This document shows positions 1 to 64,000 of a stretch of DNA of 64,000 nt, one piece after another. Position numbers and translations under genes: made by a program. The stretch spans positions 1,302,001-1,366,000 of the forward strand of contig NZ_LT629693.1 of NCBI RefSeq assembly GCF_900099825.1. Reading direction: 5' to 3'. The DNA is from Bradyrhizobium ottawaense (lineage in GTDB: Bacteria; Pseudomonadota; Alphaproteobacteria; Rhizobiales; Xanthobacteraceae). Every line of letters begins with the position of its first letter. Position 1 is the stretch's first letter. The notes below the pieces were generated by a model. It saw only the letters and a program-made list of their open reading frames with translations. It did not search any database and was not told the origin of the DNA.

Positions 1-651
1 GCCGCAATGGCTGCTTTCGATCTCGATGCTTTCGGAGGTCGCAGTGGACTGCTCCATGCAGCCCTGCCAGGCACAGACGCCGTCGGTGCGGCTGAAGATC
101 GCGGTGGTCGGCACCGGCGGCGTGCCGGCCAGCGATCCGCCAAAGCGATTATCCTCTTCGTCGGCACTGCGGCCGCTCGCCATCTCATAGACGCGCCAGG
201 CGTTGGTCGCCTTCGGGCCCGAGGCAAACGGGCTGCCGAGCGTGATCACCGAACGCACGCGGTCCGGCATCATCTTGGCGAGCTGGCGGGCGTAGAGGCC
301 ACCCAGGCTCCAGCCGACCAGCGAGACCTTGCGGCCGTGGGTGTCGTTCAATTCCTGCACGAGATCGACCATCGCGTTCTGCACGCCATGGCGCAGTCCG
401 AGATTGCGACCCTGGCGCCAGCCGCTGACGGCATAGCCGCGGCTCTTCAGGAAGCTGCGCAGCGGACGCGTCGAGGTGTCGGATGCCACCAGTCCGGGCA
501 GTACCAATACGGGATGGCCGTCGCCTTTCGGGGCAAGGCTCAGCAGCGGCAACGCGCCGAGAAACGCACCCAGTTCGGAAATGGCTCGCCCCTCCAGGAA
601 CATCAGGGTTCTGGATGGCGGGGAAAGCGCCTGCGCAGCAACGGACATCAT
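1..651 (-). CDS. alpha/beta hydrolase, partial (C-terminus outside window)
   Basis: Reading the minus strand from an ATG-ATG pair at 651/648, preceded by AGAGGAG, gives an uninterrupted frame that runs off the left edge. The frame contains an alpha/beta-hydrolase nucleophile elbow (GWSLGG), followed by LYARQLA and TLGSPF. About 217 residues are visible; the last acid/His part of the triad is probably outside. The protein closely parallels the hydrolase at 13187..13987: both have an APKGDGHPVL segment, GWSLGG and VITLGSPF in the same order. The substrate is unknown; a lipase or esterase acting on acyl esters fits the lipid/PHA surroundings but is inference. Confidence 0.8.
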   Translation of the reverse strand, partial: MMSVAAQALSPPSRTLMFLEGRAISELGAFLGALPLLSLAPKGDGHPVLVLPGLVASDTSTRPLRSFLKSRGYAVSGWRQGRNLGLRHGVQNAMVDLVQELNDTHGRKVSLVGWSLGGLYARQLAKMMPDRVRSVITLGSPFASGPKATNAWRVYEMASGRSADEEDNRFGGSLAGTPPVPTTAIFSRTDGVCAWQGCMEQSTATSESIEIESSHCG

Positions 652-835
652 ATCTCCTCTCAGGTCGGCCCCTTACGTCGCGGCAGCCGCCAATGGTTCA
701 TCAGGAAGATGCAGATCTGTTAGAATCGTTCCGCAACGCAACATCGTTCCATAAAAAGCTAAGGAACAGATTTTACTTCTACAAGCGGGCCACATCACAC
801 CGTGAACAACTAAAAGCGTTGGCGTGATGAATTAG

Positions 836-2122
836 TCACAGCAGCCGAAGCAGGTATTCGAGCGTATAGAGCACCAGGCCTGCAAGCCCGCCGATCAGCG
901 AGCCGTTGAAGCGGATGTACTGCAGGTCGCAGCCGATATTGATCTCGATCAGCGAAATCAACTGCCCCATGTCCCAGGACTTCACCTGATCGGAGATGAA
1001 GGTGGAGACGCCGCTCTTCTGTTCGGCGACCACGGTTCGCAGCACGGCCACGAGACCCTGGTTGATCTCGGCGCGCATTTCGGCGTCGCCGGCCAGCGCC
1101 TCGCCGGCCGCCATGAACATGCGCACCAGATGCTGTTGCAACACCTGGGTTTCTCCCGAGGCGCTGCGCTCGAAGAACGAGCGCGCGTTGGCCCAGATGT
1201 GGCGCGCGAGATCGGCCAGTTCCGGCCGCGCCAGCAAATCGCGTTTCAGGCCGTCGATGCGATCGGCATAGCTGGGATCGGTGCCGAGGCGGTCGACGAA
1301 CGACAGCACCATGCGATCGAACTCGCCGCGGAACGGGTGCGCGGGATCGTTGCGGACCTCCTCGAAGAAGGCGCTGGCCGACGCCACGATCTTGTTCACC
1401 AGAAACCTGTCGGCGCGATAGAGCTTTAAAAGCGTCGGCAACTCGTCGCGGATCTTCTCGCGGATCATGGCCATGGTCTCGGCCTGCGTCAGCGACGCAT
1501 GCACCGCGCGCAGGATATCGTCGAGCAGGCCCTGATGGCGGCCTTCCTTGACGAAGGCGCGCAGCGTTCCGGCGGCGAGCGGCGCCAGGTCGATCGACAT
1601 CAGTTGCGAGGTGATGCGGCGGCTGACGAACGTCATCAGGCCGGAATTTTCCGTAGCCGCAACCGCTTCCGGCAACAGCCGCAAGGCGAAGCGCGCCAGA
1701 TCCTCGCTGCGCTTGCGGTCACGCAGCCAGTCGGCAATGAACGAACCGAAATCGATCTGGCGCAGTTTGGCGTCGACCGGAGCGGCTTCCAGAAAATGCT
1801 GCTCGATGAATTCGCCGAGCTTGTCGGCGATGCGGTGCTGGTTGCCCTGGATGATCGCGGTGTGCGGGATCGGCAGCCCCAAAGGCCTGCGAAACAAGGC
1901 CACGACAGCATACCAGTCGGCGAGGCCGCCGATGGTGGCGGCTTCACAGAAGGCCGCGGCGAAGCCGAAAGCGGGATGCATCGGCTGCAACGCCTTCGCC
2001 GCCAGGAACAGCGCAAACGTCGCCGCCAGCACCAGCGTCGCCAGCAACTTCACGCGCCGCAACTCGGCGGCGCGGGCAGCGTCGCCGGGGGCATCGATGA
2101 CGAAGGTGGCGGGAACGGTCAT
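836..2122 (-). CDS. DUF445 family membrane protein
   Basis: 428 aa. A hydrophobic helix lies near residues 25-45 (LLATLVLAATFALFLAAKAL). It is followed by the ADWYAVVALFRRPLG segment and a helical soluble region, and a second hydrophobic stretch ends the protein. This is the layout of the DUF445 family, for which I know no established biochemical role. An upstream in-frame ATG at 2152 lies inside a palindromic repeat (2147..2249), so I place the start at ATG 2122 (MTVPATF). Neither start has a strong ribosome site. It is probably an inner-membrane protein and appears monocistronic. Confidence 0.72.
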   Translation of the reverse strand: MTVPATFVIDAPGDAARAAELRRVKLLATLVLAATFALFLAAKALQPMHPAFGFAAAFCEAATIGGLADWYAVVALFRRPLGLPIPHTAIIQGNQHRIADKLGEFIEQHFLEAAPVDAKLRQIDFGSFIADWLRDRKRSEDLARFALRLLPEAVAATENSGLMTFVSRRITSQLMSIDLAPLAAGTLRAFVKEGRHQGLLDDILRAVHASLTQAETMAMIREKIRDELPTLLKLYRADRFLVNKIVASASAFFEEVRNDPAHPFRGEFDRMVLSFVDRLGTDPSYADRIDGLKRDLLARPELADLARHIWANARSFFERSASGETQVLQQHLVRMFMAAGEALAGDAEMRAEINQGLVAVLRTVVAEQKSGVSTFISDQVKSWDMGQLISLIEINIGCDLQYIRFNGSLIGGLAGLVLYTLEYLLRLL

Positions 2123-2146
2123 GAGGGCTTTCGACTCAACGGCAAT

Positions 2147-2249
2147 CCTCATCCTGAGGAGCGGCGTCTTCGCCGCGTCTCGAAGGATGGAGGCCCCATC
2201 GTGGCCTCATGGTTCGAGACGGCGCAAGGGCGCCTCCTCACCATGAGGG
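2147..2249. repeat. composite palindromic intergenic repeat, family A, copy 1
   Basis: About 103 bp of nested inverted repeats. The outer arms are CCTCATCCTGAGGAG and CTCCTCACCATGAGG, the inner arms CGTCTCGAAGGATG and CATGGTTCGAGACG, and the centre is an AGGCC...GGCCT pair. The whole could fold into a cruciform or branched RNA. A second copy with the same arms in permuted order is at 59031..59129. Such elements are common in Bradyrhizobium and Rhodopseudomonas genomes, from memory. It touches the 5' end of the DUF445 reading frame. Confidence 0.85.
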
Positions 2250-2275
2250 TCTGAATTGATCTATGGAGACGCCGG

Positions 2276-2306
2276 ACAAAAAGAAGGCCCGCCTAAAGCG
2301 GGCCTT
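2276..2306 (-). terminator. Rho-independent terminator of the phasin gene
   Basis: A perfect 9-bp stem, AAGGCCCGC / GCGGGCCTT (2284-2292 with 2298-2306), closes a 5-nt loop. Read on the minus strand it is followed by CTTTTTG. It lies 30 nt past the phasin stop codon. Confidence 0.88.
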
Positions 2307-2336
2307 CCAAAAGGGCAGTTGTCAGGCTGATCGCGA

Positions 2337-2813
2337 TCAGGCGGTCTTGGAATAGACCTTCGAGAAGTTGTCCTGCGCGGTCTTGGCACCTTCGGTGACG
2401 AGCTTGCCGAGATATTCGGTGGTGGCCTTCGCCCGCGAGACGAGAACTTCGCCACGCGCACGGACCATGTCCGACTGGATCTGGGCGGCTTCGCTCAGCG
2501 ACTTGGCCGAAGCGAGCTTGTCGATGCCGGCGAAGAACGCTTCCGCGTCCTGAAAGAGCGCCTGCTGGATGTTACGGCTGATCTTGGCGGCCTCGGAGAC
2601 CGAACCGGCAACGGCGGTCTCGATCGCGGCGGTCACCTTCTCGGAACCGGCATGGATGTCGGCGGCGCGAACCTTGGCGGTCTCGGCCTGCTTCTTCACG
2701 AAATCACGGGCAGCTTCCGGAACTTCCATGTTCTGGAGCTTGGTGAACGCCTCGGTGACGGGCGCGAAGGCTTCCTTGACGGTGTTCAGCACGGAATTGG
2801 TTTCGGTGGTCAT
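2337..2813 (-). CDS. phasin family protein
   Basis: 158 aa, almost entirely amphipathic helix rich in Ala, Glu and Lys, with no Cys or Trp. Features such as VKEAFAPVTEAFTKLQN near the N-terminus and the SLSEAAQIQSDMVRARGE segment match the phasin family, which coats polyhydroxyalkanoate granules and controls their size. The start ATG at 2813 follows GGAGAAACCCC, a good ribosome site. It is a single-gene unit with a clear terminator. PHA synthase genes lie about 1 kb away on the same strand, supporting a granule role. Two inverted repeats upstream (2897..2945) may be operators. Confidence 0.9.
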   Translation of the reverse strand: MTTETNSVLNTVKEAFAPVTEAFTKLQNMEVPEAARDFVKKQAETAKVRAADIHAGSEKVTAAIETAVAGSVSEAAKISRNIQQALFQDAEAFFAGIDKLASAKSLSEAAQIQSDMVRARGEVLVSRAKATTEYLGKLVTEGAKTAQDNFSKVYSKTA

Positions 2814-2896
2814 GGGGTTTCTCCATCCTCAGGTTTGAGCTATGGGCTCACCCCGTCCGGTTTGGCCCGGGGCGAGATCCTTGTGCCACAGTTAAT

Positions 2897-2945
2897 GGTG
2901 CGGCGCAATATAGATGCTGCACCGCGATATCACGAATGCGTGATA
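2897..2945. promoter_or_regulatory. two adjacent inverted repeats upstream of phasin gene
   Basis: The first is GGTGCGGC (2897-2904) and GCTGCACC (2916-2923), 7 of 8 bp complementary, around an AT-rich 11-nt spacer. On the minus strand that spacer contains TATATT, a possible -10 element. The second is TATCAC (2928-2933) and GTGATA (2940-2945), perfect, with a 6-nt spacer. They sit 84-132 bp upstream of the phasin ATG. In related bacteria phasin genes are repressed by PhaR; that this is the PhaR site is inference. The rest of 2814..3108 shows nothing else I can name. Confidence 0.4.
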
Positions 2946-3108
2946 AGGCTGTTCGGTGGGCGTTTTGCCCAACGAACCGGCGAAAGTTCCACTTTAGGCT
3001 AATGCTGAAGCCGCCCCATTCTACTTTGCATGGGGTTGTTTTCGCGATTTTGTGGTCGAGCGCTGCGGTGTCGCGCCGAAGAAGCGCTGCTTCCTCGGCA
3101 CGAGATCG

Positions 3109-3702
3109 TTAGTGCTGAACCGCTCCGGGCAACCCGTAGGCTTCCATCTGTGCCCGGACCTGCGCCACATTGTGGCCGAGCACGACGATGTCGTGCTTCT
3201 TGCCTTCGATGTCCCGGACGTGGTCCCGCAGCAGGGCTTCAGCCTTGAAGCCGAGGCTCTCGAACAGCGCGATCGCCGCCTGTTGGTCCACCGTCATCTG
3301 GACGGTGAGCCTCTCCAGGCCCGAGCCGAGCGCCAGGGCAAAGGTCTCCTGCGACAGGGCGCGGCCGACGCCCTGCCCGCGGACGTCCTGCGACACCACC
3401 ATCCGGAGTCCGCCGACATGGGGCGACCAGGAATGCGGATCGCGCACCAGCGTGCCGCAGCCGACCACCGCCCCGCCCTTCACCGCCAGCAGGCTCGTGA
3501 TAGCGCCGCGCTCGATCTCGTTGATCCAGGCCGACAGCACCTTCGGCTGGCTGATATTGCGCGGCAGGAACAGCAGATCATGTGTCGGCAGTTTTTGCGC
3601 GAAAGCCAGCACCGCGGCTTCGTCGCTGCGCGACATCAGGCGGAATTCGATCTCGCCGGCGTCGGTCTTGACGTGGCGCGGATAGGAACGTGTTTCACTC
3701 AT
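3109..3702 (-). CDS. GNAT family N-acetyltransferase
   Basis: 197 aa with the GNAT fold signature. The acetyl-CoA pyrophosphate-binding motif DVRGQGVGRAL lies near residues 106-116 and is followed by a late-strand/helix region with ALFESLGFKAEALLRDHV. It overlaps the phaC-like gene upstream by 4 bp (ATGA), so it is translationally coupled to the PHA synthase operon. The acceptor substrate is unknown. Coupling to phaC suggests a role in PHA metabolism or modification of a granule protein, but this is inference only. Confidence 0.85.
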   Translation of the reverse strand: MSETRSYPRHVKTDAGEIEFRLMSRSDEAAVLAFAQKLPTHDLLFLPRNISQPKVLSAWINEIERGAITSLLAVKGGAVVGCGTLVRDPHSWSPHVGGLRMVVSQDVRGQGVGRALSQETFALALGSGLERLTVQMTVDQQAAIALFESLGFKAEALLRDHVRDIEGKKHDIVVLGHNVAQVRAQMEAYGLPGAVQH

Positions 3703-4781
3703 GTCGATCTCTTACCTAACCAGTTGTCCAGTTTGGGCCACAGCCGCTTGATGGCGTTGGCGCCGGCGACGAGGCTGACGTGACCGCCCTTCAGCATGAT
3801 CTCTTCCTTATCGGACGAGCCGACCTTGGTGATCAGATGCTTGGCCGCCTCATAAGGCACGATGTGATCGTGCTCGGCGACCGCATGCAGGATCGGCACC
3901 TTGATCTTGGAAATATCCGCTGCACGCCCACCGACCGACATGGTGTCGTTGAACAGCTTGTTATCCCACATCAGGTCCTTGGTAATGGTGCGGAAGTACT
4001 CGCCGGCCAGCGGCAAGGTGTCCGAGCCCCAGCGATCCATCATCCGGTAACCTTTGACGTATTCGTCGTTCCAGATGTTCTCCCACAAATGCACCTGGCT
4101 TGCGGCGCGCGACGCCGGTCGCAGCATGTCGAACGACGTCATGATCATCTCGCCCGGCACGTTGCCAACGCTGTCCACCAGCTTGTCGACGTCGAAATAG
4201 CGCCGGTCCGCGAAATTCGAGAACAGCTTCATCTCGCGGAAATCGATCGGCGTGGTGAAGCAGATCAGGTTCTTCATCGGCCCGTCGTGAAAGATCGAGC
4301 CGTACAGCAGCGACAGCACGCCGCCGAAGCAATAACCGATCACGCTGACATCCTGCTCGCCGGAATCCTGCTGCACGCGGCGAACGCAGTCCGGAATGAA
4401 GTCGAGGACGTAGTCCTCCATCCCCAGCCGTTTTTCTTCCGGCTTCGGCGCGGTCCAGTCCAGCATGTAGACGTCGTAGCCGCGCTTGAGGAGAAACTCG
4501 ACGAAGCTCTGGCCGGGCACCATGTCGAGGATATAGCCGCGATTGGTCGTCGCCATCACGATCAGGATCGGCACGCGGTAGATTTCGTCCGCCATCGGGC
4601 GGTAGTGATAGAGATTCATCGTGCCGCGAACGGCCAAGATGTCCTTTGGCGTCGAGCCGAGCGACGGACCCGACGACGAAAAATATTCGACACCCTTGAT
4701 GCTGCGCTGGATCGCGCGCTGCACTTCGGACTGGATCCGCTCAGGGATGCCAGCCAGATCGAGGCCTGCGGGAGCGTTCAT
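3699..4781 (-). CDS. phaC: class III-type poly(3-hydroxyalkanoate) synthase, PhaC subunit
   Basis: 360 aa, the length of class III PhaC subunits and much shorter than class I synthases (about 590 aa). The lipase-like box GYCFGG places the nucleophile at Cys151. The downstream AEHDHIVP and GGHVSL segments supply the Asp and His of the triad. The enzyme polymerises (R)-3-hydroxyacyl-CoA into PHA at the granule surface. It overlaps the phaE-like gene by 4 bp upstream and the GNAT gene by 4 bp downstream, forming a tight three-gene operon. Class III enzymes need a PhaE partner, and the upstream gene is the obvious candidate. Confidence 0.9.
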   Translation of the reverse strand: MNAPAGLDLAGIPERIQSEVQRAIQRSIKGVEYFSSSGPSLGSTPKDILAVRGTMNLYHYRPMADEIYRVPILIVMATTNRGYILDMVPGQSFVEFLLKRGYDVYMLDWTAPKPEEKRLGMEDYVLDFIPDCVRRVQQDSGEQDVSVIGYCFGGVLSLLYGSIFHDGPMKNLICFTTPIDFREMKLFSNFADRRYFDVDKLVDSVGNVPGEMIMTSFDMLRPASRAASQVHLWENIWNDEYVKGYRMMDRWGSDTLPLAGEYFRTITKDLMWDNKLFNDTMSVGGRAADISKIKVPILHAVAEHDHIVPYEAAKHLITKVGSSDKEEIMLKGGHVSLVAGANAIKRLWPKLDNWLGKRST

Positions 4782-5158
4782 TTTTGCTCTCCCTCCGACG
4801 GTGGACGTTTGGTGCGCGGCGGCCGTGGCGTGCCGTAGCCGCCTTCGGGCGCCAGCGAATTGTGGTGCACCTGCTGCAGCAGCGCCTTGATCTCGTTGAG
4901 CTGGCCTTCGATCGACTGGATGCGTTCGGCCATGCCGACCATCTGGGCCCGGCTCGGCAGGTTCATGGCGAGGAGATATTTCTCCATCAGTTCGCCGAGT
5001 TGCTTCTGCGCACCCGCCGAGACGCCGCCGACCTGATTCATCACCCTGGAAAACTCAGGCGACGCCATCGCCTGATTGGCGAAGGAGTTGAACCCCTTTT
5101 CCATCTCCCCGATCATGGTCTGCCAGATCACGGCAGGATCGTTGCCCTTGTCGGCCAT
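4778..5158 (-). CDS. short PhaE-like PHA synthase subunit
   Basis: 126 aa. The N-terminal half has WQTMIGEMEKGFNSFANQAM followed by an amphipathic stretch. The centre, around residues 65-95, carries SRAQMVGMAERIQSIEGQ and a short coiled-coil-like helix. The tail is Pro- and Lys-rich. This is the kind of protein annotated as a PHA synthase PhaE-related subunit. It is about one third the length of the classical PhaE, so it may supply only the activating/oligomerisation helix. It is first in the operon and overlaps phaC by ATGA. The identification rests mostly on context plus C-terminal similarity. Confidence 0.68.
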   Translation of the reverse strand: MADKGNDPAVIWQTMIGEMEKGFNSFANQAMASPEFSRVMNQVGGVSAGAQKQLGELMEKYLLAMNLPSRAQMVGMAERIQSIEGQLNEIKALLQQVHHNSLAPEGGYGTPRPPRTKRPPSEGEQK

Positions 5159-5329
5159 CTTCGCGCTCTCCCGGAATGGTTACGAGCGCTTGCCACGCTT
5201 CGATTTCTTTCCGCCATACCACACCGTTGCGGCGGGCCGGTCAACACCGTCGTGGGCCTGCCGCGTCGAAAGCCTTCTGCGTTACCAAAAACCGTGGCAT
5301 AGAGTTCTTCATCGCGTTACCATCAAGGA

Positions 5330-6259
5330 ATGTCCTCTTTGAACCTCCCTGCCCATCAGCCGCCGCAGATCATCCGCGCCAATGGCATCGACCTCTGCTA
5401 CGAGATTTTCGGCGATCCAGCCGCGGAACCATTGCTGCTGATCATGGGGCTCGGCGCCCAGATGATCCACTGGGACGACGAGTTCTGCCGCCAACTCGCC
5501 GCGCGCGAGTTTCGCGTCATCCGCTTCGACAACCGCGATATCGGCAAGTCCTCAAGACTTTCCGGCGGCAAACGCCTGGGCCCGATCGAGCTGCTCAAGA
5601 TGCGATTCCTGAAAATCCCGGTCGCCGCGCCCTACCGGCTGATCGACATGGCCAAGGACACGGTCGGCCTGATGGACGCGCTCGGCATCAAGTCGGCGCA
5701 TCTGGTCGGCGCATCGATGGGCGGCATGATCGCCCAGGAAGTCGCGATCTCGTTTCCGCAGCGGGTGCGCTCGCTGACCTCGATCATGTCCACCACAGGC
5801 AACCCGAAGATTCCGCCGCCGACGCGGGAGGCCGCCGCGATGCTGATGGCGCCGCCGCCGGCCACCAAGGAGGAATATTTCGAACGGTTCGCCAAGACCT
5901 GGAAAGTGCTGCGGGTCGGCTCGTTCCCCGAAGACGAAGCGCTCGATGCCTCGCGTGCCGCGCGCACCTTCGAGCGCGGCCTCAATCCGGCCGGTGTCGG
6001 ACGGCAGTTGCGGGCGATCCTGGCCTCCGGCAGCCGCAAGGAACGGCTGCATTCGGTGACGGCGCCGACGCTGGTCATTCACGGCACCGTCGATCCGCTG
6101 GTACGTCCCGAAGGCGGCAAGGATACCGCAGCCTCGATCCCCGGCGCGAAACTCCTGATGGTCGAAGGCATGGGCCACGCGCTGCCGATCCCGATGTGGC
6201 CGCAAATCATCGGCGCGATCGCCGAGCACGCCCATGGCGCGGCAACGAAGGCGGCGTAG
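5330..6259 (+). CDS. alpha/beta hydrolase
   Basis: 309 aa. The nucleophile elbow GASMGG places the catalytic serine at Ser129. HGTVDPLV carries the acid and GMGHALP the histidine. FDNRDIGKSS after the second strand is typical of the family near proline iminopeptidase, esterase or haloperoxidase-like hydrolases. The gene is divergent from the PHA operon with 171 bp between them. The AAGGA upstream is very close to the ATG. The substrate cannot be read from sequence; a carboxylester or PHA-oligomer hydrolase is possible given the neighbours. Confidence 0.85.
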   Translation: MSSLNLPAHQPPQIIRANGIDLCYEIFGDPAAEPLLLIMGLGAQMIHWDDEFCRQLAAREFRVIRFDNRDIGKSSRLSGGKRLGPIELLKMRFLKIPVAAPYRLIDMAKDTVGLMDALGIKSAHLVGASMGGMIAQEVAISFPQRVRSLTSIMSTTGNPKIPPPTREAAAMLMAPPPATKEEYFERFAKTWKVLRVGSFPEDEALDASRAARTFERGLNPAGVGRQLRAILASGSRKERLHSVTAPTLVIHGTVDPLVRPEGGKDTAASIPGAKLLMVEGMGHALPIPMWPQIIGAIAEHAHGAATKAA

Positions 6260-6267
6260 CAGCCGCC

Positions 6268-6942
6268 TTACACCTTCACCGCAATCCAGATGATGTGGCG
6301 TGCCCCGCCGCCTCTGCCGGTGGCGCGCACGTTGACTTCGTTGACGTCGAAACCGGCGCCGCGAAGCCGCTTTGCGAATGCCGGGTTCGGCCCCGAAGAC
6401 CAGACCGCGAGCACGCCGCCCGGCCGTAGCGCCGCGTGCGCCGCTCTCAATCCACCGGAATCGTAGAGCCCGTCATTGGCCTGACGCGTCAGGCCTTCCG
6501 GACCGTTGTCAACATCAAGAAGGATCGCATCGAATGTCGCGCGGCCTGATCGAATGACCTCGGTGACATCCATCTCGCGAATGCTGACGCGCGGATCGTT
6601 CAGGCTGTCGCCAAAAATCGCGGCCATCGGACCCCGCGCCCAGACGACGACGGCAGGCACCAGTTCCGCGACCACGATGCGCGCTTTCGCATTCAATACG
6701 CCGAGCGCAGCGCGCAGCGTAAAGCCCATGCCCAATCCGCCGATCAGCAGATGAGGGTCTTTGACCGATTCGATTTTCTTGGCCGCCAACGTCGCAAGCG
6801 CCGCCTCCGAGCCCGAGAGGCGACTGTTCATCAGTTCGTTGGTGCCGAGCATGATCGAGAACTCGGTCCCGCGCCGCATCAGGCGCAGTTCCCCGTCGGT
6901 ACCGGGAATGCGTGTGGTGTCGAGTTTTTCCCACGGAATCAT
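6268..6942 (-). CDS. spermidine synthase-like SAM-dependent protein
   Basis: 224 aa from ATG 6942 (MIPWEKL). An SAM-binding glycine motif appears as LLIGGLGMGFTLRAAL, followed by ILLDVDNGPEGL, an acidic strand typical of spermidine-synthase-fold proteins. RPGGVLAVWSSGPN follows in the next helix-strand. Longer frames reaching 7140 run through a palindromic repeat (6974..7106) and are rejected. It is shorter than true spermidine synthases (about 280 aa), so it may be a methyltransferase or aminopropyltransferase-like protein of unknown substrate. It is convergent with the hydrolase at 5330..6259, with 8 bp between stops. Confidence 0.75.
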   Translation of the reverse strand: MIPWEKLDTTRIPGTDGELRLMRRGTEFSIMLGTNELMNSRLSGSEAALATLAAKKIESVKDPHLLIGGLGMGFTLRAALGVLNAKARIVVAELVPAVVVWARGPMAAIFGDSLNDPRVSIREMDVTEVIRSGRATFDAILLDVDNGPEGLTRQANDGLYDSGGLRAAHAALRPGGVLAVWSSGPNPAFAKRLRGAGFDVNEVNVRATGRGGGARHIIWIAVKV

Positions 6943-6973
6943 GGCAGAGGTATTAGCATGGTCGGCTTCTCCT

Positions 6974-7106
6974 CGTCGTCCCGGCCAAGCGAAGCGCGAG
7001 CCGGGACCCATAACCACAGGACAACGCAGCTGAAGCTCGCTGTGGCTACAGCTCGCACAACAACAGGTATCGGTGGCTATGGGTCCCCGCTTTCGCGGGG
7101 ACGACG
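6974..7106. repeat. palindromic intergenic repeat, family B
   Basis: The ends are complementary: CGTCGTCCCGGCCAAGCGAA at the left, and GGGTCCCCGC...GCGGGGACGACG at the right. Internal GGGACCCATA and TATGGGTCCC pair with each other. The middle (about 50 bp) is less structured. It lies between the CYP102 stop and the methyltransferase start. Elements of this form are widespread in Bradyrhizobium intergenic DNA (from memory). Confidence 0.8.
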
Positions 7107-7124
7107 GCATGTTGAAAGTCGCGA

Positions 7125-10100
7125 CTACCCGCCCGCCCACACGTCGAGTACGTAACGGTTCCTGGTTCCGAGTTCGTCGATCCAGCGCGCCCCCGCTGCG
7201 GCATCGGCGCCGGAGCGTTCGCAGTAGATCGCGACCAGGGCCGCCTTGACGTCCGGCTCCATCTTGCCGCCGTCGCCGCAGACATAGACGATCGCGCCCT
7301 GCTCGATCAGGCTCCAGACGCGATCCTTTTGCGCCGCGACCAGGTGCTGCACATAGGTCTTGGGCCCGTCAGCGCGCGAGAACGCGGTGTGCAGTTCGGT
7401 GACGCCGCCGGCCGCAAAACCTTTCAGCTCATCCGCATAGAGATAGTCCTGCTCGGGATGCCGGCAGCCGAAGAACAGCATCGCAGGCCCCAGACTGGCA
7501 CCCTGCGCCTTGCGGTGCGCACGCTCCTGCAGGAAGCCGCGGAACGGCGCCAGACCGGTGCCGGGGCCGATCATGATCACGGGCACAGCCGCGTCGTCCG
7601 GCAGGCGGAAGCCGGCCTTGGTTTCGCGAATGGTGGCGTGGATGGTGTCGTTGACCCTGCGGCCGGCGAGATAGTTGGAGCAGACGCCCTTGTACACGCC
7701 GCGCCCGGAACTGGCGGGCGCCTCGACGACGCCGACGGTGACACTGCAGCGCGCCTGATCGCCCGACGGCGAGGACGAGATCGAATAATAACGCGGCGCC
7801 AGCAGCGACAGCATTTCGAGATAGGCGTGGAACGGCAGTTCACAGGCCGGATGTTCCTCCAGCAGGTCGAATACCGATTTGCGCTTTCCCAACACCTCGT
7901 TGCGGTAGCGCTCGGCAGATGCGTCGTCGTCGCCGAGATAGGCCAGCAGTTTGGGTTTGGTCATCGGGCAGCGCGTGTGCTCCGACATGATCTGGATCTG
8001 CTTGCGGGTCGCGATCTGCTGCAACTCGACGAACTCGGTCAACAGACGCCCGACCGAGACGGCGTCGCCGACCGGCAATTGCGCGCGGCGGCCTTCGGCG
8101 ACCTGCAGGCGGATCTGGTCCGCCGGCAAAAAGCCGAAACGGCGTGCGACCTGGTCGACCAGCGCCGGATCGTTGCGCGGCACCACGCTGAGATGATCGC
8201 CGACGCGGTAGCTGACGCCTGCCGGCAACTGCACCTCGATGTGCCGGGTCGAGCGGTCGGAGGGTTGGGCGCCATCCTTGTTCTGCAATTCGGAATTGAG
8301 CTGCACCTTCATCGGCGAAACGCCGCCCGCAGCCACGATGGTGTTGACCGCCGACGGCGCCACCGGCTCGATCGCGTAGAGCGGCGCATCGTCGGCGCTG
8401 CGGGTGATGTTCGACGCCAGGCCGAATTCCTTCGCCGCCGCCGGGCCGAGCGATGCGAACCATTTCTCGAACTGGCCGTCGAGATCGCTGCGGGCATCGC
8501 CCTCGCCGCGACCAAAGACACTGCGCGCGCCATGCGCCGCCAGTTGCTCGTCGATCAGGCGCGGGACCGACTGGTAGGTCGCGGCCCAGTCGCTGTTGCC
8601 GCAACCGAACACGACGTAGCGCACCTTGGCGAAGGCATCCTTCGGTAAGTCGCTCCCCAGCCAGTTGACGAACTGGGTGGCGTTATCGGGCGCGACGCCA
8701 TTGTAGGAGGCGCAGAAGATCAGCACGCCGCCCTGCCCCGGCAATTTGCCGGCATACTCGTCGAGCGGCGCCAGCGTGGTGGCAAAGCCGTTGACCTCGG
8801 CGAGATCGGCGACACGCGTCGCCAGTTCTTCCGCGGTGCCGAGGTTGGAGCCATAGAGCACCAAAAGCGGCGTGTTGTGTCCCGGACGGGTCCGGGCCTG
8901 CGGCGCCGCCGCGTTCGAGGCGGCAGCAGCGACGACGGCACGACCGGCGAACGCGCCGCGTTCCTTGTCGTCGCGCGGCCGCACCTTGATCTTGAAACCG
9001 TCGGGCTTGATCGTCAGCGTCTCTTTCAGGTGCATCTGATAACGATGCGTGTCGATCAGCTTGAAGCGCTGCAGGATCATGCCGAGCGCGAGCGCGGACT
9101 CATGCATCGCAAAGCCACGGCCGATGCAGGCGCGCTGCCCGTTGCCAAACGGCTTCCAGGCATTGACCGGGCGCGCCGCCTCCGCCTCCTGGCTGAAATT
9201 TTCCGGGTTAAAGGCATCGGGATTCGGTCCCCACACGCTGGGGTCACGATGCAACGCCAGCACATGCACCAGAACGAACGTACCCTTCTTGAGTTTGTAT
9301 TTTCCGCCGATGACCTCATCCTTGATCGGCGCCACACCGTAGGCCGGCGCGGGCGGCCACAGCCGCAGGGCTTCCTTCAGGATCTGCGTAATGTAGGTGA
9401 GCTGCGTGACCTGCTGATAGGTCGGCTTGACGTTGAGGTCACCTCCAAGCACCCGGTCGACTTCTTCGTAGGCTTTCTTGAGCACTTCGGGGTGTTTGAG
9501 CAACGCATAGATCGCGCAGGACAACATTCCGCTGGTGGTCTCGTGGCCGGCGATCAGGAAGGTATTGATCTGGTAGCGGATGTTGACGTCGTCGAGTTGT
9601 TCGCCGGTGGCGCGGTCGACGCCGGTCATCATGGCGCCGAGCATGTCCTTCTTGTCCTCGGCTCCTGCCGCGTTCTTGCGGCGCTCAGCGACGATCTCGT
9701 CCACCATCGCATTCATAAACGCGACGTCGCCGGCAAGGTCGCGATTTCGATTGCGCAGCCACAGCCCTTCGAGCGGAAGACCGCGGGTCAGCATGATGGT
9801 CTCGAGCGAGCGCACCAGTGCCGCCACGAACGGATGATAGTCTTCTCGATAGAATGAATTGAACCGGTAATCGAACCCGCACAACCCGACGGTATCGAGT
9901 GCCAGCGCGGTCGTGTCGTGAACGACGTCGACTTCATCGTCGGCGTTCATCCGCTCCCATTTCTTGACGAGCTGCTCGGCAATATCGAGCATGCTCGGAT
10001 GATAGGACTGCATCGCGCGGTTGCCGAACGGCGTCATCAGGATGTTGTGGGCCTTGCTCCAGTTCGGTTCGTTGGTATGGGCCGTGAATAGGCCGTCGCC

Positions 10101-10361
10101 GCCGACCGCGCGGACCCGGCGCAGGGAGCCGCGCACGGACTTGTCGAAGCGTTTCTCATCGCTGATCTCATCGACCAAATCGGCGCCAGAAACAACGACG
10201 AGTGGCGCACCCATCATGTCGAGCCAGTAGATCGGCCCGAGTTCCTTTGCCAGCCGCATCATGTGCTGGATGGGCGCGTTCGGGTCCAGCGACAGCATGT
10301 TGCCGACGACAGGCTTGGTCGGCGGATGCGGGATCGGATCGAGCTTGTTGGGGGAAGCCAT
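7125..10361 (-). CDS. self-sufficient cytochrome P450/NADPH-P450 reductase fusion (CYP102/P450-BM3 type)
   Basis: 1078 aa, close to P450-BM3 (1049). The P450 domain covers residues 1 to about 465, with I-helix AGHETT, the EALR ExxR motif, and the haem-binding FGNGQRACIGRGF loop (Cys412). An Ala-rich linker leads to an FMN/flavodoxin domain beginning LLVLYGSNLGTAEE. After it come the FAD domain (RYYSISSSP) and an NADPH domain (MIGPGTGLAPFRGFLQER), with a C-terminal VLDVWAGG. All redox domains look intact. CYP102 enzymes hydroxylate fatty acids near the omega end using NADPH. It is followed by repeat B and preceded by repeat C, so it is probably transcribed alone. GGAGA lies 10 nt before the ATG. 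Confidence 0.95.
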   Translation of the reverse strand: MASPNKLDPIPHPPTKPVVGNMLSLDPNAPIQHMMRLAKELGPIYWLDMMGAPLVVVSGADLVDEISDEKRFDKSVRGSLRRVRAVGGDGLFTAHTNEPNWSKAHNILMTPFGNRAMQSYHPSMLDIAEQLVKKWERMNADDEVDVVHDTTALALDTVGLCGFDYRFNSFYREDYHPFVAALVRSLETIMLTRGLPLEGLWLRNRNRDLAGDVAFMNAMVDEIVAERRKNAAGAEDKKDMLGAMMTGVDRATGEQLDDVNIRYQINTFLIAGHETTSGMLSCAIYALLKHPEVLKKAYEEVDRVLGGDLNVKPTYQQVTQLTYITQILKEALRLWPPAPAYGVAPIKDEVIGGKYKLKKGTFVLVHVLALHRDPSVWGPNPDAFNPENFSQEAEAARPVNAWKPFGNGQRACIGRGFAMHESALALGMILQRFKLIDTHRYQMHLKETLTIKPDGFKIKVRPRDDKERGAFAGRAVVAAAASNAAAPQARTRPGHNTPLLVLYGSNLGTAEELATRVADLAEVNGFATTLAPLDEYAGKLPGQGGVLIFCASYNGVAPDNATQFVNWLGSDLPKDAFAKVRYVVFGCGNSDWAATYQSVPRLIDEQLAAHGARSVFGRGEGDARSDLDGQFEKWFASLGPAAAKEFGLASNITRSADDAPLYAIEPVAPSAVNTIVAAGGVSPMKVQLNSELQNKDGAQPSDRSTRHIEVQLPAGVSYRVGDHLSVVPRNDPALVDQVARRFGFLPADQIRLQVAEGRRAQLPVGDAVSVGRLLTEFVELQQIATRKQIQIMSEHTRCPMTKPKLLAYLGDDDASAERYRNEVLGKRKSVFDLLEEHPACELPFHAYLEMLSLLAPRYYSISSSPSGDQARCSVTVGVVEAPASSGRGVYKGVCSNYLAGRRVNDTIHATIRETKAGFRLPDDAAVPVIMIGPGTGLAPFRGFLQERAHRKAQGASLGPAMLFFGCRHPEQDYLYADELKGFAAGGVTELHTAFSRADGPKTYVQHLVAAQKDRVWSLIEQGAIVYVCGDGGKMEPDVKAALVAIYCERSGADAAAGARWIDELGTRNRYVLDVWAGG

Positions 10362-10397
10362 TTACCAGTGTCTCCTACCGTCTCGTTGGACCCACGT

Positions 10398-10549
10398 CGT
10401 CATTGCGAGGAGCCAACGGGTCCGGCCTCTGGCCGGCCCGATGACAGGCTCCGCGACGAGGCAATCCAGTCTCGCTTTGCCGCGCCATGGATTGCTTCCG
10501 CCTTCGCTCTTAGAGCTTCGGCGGACAAGTCGCTTCGCTCGCAATGACG
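10398..10549. repeat. palindromic intergenic repeat, family C
   Basis: About 150 bp. It opens with CGTCATTGCGAGGAGC and closes with the complementary GCTTCGCTCGCAATGACG. Internal GGCAATCCA and TGGATTGCTTCCG form a second pair. It lies between the CYP102 gene and the epoxide-hydrolase-like gene. This is a familiar alphaproteobacterial repeat form (from memory). Confidence 0.85.
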
Positions 10550-10552
10550 AGT

Positions 10553-11548
10553 TCACCCAAACCGCTTTCTACGCCATTCGATCAGCTTGGCGCTGACCTC
10601 TTCCGGCTTTTCCTGCTGCGTCCAATGGCCGCTGTCCCGCACCAGGTATTTCTCCAGGTCGGGAATGAACTTTTCCATGCCGTCGGCGGCCGACGGCGGC
10701 AGCACCGCGTCGTTCTCGGCCATGATCATCAGCGACGGCACGCGGACGGTATGGTCGAGCCCGGCCGACCGCTCCCAGTTGCGGGTAAAGTTACGGTACC
10801 AGTTGATACCGCCAGTGAAACCGGTCTTCGTGAACGTATCGACGAAGACCTTCTTTTCTTCCGGCGACAGGATCGGCGTCCGCGGATCATGCCTGGCGTC
10901 GTAATTCGCGATCATCTGCGGGAACGCCAGGTTGAGCCGGGCTGACGCGCCGACGCCGGCGATCGGCTCCTCGGCCGGCGCATCCGCGGGACGCGGCGCC
11001 GGCTTGCGCATGAAGGCGTCGAAGGTCTGCTCGACCCGGCTGCCGAAGATCCGGTCCGGTTCGCGCCCGGGGTCCTGGAACTGCACGATGTACATGTGGT
11101 CGCCGAAGCGTTGGCGCATCAGCGCGATCGGATCAGCCGGCGCGCGATCCCAGTGCGGCGTGTTGACGCCGACGACGCCGGCGACGCGATCGATGTGCCG
11201 CAATGGCATCTGCCAGACGATGAAGCCGCCCCAGTCGTGGCCGACGAAGATCGCCTTGTCGATCTTGAGATGATCGAGCAGGCCGACGAGGTCGCCGGTC
11301 AGATGCTCCATGTCGTACGCCTCGACCGGCTCGGGCCGGTCGGTCGCGCCATAGCCGCGCTGATCCGGCGCGATCACGCGGATGCCGGCCTCGCTCAATG
11401 CCTTGAGCTGGTGGCGCCAGGAAAACGCCATCTCCGGCCAGCCGTGGCACAGCACGAGCGGCGGCGCGTCGGTCTTCGGCCCCGCCTCGTAATAGCCCAT
11501 GCGAATCCCGTTCACCTGGGCGAACTGCAGCGACGGCATTTCAATCAT
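10553..11548 (-). CDS. epoxide hydrolase-like alpha/beta hydrolase
   Basis: 331 aa from ATG 11548; a TTG two codons upstream (11554) is the alternative. The oxyanion motif HGWPE (residues 35-39) and the elbow GHDWGG give an aspartate nucleophile (Asp105) rather than serine. This is diagnostic of epoxide hydrolases and haloalkane dehalogenases, and the HGxP motif favours epoxide hydrolase. The His is in DSGHWTQQEKP near the C-terminus. It starts 9 nt after the wax ester synthase stop, so both are probably one operon. A fatty-epoxide substrate would suit the adjacent CYP102 and lipid genes, but that is inference. Confidence 0.85.
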   Translation of the reverse strand: MIEMPSLQFAQVNGIRMGYYEAGPKTDAPPLVLCHGWPEMAFSWRHQLKALSEAGIRVIAPDQRGYGATDRPEPVEAYDMEHLTGDLVGLLDHLKIDKAIFVGHDWGGFIVWQMPLRHIDRVAGVVGVNTPHWDRAPADPIALMRQRFGDHMYIVQFQDPGREPDRIFGSRVEQTFDAFMRKPAPRPADAPAEEPIAGVGASARLNLAFPQMIANYDARHDPRTPILSPEEKKVFVDTFTKTGFTGGINWYRNFTRNWERSAGLDHTVRVPSLMIMAENDAVLPPSAADGMEKFIPDLEKYLVRDSGHWTQQEKPEEVSAKLIEWRRKRFG

Positions 11549-11557
11549 CGTCAAACC

Positions 11558-13105
11558 CTATTCGGCCGCGCTGGTCATGTTCGGCGGCGGCGCAAACGCT
11601 GCCTCCAGCGCTTCAAATTCGAGCGGAAGCATGTCGCACAAAACCTGGACATGGGGAATGATGTTGGCGCCGGAGATGAAGCCGAAATCAAGCTGGTCGC
11701 GGTAGCTCTGCACGGTGATGTTGAGCGCGAGCCCGTGGGTCGAGATCGACACCGGGAAGATGTGCAGCAATTCCGCGCCCGCCGCATACAGCGTCTGCCG
11801 CGGTCCCGGCACGTTTGATACCGTGATGTTCGCGGCCGGCGGCAACACGTCGGAGAGATTCGAGCGGCTGTAGAGCAGCGCCAGAATCTGGACCAGGATC
11901 GGCGCCCCCAGCATCGAGATGTTCGACACCTGCGGCATCAGGGCGCGCAGCGGGTGCGACATTTCCTTGGACTTGGTGGATTGCGCGATGATCGCCTCCA
12001 GCCGCTCCTTGGGATTCTCGACGTTGGTGGCGATCGAGCAGATCATGCCGAACACCTGGTTGTTGGAGTCGGTGTTACCCTCCTCGCGCAGCGAAATCGG
12101 CACCGCGGCGGTCATCGACTTGGCCGGCAACGCGCCGCGCTCCAGCAGATAACGCCGGACCACGCCGGAGGACAGCGCCAGCACCACGTCGTTCAGCTTT
12201 CCGCCGGACTGCTTGGCGAGCGCTTTGGCGCGCGACAGCGAGATCGAGGTGCCGGCAAAGCTGCGCTCCGACGAAATCGTCTTGTTCAGGATCGTCGAGG
12301 GCGACGCCATGCTGGCGATGCTGTCGCGCGATTTCGGATCGGAGATCTTGCCGACGACGTCGGACACGCTTTTCAGCATGGTTGGGATACTGCCGGCGAA
12401 TTTTACCGCGCTCTCGATCTGGAACATGGCGTTGTCGAACAGGATCGATCCGAGATCGCTCTTTCCCGAACGCGGCAGGTCGATGCCCTTCGCCGCCGAC
12501 GAGCCGTCGAATGGCTGCCGCCAGAGCTGCTGGTAGGAATCGATCAGGTTGGCGGCGATGTCGCGCGCCTCGTTGCCGCCCTTGGCCTGCGGTATCGGCT
12601 TCTCGACCTCACGCGGCACCGGTGTGATGTCATAGATCATGTTGGTCAGCGCCGCTCCGGCGCCGCCGTCGATGCAGGCGTGGTGCATCTTGGAATAGAG
12701 CCCGATCTCGTTGTCTTTCATGCCTTCGAAGACATAGAACTCCCAGAGCGGACGGGCACGGTTGAGCAGCTTGGCATGCATCCAGCCGACGATGCGCTCC
12801 AGCGTCGCGCGGTCATACGGCGCCGGCAGGCTGCCGCGGAAAATATGGCGATCGATGTCGAACTGGTCGTCCTCGACCCAGGAGGGGTGATCGATGTCGA
12901 GCGGCGCCTTTTCCAGACGGCTCTTGAGGATCGGCGCAACATGCAGCCGCGAGGCGATCATCGCCTTGAATTCCTCGAAGAAGTTGCCGTTGTAGTTCTC
13001 GGGCAGGCGGAAGATCGCCATGCTTCCGACATGCATCGGCATTTCCGGCGTTTCCAGATACAGAAACGACGCGTCCATTGATGACAGTTTCCTGGCGTCC
13101 GCCAT
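11558..13105 (-). CDS. wax ester synthase/acyl-CoA:diacylglycerol acyltransferase (WS/DGAT)
   Basis: 515 aa. The active-site motif HHxxxDG is present as HHACIDGG (His141, His142, Asp146). The C-terminal half has NDVVLALSSG and NVPGPRQTLY, both typical of bacterial WS/DGAT. The enzyme joins acyl-CoA to a fatty alcohol or diacylglycerol, giving wax esters or triacylglycerol at the membrane or lipid-body surface. The start ATG at 13105 follows GGGAGGAACAC. It lies first in an operon with the epoxide-hydrolase-like gene and next to PHA genes, so this region combines several carbon-storage routes. Confidence 0.93.
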   Translation of the reverse strand: MADARKLSSMDASFLYLETPEMPMHVGSMAIFRLPENYNGNFFEEFKAMIASRLHVAPILKSRLEKAPLDIDHPSWVEDDQFDIDRHIFRGSLPAPYDRATLERIVGWMHAKLLNRARPLWEFYVFEGMKDNEIGLYSKMHHACIDGGAGAALTNMIYDITPVPREVEKPIPQAKGGNEARDIAANLIDSYQQLWRQPFDGSSAAKGIDLPRSGKSDLGSILFDNAMFQIESAVKFAGSIPTMLKSVSDVVGKISDPKSRDSIASMASPSTILNKTISSERSFAGTSISLSRAKALAKQSGGKLNDVVLALSSGVVRRYLLERGALPAKSMTAAVPISLREEGNTDSNNQVFGMICSIATNVENPKERLEAIIAQSTKSKEMSHPLRALMPQVSNISMLGAPILVQILALLYSRSNLSDVLPPAANITVSNVPGPRQTLYAAGAELLHIFPVSISTHGLALNITVQSYRDQLDFGFISGANIIPHVQVLCDMLPLEFEALEAAFAPPPNMTSAAE

Positions 13106-13186
13106 GTGTTCCTCCCGCTACAACAAACGCGGCGCCTTGGGTGGCGCTTCTGGGCGTTCAGACAGTCCCTAAGATCAGGGCGCTAA

Positions 13187-13987
13187 TCAGGATTGTGCAT
13201 TTTCCCGGGGCGCATATGCAATGGCAAACGGCCCGGATCGGTCAAATTGCTTGAATTCCCCCTCGGCTTGCGCCAGGCGATCTGCCACGGCCCACAGGGC
13301 CGCCGGATTGACGCCGAGCCCGACATGGCTTGCCAGATACACCTCGATATTTTCGGCCGTTTCCGACGGGTTCAAATGGCAGGTATGCCAGTTCACGATG
13401 CCGTCGGTACGGGAATAGATCGAGGTGGTCGGGACCGGCAGGTCGCCGGCAATGGCCTTCTGGATCTCCGGGTTGTCGTTGATCCCCTCGCCCGACAGCG
13501 CCTCATAGAGCCGCGTGGCGTTGGTCGCCCTGACGTCGCTGGTAAACGGACTGCCGAGCGTGATCACGGAGCGCACCAGGTCCGGCATCTGCAATGCCAG
13601 ATCACGCGCGTAGATGCCGCCGAGACTCCAGCCGATGACGCTGACCTTGCGGCCGGTGGTTTCATGAATTCGTTGCAGCAGATCACGCAGCGCGCCGCGC
13701 TTGGAGGCGACGCCGCCAAGGTTGCGGCCCATGTTCCAGGCATAGGTGTCGTAGCCGAGCTCCTTCAGATAGCGCCGCATCGGCGCCATCGACAGATCGC
13801 TGGCGAGAAAGCCCGGCAGTGCCAGCACCGGATGCCCGTCGCCCTTCGGCGCGCGCAACAATAGCGGCGAAAACAGCAGGCTCGAATTCAGCTCAAAGAT
13901 GCTCCGCGCCTCGGCCAGCATCATAAACAGGCTCGGCGGCCGAAGCCGCGGCTCTCCGGCAGTCTCGCCGCCGTCGGCGGCGGCCAC
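13187..13987 (-). CDS. alpha/beta hydrolase, paralogue of the gene at 1..651
   Basis: 266 aa starting at GTG 13987, directly abutting the TAA of the upstream gene (TAA-GTG). APKGDGHPVLALPGF, GWSLGG (Ser121) and VITLGSPF mark a PGAP1/lipase-like alpha/beta hydrolase; SRTDGIVNWHTC would carry the acid region and ASHVGLG the histidine. It matches the visible part of the hydrolase at 1..651 segment by segment. It is coupled to a DUF6489-like protein and followed by the WS/DGAT gene 81 bp downstream on the same strand. The substrate is unknown; an acyl ester is likely. Confidence 0.82.
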   Translation of the reverse strand: MAAADGGETAGEPRLRPPSLFMMLAEARSIFELNSSLLFSPLLLRAPKGDGHPVLALPGFLASDLSMAPMRRYLKELGYDTYAWNMGRNLGGVASKRGALRDLLQRIHETTGRKVSVIGWSLGGIYARDLALQMPDLVRSVITLGSPFTSDVRATNATRLYEALSGEGINDNPEIQKAIAGDLPVPTTSIYSRTDGIVNWHTCHLNPSETAENIEVYLASHVGLGVNPAALWAVADRLAQAEGEFKQFDRSGPFAIAYAPRENAQS

Positions 13988-14242
13988 TTACTTCTTGTCC
14001 TTCTTGGCCATGCCGCCGAGGCCGGCCATGGTCACGAACATGTCCTGAAATCGCTCGGCGATCTTGGGATCGAAGGTGAACCAGCTTTGAATCAGCGATT
14101 CCGGCGAAACCTTTTCGATGTTGGCCATCATCTGCTGTTGCATCTTTTCCATCACCGCCGTCTGCATCGGCTGCACGTCCGGCAGGCCGATAAACTGCCG
14201 GGCCTCGAGCGGCGTGCAATCTATTTCGACGTTAACCTTCAT
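13988..14242 (-). CDS. small DUF6489-like protein
   Basis: 84 aa, start ATG 14242 after AAGGAGCGGTC. It begins MKVNVEIDCTPLEARQFIGL, a short strand followed by helical sequence with the repeated MQTAVMEKMQQQMM, and ends in KKDKK. I recognise the N-terminal pattern as that of a small family (DUF6489) with no known function. It is coupled to the hydrolase downstream with no intergenic base. The Met/Gln-rich helix could mediate oligomerisation or granule association; this is inference. Confidence 0.72.
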   Translation of the reverse strand: MKVNVEIDCTPLEARQFIGLPDVQPMQTAVMEKMQQQMMANIEKVSPESLIQSWFTFDPKIAERFQDMFVTMAGLGGMAKKDKK

Positions 14243-14340
14243 GACCGCTCCTTTTGGTGGCTTGCCGCAGTATCGCCGCGGGAGCCTCTGTCGCGCAAGG
14301 ACAACACCGGCCCCCGCCCCCCGTCAATCGTCGGATATGG

Positions 14341-15594
14341 TCAACCAAAGCGTTCGACGGCAAACGGCCTGACGTCGGCAAACGGGGTCTCCCCGGTCAT
14401 CATTTCGGCCAGCAGGCGCCCGGTCGCGGGTCCGAGCGTCAGGCCGTGGTGCTGGTGGCCGAAATCGAACCAAAGCCCGCTATGGCGGGGCGCCTTGCCG
14501 ATCACCGGCAGCATATCCGGCAAACAGGGCCGCGCACCCATCCAAGGCCTGGCGTCGACCGGCTCGCCCAGCGGGAACAGCGCGTGCGCCCGCGGCAGGG
14601 CCCGCTCGACCTGGATTGGCGTCGGCGGCGCATCACGGCGGGCGAACTCGGCGCCGGTGGTGATGCGAATGCCGCGGTTCATTGGCGCCAGCAGATAGCC
14701 ATTGTCGGCATCCAGCACGGGATGATGCAGCACAGCATTGCCGCTCGCCTTCATATGCAGATGATAACCGCGCTTGACGGCAAGCGGGATCGAATAGCCG
14801 AGCGGGGCAAAAATCTGATCCGACCACGGCCCCATCGCCACCACGACTTCGCGCGCGGTGATAGTGCCCTCCAGCGTCGCCAGCCGCCAGCGCGTGCCGG
14901 ATTGTTCGAGCGTTCGCGCATCGCCGACGAGATATCGCCCGCCCTTGCGGCCGAACAAGGCCGCATAGGCCTTGGCCAGCCCTCCGGGGTCCGGCACGAA
15001 TCCCGGCGCGGGAAAATGGACGGCGCCGCTGAACGCGCCGCTCAAATGCGGCTCGCGCGCGGCAATCGCCGCAGCGTCGAGAACCTCGCCCGCGACGCCA
15101 TATTGCCGGGCGCGCTCCAGCTCGCTCACCGCCGTCGCCAGCGTCGCATCGGACCGAAACAGTTTGATCCAGCCGGTCCGCCGCCACAGCTCCGGCACAT
15201 TGGCTTCCTCGATCAGCGCCTCGTGCTCGATCAGGCTGTGCTGGATCAGCGGCAGTTCGGCCATCGCGCTGTGCAGCGCACGCTCCGGCGAAGAAGCGAG
15301 GAAGTAGCGCACCAGCCACGGCAGGAAGACCGGCAAATCCGAGAAGTGATAGCGCACCTGCGGCGCGCGAAGCAGCGCGTAGCGCAGGATCTGGCCGGCA
15401 TCCCGGGGGAACATGTAAGGAAAGACCGAGGCGCACTCGATCAGTCCGCCATTGCCGTAGCTGGTCTCTTCGCCGGCAAGCTCATGCCGGTCGATCAGGA
15501 CCACGTCCCTGCCCCTTTTCTGCAGGTGCAGCGCGGCACCGACGCCGACCATGCCTGCGCCCAAAACCAGAACGTCGGCCTTCAGTTCCGCCAT
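14341..15594 (-). CDS. FAD-dependent D-amino-acid dehydrogenase-like oxidoreductase (DadA/DAO family)
   Basis: 417 aa. The N-terminal FAD-binding Rossmann motif is VLGAGMVGVGAALHL, followed by LIDRHELAGEETSYGNGG. The C-terminus has GLWFDFGHQHHGLTLGP, the typical DadA-like end in which an FAD-contacting loop closes the active site. These enzymes oxidise D-amino acids or glycine-like substrates to 2-oxo acids and pass electrons to the respiratory chain. The gene is divergent from a dipeptide-type ABC transporter with a shared 194-bp promoter region, suggesting that the transporter supplies its substrate (inference). Confidence 0.88.
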   Translation of the reverse strand: MAELKADVLVLGAGMVGVGAALHLQKRGRDVVLIDRHELAGEETSYGNGGLIECASVFPYMFPRDAGQILRYALLRAPQVRYHFSDLPVFLPWLVRYFLASSPERALHSAMAELPLIQHSLIEHEALIEEANVPELWRRTGWIKLFRSDATLATAVSELERARQYGVAGEVLDAAAIAAREPHLSGAFSGAVHFPAPGFVPDPGGLAKAYAALFGRKGGRYLVGDARTLEQSGTRWRLATLEGTITAREVVVAMGPWSDQIFAPLGYSIPLAVKRGYHLHMKASGNAVLHHPVLDADNGYLLAPMNRGIRITTGAEFARRDAPPTPIQVERALPRAHALFPLGEPVDARPWMGARPCLPDMLPVIGKAPRHSGLWFDFGHQHHGLTLGPATGRLLAEMMTGETPFADVRPFAVERFG

Positions 15595-15788
15595 CCGGCA
15601 CTCCGAAAGTTCAATGCCACGCGCTCGCGCGGCGCCTCAAGGTGAAGCTAGTCATTGCCGCCTCGCCGCGCAAACCGGTCACGACCATCGGCGCACTTGC
15701 GCCGCGGCTGGACTCGGGCAACATGGATCGGCAATATCCGCCGCAACCTGGCGGAAAAAAAGCTGATCAAAGCGGGGAATTCGAACAC

Positions 15789-17384
15789 ATGTCGGTACGT
15801 CAGAGTATGCTTGCAGTGGCCACGGCTTCCGTCCTCGCTTTCGCGGCGGTGCCGGCATCGGCCCAGACCCTGCGTTACGCCAACCAGGGCGACCTCAAGT
15901 CGCTCGATCCGTACACGCTCAAGGAAACCACCACGATCGCCCATCACGGCCACGTCTATGAGGGTCTGGTCGCGCGCGACAAGGATCTCAAGATCATTCC
16001 CGCATTGGCGGAAAGCTGGGAAACTCCCGAACCGACCCGCTGGCGTTTTCACCTGCGCAAGGGCGTCAAGTTCCACAACGGCGATCCCTTCACGGCTGAC
16101 GACGTGCTGTTTTCCGCGGAGCGTATTCGCAGCAATGGGTCGAACTTTCTCACCAACGTTCCCGCCGACGCCAAGTTCACGAAGATCGACGACTACACCG
16201 TCGACGTGACGCTGGACTCGCCGAACCCGATTCTGATTTCGCAGTGGGACGGCTGGTACATCATGGACAAGAAATGGTGCACGGATAACAATGCCGTAGC
16301 ACCTACGCCGGCGTCCGCGACCACACCGAGCTATGCATCGCTCCATGCCAACGGCACCGGTCCCTTCATGATCGAAAGCCATCAACCCGGCGTGAAGACC
16401 GTGTTCAAGGTGAACCCGAACTGGTGGCGAAAACCGGAACATAACCTCAAGGAAATCATCTTCACGCCGATCGGCTCGGACGCCACGCGCGTCGCGGCGC
16501 TGCTGTCGGGCGAAGTCGACGTCATCGAGCCGGTTCCGATCCAGGATATCGCGCGGGTGGATTCCAGTCCGAACGCCCAGGTGCTGAAGGGACCGGAACT
16601 GCGCACCATCTTCATCGGCATGGATCAGACACGCGACGAGCTGCTCTATTCCAACGTCAAGGGCAAGAACCCCTTCAAGGACATCAAGGTGCGCGAGGCC
16701 TTCTACAAGGCAATCGACATCGAGTTGATCAAGACCCGCGTCATGCGCGGCCTCTCGACCCCTTCGGCGTTGATGATCGCCCCGCAGCTTTTCAAGCTGT
16801 CCGGCGACTTCACCCGTCCGAAATTCGATCCCGACGGTGCCAAGAAGTTGCTGACCGAGGCCGGCTATCCCGACGGTTTCGAGGTGACGATGGATTGCCC
16901 CAACGATCGCTACGTCAACGACGCCGCGATCTGCCAGGCGGTGGTCGGCATGCTGGCCCGCATCGGCGTCAAGATCAACCTGCTGGCGCAACCGAAGGCG
17001 CAGTACTTCGCCAAGGTGCTCAAGCCGGGTGGCTTCCAGACGTCGTTCTACATGCTGGGCTGGACGCCTGCGACATCGGATGCCCAAAATGTTCTTTACG
17101 ACATCCTGGGCTGCCGTGACGACCCGAAGTCGGCGCGCGGCGAAGCCAATCTCGGCGGCTACTGCAACAAGCAGATGGACGCCATCGCCGACAAGGTTCT
17201 GCTCGAGACCGACACCGGCAAGCGCGACCTGCTGATCAAGGAAGCCTTCGAGATCGCCGCCAAGGATTATGCATATATCCCGCTGCACCAGCAGGCGCTG
17301 GCGTGGGGCGTATCCAAGAAAGTGAAAATGACCCAGCGCGCCGACAACCAGGTGTTGCTGTACTGGGCCACCAAACAGGAATAG
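15789..17384 (+). CDS. peptide/nickel-type ABC transporter substrate-binding protein (SBP family 5)
   Basis: 531 aa from ATG 15789. The N-terminal signal peptide MSVRQSMLAVATASVLAF... ends in ASAQ. LDPYTLKETTTIAHHGHVYE and the WRFHLRKGVKFHNGDPFTAD segment are hallmarks of DppA/OppA-type binding proteins. A longer frame from 15642 adds residues in front of the signal peptide and is rejected. The protein captures a dipeptide-like ligand in the periplasm and hands it to the permeases encoded downstream. A hairpin at 17402..17428 follows it. Confidence 0.92.
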   Translation: MSVRQSMLAVATASVLAFAAVPASAQTLRYANQGDLKSLDPYTLKETTTIAHHGHVYEGLVARDKDLKIIPALAESWETPEPTRWRFHLRKGVKFHNGDPFTADDVLFSAERIRSNGSNFLTNVPADAKFTKIDDYTVDVTLDSPNPILISQWDGWYIMDKKWCTDNNAVAPTPASATTPSYASLHANGTGPFMIESHQPGVKTVFKVNPNWWRKPEHNLKEIIFTPIGSDATRVAALLSGEVDVIEPVPIQDIARVDSSPNAQVLKGPELRTIFIGMDQTRDELLYSNVKGKNPFKDIKVREAFYKAIDIELIKTRVMRGLSTPSALMIAPQLFKLSGDFTRPKFDPDGAKKLLTEAGYPDGFEVTMDCPNDRYVNDAAICQAVVGMLARIGVKINLLAQPKAQYFAKVLKPGGFQTSFYMLGWTPATSDAQNVLYDILGCRDDPKSARGEANLGGYCNKQMDAIADKVLLETDTGKRDLLIKEAFEIAAKDYAYIPLHQQALAWGVSKKVKMTQRADNQVLLYWATKQE

Positions 17385-17401
17385 GCAGGCTTCAATCCAG
17401 G

Positions 17402-17428
17402 GTCCCGGCGGCTTCAGGCTTCCGGGAC
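17402..17428 (+). other. intercistronic hairpin between binding-protein and permease genes
   Basis: GTCCCGG (17402-17408) and CCGGGAC (17422-17428) form a perfect 7-bp stem with a 13-nt loop and no T-run. Such stems after binding-protein genes often stabilise the upstream mRNA so that the binding protein is made in excess. The function here is inferred from position. Confidence 0.5.
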
Positions 17429-17485
17429 TTCTCGTTTCCAGGCGACAGCGACGTCAGCCGCAGCAGAGAAAAGTGAAAGGAAACC

Positions 17486-18466
17486 ATGCTCGCTTTCACT
17501 CTTCGCCGCGCCATACAGGCCATCGGCGTCATGATTGCGGTCGGAATTATCTCGTTCTCGATGTTCCGTTTCGCCGGCGATCCGGTCAACCAGATCGTCT
17601 CGATCGACACATCGGCCGCGGAACGCGCGGCGGTGCGCCAATCGCTTGGCCTCGATGATCCCGTACCGGTGCAATTCGTCCGTTATTTTGCCAATGCCGC
17701 GCAATTCAAGTTCGGGGTGTCCTATCAATTCCGCCAGCCGGTGGCGAACCTGTTGATGGAACGGATGCCGGCCACGCTGGAGCTCGCGGTCTGCGCCACG
17801 TTTCTCGCGATGCTGTTCGGCATCCTGATGGGGGTCTACTCGGCATTGCGGCGCGACACTGTGCTGACCAGAATATTCCAGGCGGTCTCGCTGATCGGAA
17901 TATCGCTGCCGACGTTCCTGATCGGCATCCTGCTGATCTATCTGTTCTCGGTAACGCTGGGCTGGCTGCCGTCGTTCGGCCGCGGCGACGTGGTGCGGAT
18001 CGGCTGGTGGACCACCGGCCTGCTCACGCTTTCCGGCCTCAAGGCGCTGATCCTGCCCTCGATCACGCTCGGCCTGTTCCAGATGACCCTGATCATGCGT
18101 CTGGTGCGCGCCGAAATGCTCGAAGTGCTCCGTACCGATTACATCCGGTTTGCCCGCGCCCGCGGCCTGACCACACGCGCCATCCATTTCGGCCACGCGC
18201 TCAAGAACACGCTGGTTCCCGTCATCACCGTCGCCGGATTGCAGTTTGGCTCGGTAATTGCTTTTGCGATCATCACCGAAACCGTGTTCCAGTGGCCCGG
18301 TATGGGATTGTTGTTCGTGCAGGCCGTGCAAAATGTCGATATCCCGATCATGGCGGCCTACCTGCTGATGGTGTCGTTGATTTACGTCACCATCAATCTG
18401 GTGGTCGATATCCTCTACACCGTCGTCGATCCGCGCCTGCGCTCGACCCTCAGCCGTCCGACATAG
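17486..18466 (+). CDS. dipeptide-type ABC transporter permease (DppB-like)
   Basis: 326 aa with about six membrane helices. The GDPVNQI motif after the first helix and the EAA-type cytoplasmic loop (DYIRFARARGLTTRAIHFGHALKN) are typical of DppB/OppB. Start ATG 17486 after AAAGGAAACC. It pairs with the DppC-like permease 10 bp downstream to form the membrane channel. Confidence 0.93.
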   Translation: MLAFTLRRAIQAIGVMIAVGIISFSMFRFAGDPVNQIVSIDTSAAERAAVRQSLGLDDPVPVQFVRYFANAAQFKFGVSYQFRQPVANLLMERMPATLELAVCATFLAMLFGILMGVYSALRRDTVLTRIFQAVSLIGISLPTFLIGILLIYLFSVTLGWLPSFGRGDVVRIGWWTTGLLTLSGLKALILPSITLGLFQMTLIMRLVRAEMLEVLRTDYIRFARARGLTTRAIHFGHALKNTLVPVITVAGLQFGSVIAFAIITETVFQWPGMGLLFVQAVQNVDIPIMAAYLLMVSLIYVTINLVVDILYTVVDPRLRSTLSRPT

Positions 18467-18476
18467 AGAGAACACC

Positions 18477-19448
18477 ATGTCCGACGCCGTGGTCCCCCAT
18501 CCCGCCAAGCCGAACGCGCAAGCAGCACGCTTCGGCACCGGCTGGCTGAAGCGCACGCTCGACAGCGACGTGTTCTATTCGTTCCGCCGTTCCAAAATGA
18601 CGATGGTGGCGGCCGCCGTAACCGCACTGTTTTTCCTGCTGGCGCTGTTTGCATCGCAACTCTCGGTGCAGAACCCGTTCGACCCCGCGCAGTTGCAATT
18701 GATGAATTCGCGGATCTCGCCGCTGTGGACCGCGGACGGCCAGTCGCCGTTCCTGCTCGGCACCGACGAACAGGGCCGCGACGTGTTCTCGGCCATTCTC
18801 TACGGCTTGCGGGTTTCGCTCGTCGTCGGCGTGCTCGGCATGTTGTTCGCCGGTGTGCTCGGCGTCACGCTCGGGCTGGTCGCGGGCTATGTCGGCGGCG
18901 CGGTCGATGGGCTGATCATGCGCATCGCCGACGTGCAGCTGACCTTTCCCGCGATCCTGATCGCACTACTCGTCAACGGCGTCGCCAAATCCGTGTTCGG
19001 CAACCGGCTCGACGCCATGAGCACGCTGGCGGTGCTGGTGTTCGCGATCGGACTGAGTTTCTGGGTGCAATATGCCCGCACCGTCCGCGGCTCGGTCATG
19101 GTCGAGAAGAGCAAGGACTATGTCGCCGCCGCGCAATTGATCGGGCTTCCCGCCTCGAAGATCATGCTGCGGCACGTGCTGCCGAACACGATGGGGCCGA
19201 TCCTGGTGATCGCCACCATCAACCTCGGGCTCGCGATCATCACCGAAGCGACGCTGTCGTTCCTCGGCGCCGGGATGCCCGACACGATGCCCTCGCTCGG
19301 CACCCTGATCCGGATCGGCAACAATTATCTGTTCGCGGGCGAATGGTGGATCGTTGCCTTTCCCGGCCTTGCGCTGGCGGGGCTGATCCTCTCCATCAAC
19401 CTGCTGGGCGACTGGCTGCGCGACGCGCTCAATCCGAAGCTCCGATGA
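18477..19448 (+). CDS. dipeptide-type ABC transporter permease (DppC-like)
   Basis: 323 aa. It has an N-terminal membrane helix preceded by a cytoplasmic segment, then LLGTDEQGRDVFSAILYGLR, the DppC/OppC signature. The EAA loop is SKDYVAAAQLIGLPASKIMLRHVLPN. Its stop overlaps the ATG of the ATP-binding gene downstream (ATGA), so the two are translationally coupled. Confidence 0.93.
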   Translation: MSDAVVPHPAKPNAQAARFGTGWLKRTLDSDVFYSFRRSKMTMVAAAVTALFFLLALFASQLSVQNPFDPAQLQLMNSRISPLWTADGQSPFLLGTDEQGRDVFSAILYGLRVSLVVGVLGMLFAGVLGVTLGLVAGYVGGAVDGLIMRIADVQLTFPAILIALLVNGVAKSVFGNRLDAMSTLAVLVFAIGLSFWVQYARTVRGSVMVEKSKDYVAAAQLIGLPASKIMLRHVLPNTMGPILVIATINLGLAIITEATLSFLGAGMPDTMPSLGTLIRIGNNYLFAGEWWIVAFPGLALAGLILSINLLGDWLRDALNPKLR

Positions 19449-20443
19449 CAACTCCTATTCTTTCCGTGCGTAACCTCCAGGTGGAATTCCTCACCCGCCG
19501 CGCGACCTTGCGCGCGATCGACGGCGTTTCCTTCGATATCGCCAAGGGCGAGGTGCTCGGGGTGGTCGGCGAATCCGGTGCCGGCAAGTCGGTCACCGGA
19601 CTAGCGGTAATCGGGCTGATCGATCCGCCGGGCCGGATCAGTGGCGGCGAGATCTATCTGTCGGGCATGCGGATCGATCACCTGCCGCCGGAAGAAATCC
19701 GCCGCATCCGGGGAAAACGGATCGGCACGATCTTCCAGGATCCGCTGACCAGTCTCAATCCGCTCTACAGGATCGGCGACCAGATCGTCGAGACCATTCG
19801 CACCCATACCAGTCTCACGGAGACTGCCGCGCGCAAGCGCGCCATCGATCTGCTGGCGGAGGTCGGAATCCCGGCCCCGGAAAAGCGCATCGACGCCTAT
19901 CCGCACGAATTCTCCGGCGGCATGCGCCAGCGCGTCGTCATCGCGCTCGCGATCTGCGCCGAACCGGAACTGATCATCGCCGACGAGCCGACCACCGCGC
20001 TCGATGTGTCGGTCCAGGCGCAGATCATTTCACTGATCAAGCGACTCGGGCGCGATCACGGCACCGCCGTGATGCTGGTCACCCATGACATGGGCGTGAT
20101 CGCCGAGACTTCCGACCGGGTTGCCGTGATGTATTCGGGCCGGATCGCCGAGATCGGCCCGGTCAGGGATGTCGTGCAGAATCCGCTGCACCCCTATGCC
20201 AAGGGCCTGATGGGCGCGATCCCGACACTGGCGGGCGAGGACAAGCGGCTGGTGCAGATTCCGGGCTCGATGCCGCGGCTGTCGGCGATCCCGCCGGGCT
20301 GCTCGTTCAATCCGCGCTGTGCGTTCGCCTTCGACCGCTGTCGCGTCGACCGGCCGGAACCGCTGCTGCACGGCACGCAGTCGGTTGCCTGCCATCTCTA
20401 CGATACCGCGCCCCATGAAGCCGCGAAGGAGACTGCGGCATGA
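19445..20443 (+). CDS. dipeptide-type ABC transporter ATP-binding protein (DppD-like)
   Basis: 332 aa from ATG 19445. Walker A is GESGAGKS, the ABC signature SGGMRQR, and Walker [13 protein letters not shown]. The C-terminal oligopeptide-transport extension has the cysteine-rich [15 protein letters not shown]. The frame extends upstream to 18725, but that part lies inside the permease gene and is a shadow. It overlaps both neighbours by 4 bp. Confidence 0.93.
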
Positions 20444-21441
20444 GTGCGGCGCCCTTCGTCGACGTGAAGAACCTGCGCCGCGTGTTCGACGTCTCGAAAC
20501 CGTGGCTCAACCGCGTGCTGGAAGGCGGCCATCTCGAATTCCTCAAAGCCGTCGACGGCGTCACCTTCGACATCAAGAAGGGCGAGACCTTCGCGCTGGT
20601 CGGCGAATCCGGATCCGGAAAAACCACGGTGGCGCGGATGGTCGTCGGCCTGCTGCCGCCGAGTTCCGGCGAAGTCGTCATCGACGGCGTGTCGATGACC
20701 AGCACCAGGCAGGCGCAGGTACAGCAGCGCCTGCGCCGCCGCATCCAGATGATCTTTCAGGATCCCTATGCCAGCCTCAATCCGCGCTTTCGGGTCGACG
20801 CCATCGTGTCCGAGCCGATCCGCGCCTTCGACCTGATCCAGGGCGAGCGCGACATCGCCGCCCGCGTCGGCGAATTGCTGGGCCTGGTCGGCCTGCATCC
20901 CGACGACGGCCTGAAATTTCCACATGAATTTTCCGGCGGCCAGCGCCAGCGGATCGCGATTGCGCGGGCATTGGCATCCGAGGCCGAGTTTATCGTCTGC
21001 GACGAGCCGACCTCGGCACTGGATGTTTCCGTGCAGGCGCAGATCCTCAATCTGATGCGCGACCTGCAGGACAAGTTCGGCCTGACCTACCTCTTCATCA
21101 GCCATAACCTCGCCGTGGTGCGCCACATGGCGACCCGGATCGGCGTGATGTATCTCGGCCGTATCGTCGAGATCGCGGAAGGGCGCGAATTGTTCGCCAA
21201 TCCGCGGATGCCCTACACAAGGATGCTGCTGGGCGCGGTTCCAGATCTGGCGATGTCCGGCCGGCAGCGGATTCCGGTCCAGGGCGAGATCCCCAATCCG
21301 ATCGATCCGCCGCCCGGATGCGCGTTCAACCCGCGCTGCCCGCTGGCGTTCGATCTGTGCCGCAAGGAAGCGCCCGCGCTGATCGGCGGTGTGGCCTGCC
21401 ACGCCGTCAACAACCCGGCCGCCATCCCCGTCCCGGCATGA
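20440..21441 (+). CDS. dipeptide-type ABC transporter ATP-binding protein (DppF-like)
   Basis: 333 aa. Walker A GESGSGKTT, signature SGGQRQRI, Walker B FIVCDEPTSALD, and the C-terminal GCAFNPRCPLAFDLC extension. It is the second ATPase and completes a five-gene transporter (binding protein, two permeases, two ATPases). It ends the operon, convergent with the GntR gene. Confidence 0.93.
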   Translation: MSAAPFVDVKNLRRVFDVSKPWLNRVLEGGHLEFLKAVDGVTFDIKKGETFALVGESGSGKTTVARMVVGLLPPSSGEVVIDGVSMTSTRQAQVQQRLRRRIQMIFQDPYASLNPRFRVDAIVSEPIRAFDLIQGERDIAARVGELLGLVGLHPDDGLKFPHEFSGGQRQRIAIARALASEAEFIVCDEPTSALDVSVQAQILNLMRDLQDKFGLTYLFISHNLAVVRHMATRIGVMYLGRIVEIAEGRELFANPRMPYTRMLLGAVPDLAMSGRQRIPVQGEIPNPIDPPPGCAFNPRCPLAFDLCRKEAPALIGGVACHAVNNPAAIPVPA

Positions 21442-21519
21442 TTTAATCGCGTATCGTACGAGCGGCGCGAGCGCTGCGGTCGCAGCTAGCATCGGTGCCG
21501 ATCGCAAAGCCTGACGCGA

Positions 21520-22392
21520 TCACGATGCCCCTCGTATTCCAGCCTTTGCCTTGTCGGCGGAATTTGGCTTGCGGCTCGTCGGGCGCCCCTTGCCAGCGGT
21601 GCGCTTGTGGCCCGCAGACAGTTCTTGCTGCGACGCACCGAGCGCAAGCGAAGGCGCTTGCGACACTTCGCGGCTGCTGCCTCCAGTTTCGGCCAGCGGG
21701 AAAAGCGGAATCTCACCTTCCGCATGGAGCCCGACCAGAAAGTCCATGCCGGCACGCATCACGTGTTCGGAAGCCAGCGTCGCGGCCGCGCGCTCGTCGC
21801 CCTCGATAATGGCCCGCAATATTGCCGCGTGTTCGTTCCAATTGCGCGCTTGCCGGGCCGGATTCATCGGCGAGAACAGCATCGCGGTTCTTTCCCGCAA
21901 TTTCTGCATGATATCCCCAAGGACCGTGTTCTGTCCTGCCGCGGCGAGTTCGCGATGAAACTGCTGGTTTAGATCGAACAGCTGCTCGAACCGCCTGGCC
22001 GTGACGGCCGCCGTGCCCTTGTTCAAGACGGTCTCGATACGCTTGATGATCAGTTTGTCCTGACGGCGTGCCGCCAGTCTGGCATTGTGCCCCTCGAGCA
22101 GCGCACGTACTTCGATGGTCTCGCGCGCTTCCTGCTCCGTCATCGTCGCAACCGCCGCCCCGCGTCGCGCGGTGACTTCGATCAGGCCCTCGGATGCCAA
22201 CGCACGAATCGCCTCGCGCACAGGGTTGCGGGATACGCCCAGTTCGTCGGCCAGCCGACCCTCGACTAACCGTTCGCCCGGTTTCAATCGTCCGGACAAA
22301 ATCGCCTGACGAAGCTCGGTGACGACCCGGTCATGAAGCGAGGAATGGTCCTCGCCAAGCCGACGCTTCGGGAGTCCAGTGGTGAGCGCCAT
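21520..22392 (-). CDS. GntR family transcriptional regulator, FCD (FadR/VanR) subgroup
   Basis: 290 aa. An N-terminal winged helix-turn-helix (residues about 17-80) contains GRLADELGVSRNPVREAIRAL. The FCD ligand-binding domain follows, with LNQQFHREL, the EHAAILRAI helix and a further His in SEHVMRAGM, which resemble its usual metal-binding set. The last 50 residues are an unusual Lys/Ser-rich tail. FCD regulators typically bind palindromes of the TTGTATACAA type, and such sites occur at 24488..24507 and 24698..24717. It lies downstream of the HDO/ferredoxin genes on the same strand (182-bp gap), so it is the likely local regulator. Confidence 0.9.
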   Translation of the reverse strand: MALTTGLPKRRLGEDHSSLHDRVVTELRQAILSGRLKPGERLVEGRLADELGVSRNPVREAIRALASEGLIEVTARRGAAVATMTEQEARETIEVRALLEGHNARLAARRQDKLIIKRIETVLNKGTAAVTARRFEQLFDLNQQFHRELAAAGQNTVLGDIMQKLRERTAMLFSPMNPARQARNWNEHAAILRAIIEGDERAAATLASEHVMRAGMDFLVGLHAEGEIPLFPLAETGGSSREVSQAPSLALGASQQELSAGHKRTAGKGRPTSRKPNSADKAKAGIRGAS

Positions 22393-22573
22393 GTCGTTAA
22401 CCTATCTCAAGAACCGATCGGCAAACCTGCAGGAATATGATGATCAACGCGCTGAAATGTCGATCGCCTGATGCTTGCACCAAGGCAGGCTGCCTGCAGC
22501 CATTCTACCGGAATCGCATTGATTTGCCATCCCGTTGCCCGAAACCAGCTCGTGTGTGAGCCGGCCGTCATGC

Positions 22574-22939
22574 TCACGGCTCCGGCTTGTCCTGCGCCGA
22601 CGTCGTCATCGCCGCTGCCGGCTCGGCACGCGGAACAGCCGCGCCGCGTTCAGCCAATGGCACCCAGGACACGCTGACGTCGCCGTGCAGGAACGTCTGG
22701 CAAGCCATTCGGTACCCCGCCTTGAACTGTTCTTCGGTCAGATGCTTGCGTTCCTTGGGCTTGACGGCATCGGTGTGTTCAAGCCCGGCCTCGATCCTGC
22801 ATTTGCAGGTGCCGCATAAGCCGCCGCCGCACTTGAAGGGGATGCCGCCCTGCTCCCGCAGCGAAACCCGCAGCAGATTGCTGTCGGCCGGAGCGCTGGC
22901 CACTTTGCCACCGTTGGTCAGGAATGTGACTTGAATCAT
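22574..22939 (-). CDS. [2Fe-2S] ferredoxin, first of two
   Basis: 121 aa. The cluster-binding pattern is CGGGLCGTCKC followed by a distal cysteine in YRMACQ, i.e. C-x4-C-x2-C...C with an extra cysteine one residue further on. A PKERKHL insertion lies before the last ligand, a feature shared with the other ferredoxin here (WKERKQL). It is probably an electron carrier to the HDO-type oxidase encoded in the same cluster (inference). The C-terminal Ala/Pro tail looks disordered. It starts 17 nt after the 104-aa gene stop. Confidence 0.9.
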   Translation of the reverse strand: MIQVTFLTNGGKVASAPADSNLLRVSLREQGGIPFKCGGGLCGTCKCRIEAGLEHTDAVKPKERKHLTEEQFKAGYRMACQTFLHGDVSVSWVPLAERGAAVPRAEPAAAMTTSAQDKPEP

Positions 22940-22956
22940 GTCGCGACCGGAAGGGT

Positions 22957-23271
22957 TCAGCTTGCTGACAGCGGCATCTTGCGCAGCTCGGTATCCATGT
23001 GACCGAATGTCGTCAGGTGCTCGAGCTCCTTAAGCGCCTGCGCCGTGGTCTCGAATTTTTCGAGGAATTTTGAAGGCACCTCGTTGACGATGGCGGTGTC
23101 GTCCTCGACCACGCGGATTTTGATCTTCTCTTCAAGCAGCTCCGCGATCACGAAATGCGCCTTGATGTGCCCGTAGAACCTGTAGTCGTAAGCCTCCAGA
23201 GGCCGCAGCCCGTCGACAGCTTCAGTTCTGAACTGTCCAGGCTTGCTCGTCAGGATGACATACATGCTCAT
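22957..23271 (-). CDS. 104-aa orphan protein between two ferredoxin genes
   Basis: Start ATG 23271 has a near-perfect ribosome site (AAGGAGGA). A longer frame to 23523 is the shadow of the upstream ferredoxin. The sequence has YVILTSKPGQFRTEAVDGL, an aromatic patch YDYRFYGHIKAHFVIAELL, then an acidic strand and an amphipathic helix FLEKFETTAQALKELEHL. I do not recognise a family. The ATGA overlap with the upstream ferredoxin and its position between two ferredoxins and an HDO suggest a small coupling/effector component of the oxygenase, or an assembly factor; this is inference. Confidence 0.8.
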   Translation of the reverse strand: MSMYVILTSKPGQFRTEAVDGLRPLEAYDYRFYGHIKAHFVIAELLEEKIKIRVVEDDTAIVNEVPSKFLEKFETTAQALKELEHLTTFGHMDTELRKMPLSAS

Positions 23272-23642
23272 TCCTCCTTGCTGCCGGCGCCTTGCGGAAC
23301 GACGGCCGACACAGCCGACGCCGACACTGCCGACCAGGGCTCGATCGGGTTCTTGTCCTGCGCCAACTCGACATCGTGATTGAGCCACAACTGGCAAATC
23401 AGGCGGTAGCCATCGTCCAGCCGGGGGCCGAGCTGCTTCCGTTCCTTCCAGTTCGGCACCGGCAGCTGCTCTGCACCCTTGAGAACGCGGCAGGCACATT
23501 TCGCGCATTTCCCCATCCCGCATCCGTAGCGCAGATGCGGAAAGGGAAACTGCTTGATGCCGGCCCGGACCACCAGATTGGTGTTCTCGGCAATCTCGCC
23601 CTGGTAGGCGTGGCCGTCGCGATGAAGAATGACAGTCGGCAC
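23268..23642 (-). CDS. [2Fe-2S] ferredoxin, second of two
   Basis: 124 aa. The ligand pattern CGMGKCAKCAC and a distal cysteine in YRLICQ repeat the C-x4-C-x2-C-x-C layout of the neighbouring ferredoxin. The proteins are clearly related but far from identical (GMGKCAK against GGGLCGT), so they may have different redox partners or potentials. The gene starts 4 nt after the HDO stop and overlaps the 104-aa gene by ATGA, so all are cotranslated. Confidence 0.9.
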   Translation of the reverse strand: MPTVILHRDGHAYQGEIAENTNLVVRAGIKQFPFPHLRYGCGMGKCAKCACRVLKGAEQLPVPNWKERKQLGPRLDDGYRLICQLWLNHDVELAQDKNPIEPWSAVSASAVSAVVPQGAGSKEE

Positions 23643-23646
23643 CTGG

Positions 23647-24417
23647 TTACGCCTGCAGCAATCGACGCTCGTCCTGCGGGACCTTGCGCTCGACGGCCTC
23701 GAGTTCGCTCATCGGCACCTCCTGCGCGACATAGTCCCAATACAGCGCCGTGGTGTAGAGCAACCGCATCTGCGCGCCGACTTCGCAGATCTTCAGGCAT
23801 CGCTGCTGCAGTTCAACGGTGTTGGCATGTTCGAGAACGATCTGATAGCCGCGCTCGCCATGGATTTCGTCGGACACGATGTGGAGATCGAAGAACTCGA
23901 CCTCTTCGTCGCTGAACTTGTACTTCTCGCGCAGCGTCGGGGTCTGCTTGCGATAGATCGACGGCACCTGCGACTCCAGCCCGACGACCAGGCCGGCGAC
24001 CGCGACGATCGGATCCTCGCGCATGGCAACGGAATAGCACCAGCTCTGCAGGCCGCGCGTCGTAGCGGTCATGTTGTCGGGATCGATCACCCGCTCGCGC
24101 GTGGTGCCGCAGGCTTCGGCGAAGCGAATCAGCAGGTCGGTATGGCGGTCGCCGCCGATCTCCTCCTCGTACATATTGGCGAGCAGGAAATCCTTTGCTT
24201 CGGTGTAACGATCCGGCATCCGTGCATAGATATAGGCAAGGTAGTCCGCGAACGGTCCGACGTAGTGGAAGTGGTTCTCGGCCCACCTCGCCAGATGGGC
24301 GCGGCTGAGTTTTCCGGCGGCCCAGGCGATGCTGAACGGCGCCTTGTTGGCGCTTTTACCCTTGATCGCATTCTCGAGGGCGGTGCGGAATTCCACATGG
24401 TTCATCAATTCGGGCAT
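23647..24417 (-). CDS. haem-oxygenase-like diiron oxidase/oxygenase (HDO; TenA/PqqC-like fold)
   Basis: 256 aa, all-helical by composition. The residues expected for the HDO diiron site are present with the family spacing: Glu85-x6-His92 (in EEEIGGDRH), Glu148 (GLESQ), and His179-x3-Asp183-x2-His186 (DLHIVSDEIH). This argues for a metal-dependent O2-activating enzyme rather than a thiaminase or cofactor-free PqqC. Known HDOs carry out N-oxygenation, C-C cleavage or olefin formation; the substrate here is unknown. It is first in the minus-strand operon with two ferredoxins. An operator-like palindrome lies about 71 bp upstream of the ATG. Confidence 0.85.
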   Translation of the reverse strand: MPELMNHVEFRTALENAIKGKSANKAPFSIAWAAGKLSRAHLARWAENHFHYVGPFADYLAYIYARMPDRYTEAKDFLLANMYEEEIGGDRHTDLLIRFAEACGTTRERVIDPDNMTATTRGLQSWCYSVAMREDPIVAVAGLVVGLESQVPSIYRKQTPTLREKYKFSDEEVEFFDLHIVSDEIHGERGYQIVLEHANTVELQQRCLKICEVGAQMRLLYTTALYWDYVAQEVPMSELEAVERKVPQDERRLLQA

Positions 24418-24487
24418 CTTCGCTCTCCCTTTGTGCCTTTATGGCGAATTGGCTGCTGCGCCTCGTCTGGCTTCAAGGCTTATGATT

Positions 24488-24507
24488 GAATATTGTATAC
24501 AATTCTA
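24488..24507. promoter_or_regulatory. GntR/FCD-type operator, HDO side
   Basis: GAATATTGTATACAATTCTA contains the perfect 12-bp palindrome ATTGTATACAAT (24492-24503). This is the operator form known for several FCD-type GntR regulators. It lies 71-90 bp upstream of the HDO ATG and is 17/20 identical to the site at 24698..24717. Confidence 0.75.
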
Positions 24508-24697
24508 GGAGCGAGTCAAGACGGCGGATGGGCCCTGCCCTTTTGCCTGTGCGAGCAAACCTCGGTGGAGCAAATGTAGCTGAGATTCCTAGAAAAATCG
24601 ACTATTTCTTAGGCAATGGATCACTGCGCGATTGCCCTGGGTCGAAGGCATGACCACACAATCCGAATCGAAATCCGCAGTTTTCTATTGCATTTTG

Positions 24698-24717
24698 GAA
24701 TACAGTATACAATTCTG
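24698..24717. promoter_or_regulatory. GntR/FCD-type operator, permease side
   Basis: GAATACAGTATACAATTCTG matches the other site at 17 of 20 positions, with the GTATACAATTCT core intact. It lies 60-79 bp upstream of the permease ATG. The offset from the first site is exactly 210 bp, about 20 turns of B-DNA, which would put both sites on one face. Confidence 0.72.
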
Positions 24718-24776
24718 CACATCATTGAAACGATATCGCGGTAATCATCCGCTTTTGCCGGTCTCTGGGGGGAGCC

Positions 24777-26315
24777 ATGACAAGTCACATCACCATCGGC
24801 GCGGCGCACTGGGTCTATCTCGCCGGGGTCGCCATCATCGTCGTGACCATGATCTTGCGCGCCAATGTCGTCGTGCCGTCCATCGTCGCGACCCTTCTGG
24901 TGGCGCTGGCCTGGTCGCATAGCCCGGTGACGGCTGTTGGCAGCGTCTTCAACGCGAGCTTCACGGCGGCAAAGGAGCTCTTCAACATATTCCTCGTGAT
25001 CGCGCTGATGACGGCGCTGTTGAATGCCCTGAAGGTGCTGCGTTCGGACATCCGGATGGTCGAACCGTTTCGCGCGGTCATGAAAAACGGTCATGCCGCA
25101 TACTTTGTGCTCGCCGCGATCACCTATGTGATTTCCCTGTTCTTCTGGCCTACGCCCGCGGTGCCGCTGGTGTCGGCGGTGCTGCTGCCGGCCGCGATCG
25201 CCGCCGGCCTGCCGCCGCTCGCCGGCGCGATGGCGATCGCCATCGCCGGCCAGGGCATGGCGCTGTCGTCCGATTACGTGATCGGCGTGGCACCCGGCAT
25301 CAGCGCGAAGGCCGCGGGCGCAGCGGTGAGTGCGGCAATGGTGGCCGACCGGGCCCTGGTGCTGTCGCTGATCACCGGTTCGATCGCCCTGTTGCTGGCC
25401 TACCTCTCGATCCGCAAGTCGATCGTGCCGCCCAGCAATTCCCTGCTCGATCGATGGCAGGCGCAATCGAGCAACGGCGACCTGGCCCGGATCGAGGCCG
25501 AAGGAACCTTCGACAAGGCCGAGATCGCGCGCGGCACCAGCCAGGAGCCGCTGGTCAGCGATGCGCAGGTTTCCAAAGAGCTCTCGATGATCGGCCGGAA
25601 GCGGATCGGATGGTCGAAGTTCTTTGCCATCGCGACGCCGCTGGCCTTCCTCTGTGTCATCGTGCTGATGATGATGTCCAAGCTCGGCTACGGCCACGAT
25701 CTGAAGGGTGGCGAAGCCGCCGCGCTGGTCGGCGGTGTCGCGGCATTGCTGATGGTGTGCGCGGCATTCGCCACCGACGGGCTGCGCAAGGCGATGGACA
25801 CCAGCGCCGACCATGTCACGGAGGGTTTCGTTTTTGCTTTCCGTGCCATGGGGTCGGTGCTGCCGATCGCGGGCTTCTTCTTCCTCGGCGCTGGCGGCGA
25901 TCTTGCGGCTTCGATTCTCAACGTGCCGGCCGCGCAGGCCCCGAGCCTCCTGTTCGAACTGATTCAGAGCGCCCAAGGCTGGATTCCCAACAACCACTTC
26001 CTGGTGGCGTTCGGCGTCCTGGTGGTTGGCATGATCACGGGAATCGACGGCTCCGGCTTTGCCGGCCTGCCGCTGACCGGCTCGCTGTCCGGCGCGCTGG
26101 CACCCGGCGCCGGGCTCCACCCCGCGACGCTGGCCGCGGTGGGCCAAATGGGAGCGGTATGGACCGGCGGCGGCACGCTGATTGCGTGGTCGTCGCTGAT
26201 CGCGGTCGCCGGGTTCGCGCGCGTGCCGGTGTTCCAGATCGTGAATTCGGTGCTCGTGCCGGTGCTGACCGGACTTGGCGTATCGACATTGTGCGCTGTG
26301 ATGTTGTGGAACTAG
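24777..26315 (+). CDS. ion-transporter-superfamily permease (GntP-like)
   Basis: 512 aa with about 12 hydrophobic segments in two halves, separated by a hydrophilic loop around residues 215-280. Features such as FFWPTPAVPLVSAVLLPAAI and GITGIDGSG-like sequence (MITGIDGSGFAGLPLTGSLS) occur at equivalent re-entrant positions of each half, as in transporters of the GntP/IT superfamily for organic anions. It is first gene of the plus-strand operon, preceded by GGGGGGAGCC. It presumably imports the pathway substrate, likely a carboxylate or amino-acid-like anion (inference). Confidence 0.72.
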   Translation: MTSHITIGAAHWVYLAGVAIIVVTMILRANVVVPSIVATLLVALAWSHSPVTAVGSVFNASFTAAKELFNIFLVIALMTALLNALKVLRSDIRMVEPFRAVMKNGHAAYFVLAAITYVISLFFWPTPAVPLVSAVLLPAAIAAGLPPLAGAMAIAIAGQGMALSSDYVIGVAPGISAKAAGAAVSAAMVADRALVLSLITGSIALLLAYLSIRKSIVPPSNSLLDRWQAQSSNGDLARIEAEGTFDKAEIARGTSQEPLVSDAQVSKELSMIGRKRIGWSKFFAIATPLAFLCVIVLMMMSKLGYGHDLKGGEAAALVGGVAALLMVCAAFATDGLRKAMDTSADHVTEGFVFAFRAMGSVLPIAGFFFLGAGGDLAASILNVPAAQAPSLLFELIQSAQGWIPNNHFLVAFGVLVVGMITGIDGSGFAGLPLTGSLSGALAPGAGLHPATLAAVGQMGAVWTGGGTLIAWSSLIAVAGFARVPVFQIVNSVLVPVLTGLGVSTLCAVMLWN

Positions 26316-26330
26316 CGAAGGGTAAAGGTC

Positions 26331-27827
26331 ATGAATGACGCGGCAGTATCGATGGCGCGCGCTGCGCCGGTGCGCGACGGAATCGAAAAGTTCAAAAACT
26401 ATATCGATGGCGAATGGGTAGCGGGCCGGACCGGCGCGTATTTCGACGACGTCAATCCCGCCGATACGTCCGACATCGTCGGCCAATTCCCCGCCTCTTC
26501 GGCGGCAGACGCCGAAGTGGCCGTGCGCGCGGCGGCGGCTGCCTGCGCGAGCTGGAAAAAGACCCCGATCACCGTGCGGGCAAGGATCCTCAATGGCGCC
26601 GCCAGCTATCTGGAGACGCATGTTGATCGATTCGCGGAGGAGTTGACGCGGGAGCAAGGCAAGGCGCTCAATCTGAGCAAGGACGAGATCCTGCGCTCGG
26701 CGCAAACGCTGCGATTCTATGCCGTCGAAGGTCAGTCGTTCGCGGGCGAGACCTTCCCCAATGACGATGCCGACATGGTCGTCTACACCCAGCGCGAGCC
26801 GCTGGGTGTGGTGTCGGTCATCACGCCGTGGAACTTTCCGGTATCCATCGCGGCGCGAAAAATCGCGCCGGCGCTGATCGCCGGCAACACCGTCGTATTC
26901 AAGCCGTCGTCCGACGCGCCGCTGAGCGGCTATCGCCTCACGGAAGCCTTCGTCGCCGCAGGAATTCCCAAGGGTGTGCTCAATTTTGTCACCGGGCGCG
27001 CCGCCGATGTCGGCCCGGCGATCACCGTGCCGCCGGTCGTACGCGCTATATCCTTCACGGGATCTACCTCGGCCGGCGAACAGATTCACCGCTCGGTCGG
27101 CTTCACCACACGCACCCAGATGGAGCTCGGCGGCAAGAATCCGCTGATCGTGATGGAGGATGCGGATCTCGACAAGGCCGTGGACCTGACCATCAAGGGC
27201 GGCCTGTCGCTGAGCGGACAAGCCTGCACCGGGACCAGCCGTGTGCTGGTAATGCAACAGGTCAAGGCGGCGTTCACCGACAAGTTCGTGGCCAGGGTGA
27301 AGGCGCTGAAGATCGGGAGCGGTCTTGTTGCCGGAAACGATATCGGTCCACTGGCTACGGCGCGCCAACTGGAAACCGTGCTGCGTTACATCGAGATCGG
27401 CAAGCGCGAGGCGACGTTGCTGTGCGGCGGCGAACGCCTGAGCGGTCCGGCTTACGGCCGCGGCTATTACGTATCGCCCGCGATTTTTACCGATGTCACC
27501 CAGGACATGCGGATCGCGCGCGAGGAGATATTCGGACCAGTGATCGCCCTCATCGAGGTGACGAGCTACGCGGATGCGATCGCGAAAGCCAACGATACCG
27601 AATACGGCCTGTCGGCTGCGATCGCGACGCGCAATCCGCGTTACATTCATGACTTCGCGAACGACATCGAGTCGGGAACCGTCAAGATCAACCGCACCAC
27701 GACCGGCAATCTGATCAATGCGCCGTTCGGTGGGCTCAAGCGCTCCAGCACGTCGGCCTTTCGCGAGTCGGGTCGCGCCGGCCTAGAGTTCTACACGCAA
27801 ATCAAGACGGTCTATCGCGGCTGCTGA
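26331..27827 (+). CDS. NAD(P)-dependent aldehyde dehydrogenase
   Basis: 498 aa, full length. It has the PWNFPVSIAARKIAPALIAGN cofactor/oxyanion region, the general-base MELGGKNP motif, and the catalytic Cys299 in GQACTG. Overall features resemble the alpha-ketoglutarate-semialdehyde and succinate-semialdehyde dehydrogenase group, but the exact substrate cannot be read. It follows the permease by 15 nt and would oxidise an aldehyde produced by the HDO or a later step. Confidence 0.92.
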   Translation: MNDAAVSMARAAPVRDGIEKFKNYIDGEWVAGRTGAYFDDVNPADTSDIVGQFPASSAADAEVAVRAAAAACASWKKTPITVRARILNGAASYLETHVDRFAEELTREQGKALNLSKDEILRSAQTLRFYAVEGQSFAGETFPNDDADMVVYTQREPLGVVSVITPWNFPVSIAARKIAPALIAGNTVVFKPSSDAPLSGYRLTEAFVAAGIPKGVLNFVTGRAADVGPAITVPPVVRAISFTGSTSAGEQIHRSVGFTTRTQMELGGKNPLIVMEDADLDKAVDLTIKGGLSLSGQACTGTSRVLVMQQVKAAFTDKFVARVKALKIGSGLVAGNDIGPLATARQLETVLRYIEIGKREATLLCGGERLSGPAYGRGYYVSPAIFTDVTQDMRIAREEIFGPVIALIEVTSYADAIAKANDTEYGLSAAIATRNPRYIHDFANDIESGTVKINRTTTGNLINAPFGGLKRSSTSAFRESGRAGLEFYTQIKTVYRGC

Positions 27828-27884
27828 TCGACGACGGCTCGAACCATCCGTCGACACCTACAATTCGAACACCGGGACAAGGAC

Positions 27885-28364
27885 ATGAGAGCTGCATTCA
27901 AGCTGGAACTCGAGGAGGCGCGTCACATGGTTGCCGCTGCCATCCGCAAATCCAAGGAGATCGGCGTGCTGGAGACGGTCTGCGTCGCCGATGAAGGCGG
28001 CTATCCGTTGGCGCTGGAGCGAATGGATCGCGCCAGGGTGACTGGACCGCAGATCGCCTGGAACAAGGCCTTCACGGCGGCGGGCCACCGGCGATCGACC
28101 CATCTGTTCAATCAGTCGCCGAACGGGCCGGCGCTTCCCGGTAACGAGGCGTTCGGCATCCAGTGGAGCTTCGAGGGCAGGTTCGCCGTTTTCGTTGGCG
28201 GCTTTCCGATCGTGGTCGACGACGAAGTCGTTGGCGGGGTCGGCCTCAGCGGCGGCAATGGCGAGCAGGATATCGCCTGCGGCCTGGCCGCGCTTCAGGC
28301 TCTACAGGAACTGCTGGCGCCGAAGAACCATCGGGTGCTGGTTCTGGCCGACATCAAGATGTGA
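27885..28364 (+). CDS. GlcG/HbpS family protein (DUF336)
   Basis: 159 aa. LEEARHMVAAAIRKSKEIG, then VCVADEGGYPLALERMDRA and the C-terminal VVGGVGLSGGNGEQDIACG are characteristic of the GlcG/HbpS family. Members bind haem or corrinoid-type cofactors or act as accessory proteins in glycolate, propanediol and aromatic catabolism. Its stop overlaps the reductase start (TGATG), so the two are coupled. Its role here is not known; a cofactor-binding or sensor function is possible. Confidence 0.88.
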   Translation: MRAAFKLELEEARHMVAAAIRKSKEIGVLETVCVADEGGYPLALERMDRARVTGPQIAWNKAFTAAGHRRSTHLFNQSPNGPALPGNEAFGIQWSFEGRFAVFVGGFPIVVDDEVVGGVGLSGGNGEQDIACGLAALQALQELLAPKNHRVLVLADIKM

Positions 28365-29386
28365 TGGACCGCATGGTCTATCGGGTGCAGGTGGCCGGGA
28401 CAGAGCGGGCGTTCGAGGCGACCCCGGACGAAACCATCCTCGACGCGGCGCTGCGTGCCAATGTCAACCTGCCGCACGACTGCAGACTCGGGGGCTGCGG
28501 CACCTGCCGCATCAGGCTGGTCGAAGGTTCGGTCAGCTATGCCGAGTTCCCGCTGGCGCTGACACCGGACGAGGAAAGCCGGGGTTACGCCCTCGCCTGC
28601 CAGGCGATGCCCGCCGGCGATCTGGTCATCGAACCGGCGCGCGGCCTGACTGAGATGCCGCCGGCGGCGCGCCACCACGCCGTGGTGACGGCCGTTCGAC
28701 CGGTCAGCGCCCTGGTCACGCATCTTGTGCTGGAAGTCCCGGCAGCTGCTTTCCTGGACTACCGGCCGGGGCAGTACATGAACGTCATGTTGCCTGACGG
28801 AACCACACGCAGCTTCTCGATGGCGTCGATCCCCTGTGACAATCGGGTCGATTTTCAGATCCGGCAGATCGAAGGTGGATCGTTCACCCAGGGCATGCTG
28901 CAACGGGTGCAGGCCGGCGACAAATTGGAGGTCGAGCTGCCGCTTGGCACCTTCCACCTCCGTGCCGAGGACGACCGGCCGCTGCTGATGGTTGCCACCG
29001 GCACGGGGATCGCGCCGATCAAGGCCATCCTGGAATCGCTGATGGATAATCCGGATTGTCCGCCCGTCAGCCTGTACTGGGGCGGGCGCACGGCCGCTGA
29101 CCTGTTTCTGTTCGACGAGATCCGGACATGGGGCAGACGGTTATTCGAGTTCAATTTCGTGCCGGTGCTGTCCCGCGCCGATGCAGCTTGGGAGGGGCGC
29201 AGGGGTCACGTGCAGCACGCCGTTACCGCTGATTTTGACGACCTCTCGGAACATGCTATTTATTTGTGCGGGTCGCCCGCGATGATCATCGACGCCAAAC
29301 TGGCTTTCATCGACCGGCGCGCCTCAATGGAGCACATTTACAGCGAAGGCTTCAGCCACCAACGCGCACGACCCGTCCAAGCGTGA
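28364..29386 (+). CDS. [2Fe-2S]/FAD/NAD(P) ferredoxin reductase (oxygenase reductase type)
   Basis: 340 aa from ATG 28364. The N-terminal plant-type [2Fe-2S] domain has CRLGGCGTC and a distal ACQA. The FAD domain follows, with YMNVMLPDGTTRSFSMAS, and the NAD domain has LMVATGTGIAPIKAIL and YLCGSPAMI. This domain order (ferredoxin-FAD-NAD) is that of reductases of multicomponent oxygenases and of AscD-like enzymes. It would deliver NAD(P)H electrons to the two ferredoxins and the HDO (inference). The frame upstream to 28163 is a shadow of the GlcG-like gene. Confidence 0.9.
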   Translation: MDRMVYRVQVAGTERAFEATPDETILDAALRANVNLPHDCRLGGCGTCRIRLVEGSVSYAEFPLALTPDEESRGYALACQAMPAGDLVIEPARGLTEMPPAARHHAVVTAVRPVSALVTHLVLEVPAAAFLDYRPGQYMNVMLPDGTTRSFSMASIPCDNRVDFQIRQIEGGSFTQGMLQRVQAGDKLEVELPLGTFHLRAEDDRPLLMVATGTGIAPIKAILESLMDNPDCPPVSLYWGGRTAADLFLFDEIRTWGRRLFEFNFVPVLSRADAAWEGRRGHVQHAVTADFDDLSEHAIYLCGSPAMIIDAKLAFIDRRASMEHIYSEGFSHQRARPVQA

Positions 29387-29500
29387 TCCTTGGCATGATC
29401 ACGCGGATGGGAGCAATGCGTGGCATACCACGGGTTGGCATCCAGCGCCGGCTGTGATCAAGTGCGGCCGCACCGAATACCAGCGCAAAATTGGACTCCC

Positions 29501-31306
29501 ATGGGCAACATCAATCCCGATCCGTTCACAACCCGGCCGGAAATCGAAGGCACGTTCGGCGTGGTCACCTCGACCCACTGGATCGCGACCGCGGTCGGCA
29601 TGGGCATCCTGGAAAAGGGCGGCAACGCCTTCGACGCCGGTGTCGCCACCGCCTTTACGCTGCAGGTGGTCGAGCCGCATCTCAACGGCCCCGGCGGCGA
29701 CGTTCCGATCATTGTGCATGATACCAAACGCGGCCGCACCGAAGTGATCTGCGGCCAGGGCCCGGCGCCGGCGAAGGCGACCATCGCCCATTACAAGAGC
29801 GAGGGGCTGGAGATGGTGCCGGGCACCGGTCTTCTGGCGGCCTGCGTGCCCGGGACGTTCGAATCCTGGATGATGCTGCTGCGCGATTACGGCACGATGC
29901 GTTTGCGCGACGTGCTGGAACCCGCGATCGCCTACGCCCGCGACGGTTACCCGCTGGTCGAGCGCGCGGCGGCGACGATCCAGATCGTCGAAAAACTGTT
30001 CAAGAAGCATTGGCCCACCTCGGCCGCGGTGTATCTGCCGAACAATGAGGTGCCGAAGCCCGGCACGCTCTTCACCAACAAGCAGCTCTCGGAAACCTAC
30101 GCCCGTATCCTGAAGGAAGCCGAGAGCGCCGGCTCCGATCGCGTGGCGCAGATCGAGCGCGCGCGGAAATCCTGGTCGCACGGCTTTGTGGCGGAAGCCA
30201 TCGACAAGTTCTGCCGCACGCAGGAAGTTATGGACGTTTCCGGCTCGCCGCATAAGGGCGTGCTCTCGGCCGACGACATGGCGCGCTGGCAGCCGACCAT
30301 TGAAGCGCCCCTCACCTACGACTACGGCCGCTATACCGTCTGCAAGCCGGGCGTCTGGAGCCAGGGCCCGGTGATGCTGCAACAGCTCGCGCTGTTGAAG
30401 GGATTCGAACTCGACGGGCTCGATCCCGCCGGACCCGACTTCATCCATCTGCAGATCGAATGCGCCAAGCTTGCATTCGCCGACCGCGAGAAATTCTACG
30501 GTGATCCTGACTTCACCGACATTCCGATCACGACGCTGCTGTCGGACGCCTATAACGACGAGCGCCGCAAGCTGATCTCGCGGGACAAGGCCTCGCTCGA
30601 TTTCCTGCCCGGTTCGGTCGAGGGCTTTGGCTCGGTGGTCAAGATGCGCCGCGCGGAGGGGCATCGCGAGGCCGTTGGCGCCATGGGCGCGGGCGAGCCG
30701 ACCGTCGGCCGCTTCGGCGAAGTGCGCGGCGACACCGTGCATTTCGACATTATCGACCGGGCCGGCAACATGATCTCGGCGACGCCGTCCGGCGGCTGGC
30801 TGCAATCCTCGCCGGTCATTCCCGAACTCGGCTTCTGCCTCGGCAGCCGCGCCCAGATGTTCTGGCTGGAGGAGGGTCACCCCGCGGCGCTGGCGCCGGG
30901 CAAGCGTCCGCGCACCACGCTCTCGCCGACCATGTGCTACCGCGACGGCGAGCCCTACATGGCCTGGGGTTCGCCCGGCGGCGATCAGCAGGACCAATGG
31001 ACCACGCAGTTCTTCCTGCGCCATGTCCACGCCAAGCTGAACCTGCAGGAAGCGATCGACGCGCCGGCCTGGCACTCCGAACATTTCCCGATCTCGTTCT
31101 GGCCGCGCACCTCGCGCCCCGGCGTGCTCGTCGTTGAAAACCGCGTGCCGAAGCCGACGATCGATACCCTGAAGGACCGCGGCCATATCGTCGAGGTCGG
31201 CCCCGACTGGTCGGAGGGCCGCCTTACCGCCGCCTCCAAAATTGGCCGCCGCCGCCGCGCCGCCGCCAATCCGAGGGGCATGCAGGGTTACGCGGCGGGA
31301 CGATAA
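29501..31306 (+). CDS. ggt: gamma-glutamyltransferase family protein
   Basis: 601 aa from ATG 29501. The heterodimer-generating nucleophile threonine is Thr412 in GDTVHFDIID, and PSGGWLQSS, RPRTTLSP and WGSPGGDQQ follow in family order. No clear signal peptide is seen, so it may be cytoplasmic. GGT enzymes cleave gamma-glutamyl amides such as glutathione or transfer the glutamyl group. It begins an operon with a DUF1028 protein and a peptide ABC transporter, a recurring arrangement that suggests hydrolysis of an imported peptide-like substrate. Confidence 0.88.
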   Translation: MGNINPDPFTTRPEIEGTFGVVTSTHWIATAVGMGILEKGGNAFDAGVATAFTLQVVEPHLNGPGGDVPIIVHDTKRGRTEVICGQGPAPAKATIAHYKSEGLEMVPGTGLLAACVPGTFESWMMLLRDYGTMRLRDVLEPAIAYARDGYPLVERAAATIQIVEKLFKKHWPTSAAVYLPNNEVPKPGTLFTNKQLSETYARILKEAESAGSDRVAQIERARKSWSHGFVAEAIDKFCRTQEVMDVSGSPHKGVLSADDMARWQPTIEAPLTYDYGRYTVCKPGVWSQGPVMLQQLALLKGFELDGLDPAGPDFIHLQIECAKLAFADREKFYGDPDFTDIPITTLLSDAYNDERRKLISRDKASLDFLPGSVEGFGSVVKMRRAEGHREAVGAMGAGEPTVGRFGEVRGDTVHFDIIDRAGNMISATPSGGWLQSSPVIPELGFCLGSRAQMFWLEEGHPAALAPGKRPRTTLSPTMCYRDGEPYMAWGSPGGDQQDQWTTQFFLRHVHAKLNLQEAIDAPAWHSEHFPISFWPRTSRPGVLVVENRVPKPTIDTLKDRGHIVEVGPDWSEGRLTAASKIGRRRRAAANPRGMQGYAAGR

Positions 31307-31339
31307 AAGGCAGGGCGGCTTAGAGATGGTTTGCCGAAC

Positions 31340-32050
31340 ATGACCTGGTCGATCATCGCCCGCGATTCCCTGACCGGCCAGTTCGGTATCGCGGTTGCGA
31401 CCAAGTTTTTCGCGGTCGGCGCCCGTGTGCCGCATATCGCGGCCGGCATCGGCGGCGTCGCGACGCAGGCGCTGGTCAATCCCTATTACGGCATTGATGG
31501 TCTCGCATTGTTGCGTGAGGGACGCGAGCCCCGCGCGATCGTCGAAACGCTGATCGCCGCCGATGCCGGCCGCGAGAGCCGGCAACTGCACATCATGGAT
31601 GCCAACGGCCGTATTGCCGCCTTTACCGGCCGCGAATGCGTCGACTGGTGCGGCCATGTTCAGGGCGACGGCTTCTCTATCGCCGGCAACATGCTGGCGG
31701 GCGCATCCGTACTCGACGACACTGCAAAGGCGCTTGTCGCCAACGCCAGCCTTCCCTTTGCGCAGCGGCTGATCGCAGCCTTAAAGGCCGGCGAGGCCGC
31801 CGGCGGCGACAAGCGCGGCAAGCAGTCGGCGGCGCTGTTGATCCACGGCGAGGAGGAGTGGTCCGATCTCGACCTGCGCGTCGACGACCACGCCGATCCG
31901 CTGGCCGAACTCGAACGGCTCGAGCAAGTCAGCCGCGAGCGCTGGGTGCATTTCCGCCCCTTTCTGCCGACGCGAAAGAACCCGGCCGGAATCACCGACC
32001 GCGCGAAAATCGACGCAAGCGTCGAAGCGGCCACCGCGGGCAAGGCATGA
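31340..32050 (+). CDS. DUF1028 family Ntn-hydrolase-like protein
   Basis: 236 aa from ATG 31340 (MTWSIIARD); a TTG three codons earlier (31331) is the alternative. SIIARDSLTGQFGIAVATK, then AGIGGVATQALVNPYYG and GNMLAGASVL are hallmarks of DUF1028, a family with an Ntn-hydrolase fold, uncharacterised function and frequent linkage to peptidase and ABC transporter genes. Its TGA overlaps the ATG of the ATPase gene. It is likely a peptide or amide hydrolase. Confidence 0.88.
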   Translation: MTWSIIARDSLTGQFGIAVATKFFAVGARVPHIAAGIGGVATQALVNPYYGIDGLALLREGREPRAIVETLIAADAGRESRQLHIMDANGRIAAFTGRECVDWCGHVQGDGFSIAGNMLAGASVLDDTAKALVANASLPFAQRLIAALKAGEAAGGDKRGKQSAALLIHGEEEWSDLDLRVDDHADPLAELERLEQVSRERWVHFRPFLPTRKNPAGITDRAKIDASVEAATAGKA

Positions 32051-33036
32051 CGGCAGGCCCGCTGATCGAAATCGAGGGCCTGCGCGTCGTCTTCCATGGC
32101 GACGACGGCCGTACGACCCATGCGGTCGACAGCGTCGACCTCAGCGTCGCCAATGGTGCCACGCTTGGACTGGTCGGCGAGTCCGGCTGCGGCAAGAGCG
32201 TGACGTCGCTTGCCATCATGGGACTGTTGTCAAAGCACTCGGCCGAGGTCTCGGGCTCGATCCGCTTCGATGGCTTCGACCTGCTCGACGTGCCCGACCA
32301 GACCCTGCGCGACCTCAGGGGAAATCGCCTGGCGATGATCTTTCAGGAGCCGATGACGTCGCTCAATCCGAGTTTTACGATCGGCGACCAGATCATCGAG
32401 ACGATTTTGCGCCATCGTGGCGGCTCCAAGCGCCAGGCGCGCGAGCGCGCGATCGAACTGCTGCGCCGCGTCCATATCCCCTCGCCCGACAAGCGGATCG
32501 ACGACTATCCGCACAAGCTGTCCGGCGGCATGCGTCAGCGCGTGATGATCGCGATGGCGCTGGCCTGCGATCCCCGCCTGCTGATCGCCGACGAACCGAC
32601 TACGGCCCTCGATGTCACCTTGCAGGCGCAGATCCTCGACCTGATGCGCGAATTGAAGGCGGCAAGCGGTGCCGCGATCATCCTGATCACCCACGACCTC
32701 GGCGTCGTCGCCGAAGTCTGCGACGAGGTCGCGGTGATGTATGCCGGCGAGATCGTCGAACGGGCGTCGGTGAATGAGCTGTTCGCCAACCCGCAACATC
32801 CCTACACGGTCGGCCTGCTCGGCTCGATCCCGCGGCTCGACCGCCGCACCTCGCATCTGGCAACGATCGAGGGCATGGTGCCGAACATGGCCAACCCGCC
32901 AGCCGGATGCCGCTTCGCCGCACGTTGCCCCTTCGTCGTCGCGGCCTGCATCGCCGCCCCGCCGCCGCTGGCGATGGTGAGCGACGGCCACGCCTCGCGC
33001 TGCATCCGGGCGCCGCTGGAGAGGCTGGTATCATGA
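32047..33036 (+). CDS. peptide-type ABC transporter ATP-binding protein (DppD-like)
   Basis: 329 aa from ATG 32047. Walker A GESGCGKS, signature SGGMRQR, Walker [13 protein letters not shown], and C-terminal [15 protein letters not shown]. It overlaps both neighbours by 4 bp. The upstream extension of the frame to 31636 lies inside DUF1028 and is a shadow. Confidence 0.93.
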
Positions 33037-34142
33037 CAGCGCTCCTGGAAGTCGAAGGCCTGGTCAAACATTTCGTCGCCGCGCGTTCGGTGTTCGGCCG
33101 CCCCACCGCTCACGTCAAGGCGGTCGACGGCGTCAGCTTCACCGTCGAAGCCGGCAAGACGCTGGCGCTGGTTGGCGAATCCGGCTGCGGCAAGTCCACC
33201 GTCAGCCGATTGGTGCTGCGGCTGATCGAGGCGGATGCAGGCAGCGTCCGTTTCGAGGGCCGCGACCTCGGCACGCTGGACGCCACGGCGTTGCGGGCCT
33301 TTCGGCGCGACGCACAGATCATCTTTCAGGATCCGTATGCCTCGCTCAACCCGCGCATGACGGTCAGCCAGATCCTGACCGAGCCGCTGGCGCTGCACGA
33401 CCTGGTGCCCTCCCCGCGCCGGCGCGAACGGGTCGAGCAACTGTTGCGGCTGGTCGGCCTCGAGCCACGATTCGCGCGCCGCTATCCGCATGAATTTTCC
33501 GGCGGCCAGCGTCAGCGTATCGCCATCGCCCGGGCACTGGCGGTGGAACCGAAACTGATCATCTGCGACGAACCGGTATCGGCGCTCGACGTCTCGATCC
33601 GCTCGCAAATCCTCAACCTGTTGCGCGACCTGCAGGACCGGCTTGGCCTAGCCTATATCTTTGTCAGCCACGATCTCGCCGTAGTGAAGCACATTGCCGA
33701 CCGGGTCGCGGTGATGAATCTCGGAACCATCGTCGAGACGGCGGAAGCGCAGGCGCTGTTCGCCGCGCCAAAGCATCCCTATAGCCGCGCGCTGTTGTCG
33801 GCGATCCCGGTGCCGAGGCCGCCGGCCAAACGCAGCCGCATCGTGCTGGAAGGCGAGATGCCGAGCGCGCTCAATCCACCCTCCGGCTGCCGCTTTCACA
33901 CCCGCTGCCCCTACGCCATCGCACGCTGTCGCGCCGAGGTTCCCCCATTGCTCGCCGATGCCTCCGGACACGCTACCGCCTGTCACCGCACGGCGGAGCT
34001 GCCACCGCCCGAAAACATCGTGCCGGCCGACGGCGGCTTTTCGCCGACGCTGGAAAAATTGGTCGCCGCCTTCAGCGGCGGTGCGGAAGGTGTGGCCCGC
34101 ACCGGGGTTGATCAATCAGGAACACAGCCGGCAGTGGTGTAA
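33033..34142 (+). CDS. peptide-type ABC transporter ATP-binding protein (DppF-like)
   Basis: 369 aa from ATG 33033. Walker [10 protein letters not shown], signature SGGQRQRI, Walker [13 protein letters not shown], and C-terminal [16 protein letters not shown] roughly 45-residue tail beyond the usual end is Gly/Pro-rich and unremarkable. It is the second ATPase of the GGT-linked transporter. Confidence 0.92.
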
Positions 34143-34165
34143 TCGTGGAGATGGGGATAGCAACA

Positions 34166-35677
34166 ATGAAAATCCTGCGTTTGGCAGTCACCGCGGCGGC
34201 GCTGCTGCTGTCGTTCGAGACGAGCGTTCAGGCCCAGTCCACGCTGCGCATCGGGCTCGCCGAAGATCCTGATGTGCTCGATCCGACCATGGCGCGCACC
34301 TATGTCGGCCGCATCGTGTTCGCGGCTTTCTGCGACAAGCTGTTCGACATCGATGAAAAACTCAACATCGTGCCGCAGCTCGCGTTGAGCCACGAGACTT
34401 CATCCGACGGCAAAGCCGTGACGATCAAGCTCCGCCCCGGCGTCACGTTCCACGACGGCGAAGCCTTCGACGCCGAAGCCGCCAAGTTTTCGATCGAGCG
34501 CCACATCACCATGCCGGGCTCGTTCCGCAAGCCGGAGCTCGCCAGCGTCGACTATGTCGAGGTGGTTGATCCCCTCACCATCAGGCTGGTGTTGAAGGCG
34601 CCCTATTCGCCGCTGATCGCGCAACTGACCGATCGGGCGGGCATGATGGTGTCGCCCAAGGCCGCAAAAGCCGAAGGCGACAAGTTCGGATTGCATCCGG
34701 TCTGCGCCGGACCCTACAAGTTCGTCGAGCGCGTCCAGCAGGACCGCATCGTGTTCGAAAAATTCGCCGACTATTGGAACAAGGACAAGATCTTCATCGA
34801 CAAGGTCGTGTTCCTGCCGATCGTCGACGCCACGGTGCGGCTCGCCAACCTGAAATCCGGCGGGCTCGATCTGATCGAGCGCGTGCTCGCGACCGACCTC
34901 AAGGAGGTTCGCGCCGACACAAGGCTGAAACTTTCGACCGCGATCGAGCTCGGCTACCAGGGCATCACGCTGAACATCGGCAAGGACAAGGCCAAAGGAC
35001 CGCTGAGCCAGTCCGCCAAGGTGCGGCAGGCGCTCGATCTCTCGATCGACCGTGAAGCCATCAACCAGGTCGTGTTCAACGGCGAATTCAAGCCGGGCAA
35101 TCAGTGGGTCAACCCGGATCACCCCTATTACCAGAAGGCGTTTCCAATTCGGCCGCGCGACGTTGCGAAAGCCAAGGCGCTGCTGAAGGAAGCCGGCGTC
35201 ACGCCGCCGGTCAGCGTCGATTTCATGGTGCCGAAGGGCGCCGAGACCGAAGCGGTCGCCCAGGTGATGCAGTCGATGGCGGCGGAAACCGGCTTCGACC
35301 TGAAGATCAGGGTCACCGAATTCGCGACCTCGCTGAAACAGGCGGAGGCCGGCGAGTACCAGGCCTTCATGCTGGCTTGGAGCGGGCGGATCGACCCGGA
35401 CGGCAATGCCTACATCTTCCTGCACACGGACGCGCCGCAGAACTACAGCGCCTGGAGCAATGCGGGCGCCGACAAGGCACTAGATGACGCGCGGCTGGTC
35501 ACCGACATGGCGCAGCGCATGGCGCTCTACGAAAAGCTGACCAAACTGGAACTGGACGACGAAGCCATCCTTTACCTCTACCATCGCCGCATCATTATTG
35601 CGCACACCACCAAGCTCGAAGGCTACACGCAAATGCCGGACGGGCTCGTCCGCGTCGTCGGGTTGAAGCTGAAGTGA
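34166..35677 (+). CDS. peptide ABC transporter substrate-binding protein (SBP family 5)
   Basis: 503 aa. I choose ATG 34166 (MKILRLAVTAAALLLSF, cleaved near VQAQ) over GTG 34145, because it puts the basic residues at the very N-terminus of the signal peptide. Family features include EDPDVLDPTMARTYVGRIVF and LRPGVTFHDGEAFDAEA. It is the periplasmic receptor for the transporter encoded on both sides. Confidence 0.92.
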   Translation: MKILRLAVTAAALLLSFETSVQAQSTLRIGLAEDPDVLDPTMARTYVGRIVFAAFCDKLFDIDEKLNIVPQLALSHETSSDGKAVTIKLRPGVTFHDGEAFDAEAAKFSIERHITMPGSFRKPELASVDYVEVVDPLTIRLVLKAPYSPLIAQLTDRAGMMVSPKAAKAEGDKFGLHPVCAGPYKFVERVQQDRIVFEKFADYWNKDKIFIDKVVFLPIVDATVRLANLKSGGLDLIERVLATDLKEVRADTRLKLSTAIELGYQGITLNIGKDKAKGPLSQSAKVRQALDLSIDREAINQVVFNGEFKPGNQWVNPDHPYYQKAFPIRPRDVAKAKALLKEAGVTPPVSVDFMVPKGAETEAVAQVMQSMAAETGFDLKIRVTEFATSLKQAEAGEYQAFMLAWSGRIDPDGNAYIFLHTDAPQNYSAWSNAGADKALDDARLVTDMAQRMALYEKLTKLELDDEAILYLYHRRIIIAHTTKLEGYTQMPDGLVRVVGLKLK

Positions 35678-35707
35678 CCACTGCAACGCTGGGGATGCGA
35701 TAGCACC

Positions 35708-36649
35708 ATGCTGAATTTCCTTGCGCGCCGCGTCATCCAGCTGGTTCCGACGCTGTTCTTTGTCTCGTTGTTGATCTTCTCGCTGCAGCATCTGCTACCG
35801 GGCGACCCGGCGCTGGTCATGGCCGGCGAAGAACGCGATCCCGCCGTGATCGCGCAAATCCGCCAGCAATACAAACTCGATCAGCCGATCCCGGTGCAAT
35901 ACGTCTACTGGGTCAAGGGCGTGCTGTCGGGCGATTTCGGCGAGTCGCTGCGCAACAAGATGCCGGTACGCGCGCTGATCGCGCAAAAACTGCCGGTAAC
36001 GATGCAACTGGCCTCGATGGCGATCGTGATCGCGTTCCTGATCGGCATTCCCGCCGGCATCGTCTCGGCGGTCAAGAAGGGCACGGCGTGGGACTATGGC
36101 GCCAACCTGTTTGCGCTGTGGGGCATCTCGACGCCGAACTTCTGGCTCGGGATCATGCTGATCTTCCTGTTCTCGATCGAACTCGGCTGGCTGCCGGCAT
36201 CCGGCTATGTCCCGCTCACCGAGAACTGGCGCGCCAGCCTCGCCTCCACTATCATGCCGGCTTTCGTGCTCGGCAATGCCATCGCTGCGGTCCTGATGCG
36301 CCATACCCGCAGCGCCATGCTGCAGGTGCTGGAAAGCGATTACGTCCGCACCGCGCGCGCCAAGGGGCTTTCCGAACGCTCGGTGATCCTCAAACACGCC
36401 ATGCGCAACGCGCTGACGCCGGTCATCACGCTCGGCGCGCTCGAACTCGGCACACTGCTGTCGGGCGGGGTGCTGACCGAACAGATTTTCTCGATTCCAG
36501 GCTTCGGCAAGCTGATCGTCGATGCCGTATTCAACCGCGATTATGCCGTGGTGCAGGGCGTCGTGCTGACGACGGCAACGATCTACATCACGCTGAACCT
36601 GATTGCCGACATCGCCTATATCCTGGTCAATCCCCGGCTGAGGGCGTAA
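35708..36649 (+). CDS. peptide ABC transporter permease (DppB-like)
   Basis: 313 aa with about six membrane helices. It has LLPGDPALVMAGEERD after the first helix and the cytoplasmic EAA loop DYVRTARAKGLSERSVILKH. It forms the channel with the next gene, four bases downstream. Confidence 0.93.
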   Translation: MLNFLARRVIQLVPTLFFVSLLIFSLQHLLPGDPALVMAGEERDPAVIAQIRQQYKLDQPIPVQYVYWVKGVLSGDFGESLRNKMPVRALIAQKLPVTMQLASMAIVIAFLIGIPAGIVSAVKKGTAWDYGANLFALWGISTPNFWLGIMLIFLFSIELGWLPASGYVPLTENWRASLASTIMPAFVLGNAIAAVLMRHTRSAMLQVLESDYVRTARAKGLSERSVILKHAMRNALTPVITLGALELGTLLSGGVLTEQIFSIPGFGKLIVDAVFNRDYAVVQGVVLTTATIYITLNLIADIAYILVNPRLRA

Positions 36650-36653
36650 CGCG

Positions 36654-37541
36654 ATGACCGACGCAGCGCTCACCGCCATCCCCCCTGCCGTCTCCGAGGA
36701 ACTGGAAAGCCCGTCGCGCCGCGCGCTGCGCCGGCTGTTCCAGCGCAAGGGCGCGGTGGCGGGCCTTGTCGTGATCGCGACGTTCGCGCTGCTCGCTGTG
36801 TTCGCGCCGCTGATCCTGCCCTATGATCCGATCGCGACCAGTTGGTCGCTGGTCCGCAAGCCGCCCTCCGCGCTGCACTGGTTCGGCACCGACGAGCTTG
36901 GCCGCGACATTCTCAGCCGTGTCGTCTATGGGGCGCGGGCCTCATTGATGGCCGGTGCGATCTCGGTCGGGATCGCGCTCGGTATCGGTGTGCCGCTGGG
37001 TCTGCTGTCGGGTTATCGCGGCGGCTTCATCGACGCCCTGATCAGCCGGATGACGGATGCGATGCTGGCCTGCCCGTTCCTGATCCTCGCCATTGCGCTG
37101 GCGGCGTTTCTTGGGCCCAGCCTCGGCAATGCCATGATCGCCATCGGTATCTCCGCGACGCCGATATTCGTGCGCCTGACGCGCGGGCAGGTGATGAGCG
37201 TCAAGGTCGAGGATTATGTCGAGGCTGCGCGCGCCATGGGCAATCCGCCCTGGCGCATTGCACTGTTTCACATCCTGCCGAACATCATGCCGGCGCTGTT
37301 GGTGCAGGCGACGCTGTCGATCGCGGCCGCCATCATCGCTGAGGCCGCATTGTCCTTCCTCGGCCTCGGCCAGCAGCCGCCGGCGCCGTCCTGGGGCAGC
37401 ATGCTGAATTCCGCCCAGCGCTTCCTGACCAATGCACCCTGGATGGCGATCTGGCCGGGACTGGCGATTTTTCTGGTGGTGCTGTCGTTCAACCTGGTCG
37501 GCGACGGCCTGCGCGACGCGCTCGATCCCAGGGAGCGGTAG
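36654..37541 (+). CDS. peptide ABC transporter permease (DppC-like)
   Basis: 295 aa. WFGTDELGRDILSRVVYGAR is the DppC signature. The EAA loop is EDYVEAARAMGNPPWRIALFHI. It is the last gene of the GGT/DUF1028/ABC operon; repeat D follows within 25 bp and could act as an mRNA 3' end. Confidence 0.93.
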   Translation: MTDAALTAIPPAVSEELESPSRRALRRLFQRKGAVAGLVVIATFALLAVFAPLILPYDPIATSWSLVRKPPSALHWFGTDELGRDILSRVVYGARASLMAGAISVGIALGIGVPLGLLSGYRGGFIDALISRMTDAMLACPFLILAIALAAFLGPSLGNAMIAIGISATPIFVRLTRGQVMSVKVEDYVEAARAMGNPPWRIALFHILPNIMPALLVQATLSIAAAIIAEAALSFLGLGQQPPAPSWGSMLNSAQRFLTNAPWMAIWPGLAIFLVVLSFNLVGDGLRDALDPRER

Positions 37542-37563
37542 CCATCGGAAGCACCGTGGCAAA

Positions 37564-37638
37564 GTAGCCCGGATGAGCGAAGCGACATCCGGGACGGGTG
37601 AGTGTGTTCCCGGATATCGCTTCGCTCATCCGGGCTAC
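37564..37638. repeat. palindromic intergenic repeat, family D
   Basis: GTAGCCCGGATGAGCGAAGC at the left pairs with GCTTCGCTCATCCGGGCTAC at the right, 20 of 20 complementary. Internal GACATCCGGG and CCCGGATATC add to the stem. The whole could form a 75-nt hairpin between two convergent genes. This is a common Bradyrhizobium/Rhodopseudomonas repeat form (from memory). Confidence 0.88.
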
Positions 37639-37670
37639 GAAGCTGGCTGACCGCCCTCGCCGCGGAGATT

Positions 37671-38414
37671 TCAGATCACCACTTCCCGCATCACCCTTCG
37701 GCAATCCATCTCATATTCAAGATCGATCACGGGCGGTCGCGCGAAATGCCAGGTCAGGCCGGCGCGCGCGGCGCCGCGGCTTACCAGTGCATCGGCAAGG
37801 ACGGGATGAAAGTCGTGGATGGTGTAGGCCTGCGTCGCCGTCGCATCCTTCCAGCTGAGCCCGAACTCGCCCATGCGCTTTTCCATGACGCCGACGACAT
37901 AGCGGACTTTCTCCTTGATGCCGTCAGGACTGATATCCCGGTAGCGGACCGTGCGTTCGGCATAGCTCGCGGCCCCATCCTGCGACTCGCCGCTGCCCGC
38001 GATCACGAAACTCGGCGTAGCGCCCGGGCTCGGCCGCGTGAACGAGAAAGCGTAGAACGATGGCTCGGCCGGCGGATCGATCTCGGGGCAGACATTGCTG
38101 CGCGCCACCGGATTGGTTTTGCCGTCGTAGATACCCCATCCGGCCAGCGTCTTGACGTAGTGCAGGTTGAAATTCCGGAACCCCTCGTCGGTGAACGCCG
38201 CGGGCGAGCGCAGCTCACAGGCGCAGAACGAAGTCAACGGCCGCCCGGCGGCCTGAATATATTGCGCGATCCGCGCAAAGCCTTCCGCCAGCGGCACCCA
38301 TTTGTCGAAGCGTACGCGCTCGATTTCATATCCGGGGTTGGCTGCCGCACCAGCCGAATACTGGAACACGGCCGGGATGAACCGGTAATTGCCGGCGGCG
38401 AAGTCACTGGTCAT
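37671..38414 (-). CDS. possible CnbZ-like (2-aminomuconate deaminase-type) protein
   Basis: 247 aa from ATG 38414, preceded by GGGAGCGAC; the longer frame to 38903 is a shadow of the cyclase gene. The protein begins MTSDFAAGNYRFIPAVFQYS and has SFCACELRSPAAFTDEGF and, near the end, HDFHPVLADALVSRGAARAG. I weakly associate it with proteins annotated as 2-amino-5-chloromuconate deaminase CnbZ, which have Rid-like features. That name rests on memory of the N-terminus only. It lies 17 nt after the cyclase gene, so it is the last gene of the signalling operon, an odd place for a deaminase. Confidence 0.5.
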   Translation of the reverse strand: MTSDFAAGNYRFIPAVFQYSAGAAANPGYEIERVRFDKWVPLAEGFARIAQYIQAAGRPLTSFCACELRSPAAFTDEGFRNFNLHYVKTLAGWGIYDGKTNPVARSNVCPEIDPPAEPSFYAFSFTRPSPGATPSFVIAGSGESQDGAASYAERTVRYRDISPDGIKEKVRYVVGVMEKRMGEFGLSWKDATATQAYTIHDFHPVLADALVSRGAARAGLTWHFARPPVIDLEYEMDCRRVMREVVI

Positions 38415-38431
38415 GTCGCTCCCTTTTCTTG

Positions 38432-39682
38432 TTATTCCAGTTGCATGCGGACGCCCTTGGCGCCGTTGAGCAGCCGTTTCAGGTGAAATCCGGCCAGCGC
38501 ATCGTCGGCATGAAGGCCAACCAGCGCCGCAAAGGCCGGCATTGCCGTGGCGTCGCCGGCCTCGAGCTTGGCGAAGGCCTCCACATATTGCGCAGTCGCA
38601 GGTGCCTTGAACGGCGCGTCCTGTAGCGGTTCGAAGGCGCGAAGCGGCTCGCTGCGGCCGCGCAGCATAATATCGCCGACCGGCCGTCCCTGAAAATCGC
38701 CGGCGGCCTCCGCTACCGCGGCGCTGACGCAGATGCGGGTGCCGAGATGCTTGTTGGCGGCCTCGAGTCTCGCAGCGGTATTGATGGTGTCGCCATACGC
38801 GGTGTAGTCGAAAAAGCGACTGCCGCCGAAATTTCCGACCAGCGCCGACCCGGCATGGACGCCGATCCGCGTGACGCCGAAATTGACGCCCTTCTCTTTC
38901 CACCGTTCGCGGAACGCCTGGGCCCAGATGTCGAGGTCATGGGCGCAGGCAATGGCACGCCGGGCATAGTCCGGCTGGTCGCCGGGCGCATTGAACAGCA
39001 CCTGGATCGCGTCGCCGATGATCTTGGCGACCGTCCCCTCATGGGCGAACACGACGTCGGTCATGCCGCCCACATATTCGTTGAGCAGCGCGCCCAGCAC
39101 TTCCGGTGCCGCGGTCTCCACCAGCGAGGTGAAGCTGGTGATGTCGGTGAAGATGGTCGCGATCTCGCGCCAGTGCACTTCCATGCCGTCGCTGTCGCCG
39201 ATGGCCGCGAGACGGCTCGCGATCTGCGGCGAAAAATACCGCGACAGCGAGGCGTGCGCGCGCTCGGCTTCGGCCTGGCGGCGGCGGGCCTCGCGCATCA
39301 TCTCGACGTGGCGGATGGTCTTGTCGATCGTCATTTCGAGATCGCCGAAATCGATCGGCTTGGTCAGGAAGTCGAATGCGCCGCGGTTCATCGCGGTGCG
39401 GATGTTGCTCATGTCGCCGTAAGCCGAAACGATGATGGTCGACTTCTTGTCCTCGGCTTCCTGCAGCTTGGCCAGCAGCGACAGCCCGTCCATCCGGGGC
39501 ATGTTGATGTCGGATACCACCATGTCGACATGCGGATGCTGCTCGATCGAGGCCAGCGCCTCGATGCCGTCATGGGCAAATACGAACGCCACCGCGCCGT
39601 CGCGGATCTGGCGGCGGAATTTCTGCAGCACCAGAGCCTCGAGATCGGGCTCGTCATCGACGACGAGGATGGTCGCGGTCAT
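38432..39682 (-). CDS. response regulator fused to class III adenylate/guanylate cyclase
   Basis: 416 aa. The receiver domain (residues 1-125) has ILVVDDEPD and the phosphoacceptor Asp58 in SDINMPRMDG. A linker helix leads to the cyclase homology domain (from about residue 175) with TIFTDITSFTSLVE, IGDAIQVLFNAPGD and DYTAYGDTINTAARLE. The metal-binding aspartates are present, so it should make cAMP or cGMP upon phosphorylation (inference). It overlaps the single-domain regulator by ATGA and is clearly part of the kinase operon. Confidence 0.92.
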   Translation of the reverse strand: MTATILVVDDEPDLEALVLQKFRRQIRDGAVAFVFAHDGIEALASIEQHPHVDMVVSDINMPRMDGLSLLAKLQEAEDKKSTIIVSAYGDMSNIRTAMNRGAFDFLTKPIDFGDLEMTIDKTIRHVEMMREARRRQAEAERAHASLSRYFSPQIASRLAAIGDSDGMEVHWREIATIFTDITSFTSLVETAAPEVLGALLNEYVGGMTDVVFAHEGTVAKIIGDAIQVLFNAPGDQPDYARRAIACAHDLDIWAQAFRERWKEKGVNFGVTRIGVHAGSALVGNFGGSRFFDYTAYGDTINTAARLEAANKHLGTRICVSAAVAEAAGDFQGRPVGDIMLRGRSEPLRAFEPLQDAPFKAPATAQYVEAFAKLEAGDATAMPAFAALVGLHADDALAGFHLKRLLNGAKGVRMQLE

Positions 39683-40068
39683 GCGGCTTGCCCGAGCCTG
39701 GCGTCGATCTCGTGCCGCAGCAGCGCGAAATCAATCGGCTTGGTCAAAAGGCCGATGGCACCGTTCTCTATCGCCTTGCGGCGCGTTTCGGCATCGCCAT
39801 AGGCGGTGATCATGATAACGGGCACGTCGGGACGCTCGGCGCGCACTTTCGGCAGCATTTCGAGTCCGCTCATGCCGGGCATGTTGATGTCGGACAGGAT
39901 CAGGATCAGCGACGGATCCTTGATATCGGCGGCACGCGCCAGCGCCGCGGGCGCCGACGGCGCGAACTCCATGGTAAAGCGGCCGGATTTCAGATCGCGG
40001 CGGAACTGCTGACGGAACAGGGCTTCGACGTCGGGCTCGTCATCCACGACGAGTATGTAAACGCTCAA
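39679..40068 (-). CDS. single-domain response regulator
   Basis: 129 aa consisting only of a receiver domain: ILVVDDEPDVEAL, phosphoacceptor Asp60 in LSDINMPGMSG, and the conserved Lys in LLTKPIDF. The start is TTG 40068, whose bases overlap the kinase stop (TTGA), supported by a GGAGG six bases upstream. It may relay phosphate between the kinase and the cyclase regulator. Confidence 0.9.
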   Translation of the reverse strand: MSVYILVVDDEPDVEALFRQQFRRDLKSGRFTMEFAPSAPAALARAADIKDPSLILILSDINMPGMSGLEMLPKVRAERPDVPVIMITAYGDAETRRKAIENGAIGLLTKPIDFALLRHEIDARLGQAA

Positions 40069-42650
40069 TTCTTGCCTCCATTAATCGGCTGTGCCGCCCC
40101 GCTTCTGGGCAGCGTAATAATGAATTCGGTAAATGCGCCGGGCTCGGTGGCGACGTCGATGGTACCGCCGTGCTGCTTCACGATAATGTCGTGGCTCATC
40201 GACAGGCCGAGGCCGGTGCCCTCGCCCGCCGGCTTGGTGGTGAAAAAGGGATTGAACATCTTCTCCTTCACCTCTGGCGGAATCCCGGTGCCGTTGTCGC
40301 GAATCCGGATTTCCACCTTGTTGCCCAGGCTCTTGGTGGCCGCGCTTAAGGCAGGCTCAAAGCCCTCGTCGCCGGCCTCCTTGCGCTTGGTCGCGGCATA
40401 GAACCCGTTCGAGATCAGGTTGAGGAAGACGCGGGTAATCTCCTGCGGATACAGATCGACCTGGCCCGCGGAGGGATCGAAGTCGCGCTTGAGCGTGATG
40501 TTGAAGCCGGACTTTTCGGCACGCGCGCCGTGATAGGCGAGATTGAGGCTTTCCTCGACGATCGCGTTGATGTCGGCGGGCCGGTGCTCGCCCGAGCCTT
40601 CGCGCGAATGCAGCAGCATGTTCTTGACGATCGAATCCGCCCGCTTGCCGTGCTGCACGACCTTTTCGAGGTTGCCCTTCAACATATGGGTGAGCTCGTC
40701 GATCTCTTCCCGGGTCTTGTCGTCAAGCGCCGCCGGCTTCAACACGTCGTTCAACTCGTCGATCAGTTCCCCCGACAACGCCGCGAAATTGTTGACGAAA
40801 TTGAGCGGGTTCTTGATCTCATGGGCGATGCCGGCGGTGAGCTGGCCGAGCGAAGCCAGTTTCTCGGTCTGCACCAGGCGGTCCTGCGCGGTGCGCAACT
40901 CTTCGAGCGATAGCGAAAGCTCCTTGGTGCGCTCCTGCACCTGCTCGAACAAACGGACGTTCTCGATGGCGATGACGGCCTGGTCGGCAAAGGTCTGGAC
41001 GAGATCGATCTGACGCTGGCTGAAAGGTCCGGGTTCCGGCCTTCCCAGCAACAGCACGCCCTCGACCGCGCCATCACGCATCAGCGGCACCGCGAGCACC
41101 GCGCGGTAGTTGCCAAGCGCCGGCGCACGGCCGAAATTATATTCGGAATCGCCTTTCACGTCAGGGACGTGGGCAGGCTTGCCATCCATGAAAACCCGGC
41201 CGGTGATGGTGTCGCGGCCGGGTTTGATGGGGTTGGCATGCATGAAATCGATGAACGCCTGGGTGCAGCCCGACTCGGCCTGCAGCCGCATCACCTCGCC
41301 GTCGCGCAGACAGATGATGCCGAGCGATGCGCCGCACAACGCCTTGGCCGATTCCGTCAACGTCGTCAGCACCGACTTCAGGTCGAACGCCGAGCGGCTG
41401 ATGACCTTGAGCACGTCGGCGGTTGCGGTCTGCTGTTGCAGCGATTCACTCAGTTCCGACGTCCGCTGCTCGACCTTGTTCTCAAGGTCCGCATAGGATT
41501 CCTGAAGCCGTGCGCCCATGTCGTTGAATTGATTGGCAAGACCTTCGAGCTCGTCACCGGTCCTGATCGTGATGCGCTGGGCGAAATCGCCGCCGCCGAT
41601 CCGTTCCGCGCCGGCGCTCAGTGCCCTGATCGGGCCGACCATGCGGCGGGCCAGGAAGATTCCGGCGAGCACGGCGAAGATCGACGCTCCCAGCAGCACG
41701 ATCGCAAGCCGCTGCAACGCCTGGTACAGCGACGCATAGGCTTCCTTGACCGGCAGCTCGACGAACATGGTCCAGCCCAGCGGCGCGATCGGCGCGGATG
41801 CTGTCAGCACCTCCTGGCCCTGGATGTTCAGCGAACCCTGCAGCGCATCGGCGTCGTTCGCGTTTCCGTCGCGGGCAGCCTGAACCTGCACCAGCTTCGA
41901 CATGTCGGTGTTGCGCAGCACCAGGCTGATGTCGGGATGGGCGATCAGCCGTCCTCCCGAACCCACCACATAGGCATGACCGCGCTCGCCTACCTTGATC
42001 TGCGAGACCACGTCCCAGATCAGCTTCAGATTGACCTCGGCGATGCTGACGCCGGCATCCTTGCGGGTACCGGCCAGCGACAGCGTCATGTAGGGTTCGG
42101 ACTCGCGGCGGAAATAGACCGGCCCGTAATAGACTTTGTTGGCGACCGCCTCGGTGAATTTCGGGTCTTTGGAGAGGTCGAGGCCGGAGTCGACGACATC
42201 CATGGCGAGCCGCGATACCCGCAAGCGCTCCTTGCCGGTCGAATCGACCTGCGACAGTTCGGTGATGGCCGGCACCTGTCGCAGCAGCCGGAGCGCGTCG
42301 AAGCGGCGGTCCTGCAGCGAGCCGGCCGACCATGGCAGTTGCGTGGTCCAGCCGAGCTGGCTTTCGATTTCCTTGATGAACTGGCCGATTTTGGCGGCGG
42401 CGGCCTCGGCCTGTTCGTGCTGAATCCGGATCAGGGCCGCCTTGTGCTCGCGGTAATAGAAGAAAACCTCGAAAATCCCGTTGGAAAGCAGCGCCACGCC
42501 CACCACCGCGACGAACAGCGCGACATATTTGGCGAACAGGCGGGCGCGAACTTTCGGCCCCTGAGCTCCCTGCACGGGCGGCGCGGCCGCCGCGGATGAA
42601 GCCGCTAGCGTTCGTCCTTCCGAACTATCCGGATGCAGGGAAATACTCAT
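40065..42650 (-). CDS. membrane sensor histidine kinase (Cache-HAMP-GAF-HisKA-HATPase)
   Basis: 861 aa from ATG 42650 (TTG 42659 is possible). A first membrane helix (near residue 45-65) is followed by a periplasmic double-Cache-like domain, a second membrane helix (about 315-335) and HAMP. A GAF domain has GRVFMDGKPAHVPDVKGD and GVLLLGRPEPGPFSQRQIDL, followed by a coiled coil and HisKA with His610 in GIAHEIKNPLNF. The ATPase domain has NLISNGFYAA, DNGTGIPPE and GTGLGLS. It would sense a small extracellular ligand and phosphorylate the two regulators downstream. Confidence 0.92.
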   Translation of the reverse strand: MSISLHPDSSEGRTLAASSAAAAPPVQGAQGPKVRARLFAKYVALFVAVVGVALLSNGIFEVFFYYREHKAALIRIQHEQAEAAAAKIGQFIKEIESQLGWTTQLPWSAGSLQDRRFDALRLLRQVPAITELSQVDSTGKERLRVSRLAMDVVDSGLDLSKDPKFTEAVANKVYYGPVYFRRESEPYMTLSLAGTRKDAGVSIAEVNLKLIWDVVSQIKVGERGHAYVVGSGGRLIAHPDISLVLRNTDMSKLVQVQAARDGNANDADALQGSLNIQGQEVLTASAPIAPLGWTMFVELPVKEAYASLYQALQRLAIVLLGASIFAVLAGIFLARRMVGPIRALSAGAERIGGGDFAQRITIRTGDELEGLANQFNDMGARLQESYADLENKVEQRTSELSESLQQQTATADVLKVISRSAFDLKSVLTTLTESAKALCGASLGIICLRDGEVMRLQAESGCTQAFIDFMHANPIKPGRDTITGRVFMDGKPAHVPDVKGDSEYNFGRAPALGNYRAVLAVPLMRDGAVEGVLLLGRPEPGPFSQRQIDLVQTFADQAVIAIENVRLFEQVQERTKELSLSLEELRTAQDRLVQTEKLASLGQLTAGIAHEIKNPLNFVNNFAALSGELIDELNDVLKPAALDDKTREEIDELTHMLKGNLEKVVQHGKRADSIVKNMLLHSREGSGEHRPADINAIVEESLNLAYHGARAEKSGFNITLKRDFDPSAGQVDLYPQEITRVFLNLISNGFYAATKRKEAGDEGFEPALSAATKSLGNKVEIRIRDNGTGIPPEVKEKMFNPFFTTKPAGEGTGLGLSMSHDIIVKQHGGTIDVATEPGAFTEFIITLPRSGAAQPINGGKN

Positions 42651-42704
42651 CCCGGCCAAGCTAGCAAGAAGACTTGGGCTTGTCTCTTGCCGCAGCGCAA
42701 CAAC

Positions 42705-43685
42705 TCACTCGATGACCTCGTCGGCCAGTGCCACCAGTCTGGGCGGGATTTCAAGCCCGGTGGCTTTGGCTGTCTTGAGGTTGAGCACGAAAGGGTAACG
42801 GGTCGGCTGCTCGAACGGCAGATCGCCGGGGCTAGCGCCCTTGAAGATACGGTCAACCAGGGCGGCCGTCCGTTCGAACGACTCCGTCAGATCAGGCCCG
42901 TAGGACATCAGGCCGCCGTCACGAACCAGGAAGTCAAATTCATAGATCGCCGGCAGCTTCCTGGCCGTGGCGAAATCGAACACCCGCTTTCGATTGAGAT
43001 TGGTGAGCGAGTCCGCCACCATCAGGATCGCATCCGGCATATCGCCGTCCATGGCGGTGAAAGCCTCGTTGAAATCGTCGGGTTCGCGAACACCCACGGC
43101 CTGCACCGTGATTCCGAGCGCTTCGGCCACCTTGGCCGATGCCTCGTAACGCAGCGTCATGCCAAGGTCGTCCCTGTTCCAGAGCATGGCGACCTTTTGC
43201 AATTTGGGCGACATTTCCTTGAGAAGCTGAAGACGCTTGGTGGTCAGCGTCGTCGCCACATCGGAGATGCCGGTAATGTTGCCGCCCGGATGCGCCAGAC
43301 TATCGATCAGCCGGGTCTCGACGGGGTCGCCCAAGCCGGTGGCGCCTATCGTCGGAATGCCGGTCGGCTTCGCCGCCAAGGCAGTCGGATAGCCGATGAC
43401 GACGATCGCATCGATGCCGCGCGATTTCAGCTCTTCGAGCATCGCAGGGATCTTCGCGATTTCTCCCATCGAGCCACGGGCGTCCCAGGTCAGGTTTTGG
43501 CCGACGGTGTAGCCGCGTTGTGCCAACGCCTTCACCACGATCTTCCCGAAGGGGCTATCTTCCGTCATGGGCGCTACCGGCGTCAGCGTTCCCAAATGAT
43601 AGATCCGTCCCTGCGTCTGGGCCATCGCGCGCGGAGTCGTCAGCGCAGCCCCGCCGAGGAGTCCGAGGAATTCGCGTCGCTTCAT
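42705..43685 (-). CDS. ABC-type substrate-binding protein (TrpX/ABC_sub_bind family), lone
   Basis: 326 aa. A Tat-like or lipoprotein-free signal MKRREFLGLLGGAALTTPRA is followed by IYHLGTLTPVAPM, IGYPTALAAKPTGIPTIG and HPGGNITGISD, the signature of the ABC_sub_bind (DUF534-type) periplasmic binding proteins. No permease or ATPase is adjacent. It lies 54 nt upstream of the histidine kinase on the same strand, so it may present a ligand to the kinase Cache domain instead of, or as well as, transport (inference). Confidence 0.88.
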   Translation of the reverse strand: MKRREFLGLLGGAALTTPRAMAQTQGRIYHLGTLTPVAPMTEDSPFGKIVVKALAQRGYTVGQNLTWDARGSMGEIAKIPAMLEELKSRGIDAIVVIGYPTALAAKPTGIPTIGATGLGDPVETRLIDSLAHPGGNITGISDVATTLTTKRLQLLKEMSPKLQKVAMLWNRDDLGMTLRYEASAKVAEALGITVQAVGVREPDDFNEAFTAMDGDMPDAILMVADSLTNLNRKRVFDFATARKLPAIYEFDFLVRDGGLMSYGPDLTESFERTAALVDRIFKGASPGDLPFEQPTRYPFVLNLKTAKATGLEIPPRLVALADEVIE

Positions 43686-43754
43686 CCGGACGTCCTGTTG
43701 TTGCGGGCCGGCAAAACCCCTCGCGCCCCCCCGAAAAGGCTAGCACGGGACAAC

Positions 43755-43788
43755 GAAAAGGCGGCAACGGCTATTGCCGTTGCCGCCT
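43755..43788 (-). terminator. Rho-independent terminator of the RND efflux operon
   Basis: A perfect 13-bp stem, AGGCGGCAACGGC / GCCGTTGCCGCCT (43759-43771 with 43776-43788), closes a 4-nt loop. On the minus strand it is followed by TTTTCGTTG. It lies 27 nt beyond the RND stop. Confidence 0.9.
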
Positions 43789-43815
43789 GACTTTACCGGC
43801 ATTACCAAAAGGACT

Positions 43816-46800
43816 TCAAGTCGGCTTGAGTGCCTCGTGGCCAAGATCGAAGTCCGCGATCTCCCTGGTGCGGTCGGATTCCGCATTGGCGCGGTGGTCG
43901 GTCGCGATCGCGACATAGACCGCGGGCAGCACGAACAGCGTGAACAGCGTGCCGATCGACATGCCCGACACCACGACGAGACCGATCGAGAACCGGCTCG
44001 CAGCACCTGCGCCCGATGCAGTCAGCAGCGGTATCAGGCCGGTAACCATCGCCGCTGTCGTCATCAGGATCGGACGGAGCCGGACGCGAGCCGCCATTTC
44101 GATGGCCGAGCGCCGGTCGAGCCCTTCCTTGAGCTGCAGTTCGTTGGCGAACTCGACCATCAGGATGCCGTGCTTGCTGATCAGGCCGACCAGGGTGAGC
44201 AATCCGACCTGGGTATAGATGTTCATGGTCGCCAGGCCGAAGAACAGCGGAATCATCGCGCCGACGATCGCCATGGGAACGCTGATCATGATCACCAGCG
44301 GGTCGCGCAGGCTTTCGAACTGCGCCGCCAGCACCAGGAAGATGATGATCAGCGCGAAACCAAAGGTGACTGCGAGCTGATTGCCTTCCTGCACGTATTG
44401 GCGCGAGTCGGCCAGATAATCGTGGCTGAACCCGGCCGGCAGATTCTTCGCAGCACTTTCGAGGAAGTCGACGGCCGCGCCCACCGTCACGCCAGGCATC
44501 GGCACCGCCGAGAAGGTCGCGGAGTTGAGCTGATTGTAATGCGTCAGCGCGTTCGGATCGGTGACGGTCTCGATCGAGACGATGGTCGAGAGCGGCACCA
44601 GCTGCCCGGTGTTGGTCGGGACGTAATAACCGCCGAGCGCTTCCGCCGACAGCCGCATGCCGCGCGGCACCTGCGGAATCACCTGATAGGAGCGGCCCTC
44701 GAGATTGAAACGGTTGACGTAATTGCCGCCAAGCAGCGTCTGCAGCGTGTTACCGACCTGCTGCATGTTGATGCCGAGGTCGCTGGCCTTCGAGCGGTCG
44801 ATATTGACCCGCACCGTCGGCTGGTTGAAGTCGAGGTCGCTGTCGGAAACGATGAACATACCGCTCTTGCGCGCGGCGTCCTTCAATTTCGCCATCTCCT
44901 CATAGATGGCCCGGAAGCCGGCGGTCGAGTTGATCACCATCTGCACGGGCAGACCGCCCGGCCCGCCCGGCAGCGGTGGCAGGTTGAACGCGAACGCGTT
45001 GACGCCTTCGATCTTGGAGAGTTCGGCCTGCACCAGCGGCTTCAGCTTGATCGACGAGCGCTCACGCTCGTCCCACGACTTCAGCAGCATGCCGGCAATG
45101 CCGCCCTGCGGGCCGTTGATGCCGTTCAGCACGAAACGCAGATCGGTCTCGGGGAATTTGGCGAACATCCCGTCGAGCTTCTCGCCGTAGAAATCGACAT
45201 AGTCGATGTTGGCGTATTTCGGCGCCTTGGTCACCGCGAACACGATGCCCTGGTCCTCTTCGGGCGCGAGCTCCTTGGAGGTGTGCATATAGAGGAAGCC
45301 GACCAGACCGAGGATGGTCAGCGCGAACAGCCCGGTGATCGGACGATAGTCGAGCGAACGATCGAGCTGGCGGCCGTACCAGTGCGTCAGGGCGCCGAAC
45401 ACCCTGTTGACGACCTTGGCGAACCGCCCCTCCTCGGCGCTCTTGAGGAAGATCGAGCACATCATCGGCGACAGCGTCAGCGCGATCACGCCCGACACGA
45501 TCACCGAGCCCGCAAGCGTAAAGGCGAATTCGCGGAACAGCGATCCGGTCAAGCCGCCGAGGAAACCGATCGGCGCATAGACCGCGGCCAGCGTAATCGT
45601 CATCGAGATGACGGGCCCGACGATTTCACGCGCGCCCTGCAGCGACGCCTGCACCGGCGATTTACCCTCTTCCAGATGGCGGTGGATGTTCTCCACCACC
45701 ACGATGGCGTCGTCGACCACGAGCCCGATCGCCAGCACCATCGCCAGCAGCGTCAGCAGGTTGATGCTGAAGCCCATCACCAGCATCAGGCTGCAGACGC
45801 CGACCAGCGACAACGGAATCGTGACCACGGGAATGATGACCGAGCGGAACGAGGCGAGAAACAGGAAGATCACCACGACGACGATCAGCACGGCTTCGCC
45901 GAGCGTCTTCTCGACCTCGTCGATCGACGACTGAATGAACTTGGTGGAATCGTAGGCCACCTTCATCTTCATCGACGGCGGCAGATTGCGTTCGAGTTCC
46001 GGGAACAGCGCACGGACACCCTTGACCAGCGTCAGCGGGTTGCCTTGCGGGGTTGCCTGCACACCGATGAAGATCGCGTGCTCGCCATTGAAGGCGACGC
46101 TGGCGTCCGAGCTCTGGGCCGCGAGTTCGACCTGCGCAATGTCCTCGATCCGCACGAAGCCGCCGTCCTTGGACTTGACGATCATCTTCTTGAACTGGTC
46201 GAGGTTCCGCAGGTCGGTATTGGTCGACACGTTGGAGACGATGAAATAGCCCTTGGCCTGTCCGGCGGCGGCCTGGAAGTTGTTGGCGGCGATGGCGGCC
46301 TGGACGTCGGTCGGCGACACGCCGCGACCGGCCATCTTGAGCGGATCGAGCCACAGCCGCATCGCGAACGTTTGCCCGCCGAGAATGTCGGCTGAGGCCA
46401 CGCCGTCCACGGTCGACAGCACCGGCTGCACGACGCGCGTCAGGTAATCCGAGATCGCCGAGCCAGACAGCTGCTCGCTGGAGAAGCCGAGATACATCAC
46501 GGCGGTGGTCTGGCCCGTCGTCTTGGTCACGATCGGGTCGTTGGATTCCTTCGGGATCAGATATTTGACCGAATTCACCTTGGCGAGGACTTCGGTCAAC
46601 GCCTGGTTCGGATCGAAATTCAGCTTGACGTAGACCTGGATGGTGCTGGTGCCGAGCACCGACGACGACGTGATGTAGTCGACGCCTTCAGCGGAGGCGA
46701 CCGCCTGCTCGATCGGCGTGGTGATGAAGCCCTGGATCAAATCCGCCGACGCGCCGGGATAGACGGTCGTGACGTTGACGACCGTGTTCGACAGTTTCGG

Positions 46801-46911
46801 ATACTGCCGGATCGGCAGCACGGTCGCCGCCCGCAGGCCGATCAGGAGGATCAGGAGGCTGATCACGACCGAAAGAACCGGGCGCTTGATGAAGATATCG
46901 GTTAAGGCCAT
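43816..46911 (-). CDS. RND efflux transporter permease (HAE1/AcrB family)
   Basis: 1031 aa, full length. It starts MALTDIFIKRPVLSVVISLL. The porter region has YPGASADLIQGFITTPIEQAV. The first membrane core has DDAIVVVENIHRHLEEG, the proton-relay DD motif, and the second has VGLISKHGILMVEFAN. It is a proton-driven drug or organic-compound pump in the inner membrane. It follows the periplasmic adaptor by 97 nt and ends at a strong terminator; no outer-membrane factor is encoded here. Confidence 0.95.
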   Translation of the reverse strand: MALTDIFIKRPVLSVVISLLILLIGLRAATVLPIRQYPKLSNTVVNVTTVYPGASADLIQGFITTPIEQAVASAEGVDYITSSSVLGTSTIQVYVKLNFDPNQALTEVLAKVNSVKYLIPKESNDPIVTKTTGQTTAVMYLGFSSEQLSGSAISDYLTRVVQPVLSTVDGVASADILGGQTFAMRLWLDPLKMAGRGVSPTDVQAAIAANNFQAAAGQAKGYFIVSNVSTNTDLRNLDQFKKMIVKSKDGGFVRIEDIAQVELAAQSSDASVAFNGEHAIFIGVQATPQGNPLTLVKGVRALFPELERNLPPSMKMKVAYDSTKFIQSSIDEVEKTLGEAVLIVVVVIFLFLASFRSVIIPVVTIPLSLVGVCSLMLVMGFSINLLTLLAMVLAIGLVVDDAIVVVENIHRHLEEGKSPVQASLQGAREIVGPVISMTITLAAVYAPIGFLGGLTGSLFREFAFTLAGSVIVSGVIALTLSPMMCSIFLKSAEEGRFAKVVNRVFGALTHWYGRQLDRSLDYRPITGLFALTILGLVGFLYMHTSKELAPEEDQGIVFAVTKAPKYANIDYVDFYGEKLDGMFAKFPETDLRFVLNGINGPQGGIAGMLLKSWDERERSSIKLKPLVQAELSKIEGVNAFAFNLPPLPGGPGGLPVQMVINSTAGFRAIYEEMAKLKDAARKSGMFIVSDSDLDFNQPTVRVNIDRSKASDLGINMQQVGNTLQTLLGGNYVNRFNLEGRSYQVIPQVPRGMRLSAEALGGYYVPTNTGQLVPLSTIVSIETVTDPNALTHYNQLNSATFSAVPMPGVTVGAAVDFLESAAKNLPAGFSHDYLADSRQYVQEGNQLAVTFGFALIIIFLVLAAQFESLRDPLVIMISVPMAIVGAMIPLFFGLATMNIYTQVGLLTLVGLISKHGILMVEFANELQLKEGLDRRSAIEMAARVRLRPILMTTAAMVTGLIPLLTASGAGAASRFSIGLVVVSGMSIGTLFTLFVLPAVYVAIATDHRANAESDRTREIADFDLGHEALKPT

Positions 46912-47008
46912 CGCGATTTATCCCGCTAAGTTCGGCAATTGGGCGCGGTCTCCCGAAGGAAACCGCGGCCCGCTTTTCATCTGCATGCGGCCCGTCGGGC
47001 CGTAAATC

Positions 47009-48202
47009 CTAGTAACGCGGCGGTGTTGCCGGAATCGGCGGCACCGGATCGGTCGAAATCGCAACGGCCGAGCCCGATTGCAGCTTGAGCTGTCCGACGG
47101 CGACGACGCGATCGCCCGGCTTCAACCCGGTGAGGATTTCAGCCCGCCCGTTGATACGGTTGCCGGCCTTCACGAAGGTGCGCACCACCGTCAGGCTGGT
47201 CTTGCCATCCTCGGCCTTCTTCTCGGTGAGCAGGTAGACCGAGTCACCATAGAGCGTGTAGTCGACCGACGTTTCGGGCACGGTGACGACCGCCGGCTTC
47301 TCCGGCAGCACCACGGTGGTGGTCGCGAACATGCCGGGCTTGAGGATGCGATCGGGATTGGCGATCGTCGCCTGCACGCGGATGTTGCGGGTATCGGTCG
47401 CGATCTGCGGCTCGATGGTCGTGATCTTGCCTTCGAAGCTGCGCCCCGGATAGGCATCGACCGCGATGCGAACGGTCTGCCCGACCTTGAGCTGGGCGGA
47501 GTCCTTTTCGGTCACGGTGAAGTTGGCATAGAGCTCGGACAGATCGGTCAACGACACGATCTGCGTACCCGCGGTCAGATATTGTCCGACCTCGACCTTG
47601 CGCACGCCGAGTTCGCCGTCGAACGGCGCCCGCACCAGCTTCTGCGAAATGATCGCTTCGGTCTTGGCGATGCCGGCATTGGCCTGGTCGAACGCTGCCT
47701 GCGCCGTATCGACGGTCGCCTGCGGCCCGAACTGGCGCGAGGCCAGTTGCTTGGCGCGATCGAGCGAGAGCTGCGCCACCGTCGCCTGTGCCTTGAAGTT
47801 GGCGAGATCGCCCTGGTCGGGGGCATCGAACAACTGCACCAGCGGCGTGCCGGATTTCACGCTGGCGCCCGCGGTGAACATGATGTCGGTGATGCGTCCG
47901 TTGACGTCGGAGGTGACGTTGACCTGATGCACGGCGGCGAGATCGCCGACGGCGGTCAAAAGATTCGGAATCACTTCGGACGCTGCCGTGGCGATGCTCA
48001 CGCTGGTTGGCGGCGGCTTGTTGTTGGCGAAGAACTGCGCGATCATCTTGCCGCGGAAATAGTTGAACCAGACGAGGCCGCCGACCAGCAGCGCCAGCAC
48101 CAACCCGACGATGATGAACCAGCGCACCATCCGGATCGGACGCTTGCGCTGGGCCTCGCCGATCGGCTTGCCCGACAGTTTCGGTTCAGTCACGATATTC
48201 AT
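47009..48202 (-). CDS. RND efflux periplasmic adaptor (membrane fusion protein)
   Basis: 397 aa from ATG 48202, one base past the TetR stop; GTG 48211 is an alternative that overlaps it. A single N-terminal membrane helix (WFIIVGLVLALLVGGLVWF) is followed by lipoyl halves around a helical hairpin (about residues 95-180) and beta-barrel segments with GARGSFEGK-like sequence (PGRSFEGKITTIEPQI). It bridges the RND pump and an outer-membrane channel. Confidence 0.93.
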   Translation of the reverse strand: MNIVTEPKLSGKPIGEAQRKRPIRMVRWFIIVGLVLALLVGGLVWFNYFRGKMIAQFFANNKPPPTSVSIATAASEVIPNLLTAVGDLAAVHQVNVTSDVNGRITDIMFTAGASVKSGTPLVQLFDAPDQGDLANFKAQATVAQLSLDRAKQLASRQFGPQATVDTAQAAFDQANAGIAKTEAIISQKLVRAPFDGELGVRKVEVGQYLTAGTQIVSLTDLSELYANFTVTEKDSAQLKVGQTVRIAVDAYPGRSFEGKITTIEPQIATDTRNIRVQATIANPDRILKPGMFATTTVVLPEKPAVVTVPETSVDYTLYGDSVYLLTEKKAEDGKTSLTVVRTFVKAGNRINGRAEILTGLKPGDRVVAVGQLKLQSGSAVAISTDPVPPIPATPPRY

Positions 48203-48203
48203 G

Positions 48204-48905
48204 TCATGCACTTTCTGCAGTTACCGATTGTCCCGAATTCGGCGACAGCTCGCAGTCCAGATGGGAAGCAATTGCAGCCTCGTTAAGTCCGATGCCGCGC
48301 AGGATAAACTGGCAAAGCTGCCGCTCGACGTCGGCGGCGTTGCCATAGGAAAGACAGGGTATGGCCGGAAGCCGCGTCAGCGCGGCCATCAACACGGTGT
48401 GGTGGGCGAACCAGAACAGGTTGAGCGGTTCGCTGCCGATCCGCGCTGCGTCGCCGGCCGCAACCGCGCGTTCGATCGACGCGGCGAATACCGGCCCAAT
48501 CAAGGCGCCGACCTTGTCGTACAGCAGCCGCGCGAACTCGCCGTCATCGAGATGGCTCGTCGCCATCAACCTGATGCGTTGAGCCTCCTGCTCGTCCGGG
48601 CCGTCCGAGACGTGCATGAAGTGGCCGACCATGCCTTTGACCAGTTCGACCAGGGTGCCGGTCGACGGCTCCTGGCCGAGCAGATGCGCCAGATCCGGGT
48701 CGGCTTCGCATTCTTCCGCCAGGATCTCCGCATAGAGCGCGGCCTTGGAGGGAAAGTGCTTGAACAGCAAGCCTTCCGAGATGGCCGCCGCCGCCGCCAC
48801 GCTCTTGGTGGTGGTGCCGGCAAAGCCGTTCCGGGCAAAGCATCGCTTGGCGGCGCTCAGTATCAATTGACGCCGTAAATCACTTGTCATGCGCAGGGTG
48901 GACAT
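48204..48905 (-). CDS. TetR family repressor of the RND operon
   Basis: 233 aa from ATG 48905; ATG 48890 is also possible. The N-terminal helix-turn-helix reads FAGTTTKSVAAAAAISEGLLFKHF. The C-terminal ligand domain is all-helical. An upstream ATG at 48923 falls inside the palindromic operator and is unlikely. The gene heads the operon with the adaptor and pump, a standard autoregulated efflux layout in which ligand binding releases the repressor. Confidence 0.9.
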   Translation of the reverse strand: MSTLRMTSDLRRQLILSAAKRCFARNGFAGTTTKSVAAAAAISEGLLFKHFPSKAALYAEILAEECEADPDLAHLLGQEPSTGTLVELVKGMVGHFMHVSDGPDEQEAQRIRLMATSHLDDGEFARLLYDKVGALIGPVFAASIERAVAAGDAARIGSEPLNLFWFAHHTVLMAALTRLPAIPCLSYGNAADVERQLCQFILRGIGLNEAAIASHLDCELSPNSGQSVTAESA

Positions 48906-48911
48906 GGGCGT

Positions 48912-48949
48912 GTGAGTAATCACTCACCACGTCAGATGTCAAGGTTTTA
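48912..48949 (-). promoter_or_regulatory. TetR-type operator and -35 element upstream of the efflux operon
   Basis: GTGAGT (48912-48917) and ACTCAC (48922-48927) form a perfect 6-bp inverted repeat with a 4-nt spacer, the familiar GAGTnA-type TetR/AcrR operator. On the minus strand a consensus TTGACA lies just upstream (about 48940-48945). I see no good -10 hexamer at 17-18 nt, but one would fall within the operator, consistent with repression by occlusion. Confidence 0.7.
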
Positions 48950-49118
48950 TTGCAGTGCGAAACGGCCATTTCGGTCAAAATCGCCAAGAATCTCAGCAAT
49001 CCCACCGCCCGCAGATGCCTTGACCCCGGCGCCGGCACGAGATTTAAGATAGTTGCAGATGCGACTAATTCGAGACCGTCGCGCAACCATTCTGTTTCCA
49101 CGATGAGCATAACGCGCC

Positions 49119-50339
49119 ATGAATCAGGATGCACGCGAACTGGCTGACACGTTCGACCTCGAGAAACTGACACCGGACTTCTATGCCGACCCCTACCCGA
49201 CCTATCGCGCGTTGCGGGAGCACGAACCGGTCAAGCGGCTGCCGAACGGTTCCTGGTTCCTGACCCGCTATGACGATCTGGTCGCGGCCTACAAGAACAC
49301 CAAGGTGTTCTCTTCGGACAAGAAGAAGGAGTTTGCGCCCAAATATGGCGCCTCCCTGCTCTACGAGCACCACACCACGAGCCTCGTTTTCAACGATCCC
49401 CCCGCCCACACAAGGGTGCGGCGGCTGATCATGGGCGCGCTGTCGCCGCGTGCGATTTCGGGCATGGAGCCTGACCTGATTGCCCTGGTGGACCGGCTGC
49501 TCGATGCCATCGCCGCCAAGGGCAAGGTCGACCTGATCGACCACTTTGCGTCCGCGATCCCGATCGAGGTGATCGGCAATCTGCTCGACGTGCCCCAGGA
49601 CGAACGCGAGCCGCTGCGCGACTGGTCGCTGGCGATCCTCGGTGCGCTGGAGCCGGTCGTCGCGCCGGACGTATTTGCGCGCGGCAACCAGGCGGTGAAG
49701 GATTTCCTCGTCTATCTCGAAGGTCTGGTGGCGCGCCGCCGCGCCAAGCCCGGCAATCCCGAGCGCGACGTGTTGACGCGGTTGATCCAAGGCGAGGACA
49801 ATGGCGAGCGGCTGACGGAAAAGGAACTGCTGCACAATTGCATCTTCCTGCTCAACGCCGGCCATGAAACCACCACCAATCTGATCGGCAACGGGCTGGT
49901 GGCGCTGCTGGGTCATCCGGCCGAAAAGCAGCGGCTGATCGACAACCCCGCGCTGATCAAGACCGCCGTCGAGGAAATGCTGCGGTTCGAGAGCTCCAAC
50001 CAGCTCGGCAACCGCATGACGGTCGAGCCGGTCGAACTCGGCGGCATCGCGCTGCCGGCGGGCACGCCGGTCACGCTGTGCATCGGCGCCGCCAATCGCG
50101 ATCCCGCCCAGTTCGCCGATCCCGAACGTCTCGACATCGGCCGCACGCCGAACCGGCATCTCGCCTTCGGCACCGGCGCGCATCAATGCGCCGGAATGGC
50201 GCTGGCGCGGCTGGAGGGCGCGATCGCGATCTCGCGCTTCCTGGCGCGATTTCCAAACTACGCGCTCAGCGGCAAACCAGTGCGCGGCGGCCGGGTACGG
50301 TTTCGCGGATTCCTGAGCGCGCCGTGTCAAGTCGGCTAA
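49119..50339 (+). CDS. cytochrome P450 (bacterial class I)
   Basis: 406 aa. The I-helix motif is AGHETTTN, the ExxR is EEMLRFES, and the haem loop FGTGAHQCAGMALAR places the haem thiolate at Cys357. The length and lack of membrane anchor fit a soluble class I P450 that needs a separate ferredoxin and reductase; none is adjacent. It is transcribed away from the TetR gene. The substrate is unknown. Confidence 0.93.
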   Translation: MNQDARELADTFDLEKLTPDFYADPYPTYRALREHEPVKRLPNGSWFLTRYDDLVAAYKNTKVFSSDKKKEFAPKYGASLLYEHHTTSLVFNDPPAHTRVRRLIMGALSPRAISGMEPDLIALVDRLLDAIAAKGKVDLIDHFASAIPIEVIGNLLDVPQDEREPLRDWSLAILGALEPVVAPDVFARGNQAVKDFLVYLEGLVARRRAKPGNPERDVLTRLIQGEDNGERLTEKELLHNCIFLLNAGHETTTNLIGNGLVALLGHPAEKQRLIDNPALIKTAVEEMLRFESSNQLGNRMTVEPVELGGIALPAGTPVTLCIGAANRDPAQFADPERLDIGRTPNRHLAFGTGAHQCAGMALARLEGAIAISRFLARFPNYALSGKPVRGGRVRFRGFLSAPCQVG

Positions 50340-50354
50340 GGCAGCGGAAGTAAA

Positions 50355-51404
50355 TCAGCGGCTTAGCGCGGCTTCCTTGAACGCAGACAAAAGCGGAATT
50401 TCCAGCTTCCCATGCATGCCGCGCATGATCTCATAGGCCTGCTCGCGCGGCATCCCCGGCTTGTACGACCGCGCCTCGATGAGGGCTGCGAAAATATCTG
50501 AAATGGTCAGCATGCGTACAATGTCGGAAATGCTTGCCGCACAGAGCGCGTCGGGATAGCCGCTGCCGTCGAGATATTCATGGTGGTGACGGACGGCATC
50601 GAGAACTTCCGGAGAAATGCCCGACGTTCCCTTCAGCACTTCGTATCCGGCTGCCGGATGGGTTTCGATCAGCGCCCGCTCCTGCGGATCCAGGCGCCCC
50701 GGCTTGTCGAGAACGGCAAGCGGGATTCTGGCTTTGCCGATGTCATGAAACATCGCCGCCGTATGCAGGCGTTCGATATCGGCCTTCGCCAATCCCAGGC
50801 TCAAACCGAAATCGACCGCCACGCCCGTCACGAGAAGGCAGTGCTGATACGTGCCCTCATGATGACGGCGCACGGTATCCAGCCAATTGGACAGGCCGTC
50901 CTCGGCGATGTTGTCGGCAATACGTCTCGCCGCGCCCTTGGCGGCGGCCACGTCGATTGCACCACCCGTCAGCGCCGAGGAGAACATCGATGCGATGGCG
51001 GCTGCGCCGCCTGACGCGACATCGCGTGCGTCGCCCGTCGCTTGTCGGGTGGGAGCAAGCGGCGCGCCGCGGTCGGCCAGTGTCGCGATCAGAGATTTCT
51101 TGCCGACCGGATTGACGAGCACGTGCGTCGCACCGAGCGCGTAGGCCTGCGCGGCGAACAGCCGCTCCTGGTGGTCGATAATAAAAACCCGCTTTCGAAC
51201 GTGCTTCAGCCGGGAAAGCAGTTCCTTTATCGCGGCAATGTTTTCGACGCTCCGAAGATCAGCGGCGACGATGGCCGCATCGCATCCCTGGTGCACGCCT
51301 GCTTTGCCCGTGAGCGGCGCACAACTGACCACGAACTCCGGCACCAGCATCGAACGCAGGTCCGCGGATTTACAGGGATTGTCTGTAATGACTTCGACGG
51401 ACAC
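50355..51404 (-). CDS. HD-GYP domain protein with degenerate receiver domain
   Basis: 349 aa starting at GTG 51404 after AGAGGGAC. The N-terminal 110 residues look like a receiver domain (EVITDNPCKSADLRSML, IVAADLRS) in which the conserved KP lysine is replaced by Asn (LVNPVG) and the acidic pair is reduced. The C-terminal domain has HDIGK and the HHHEYLDGSGYP motif of HD-GYP phosphodiesterases, which hydrolyse cyclic-di-GMP. The catalytic half looks intact; the regulatory half is probably not phosphorylated in the usual way. Confidence 0.88.
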   Translation of the reverse strand: MSVEVITDNPCKSADLRSMLVPEFVVSCAPLTGKAGVHQGCDAAIVAADLRSVENIAAIKELLSRLKHVRKRVFIIDHQERLFAAQAYALGATHVLVNPVGKKSLIATLADRGAPLAPTRQATGDARDVASGGAAAIASMFSSALTGGAIDVAAAKGAARRIADNIAEDGLSNWLDTVRRHHEGTYQHCLLVTGVAVDFGLSLGLAKADIERLHTAAMFHDIGKARIPLAVLDKPGRLDPQERALIETHPAAGYEVLKGTSGISPEVLDAVRHHHEYLDGSGYPDALCAASISDIVRMLTISDIFAALIEARSYKPGMPREQAYEIMRGMHGKLEIPLLSAFKEAALSR

Positions 51405-51711
51405 CTGAAAAGTCCCTCTAGATCATAAAATGTCAGGCGCGGCGTATCCCCGCTAAAATTGTCCGGAGAAATGCTGCCACCGCAGTTTGCGGAACACCCG
51501 TTATTTGCAGGTTAACGTTCGTTGCAGAACGATATCGAAACTCGGCAAGCGGACTGCCCGCTTTTGCGGCAACTCAACGGGTTCCGCTGCCGCGGCCGGA
51601 TCGGACAAGCAGGTTCCCGTTGCCGTCGATCTCGCCGACGCGGCCGCCAGACCGTTGCCGCCCGCGCGAAAGTGGCGAGCCTTCGCCGCGTCCACCCGCC
51701 GTCCAGCCGCA
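51405..51711. other. 307-bp gap with no recognisable gene
   Basis: I see no convincing coding frame; the long ORFs here are Arg-rich and lack ribosome sites. The part next to the HD-GYP gene is AT-richer (AAAATG, AAAATT) and probably contains its promoter. No repeat or hairpin stands out. Confidence 0.5.
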
Positions 51712-51900
51712 CTAGGTGCCAGGCTGGTCTCCGGCGATGGCGCGGTCGATCGCGTCCACTCCCTGCGTCTCCACGAACTTGGCGCGCGCCCGTTCCGCCT
51801 TGTCGCGATCGAACGGGGCCGCGAGAACCTTCGCATGCGCATCGCGCTCCTCGACCATGCGGTCTCTTGCCTTTTTCAGCGTGTCCAGCCGTTCGCCCAT
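51712..51900 (-). CDS. small charged coiled-coil-like protein
   Basis: 62 aa starting at ATG 51900 (MGERLDTLKKARDRMVEERD). It is mostly charged amphipathic helix, with ETQGVDAIDRAIAGDQPGT at the end. I do not recognise a family. Amphipathicity and composition argue for a real small protein, but the ribosome site is weak and there is no neighbour in the same unit, so it may be spurious. Confidence 0.45.
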   Translation of the reverse strand: MGERLDTLKKARDRMVEERDAHAKVLAAPFDRDKAERARAKFVETQGVDAIDRAIAGDQPGT

Positions 51901-52152
51901 AGGATGCTCGCTTTGTCTGTTCCATGTCCGCCGAACCGCGCGAACGCGCCGCCATCATGGTTCGGCGGTCTTTGTCAGCCTGGCAACGCGGAGAATCGCC
52001 GCGCGACCTTACGACATGGCAAGCCCGGTCGATTGAATTTAAATCCGCTTTTGCTCAACCGGCCCTATCTATTGCGCGCCAGGTTGCTACCTTTGCATAG
52101 TTCGATGCCCCTTTGAGACACCGGACGACATCAACCGCAGGGAGAGATCGGT

Positions 52153-52284
52153 ATGCCCAAGGGCGAGCAAAAGGGTAATCGGGAAAAGAAGAAGCCGAAG
52201 AAGGAAAAGATCAAGTCGATCGCTGCAGCACCGAGCCAAAAGGGCGTCGGAAGTCTGCAGTCAGGCTTCGGTAACAAGAAATAG
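52153..52284 (+). CDS. 43-aa lysine-rich small protein
   Basis: It reads MPKGEQKGNREKKKPKKEKI followed by KSIAAAPSQKGVGSLQSG and ends FGNKK. An AGGGAGAG ribosome site lies 6 nt upstream of the ATG. It is strongly basic, with a Lys-rich N-terminal half and a Gly/Ser tail. I recall similar small basic proteins annotated as hypothetical in Bradyrhizobium. Function is unknown; nucleic-acid binding is possible from charge alone. Confidence 0.7.
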   Translation: MPKGEQKGNREKKKPKKEKIKSIAAAPSQKGVGSLQSGFGNKK

Positions 52285-52363
52285 CGTCATGCTCCGGGAA
52301 GCCGGCGGATCGGCGCCGCCGCCGCCGGCGCGTTGACGCGCGCCTGAACGGGTTGGATCGCTA

Positions 52364-52744
52364 TCAGTTTCCGGCGGTGTTGAAGCGGTCGAGGTCGCAA
52401 TCCTTCGCCGCATATCTGGTCCGGCGGATGCCGTCGCTATCTTCCTCAACGGTCGGCTTGCAACGCGCGCTCCAGGCCTCTTCCGCCAACCTGTCGGCCT
52501 TGAGCTCTTCCTCCGTTCGCGGCACGACCTGGATGGTTGTGCGGCCGCCGACGGCGAAGTCGGTCTTTTGGCTGGGGAGAAGCGGAGTACCGTTCAGAAT
52601 GGCCGAAGCCTTGGCATTGGCCGCGGCTTGCCTCTCATAGATGGCCTGGACGGCATCTGCCGCGTGCCCGTGATCCAGCGCAAACTGGGCTGACGCCGAC
52701 GAGATCGAGGCGATGACAATCGAGACGGCGAAGACGATACGCAT
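52364..52744 (-). CDS. small exported protein with CKP-x-YAxKxC motif
   Basis: 126 aa. A signal peptide MRIVFAVSIVIASISSASAQ is followed by an Ala-rich helix and a C-terminal segment WSARCKP...DGIRRTRYAAKDC with two cysteines that could form a disulphide. The same C-terminal pattern recurs in the next exported protein (52958..53254). Unknown function; periplasmic or secreted. Confidence 0.72.
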   Translation of the reverse strand: MRIVFAVSIVIASISSASAQFALDHGHAADAVQAIYERQAAANAKASAILNGTPLLPSQKTDFAVGGRTTIQVVPRTEEELKADRLAEEAWSARCKPTVEEDSDGIRRTRYAAKDCDLDRFNTAGN

Positions 52745-52957
52745 ATTGGTTGCCTCATGAGATGAGCACTGCCTGTCAGCAATGACGGACAGGCATTGAG
52801 GCGCGGTAAAGCAGCGTAACTAACCGCTTCGCAATTTTTTCGTTAAAGATTTAACCGTCTCGCCGGCACCAAAAATGCGGGCCGCGAGATCACACGGCGA
52901 ATGCCGGAATTCATTCGCGCGCGCCGCACGACACGGCGCGGGCGCGACAGGCATCGA

Positions 52958-53254
52958 CTACTCGCTGCGGCCGAACTCGCAGCCCTTCTTGGCATAGGCC
53001 AGGCGGCCGACGCCTTCATTGTCGTAGGTGCGTACCGGCTTGCAAAACGCTTCCCATTTCTCGATCAAGGCGCGTCTTGCTTTTTCGTCTTCCTGTTCCT
53101 GGGCGAGGTCGCGCGCCGGCGCATCACGATAGGACGTCGTGCACATTCTGCCGAAGAACTTGCTGTAGGTGCATCGCTCAACGACGTCCCATCCCTCGGC
53201 CGAGGCCGATGTGGACAGAAGGGCGAGAGTTGCAATCGCGTAGAAGGTTTTCAT
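52958..53254 (-). CDS. small exported protein, relative of the one at 52364..52744
   Basis: 98 aa. The signal peptide is MKTFYAIATLALLSTSASAE. An N-terminal pair of cysteines (ERCTYSKFFGRMC) is followed by WEAFCKP...EGVGRLAYAKKGCEFGR. The C-terminal half shares W-x3-C-K-P, D-x2-G-[IV] and Y-A-x-K-x-C with the neighbour. Unknown function. The gene stands alone, 213 bp upstream of its relative on the same strand. Confidence 0.75.
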   Translation of the reverse strand: MKTFYAIATLALLSTSASAEGWDVVERCTYSKFFGRMCTTSYRDAPARDLAQEQEDEKARRALIEKWEAFCKPVRTYDNEGVGRLAYAKKGCEFGRSE

Positions 53255-53514
53255 GGTGTCGCTCGTCGCTGCGGATAAACATCCTTACGAAACAGCTAAC
53301 GCCGGAGCGGGCGCGGGCACAATGATAACCCTTTGTTAAGCTGAATAGCACCGAAAAAGGTTAAATCTGGAACCGGAAATTCGAAGGCGCGCACTCACCG
53401 CCGCTCGCGATCGACCAGGCGCGCAGTTCGATTGCGAGACAACATCGCCCATCATTGGCACAGCGAATGCGCCGCATTGAACGAACTTGAGACACCGCCT
53501 CGATGGTGTGTCCG

Positions 53515-54378
53515 CTAAACCGCTGTCCGGTGCCGCGCGATGCAGGTTTTCAAAACCTCGTCCATCGGCTTGCTCCACCAATCATCAGAGAAAATCTCGA
53601 TCTCGGAATAGCCGGAAAAGCCCTGCGCCTCGACCGCAGCACGCACCGAGGGGATGTCGATGACGCCGTCGCCCATCATGCCGCGGTCGTTGAGGATATC
53701 CTTTGTCGGCACCAGCCAGTCGCAGACGTGAAACGCCATCAGGCGCTGCTTGCCGGCCCGCGCGATCTGCGGCAGCAGATCCGGATCCCACCAGATGTGA
53801 TAGACGTCGAGCGCGACGCCGAGCGCGCCGCTGCGCGTGGGGTCCAGCGCGTCGCAAATATCCAGCGCCTGTTTGGTCGTGTTGACGCAGGCACGGTCGG
53901 CGGCATAGGCCGGATGCAACGGCTCGATCGCGAGCGGCATCTTGGCGGCCTTCGCGTAGTCGAGCATCTCGGCGATGGCGTCATGGACCTGCGTCCGCGC
54001 GCCCGCGATGTCCCTGGAGGCCACGCTGCCCGGACGCGAATATTGCGGCAGGCCGCCGACCACCAGCACGACGCAGGGCGCGCCCAGCGCGCGGGCCTCG
54101 TCGATCGCGCGGCGGTTGTCGTCCCGCGCCTCGATCCGGTGCGCCGCATCGGCCACAAACATGCCACCGCGGCAATAGCCAGATAATTCGAGCCCGGCAT
54201 CGCGCACGGCCTTTACCGCACGATCGAGGCCCGTGGCCGCGACCTGGTCGCGCCAGGGATCGATGGCGCGGATGCCGTGCCGCGCGCAGGCTTCGATAAT
54301 GGCAACGAGATCGCCCTGTTTGCGGACGGTCGCCGTGTTCAGCGACAGCCAGCGATGATCATTCGAAAAATCACGCAT
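53515..54378 (-). CDS. sugar phosphate isomerase/epimerase family TIM barrel
   Basis: 287 aa from ATG 54378, whose first bases overlap the upstream stop (TGATG). LEL SGYCRGGMF-like strand 3, LAIEPLHP, LALDVYHIWWDP-like (VALDVYHIWWD) and GYSEIEIFSDDWW provide the metal-binding Glu/Asp/His/Glu set of the AP-endonuclease-2/xylose-isomerase-like family. It is the last gene of the catabolic operon. Likely an isomerase or epimerase of a sugar-derived keto compound. Confidence 0.87.
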   Translation of the reverse strand: MRDFSNDHRWLSLNTATVRKQGDLVAIIEACARHGIRAIDPWRDQVAATGLDRAVKAVRDAGLELSGYCRGGMFVADAAHRIEARDDNRRAIDEARALGAPCVVLVVGGLPQYSRPGSVASRDIAGARTQVHDAIAEMLDYAKAAKMPLAIEPLHPAYAADRACVNTTKQALDICDALDPTRSGALGVALDVYHIWWDPDLLPQIARAGKQRLMAFHVCDWLVPTKDILNDRGMMGDGVIDIPSVRAAVEAQGFSGYSEIEIFSDDWWSKPMDEVLKTCIARHRTAV

Positions 54379-55571
54379 CACGGCTCGACGCCGCGCGTTG
54401 CCAGCACGGTCTTCATACGCCGCGTCGCCAGTTCGGGATTGGACAGCAGCCCGGCCTTGTCGGCGAGGCGAAACAGTTCGGCCAGATGCAGCGTCGAGCG
54501 CGTGCTCTCCTGCCCACCGACCATGGTGAAATGGTCCTGGTGGCCGTTGAGATAGGCCATGAACACGATGCCCGTCTTGTAGAACCGCGTCGGCGCCTTG
54601 AAGATATGGCGCGACAGCGGCACCGTCGGCCCGAGCACGTCGTGGAAGCCGGCCTCGTCGCCAGCGGCGAGCCGCGACAGCGCATAGGAGGCCGCCGGCG
54701 CGATGGCGTCGAAGATGCCGAGCAACGCGTGCGAAAATCCCTTGTCGTCGCCGGCGATCAGTTCGGCATAGTTGAAGTCGTCGCCGGTATACATCTTGAC
54801 ATTCTTGTCGAGCCGGCGACGCATGTCGATCTCGCGCTGCTTGTCGAGCAGCGACACCTTGACGCCATCGACCTTGGCGGCGTTGGCGTTGATGATGCCG
54901 ACCGCGATATCCATCGCGGTATCGAGGCTCGCCGTGCCCCAGTAATTGGCCAGCGCGGGATCGAACATGTCGCCAAGCCAGTGGATGATCACGGGTTCGC
55001 GAACCTGGCCCAGCACGCGGTTATAGACCTTGGCGTAATCGTCGGCGCTGCGGCCGAGTTTTGCCAGTGCGCGCGAGGCCATCAGGATGATGCGGCCGCC
55101 GGCCTTTTCAACGGCCGCGATCTGCTCCTCATAGGCGCGGATCACATCGTCGATGGATTTCGCATCTTCCACCGCGAGATGATCGGTGCCGGCGCCGGAA
55201 AACACCAGCGCGCCGCCCCTCGCCTTCGCGGCCCGCACCGAACGCTGGATCAGCTCCAGCGAGGTCGGCCAGTCCAGTCCCATGCCGCGCTGCGCCGTGT
55301 CCATCGCCTCGGCCACGCCGAGGCCGAGATCCCAGACATGCTCGCGAAACGCAATCGTCCGGTCCCAGTCGATCGCCGACGTCAGCCACGGATCGCCGTC
55401 GGCAAGCGGATCGGCCACCACATGGGCGGCGGAAAACGCCACCCGGTTCAGCGTGCCCTCGAGCTTCGCCGGAAACGTCCGCGACGCCGCCAGGCGGTAG
55501 GTCTCGATCAAGCCTTCGCCGGTCGGCAGCTTCAGGGACAACGACGATTGCGGCATCACTGGCTTGTTCAT
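54378..55571 (-). CDS. DUF993 / dihydrodipicolinate-synthase-like protein
   Basis: 397 aa from ATG 55571 (MNKPVM), which has AGGA upstream and avoids overlapping the previous gene. RVAFSAAHVVADPLADGD, then EKAGGRIILMASRALAK and REPVIIHWLGDMFDPALA, and YTGDDFNYAELIAGD fit the DUF993 family of class I aldolase-like TIM barrels. The lysine and mechanism are not established. It usually travels with a Gfo/Idh/MocA oxidoreductase and a TIM-barrel isomerase, as here. Confidence 0.82.
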   Translation of the reverse strand: MNKPVMPQSSLSLKLPTGEGLIETYRLAASRTFPAKLEGTLNRVAFSAAHVVADPLADGDPWLTSAIDWDRTIAFREHVWDLGLGVAEAMDTAQRGMGLDWPTSLELIQRSVRAAKARGGALVFSGAGTDHLAVEDAKSIDDVIRAYEEQIAAVEKAGGRIILMASRALAKLGRSADDYAKVYNRVLGQVREPVIIHWLGDMFDPALANYWGTASLDTAMDIAVGIINANAAKVDGVKVSLLDKQREIDMRRRLDKNVKMYTGDDFNYAELIAGDDKGFSHALLGIFDAIAPAASYALSRLAAGDEAGFHDVLGPTVPLSRHIFKAPTRFYKTGIVFMAYLNGHQDHFTMVGGQESTRSTLHLAELFRLADKAGLLSNPELATRRMKTVLATRGVEP

Positions 55572-55581
55572 GGTCCTGTCC

Positions 55582-56733
55582 TCACACCTTGATCGGGGCG
55601 ACATCGATCCAGCGCCGCTCGCGCCAGCTCTGCAGCGCGCATTCGGCGAGTTGCACGCCCTTGGCGCCTTCGAGCAGCGTATACTTATACGGCGCGTCCT
55701 CGCAGACGTGGCGGATGAACATCTCCCACTGCTCCTTGAAACCGTTGTCGTAGGTGACGTTCTCCGGCAGCTTCTGCCAGTCGGCGTAGAAATCGTGGGT
55801 GCGCTTCTCGTCCGGGTTCCACACCGGTCGCGGCGTGGCCTGCCGCGCCTGGATCATGCACTCAGTGAGACCCGCCACCGCCGAGCCGTGGGTACCGTCG
55901 ACCTGGAAGGTGACGAGATCGTCGCGATAGACCCGCGTCACCCAGCTCATGTTGATATGGGCGATCACGCCACCCTTGAGACGGAAGGTGGCGTAGGCGG
56001 AGTCATCGGCGGTCGCGGTGTACTTCTTGTCTTTCTCGTCGAAACGTTCCGGGATATCCGTGGTGCCGGTGCAGCTCACGCTCTCGACTTCGCCGAAGAG
56101 GTTGTCGAGCACGTAGCGCCAGTGGCAGACCATATCCAGAATGATGCCGCCGCCGTCCTCGCTGCGGTAATTCCATGACGGCCGCTGCGCTTCCTGCCAG
56201 CCGCCCTCGAACACCCAATAGCCGAACTCGCCACGCACCGAGAGCATGCGGCCGAAGAAGCCGGAGTCGCGCAGGAACGCGAGCTTCTTCAGGCCGGGCA
56301 GGAACAGCTTGTCCTGCACCGTGCCGTGCTTGACGCCTTTGGCGTTGGCGAGTCGCAGCACCGCGACGGCCTCGTCCAGGTTGGTTGCGATCGGCTTCTC
56401 GCAATAGACGTGCTTGCCGGCCTCGATCGCTTTCGTCAGCAGCGTCGGGCGCGCCTGGGTGGTGGCGGCGTCGAAGAAGATGGTGTCATTTTTGTCCGCC
56501 AAGGCCTTGTCGAGATCGGTCGACCAGCGCGTCACGTTGAAGCGCTTGGCCAGACGCTCGACCTTGTCGGCATCGCGGCCGATCAGGATCGGATCGGGCA
56601 GCATGCGGTCGCCGTTCGCGAGCAGCACGCCGCCGGAATCGCGGATCGCGATGATGGAGCGGATCAGATGCTGGTTGAGCCCCATGCGGCCGGTCACACC
56701 GTTCATGATCAGGCCGAGGCGTTTGGTCGTCAT
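55582..56733 (-). CDS. Gfo/Idh/MocA family NAD(P)-dependent oxidoreductase
   Basis: 383 aa from ATG 56733 after GGAGA. The N-terminal Rossmann fold has IMNGVTGRMGLNQHLIRSI, and the second-half EKPIATNLDEAVAV motif carries the catalytic EKP lysine. It probably oxidises a hydroxyl of a sugar or polyol-like substrate. A longer frame to 57096 is a shadow of the enolase gene. It overlaps that gene by ATGA and precedes DUF993 by 10 nt. Confidence 0.9.
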   Translation of the reverse strand: MTTKRLGLIMNGVTGRMGLNQHLIRSIIAIRDSGGVLLANGDRMLPDPILIGRDADKVERLAKRFNVTRWSTDLDKALADKNDTIFFDAATTQARPTLLTKAIEAGKHVYCEKPIATNLDEAVAVLRLANAKGVKHGTVQDKLFLPGLKKLAFLRDSGFFGRMLSVRGEFGYWVFEGGWQEAQRPSWNYRSEDGGGIILDMVCHWRYVLDNLFGEVESVSCTGTTDIPERFDEKDKKYTATADDSAYATFRLKGGVIAHINMSWVTRVYRDDLVTFQVDGTHGSAVAGLTECMIQARQATPRPVWNPDEKRTHDFYADWQKLPENVTYDNGFKEQWEMFIRHVCEDAPYKYTLLEGAKGVQLAECALQSWRERRWIDVAPIKV

Positions 56734-58133
56734 ACTGCGTTCTCCAGGGATATTCCGGCTGTTGGCTGCGCCAGCGGCGACATCGCGGACCAGTCCGGAT
56801 GCACCGAGGTGGCAAAGCCTGGTGTCGTCAGCGATCCCGTCAGGAGATCGCCGTTGTGGATGGCGAGACGGACCTTGTGGCCGTCTTTGGCATAGAGGTC
56901 CGGATGCGCCGTGAGAAACGCCTCGGCCTCCACGGCCGGCGTATCGCCAAAACCGTCGACATAATGGTGACCGTTGCGCTCGGCATGGGTGACACCGATC
57001 AGCGCGCCAAGCGCGAGATCCTGCTGCACGGCGAGACCCGCCTGGCAGGTCAGGTCTTCGCCGGCGATAAAGCATTTGGTGCCGGCCGCGCTCCACTTGG
57101 CCGCACGCGTGGCATTGATCACCGATTTGTAGATGCCCTTGCAGGATTTCGACGAGATACCGCGATAGCCGAGCGCGCGAGCCACCGGGAAAGCGTCATA
57201 GGAATCGTCGGCCTCGTCGACGATGAAATCGCGGCGGGCCAGCGCGCCGAGCGGCGATTGACGCGTGATGTCGCGCGGCATCGGCTGTTCGATATAGAGC
57301 AGCTTGGCCGCGATCGGCCGCAGCGCGGCGTCGCGGTCGAGCCGGTCGATCAACCCTCCGAGAGCGCCGAGGTCGGCATATTGCTCATTGGCGTCCAAGG
57401 TCACCCGATAGTCATGCGGCAGCGTCGCCAGTTCGCTGCCGATACGGGTCAGTCGGTCGGCATCATGCGCGGGATCGCCATTGAGCTTGAGCTTGAAATA
57501 GCGAGCACCGGCGTTTTCGTTTGCGTCGGCGACACCGCCCGCGCCCTCGATCGCGTCGTCCATGCCGACGGTGTGCCGGATCGCGACCCGCTCCAGCCGC
57601 CTTCGTCCCGCCAGGAATTGCGCGATGTCGTCGTTGCCGAGATCGCGCGACAGCCGCGCGTCGACGCCACCGATATTGGCCGCCATGCCGTCGAAGAAAT
57701 TGGTGCCGGCAGCGCGCAGCAGCGCGTCGAGGATCGCCTTGTCGATCTCGGCCGGGCCATAGGCCGCCGCCAGCGGCGGAATGTCTTCCCTGGCGCACGC
57801 CTCGACCTGTGCTCCGATGCAGGCCGCGTGCAGGGCGAAGGCGGTCTCATAGCCGGAATGCGCCAGATAAATTTCCCGCGCGATCAGCAGCGAGCGTCGC
57901 AGTTCCGAAACCGTCTGTTCCGGCGAAAGATGCGGCCGCTTGTCGAACCATTTCGGCACCAGAAATTCGGCGCTGGCGCCGGTGGTCTTGCCTTTGCCTT
58001 CCACCTCGATCTCGACACGCACGAACATCTGCGGCGTCGCGTTGACGACAACGGCGCCGAACCGGAACGGCCGCGCAAAGGTGACCGGGCGTTCAAAGAA
58101 CGCGATATCTCGTACGGCCAGGCGATACGGCAT
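56730..58133 (-). CDS. enolase superfamily (mandelate racemase/muconate lactonizing type) enzyme
   Basis: 467 aa. The acid/base lysine pair lies in YFKLKLNG. The three metal ligands are in TLDANEQY, YIEQP and FIVDEADD. SSKSCKGIYKS follows as the next strand. Members dehydrate or racemise carboxylate sugar acids. It starts 11 nt after the ABC ATPase stop and overlaps the oxidoreductase, so transporter and enzymes form one unit. At 467 aa it is longer than most members (about 380). Confidence 0.85.
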   Translation of the reverse strand: MPYRLAVRDIAFFERPVTFARPFRFGAVVVNATPQMFVRVEIEVEGKGKTTGASAEFLVPKWFDKRPHLSPEQTVSELRRSLLIAREIYLAHSGYETAFALHAACIGAQVEACAREDIPPLAAAYGPAEIDKAILDALLRAAGTNFFDGMAANIGGVDARLSRDLGNDDIAQFLAGRRRLERVAIRHTVGMDDAIEGAGGVADANENAGARYFKLKLNGDPAHDADRLTRIGSELATLPHDYRVTLDANEQYADLGALGGLIDRLDRDAALRPIAAKLLYIEQPMPRDITRQSPLGALARRDFIVDEADDSYDAFPVARALGYRGISSKSCKGIYKSVINATRAAKWSAAGTKCFIAGEDLTCQAGLAVQQDLALGALIGVTHAERNGHHYVDGFGDTPAVEAEAFLTAHPDLYAKDGHKVRLAIHNGDLLTGSLTTPGFATSVHPDWSAMSPLAQPTAGISLENAV

Positions 58134-58144
58134 CGGGCCAGCTT

Positions 58145-58993
58145 TCAGTCCAGCGCGCTTTGGGTGAAGAAATGTTTGCGAATCCGCTGCACCAGTTCGG
58201 TGAACGCGGGATCGGCCATCGAATCCAGCGAACGCGGCCGCGGCAGCGGCACGTCGTAGATCGCTGCGATCGCGCCCGGCCGTTCGGTCATGACTAGCAC
58301 GCGGTCGGCGAGGAACACGGCTTCCGGTATAGAATGCGTAATCAAGAGCACAGTCTTGCCGGTCTCACGCTGGATCCGCATCAGTTCGACATTCATCTTC
58401 TCGCGCGTCATGGCATCGAGCGCGCCGAACGGCTCGTCCATCAGCATGATCTTGGGATCGTGCACCAGCGCCCGGCAGATCGAGGCGCGCTGCTGCATGC
58501 CGCCGGACAACTGCCAGGGCAGTTTCTTCTCGAACCCTTCGAGCCCGACCAGCTTCAACAGCGCCTTGGCGCGCTGGAGATACTCCGCGCGCGGCAGCTT
58601 CTTCATGTCGATCGGCAACATCACGTTGGAGAGGATGTTGCGCCATGGCAGCAGCAGCGCGTTCTGGAACACGATGCCGACATTGCCGTGCGGCTTTGTC
58701 ACCTGCTCGCCGTCGACCAGGATTTCACCGGTCGATGGCGCGAGCAGCCCCGAGATCATCTTCAGCAGCGTGGACTTGCCGCAGCCGGACGGGCCGACCA
58801 CGACAAAGAACTCGCCCTCGTTGATGTGAAAATCCAGCGGCTTTAGCGACGGCACGTCGCCGTCGCGCGAGCGATAGGTTTTGGACACGCCCGACAGCGT
58901 GATCCCGGGCGTCGCCTGCCCGGCACGATCGGACACCAGGCGCAGATGCGCGCCGGGCTGCTCGATCTCGGTTGGTTTGGTCGCGGGGTTCAT
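58145..58993 (-). CDS. NitT/TauT-type ABC transporter ATP-binding protein
   Basis: 282 aa. Walker A GPSGCGKSTLL, signature LSGGMQQRASI, Walker B IMLMDEPFGALD and the H-loop THSIPEAVFLADRVLVM. These belong to the SsuB/TauB class. Its partner permease and binding protein lie upstream, separated by repeat A copy 2. It is followed immediately by the catabolic enzymes. Confidence 0.92.
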   Translation of the reverse strand: MNPATKPTEIEQPGAHLRLVSDRAGQATPGITLSGVSKTYRSRDGDVPSLKPLDFHINEGEFFVVVGPSGCGKSTLLKMISGLLAPSTGEILVDGEQVTKPHGNVGIVFQNALLLPWRNILSNVMLPIDMKKLPRAEYLQRAKALLKLVGLEGFEKKLPWQLSGGMQQRASICRALVHDPKIMLMDEPFGALDAMTREKMNVELMRIQRETGKTVLLITHSIPEAVFLADRVLVMTERPGAIAAIYDVPLPRPRSLDSMADPAFTELVQRIRKHFFTQSALD

Positions 58994-59030
58994 TGCATCA
59001 AGTCCGTCACCACGTGTGCGTGCACGGCTT

Positions 59031-59129
59031 CATCCTTCGAGACGGCGCTCCGCGCCTCCTCAGGATGAGGTCTGAGATCCTCATGGTGAGGAGCGCGGCA
59101 CCGCCGCGCGTCTCGAACCATGAGGCCCC
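59031..59129. repeat. composite palindromic intergenic repeat, family A, copy 2 (permuted)
   Basis: It contains CATCCTTCGAGACG, CTCCTCAGGATGAGG, CCTCATGGTGAGGAG and CGTCTCGAACCATGAGGCCCC in that order. These are the same arms as copy 1 (2147..2249), but what was outside is now inside. It sits between the binding-protein and ATPase genes, inside an apparent ABC operon. Confidence 0.85.
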
Positions 59130-59152
59130 AACGCTCGCCGCGCGTACGTTTC

Positions 59153-60151
59153 TCACGAGCCGCCCTTCGGCAGGTAGTCGTTGGTATAAAACGCCTTCGG
59201 ATTGTCCTTGGCCTTGGCGTCGAGCCCGCCATATTCGACCATGAGGTTGACCGTATCGGTCATGTTCTGGTCGGTCACTTCGAACGGCCGCTTGGCCTTG
59301 GTTTCCGGTGTCCGGTACAGCGGGATCGTCAGCTCGAAGCCTTGCGTCAGCGTTTCGATCTTGCCGCCCTTCGGGTTGGCGTCGAGGATCGACTGCGCCG
59401 CACCCTTGGGGTCCTTCTCGGCGGCTTCGACCGCCTTGGTCGTGGCCGACATGAAGCGCTTGACGAGGCCGGCATTGGCCTTGACGTAGTCGGTGTTGGC
59501 GACGATGCCCGACGAGACCATGTTGATGCCGTAGTCGGCGAACTTGATCGGATAGACGTCCTTGCCGGTGGCGTCCTTGATCTTCATCGACTGGTCCATG
59601 ACGTAGCCGAGCAGGAGATCAGCCTGGCCGTTGATGACGGCGTTGAGCTTGGTCTGGCCGTCGCCGGCGACCGTGGTAAAATCGCTTTCCTTCAGGCCGG
59701 TCTTCTTCAGGAACAGCGGCCAGATCTGGGTCATGGAATCGGCCGGGGTGATCGCGACCGTCTTGCCCTTGATGTCCTCGGGCTTTTTAATGTTCTTCTC
59801 GACGAAACCCATCGCCGACATCGGGCTGGTCTGCAGCAGCACGCCGGTGGCGACGATCGGCGCGCCCTTCACCGCGGCGCGCATCATGGTGGGCACGTCG
59901 ACATAGCCGAAATCGGCGGTCTTCGCCGCCACCGCCTGCGTGGTCGCCGCCGAACCGCGGCCTTCCTGGATTTCGAGATCGATGCCTTCGGCGGCATAGA
60001 TGCCCTTGGCCTTGCCGTAATAGAACGGCGCGTGCTCGCCATAGACGTACCAGTTCAGCATCAGCACGACCTTGTCGGCAGCGGAAGCGGGAACCACTGA
60101 AAGCGCGGTCCAGATCAAGGCGGTCGCAACCGCCGCTATCGCTCGTATCAT
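59153..60151 (-). CDS. NitT/TauT-type ABC substrate-binding protein (NMT1/THI5-like)
   Basis: 332 aa from ATG 60151 with GGGAGG upstream; the frame to 60499 is a shadow. Signal peptide MIRAIAAVATALIWTALSVV, cleaved near ASAAD. LMLNWYVYGEHAPFYYGKAK, then GSAATTQAVAAKTADFGYVD are hallmarks of NMT1/THI5-like binding proteins, a fold used for pyrimidines, taurine, nitrate and aromatic acids. The ligand is unknown. Confidence 0.9.
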   Translation of the reverse strand: MIRAIAAVATALIWTALSVVPASAADKVVLMLNWYVYGEHAPFYYGKAKGIYAAEGIDLEIQEGRGSAATTQAVAAKTADFGYVDVPTMMRAAVKGAPIVATGVLLQTSPMSAMGFVEKNIKKPEDIKGKTVAITPADSMTQIWPLFLKKTGLKESDFTTVAGDGQTKLNAVINGQADLLLGYVMDQSMKIKDATGKDVYPIKFADYGINMVSSGIVANTDYVKANAGLVKRFMSATTKAVEAAEKDPKGAAQSILDANPKGGKIETLTQGFELTIPLYRTPETKAKRPFEVTDQNMTDTVNLMVEYGGLDAKAKDNPKAFYTNDYLPKGGS

Positions 60152-60210
60152 GGTTATCCTCCCGTTGGTGTTGACGCGGTCCTTGCCGGCCGCTTGTTCT
60201 GACGTTGGTA

Positions 60211-61020
60211 TTATGAAGCGAAAATGATGTCCTCGCGCTGGCTGACATGCCAGGGGATCACGAGGCGTTCGATGCGGTCGACGATCCAGAACAGGATCAC
60301 GCCGAGCAGCGCCAGGATCACGAGCGCGGCAAACATCGTCGGCAGATCGAAGGTGCCGATCGAGCGCTGCAGCACATAGCCGATGCCGGAATTGGAGCCG
60401 ACGAACTCGCCGACCACGGCGCCGACGACGGCCAGCGTCACCGAGACCTTGAGGCCGGAGAAAATCGCCGGCATCGCATGCGGCAGGTTGACGGCGCAAA
60501 ACACCTGGAAGCGGCTGCCCTGCATGGCGCGCGCGAGATCGACCATATCAGGGTCGACCGACTTGAAGCCCTGCACCGCCGATACCACGACCGGGAAAAA
60601 TCCCAACAGGAACGCCGAGATCACTTTCGGAATAATGCCGAAGCCGAACCAGACCACAAACAGCGGTGCGATCGCGATCTTCGGCACCGATTGCGAGAAC
60701 ACCAGCAGCGGATAGACGTAGCTCTCCACCGTCTTCGAGCCCGCGATCAGCATCGCGACGGGAATGCCGAACAGCGCCGACAGCGCAAAGCCGCAGATGG
60801 TGGCGTAGGTGGTCGGCCAGGCCTGCCGCAACAGTTCCGGCCAGTCGGTCCACAGCACCGCCAGCACATCGCCGGGCGACGGGATCTGATAGGCCGGGAT
60901 GTGGAACAGCCGGATCGCCACATCCCAGGCCACCACGATGAAGATCAGGAACAAAAACGGCCGCAGCCACGCCGCGTTCAGCGCTCTGGATACACCACTG
61001 GGCCCCTTCGCCTCGGCCAC
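60211..61020 (-). CDS. NitT/TauT-type ABC transporter permease
   Basis: 269 aa starting at GTG 61020, preceded by GGGAGCGAGAC; frames to 61182 run into repeat E and are rejected. About six membrane helices. The EAA loop is seen as VDLARAMQGSRFQVFCAVNLP. It lies 59 nt upstream of the binding-protein gene. Confidence 0.88.
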   Translation of the reverse strand: MAEAKGPSGVSRALNAAWLRPFLFLIFIVVAWDVAIRLFHIPAYQIPSPGDVLAVLWTDWPELLRQAWPTTYATICGFALSALFGIPVAMLIAGSKTVESYVYPLLVFSQSVPKIAIAPLFVVWFGFGIIPKVISAFLLGFFPVVVSAVQGFKSVDPDMVDLARAMQGSRFQVFCAVNLPHAMPAIFSGLKVSVTLAVVGAVVGEFVGSNSGIGYVLQRSIGTFDLPTMFAALVILALLGVILFWIVDRIERLVIPWHVSQREDIIFAS

Positions 61021-61155
61021 GTCTCGCTCCCTGTCTGGCTGTCTGGTCGTCTTTCGGAGAGAAATTAACCCGTTGGATAAATACTGGCAAGTGGCTTTCG
61101 TGCGGCAATTTGCGGCGTGGGCGACCGTCCGGGATGTGGAGAAGGCTCCATCCGC

Positions 61156-61242
61156 CGTCATGCCCGGGCTTGACCCGGGCATCCACGACTTTTCACACTA
61201 AGAAGGAATACGTGGATGGCCGGGTTAAACCCGGCCATGACG
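61156..61242. repeat. palindromic intergenic repeat, family E
   Basis: CGTCATGCCCGGGCTTGACC at the left pairs with the right-hand GGTTAAACCCGGCCATGACG over most positions, and internal GCATCCACG and CGTGGATGG pair too. It lies between the permease and TetR genes. This is another familiar Bradyrhizobium-type repeat (from memory). Confidence 0.85.
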
Positions 61243-61265
61243 CCGTGTTCACCAACGCGAACGCG

Positions 61266-61973
61266 TCAAACCGGCTGATGCGCCGCCGCCCGCAATCCCG
61301 CCGGCTTCGCCTTGCCGAAATCCGCGGTCGATTTTCCCGTCAGCGCCGCCAGCACCAGCGCCACCATGTGCGCGAGGCGCTCGTCCCTCGCCTCCCTCTT
61401 CAGGAGGTCGCGGCCGAAGATCACCGACAGCGTGGCGCTGTTCGAGAGATAGAAGAAGCACAGCCCGGCGATCGAAATGTACAACTGGACCGGATCGACG
61501 GCGACGCGGAAGTCGCCGCTTTCGACGCCGCGCGTCACCACGGTGCGGATCATCTCGACGAACGGCGAGTGCATCGACTTGACCTTGGTCGAGCGTTTCA
61601 GATGGCGGGCTTTGGCGAGATTCTCGGTGTTGAGCAGCGCCAGGAATTCCGGGTTGCGGATGAAATAATTCCAGGTGAAGTCGATCAGCCGCTCGATCGC
61701 CTCGGGCGGATCGAGATGTTCGAGATCGAGGCCGCGCTCCTCGGAACGGATCTTGTCGTAGGCAGCCTCCAGCACCGCGAGGTAGAGATCTTCCTTGTTG
61801 CCGACATGGTAATACAGCATGCGCTTGTTGGCGTCGGCATTGGCCGCGATGCGGTCGACGCGCGCACCGGCCAGGCCATGGGCGGCAAATTCCTGCTTGG
61901 CGGCCTCGAGAATGCGGATCCGCATGCCCTCGGGGTCGCGCTGCCACTTCAGGACGCGTTTTGCCTTTGCCAA
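61266..61973 (-). CDS. TetR family transcriptional regulator
   Basis: 235 aa if started at TTG 61973; GTG 62012 would add 13 residues and the first ATG would truncate the HTH lead-in. The helix-turn-helix region has RVDRIAANADANKRMLYYHVG. The C-terminal domain resembles the RutR/YcdC type (NYFIRNPEFLALLNTENL). It lies upstream of the ABC/enzyme operon on the same strand, separated by repeat E, and probably regulates it. Confidence 0.85.
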   Translation of the reverse strand: MAKAKRVLKWQRDPEGMRIRILEAAKQEFAAHGLAGARVDRIAANADANKRMLYYHVGNKEDLYLAVLEAAYDKIRSEERGLDLEHLDPPEAIERLIDFTWNYFIRNPEFLALLNTENLAKARHLKRSTKVKSMHSPFVEMIRTVVTRGVESGDFRVAVDPVQLYISIAGLCFFYLSNSATLSVIFGRDLLKREARDERLAHMVALVLAALTGKSTADFGKAKPAGLRAAAHQPV

Positions 61974-62046
61974 ATCAATCGCTCGATGGACGCATGATGG
62001 TTGCTGTAGCACGCAGGCGGGCGTTTGAGAATGCGGGGTGAGCGCA

Positions 62047-62907
62047 TCACTCCGGCTTCCCCGGCGACGGCTGCACCAACAGTGTCGGAACCCCGCAGGT
62101 GCCGTTGCGCACGGTCATCACCCGCGTGCCCGGCTTGCGGCCGGTGCGGACTTCGGAGACGTCGACGCCGGCCCGGGCCAGCCGCGCATGGGTGGCGTCG
62201 ATGTCGGCGACGCGCCAGCAGATGCCCCGGAGACGATCCTTCTGCAGGTCCAGCGGCGCAGGCGCGGGCTTGGCCGGCCGGTGCGTCACCTCGACGACGA
62301 GGTCGCCGCAGCGGAAGAACATCAGCCGGCCCCAGTCCGGATGTGAGCGGTCGAGCGCCATGTCGAGCCCGAGCCGCGCGCCATAAAGCGCGGCGGCGCG
62401 CTCGGGATCCGGCGTCGAAACCACGACATGGTCCATCGCGGTGATCGGCCCGGTCGCGACAGGCACGGAGCGCGGACGCTCGCTGGCGAGTTGAAGATAG
62501 AACAGCCGGATGCCGCGCGTGGCGTCCGAGGCCGTGCGAGTCCGCTTCCACGACAGCACAGCCCCCGAGAGCGCGTCGCGGCTTTCAACCTCCGCAACCG
62601 GCTCGGGCTTCAGGGTCAGCCGATCGAGCCGGCGGTGCAGCTTGCCGATGTCGTTGGTGCGGAAACAGAGGCTCGCCAGCCCCTCGCCCTGGGCCGCCAG
62701 AACGCTGCGGATTCGATCCGCATTGGCGTCCGCGCCCGAGGGCGCCATCAACTCCAGCGACATATTGTCGAGCGTGAACAGCACGCGGTCGGCGCCGTCG
62801 CCGCTGTTCTGCCAGGCCGGCGCCCGCGCAAACAGCGTCTGATAGCTTGCGGTGCCCGCCGCGATGTCCTGGGTTAAGACGACGACATGATCGAGACCGG
62901 TAATCAC
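62047..62907 (-). CDS. double VOC-domain (glyoxalase/bleomycin-resistance fold) protein
   Basis: 286 aa with two VOC halves. The first begins VITGLDHVVVLTQDIAAGTA and the second MDHVVVSTPDPERAAALYG. I choose GTG 62907 because the GGGAGGGG ribosome site would sit across the alternative ATG at 62925. A conserved RGICWRVADIDATHARLARA closes the fold. VOC proteins bind metals and catalyse isomerisation, dioxygenation or lyase reactions; the substrate is unknown. Confidence 0.83.
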   Translation of the reverse strand: MITGLDHVVVLTQDIAAGTASYQTLFARAPAWQNSGDGADRVLFTLDNMSLELMAPSGADANADRIRSVLAAQGEGLASLCFRTNDIGKLHRRLDRLTLKPEPVAEVESRDALSGAVLSWKRTRTASDATRGIRLFYLQLASERPRSVPVATGPITAMDHVVVSTPDPERAAALYGARLGLDMALDRSHPDWGRLMFFRCGDLVVEVTHRPAKPAPAPLDLQKDRLRGICWRVADIDATHARLARAGVDVSEVRTGRKPGTRVMTVRNGTCGVPTLLVQPSPGKPE

Positions 62908-63145
62908 GGAAAAGTCCCCTCCCATTTTGTCGCACCGCGCCGGAAACCCGCGCAGTGTCCAGCCGTTATACAGGCCCGGCCGCCTTGGGACGGTCCTAGG
63001 CTCATCATCTTGCCATCTCAAGCCGCAAAGACGGCACGGTTTGCGAATATTTTCAGCGAAACCATCTGATTTCCGGTGTTAGTGTAAGCGCGCCGGGCCG
63101 GATCCACCTTCAGCCCAATGCGCTGTAATACAAGACGGAAAGCGA

Positions 63146-64000
63146 ATGCAGGCCCTCTTCATCGGACAGACCTATATCGACGTCACCTTCATCACCGACC
63201 ACATGCCGACCGGCGACGAAAAGCACGTAGCCTCCGCCTACGCGGTTTCGTTTGGCGGCAACGCCGTCACGGCCGCATTCTGCTGTGCGAAACTCGGCAT
63301 CGTGCCCGACCTGATCGCGACCGTCGCCAATGACTGGCTCGGCCGCATGTTCCAGGACATGAGCGCGAAATACGGCATCTCGATCCATCCGCGCAAGGTC
63401 AATAGCTCCTCGCTGTCCTTCATCATGCCGAAGGACGGCAAGCGCGCCATCGTCCGCTGCCGCGACGACGAGCATATCCATCCCTTTCCGATCCTCAACC
63501 TGAGGGGTTGCCGGGCGCTGCATATCGACGGCCACCAGCCGGACGCCGCCATCCACTATGCCAAACTGTGCCGCGAGGACGGCATCCTGACCTCGCTCGA
63601 CGGCGGCGGCCTGCGCTCCAATACCCATGAGCTGCTGGAATTCATCGACGTCGCCATCGTCGCCGAAAGGCTCTGCGAGCAGATGGACAAGACGCCGGAG
63701 GAGATGCTGGATTATCTCAAGAGCAGGGGCTGCCGGGTCGGCGGTGTCACGCTCGGCGAAAAGGGCCTGCTCTGGTACGACGAGACCGGCGCGGTCCACA
63801 ACCTGCCGGCGCTTCCGATTCCACGCGAGCGCGTGATCGATACCAACGGCGCCGGCGACGTCTTCCACGGCGCCTATGTCTATTCCTACCTCGCTAACCC
63901 CAGCAAAAGCTGGCACGACCATTTCGAATTCGCGCGGGCCGCGTCCACCTACAAGATCCAGCGCCTCGGCAACGAGGCCGGATTGCCGACGCTGACCGAC
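63146..64000 (+). CDS. PfkB family carbohydrate kinase, partial (C-terminus outside window)
   Basis: 285 residues visible from ATG 63146 (MQALFIGQTYIDVTFI). SFGGNAVTAAFCCAKLG and VAERLCEQMDKTPEE match PfkB, and DTNGAGDVFHGAYVYSYL is the second PfkB signature with the catalytic Asp and anion hole. It phosphorylates a sugar or nucleoside with ATP. It is divergent from the VOC gene and close to the sugar-like catabolic cluster, so it may take the product of that pathway. Confidence 0.9.
   Translation, partial: MQALFIGQTYIDVTFITDHMPTGDEKHVASAYAVSFGGNAVTAAFCCAKLGIVPDLIATVANDWLGRMFQDMSAKYGISIHPRKVNSSSLSFIMPKDGKRAIVRCRDDEHIHPFPILNLRGCRALHIDGHQPDAAIHYAKLCREDGILTSLDGGGLRSNTHELLEFIDVAIVAERLCEQMDKTPEEMLDYLKSRGCRVGGVTLGEKGLLWYDETGAVHNLPALPIPRERVIDTNGAGDVFHGAYVYSYLANPSKSWHDHFEFARAASTYKIQRLGNEAGLPTLTD

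Follow-up and report, generated by a model that had tools for sequence, protein, structure and literature searches.

A stretch of 64,000 nucleotides from Bradyrhizobium ottawaense (hereafter the window) probably carries a dedicated catabolic regulon, in which a heme-oxygenase-like dinuclear metal oxygenase (HDO), fed with electrons by a reductase and ferredoxins, would oxidize a small, probably nitrogen-bearing acid released from an amide. The conserved core, as defined by sequence, consists of an HDO with intact metal ligands, two [2Fe-2S] ferredoxins (FdA and FdB), a private protein of 104 residues and a GlcG-type protein. A full-text literature search turned up no described pathway with this gene set, in line with what the first-pass annotation of this DNA had claimed.

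Gene organization and recurrence

The genes form two tightly packed divergent operons. On the minus strand, the HDO gene (23647..24417, 256 aa) is followed after 4 nt by that of FdB (23268..23642, 124 aa, GTG start), which overlaps the gene for the 104-aa protein (22957..23271); FdA (22574..22939, 121 aa) follows after 17 nt, and a GntR/FCD transcription regulator (21520..22392; PF00392 and PF07729) lies beyond it on the same strand. On the plus strand, a permease of an unnamed membrane protein family (24777..26315, 512 aa) is followed after 15 nt by an aldehyde dehydrogenase (ALDH, 26331..27827) and after another 57 nt by a GlcG/HbpS-like (DUF336) protein (27885..28364; PF03928, 111 bits), the gene of which overlaps that of a ferredoxin-FAD-NAD(P) reductase of BenC-like architecture (28364..29386; PF00111, PF00970 and PF00175). 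All of these genes lie where the first-pass annotation had placed them. It had missed two operator-like palindromes inside the divergent intergenic region, as well as a gamma-glutamyltranspeptidase-family (GGT) hydrolase gene (29420..31306, plus strand; PF01019, 402 bits) located 33 nt 3′ of the reductase. This hydrolase and a DUF1028 protein (31331..32050, plus strand; PF06267, 251 bits) may extend the plus-strand operon; a GGT gene after the reductase was seen in the same order in L006 only, where the DUF1028 gene also occupies an equivalent position.

Of 517 HDO-like stretches from a collection with one genome per species, the best 80 were taken and, together with three plasmid records, gave 83 related loci, which are the closest relatives and are phylogenetically redundant. 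Gene presence was tabulated for the 62 loci with at least 20 kb of sequence, leaving out 21 of the 83 that were shorter; L001 and L002, which belong to the window's own genome, were likewise dropped before counting. Presence was counted by tblastn with identity and coverage limits, and genes were called with a simple ORF script that gives approximate starts and misses some small genes. A search for the same set in other genomes had been proposed in the first-pass annotation, and it found the core: the HDO, which served as query, the 104-aa protein and both ferredoxins were present in 62/62 loci and the GlcG/HbpS protein in 61, and 60 loci had a GntR homolog at some point of the stretch. The ALDH (55/62), the permease (53/62) and the reductase (40/62) were common, not universal, and each was less constant than the GlcG protein. 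The set recurs in Bradyrhizobium, Cupriavidus, Achromobacter, Variovorax, Paraburkholderia, Dankookia and others, and this recurrence across genera, judged by sequence comparison, exceeds chance.

A putative shared operator and the substrate class

Both window operons are preceded by a rare palindrome (ATTGTATACAAT). Site 1, upstream of the HDO operon (24489..24506), contains the exact palindrome at 24492-24503, while site 2, upstream of the permease operon (24699..24714), has two mismatches and a matrix score of 24.0 bits. The exact palindrome occurs once in the 8.3 Mb genome, and 107 of the 111 near-copies (at most two mismatches) in the 83 loci lie within the clusters. At 15 bits, the site matrix yielded 301 sites, compared with a mean of 3.25 (maximum 12) in 20 column-permuted controls. 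Sites were found within 450 bp upstream of 17/21 amidase genes (not by construction), 6/6 NMT1-type transporter genes, 25/36 TauE-type exporter genes and, in other loci, 3/5 genes for a distinct GGT (GGT2, about 27-31% identical); since these very loci served to train the matrix, the HDO and permease counts, two of the three GGT2 sites and probably two of the six NMT1 sites are partly by construction. Other ORFs had such a site in 15 of 749 cases. An intergenic site between divergent genes was counted for both.

An alpha/beta hydrolase (0/4), TctC (0/12), SBP1 (0/3) and two MFS groups (0/21 and 0/2) were rejected as regulon starts. Located downstream of the amidase, the group of 21 MFS genes may be served by the amidase site. 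Genome-wide, the window genome has five sites with at most one mismatch and G289 has two; G290 has none, although its cluster locus (L069) has weaker sites. Six of these genomic sites were viewed by ORF translation, and the one ORF that was searched further is a carbon-nitrogen hydrolase (L130).

Because the rare palindrome precedes both operons as well as the amidase, NMT1, TauE and GGT-like genes, these genes look like one regulon with a putative shared operator, most likely that of the cluster's own GntR/FCD regulator. Together with the conserved core, the shared operator-like palindrome supports the earlier view of the cluster as one catabolic-type unit. As for the co-regulation implied by that view, the palindrome before both operons argues in its favor, whereas this GntR protein is a candidate for the role of regulator.

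The site linkage of the amidase, an isochorismatase-type hydrolase operon and GGT points to a substrate that is often set free from an amide or a gamma-glutamyl conjugate, and its class is most likely a nitrogen-bearing carboxylate. Transporters and hydrolases vary between lineages, and therefore the substrate may vary too. Homocysteate, cysteate, canavanine and taurine were dropped as named substrates, since nothing found favors a choice. The imported anion of the first-pass annotation was judged too strong a statement, its only basis being the unnamed permease with its sub-threshold DUF969 match. No Pfam or NCBIfam family matched this permease above cut-off (DUF969 was weakly matched in 2/16 members), and single-sequence and profile searches of the PDB found nothing. 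Its best 120 homologs are named hypothetical or uncharacterized membrane proteins, apart from one 'H+/gluconate symporter'.

We consider it unlikely that the HDO instead hydroxylates the carbon beside the sulfonate or C-S group of an amino- or acyl-amino-sulfonate, yielding an aldehyde and sulfite, with the TauE-type protein exporting sulfite or an organosulfur anion. The site-linked TauE/SafE-family genes would fit such a reaction (31/62 loci; PF01925 above cut-off in four of four tested; 35/83 in total by the tblastn presence limits, against 36 in the site count), but the family is not specific for sulfite, has 6-16 matches per genome and is absent from Bradyrhizobium-type loci and from the window. 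The NMT1 protein would fit as well, with weak SsuA/TauA-type matches (38 and 29 bits, far below cut-offs). No sulfonate-specific gene above cut-off was found in the regulon. A SorA sulfite dehydrogenase gene with a downstream CxxCH frame does lie beside the cluster in six Achromobacter loci and in Cupriavidus sp. EM10 (697 bits against a cut-off of 600 in L069, where it was tested). However, it was rejected as a regulon member, with an upstream site in 0/7 loci; three further loci from Achromobacter (L078, L081 and L084) lack it, and SorA scored above cut-off in three of the four genomes tested, in two of which the gene is distant from the cluster. An 85-aa ORF beside the HDO was rejected as SorB: it has no CxxCH, and the CxxCH frame follows SorA instead in 7/7 loci.

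The oxygenase and its probable electron carriers

The oxidation of an amide-released acid, which we prefer, assigns the electron carriers of the cluster to the HDO. FdA (PF00111, 48 bits; Cys37, 42, 45 and 80) and FdB (PF00111, 30 bits; Cys41, 46, 49 and 83) share a Cx4Cx2C motif with the reductase, and both ferredoxins have a later cysteine. The FdB, 104-aa and FdA genes lie within 1.2 kb in 62/62 loci. Only 33 of these have the HDO and FdB as same-strand neighbors, the reductase is not always there, and an HDO of 45% identity (L101) is accompanied by GlcG, GntR and an adjoining Rieske-domain protein, but by no ferredoxin pair within 20 kb. These observations would fit ferredoxins and a reductase serving another oxygenase, the HDO acting alone or with a different donor. 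This is nevertheless improbable, considering that the ferredoxin pair accompanies the HDO in all 62 loci, in several arrangements, and that no other oxygenase comes close to this constancy (an ORF group of FAD_binding_3 type lies near the HDO in 6 loci, and Rieske genes do so in some).

The 104-aa protein contains no cysteine and matched no family in Pfam or NCBIfam and, with a single sequence or a profile, no PDB entry significantly. These searches thus detected no homology to MmoB/TmoD-type effectors, although the fold may be shared. The public name 'ferredoxin' given to it by some sources is unsupported, because the comparison of its profile with that of FdA gave a probability of only 0.3%. 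In two class samples the profile matched 1/289 and 1/369 genomes, in each case the sample's center genome, and no sampled genome other than HDO carriers. The gene was present in four of five further HDO carriers. The fifth (L139) has the HDO, GlcG, FdB and FdA but neither the 104-aa gene nor a palindrome site at 15 bits, and therefore the 104-aa protein is not absolutely required.

The HDO itself matches PF14518 with 122.7 bits (cut-off 28.9). Its ligands, E85-x6-H92, E148 and H179-x3-D183-x2-H186, were rightly described as intact in the first-pass annotation: the six residues (E-H-E-H-D-H) are identical in 108/108 aligned stretches, 16 of them only 26-43% identical, in an alignment that takes the best stretch per locus and in which some loci contain the same gene. 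The protein is a predicted dinuclear oxygenase with an intact ligand set. Only PF14518 and PF03070 matched it, and no ferritin-like hydroxylase family did. The closest solved sequences are CADD/4-aminobenzoate synthases and PqqC, with CADD reaching 61 bits over residues 10-189. Tyr27 of CADD, which we take to be the self-sacrificed residue, aligns with Ser29, and its Lys152, presumably a functional residue, with Gln158. A biosynthetic or cofactor-forming role of the PqqC or CADD kind, to which these relatives and the label pyrroloquinoline-quinone synthase given by one source to HDO relatives would point, is very improbable in view of these two replacements, of family scores under the cut-offs (93.9 of 200 bits for the CADD-type 4-aminobenzoate synthase, TIGR04305; 50.9 of 240 bits for PqqC, TIGR02111) and of an operator shared in catabolic style with the permease, ALDH, amidase and transporter.

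Proposed reaction and relation to known systems

In the catabolic reading that we favor, NAD(P)H would reduce the Fer2-FAD-NAD reductase or, in clusters that lack a copy, a reductase of the host, and FdB and/or FdA would relay the electrons to the HDO in its diferric state. Once diferrous, the enzyme would bind O2 to form a peroxo intermediate, as in most characterized HDOs, and once activated would oxidize the small organic acid. The 104-aa protein may act as an effector or assembly partner, by analogy with the ~100-residue proteins of soluble diiron monooxygenases. The product would be an aldehyde or an imine, the aldehyde being oxidized by the ALDH, which is nearest to the alpha-ketoglutaric semialdehyde dehydrogenase type (PF00171, 535 bits; NF042993, 549 bits, below the cut-off of 770). 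Such aldehyde removal, already suggested in the first-pass annotation, was put too strongly there, as the gene is absent from 7/62 loci. Many lineages may add an imine or amino-acid dehydrogenase: an OCD-family gene is found in 32/62 loci, and of two loci that lack it, L014 has an aspartate dehydrogenase (380.5 bits against a cut-off of 253) 4 nt after FdA and L036 a saccharopine-dehydrogenase-like ORF adjoining FdA.

The component set is comparable to that of MMO and T4MO, which comprise a hydroxylase, a [2Fe-2S] protein, a ~100-residue partner and a Fer2-FAD-NAD reductase. This is analogy, not homology, the window hydroxylase being of the HDO family (PF14518) and not ferritin-like. CADD (1rcw, 8va9) has the same type of metal ligands and uses a lysine besides its tyrosine; both positions differ in the window HDO. 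It is described as a single-turnover enzyme that uses its own tyrosine (PMC11363339). In agreement with the proposed electron supply, SznF, UndA and BesC are described as needing an outside reductant (PMC11363339). The GlcG-type protein shares PF03928 with GlcG, NahX and the formaldehyde sensor EfgA, and its nearest solved relatives are 2a2l, NahX (9jth) and EfgA (6bws). DUF336 genes are reported from several catabolic gene clusters (PMC8153426); the window protein differs in being a near-constant partner of this HDO.

Among the published systems found, the nearest is MboA-MboB of mangotoxin biosynthesis, in which MboA needs MboB, a dedicated FAD/2Fe-2S NAD(P)H reductase (PMC13185094). In both systems, a dedicated iron-sulfur flavin reductase accompanies an HDO whose metal site is intact. 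MboA-MboB is biosynthetic, acts on a peptide and is described there without mention of separate ferredoxins or a small partner, whereas the window cluster has a catabolic-looking setting, two ferredoxins, a 104-aa protein and GlcG. For the chain from NAD(P)H through reductase and ferredoxin to HDO put forward in the first-pass annotation, MboA-MboB provides a precedent; electron flow along it would have to bypass the cluster reductase (216 bits against NF040810, below the cut-off of 430) in the 22/62 loci that lack it, and of three Bradyrhizobium genomes without a local copy that were checked, two have no homolog anywhere at E<=1e-40.

A 2026 paper presents MboAB as perhaps the first characterized dedicated pair of an HDO and its redox partner (PMC13185094), and the HDOs in the literature found are biosynthetic, with their re-reduction described as largely open. 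It is plausible, though we stop short of calling it probable, that the cluster represents a new multicomponent O2-activating oxygenase architecture (an HDO hydroxylase, two private [2Fe-2S] ferredoxins and a small effector) and the first catabolic HDO, which in many soil Proteobacteria might cleave an amino-sulfonate or a related compound released from an amide. The cluster occurs with its own electron carriers in culturable genera (Cupriavidus, Bradyrhizobium and Variovorax), and its regulator and short palindrome make the discovery of the substrate testable by reporter.

Two divergent operons and their metal sites

The genes named in the first-pass annotation were all found where it had placed them, in two divergent operons separated by 359 bp (24418-24776). 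Leftwards from this region run the genes for the HDO (heme-oxygenase-like dinuclear metal oxygenase, PF14518; 23647-24417, minus strand), the [2Fe-2S] ferredoxin FdB, a small 104-aa protein and a second [2Fe-2S] ferredoxin, FdA; the gene for a GntR/FCD regulator (GntR) lies 181 bp beyond. Rightwards run those for a permease, an aldehyde dehydrogenase (ALDH), a GlcG/HbpS-like DUF336 protein (GlcG, PF03928) and a Fer2-FAD-NAD(P)-type reductase. A gamma-glutamyltranspeptidase-family gene (GGT; 29420-31306) starts 33 nt past the reductase and is followed by a DUF1028 gene. The palindrome AATTGTATACAATATT occurs twice in the divergent region, without mismatch at 24489-24504 and with two mismatches at 24699-24714, against a chance expectation of 0.02 per window.

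The surrounding genome is a single contig of 8.34 Mb. Among the best 120 homologs of the permease, the closest one assigned to a named organism belongs to Afipia sp. GAS231 (98%). Dpp/Opp-type ABC transporter genes, from ORFs read by eye, flank the cluster on both sides (15642-21441 and 31636-37541), and their two binding proteins match GsiB best, at 156 and 197 bits, well under the cut-off of 594. Elsewhere, a wax ester/triacylglycerol synthase family acyltransferase is encoded at 11558-13105 on the minus strand (408 bits, cut-off 310), and the genome holds a second PF14518 match (G000:C1:5040597-5040926; 36 bits, above cut-off).

The HDO ligands had been described as intact, and E85, H92, E148, H179, D183 and H186 are indeed invariant across the alignments made. 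FdA, FdB and the reductase each carry the Cx4Cx2C motif of [2Fe-2S] proteins. The system may function like a soluble diiron monooxygenase, but it is not a member of that group, since its hydroxylase comes from another family and its small protein has no detectable homology. Identity of the HDO with the HDO-fold enzymes CADD or PqqC was rejected on curated family scores; the tyrosine and lysine that are functional residues of CADD are both missing from the aligned HDO.

Conservation of the gene set

Among 84,980 species genomes scanned, 517 stretches encode relatives of the HDO. The best 80 of these and three plasmid-collection loci formed a set of 83, of which 62 span at least 20 kb; the closest relatives are over-represented in this sample, with redundancy in Bradyrhizobium, Cupriavidus and Achromobacter. 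The search for the same genes in other genomes, as the first-pass annotation had proposed, found FdB, the 104-aa protein and FdA with the query HDO in each of the 62 longer loci, the three always together inside 1.2 kb. GlcG is present in 61 of these loci, GntR in 60, ALDH in 55, the permease in 53 and the reductase in 40. The HDO and FdB are same-strand neighbours in just 33 of the 62, and the partnership therefore outlasts rearrangement. One Cupriavidus basilensis KF708 locus (L026) has two HDO copies, each 92% identical to that of the window (5900-6694 and 10001-10720), accompanied by two permeases.

At E<=1e-20, 10 of the 289 genomes sampled from the window's class carry an HDO, the best after the window genome being 45% identical, as do 7 of 300 from the Cupriavidus order, centre genome counted. 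A profile of the 104-aa protein matched a single genome in each of two samples, of 289 and 369 genomes, each time the HDO-carrying centre genome, and the protein is found in four of five further HDO carriers. The fifth (L139) has HDO, GlcG, FdB and FdA, with no 104-aa gene and no palindrome site at 15 bits; a second HbpS-like gene (11967-12488; PF03928, 88 bits) lies near its HDO cluster.

A common palindrome

The exact 12-base palindrome core occurs once in the whole window genome. Allowing up to two mismatches, the 83 loci contain 111 sites, 107 of them within cluster spans (646 kb) and four outside (943 kb). With a threshold of 15 bits, a matrix built from the sites of these loci gave 301 matches, whereas 20 column-permuted control matrices averaged 3.25 and reached 12 at most. 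Sites lie at most 450 bp upstream of the HDO in 77/83 cases and of the permease in 60/68, partly by construction, the matrix having been trained on the same loci. Sites at this distance also precede 17/21 amidase genes, whose loci gave the training no site outside the core span, 25/36 TauE-type exporters, 6/6 NMT1-type binding proteins (L017 and L072 probably partly by construction) and 3/5 copies of GGT2, a distinct GGT-like gene (L020 and L023 sites partly by construction). Frequencies were lower for GntR (27/79), OCD-family dehydrogenases (9/37), ALDH (13/70), FdB (11/82) and GlcG (3/79), and no site was found this close upstream of the reductase (0/47) or the sulfite dehydrogenase SorA (0/7); other ORFs, as a comparison set, gave 15/749. 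Operon-internal genes require no site of their own.

The near-constant presence of GntR and the type of palindrome, which is that of FCD regulators, suggest that the GntR protein binds it, and the system is probably co-regulated. In the window's own genome, a one-mismatch palindrome, ATTGTGTACAAT (G000:C1:1564779-1564790), precedes a gene for a carbon-nitrogen hydrolase (PF00795, 121 bits); the gene is possibly a further regulon member, or the site possibly a chance occurrence. In Achromobacter, an 85-aa ORF without a Pfam match (in L069, 9542-9799) diverges from the HDO with a palindrome common to both; related ORFs are found close to GntR in several Cupriavidus loci.

Proposed mechanism and substrate class

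Metal-ligand residues, paired ferredoxins, reductase domains, conserved linkage and the common palindrome are all evident from sequence. Electrons would pass from NAD(P)H through the reductase and a ferredoxin to the HDO, which would activate O2 and then oxidise the substrate; ALDH would clear an aldehyde, with the 104-aa protein as a putative effector. The reductase is replaceable, as it is missing from 22 of 62 loci; a search of three Bradyrhizobium genomes of this kind at E<=1e-40 found no homolog in two and three homologs of 34-41% identity in the third. GlcG probably plays a direct role, being nearly constant and also present beside a 45%-identical HDO (L101, 8429-11087), between it and GntR and together with a Rieske-domain protein, where no ferredoxin pair was found in the surrounding 20 kb. 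EfgA, a DUF336 protein, has been described as a formaldehyde sensor (PMC8153426).

Palindrome-linked hydrolases of amide-type bonds differ between lineages and are of three kinds: an amidase-signature enzyme (for L039, 699 bits with the PRK06170 model, cut-off 503), an isochorismatase-family hydrolase located in the NMT1 operon or next to it (1/6 with a site of its own; RutB and BiuH matches below cut-offs) and a GGT-like enzyme. The OCD-family gene, found in 32/62 loci, follows FdA in some lineages and in Cupriavidus precedes the HDO. In two loci without it, its place directly after FdA is taken by an aspartate dehydrogenase gene (L014) or a saccharopine-dehydrogenase-like gene (L036), which argues for an imine or amino-acid step in the candidate pathway. 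Given these hydrolases and this replacement pattern, we favour as substrate a nitrogen-bearing acid set free from amides.

The TauE-family exporter (31/62 loci) allows a sulfonate instead. SorAB sulfite dehydrogenase genes adjoin the cluster in two genera (L069, 8123-9355; L005, 6465-7712) and would fit such a substrate; the sulfonate case is not built on them or on the NMT1 protein, because SorAB has no palindrome link and the SsuA-like matches of NMT1 are weak.

A full-text literature search, covering few subscription papers, found no paper on this gene cluster; the first-pass annotation likewise knew of no described pathway with this set. The whole system is conserved and real, and combines ordinary gene families in a way that is new as far as searched.
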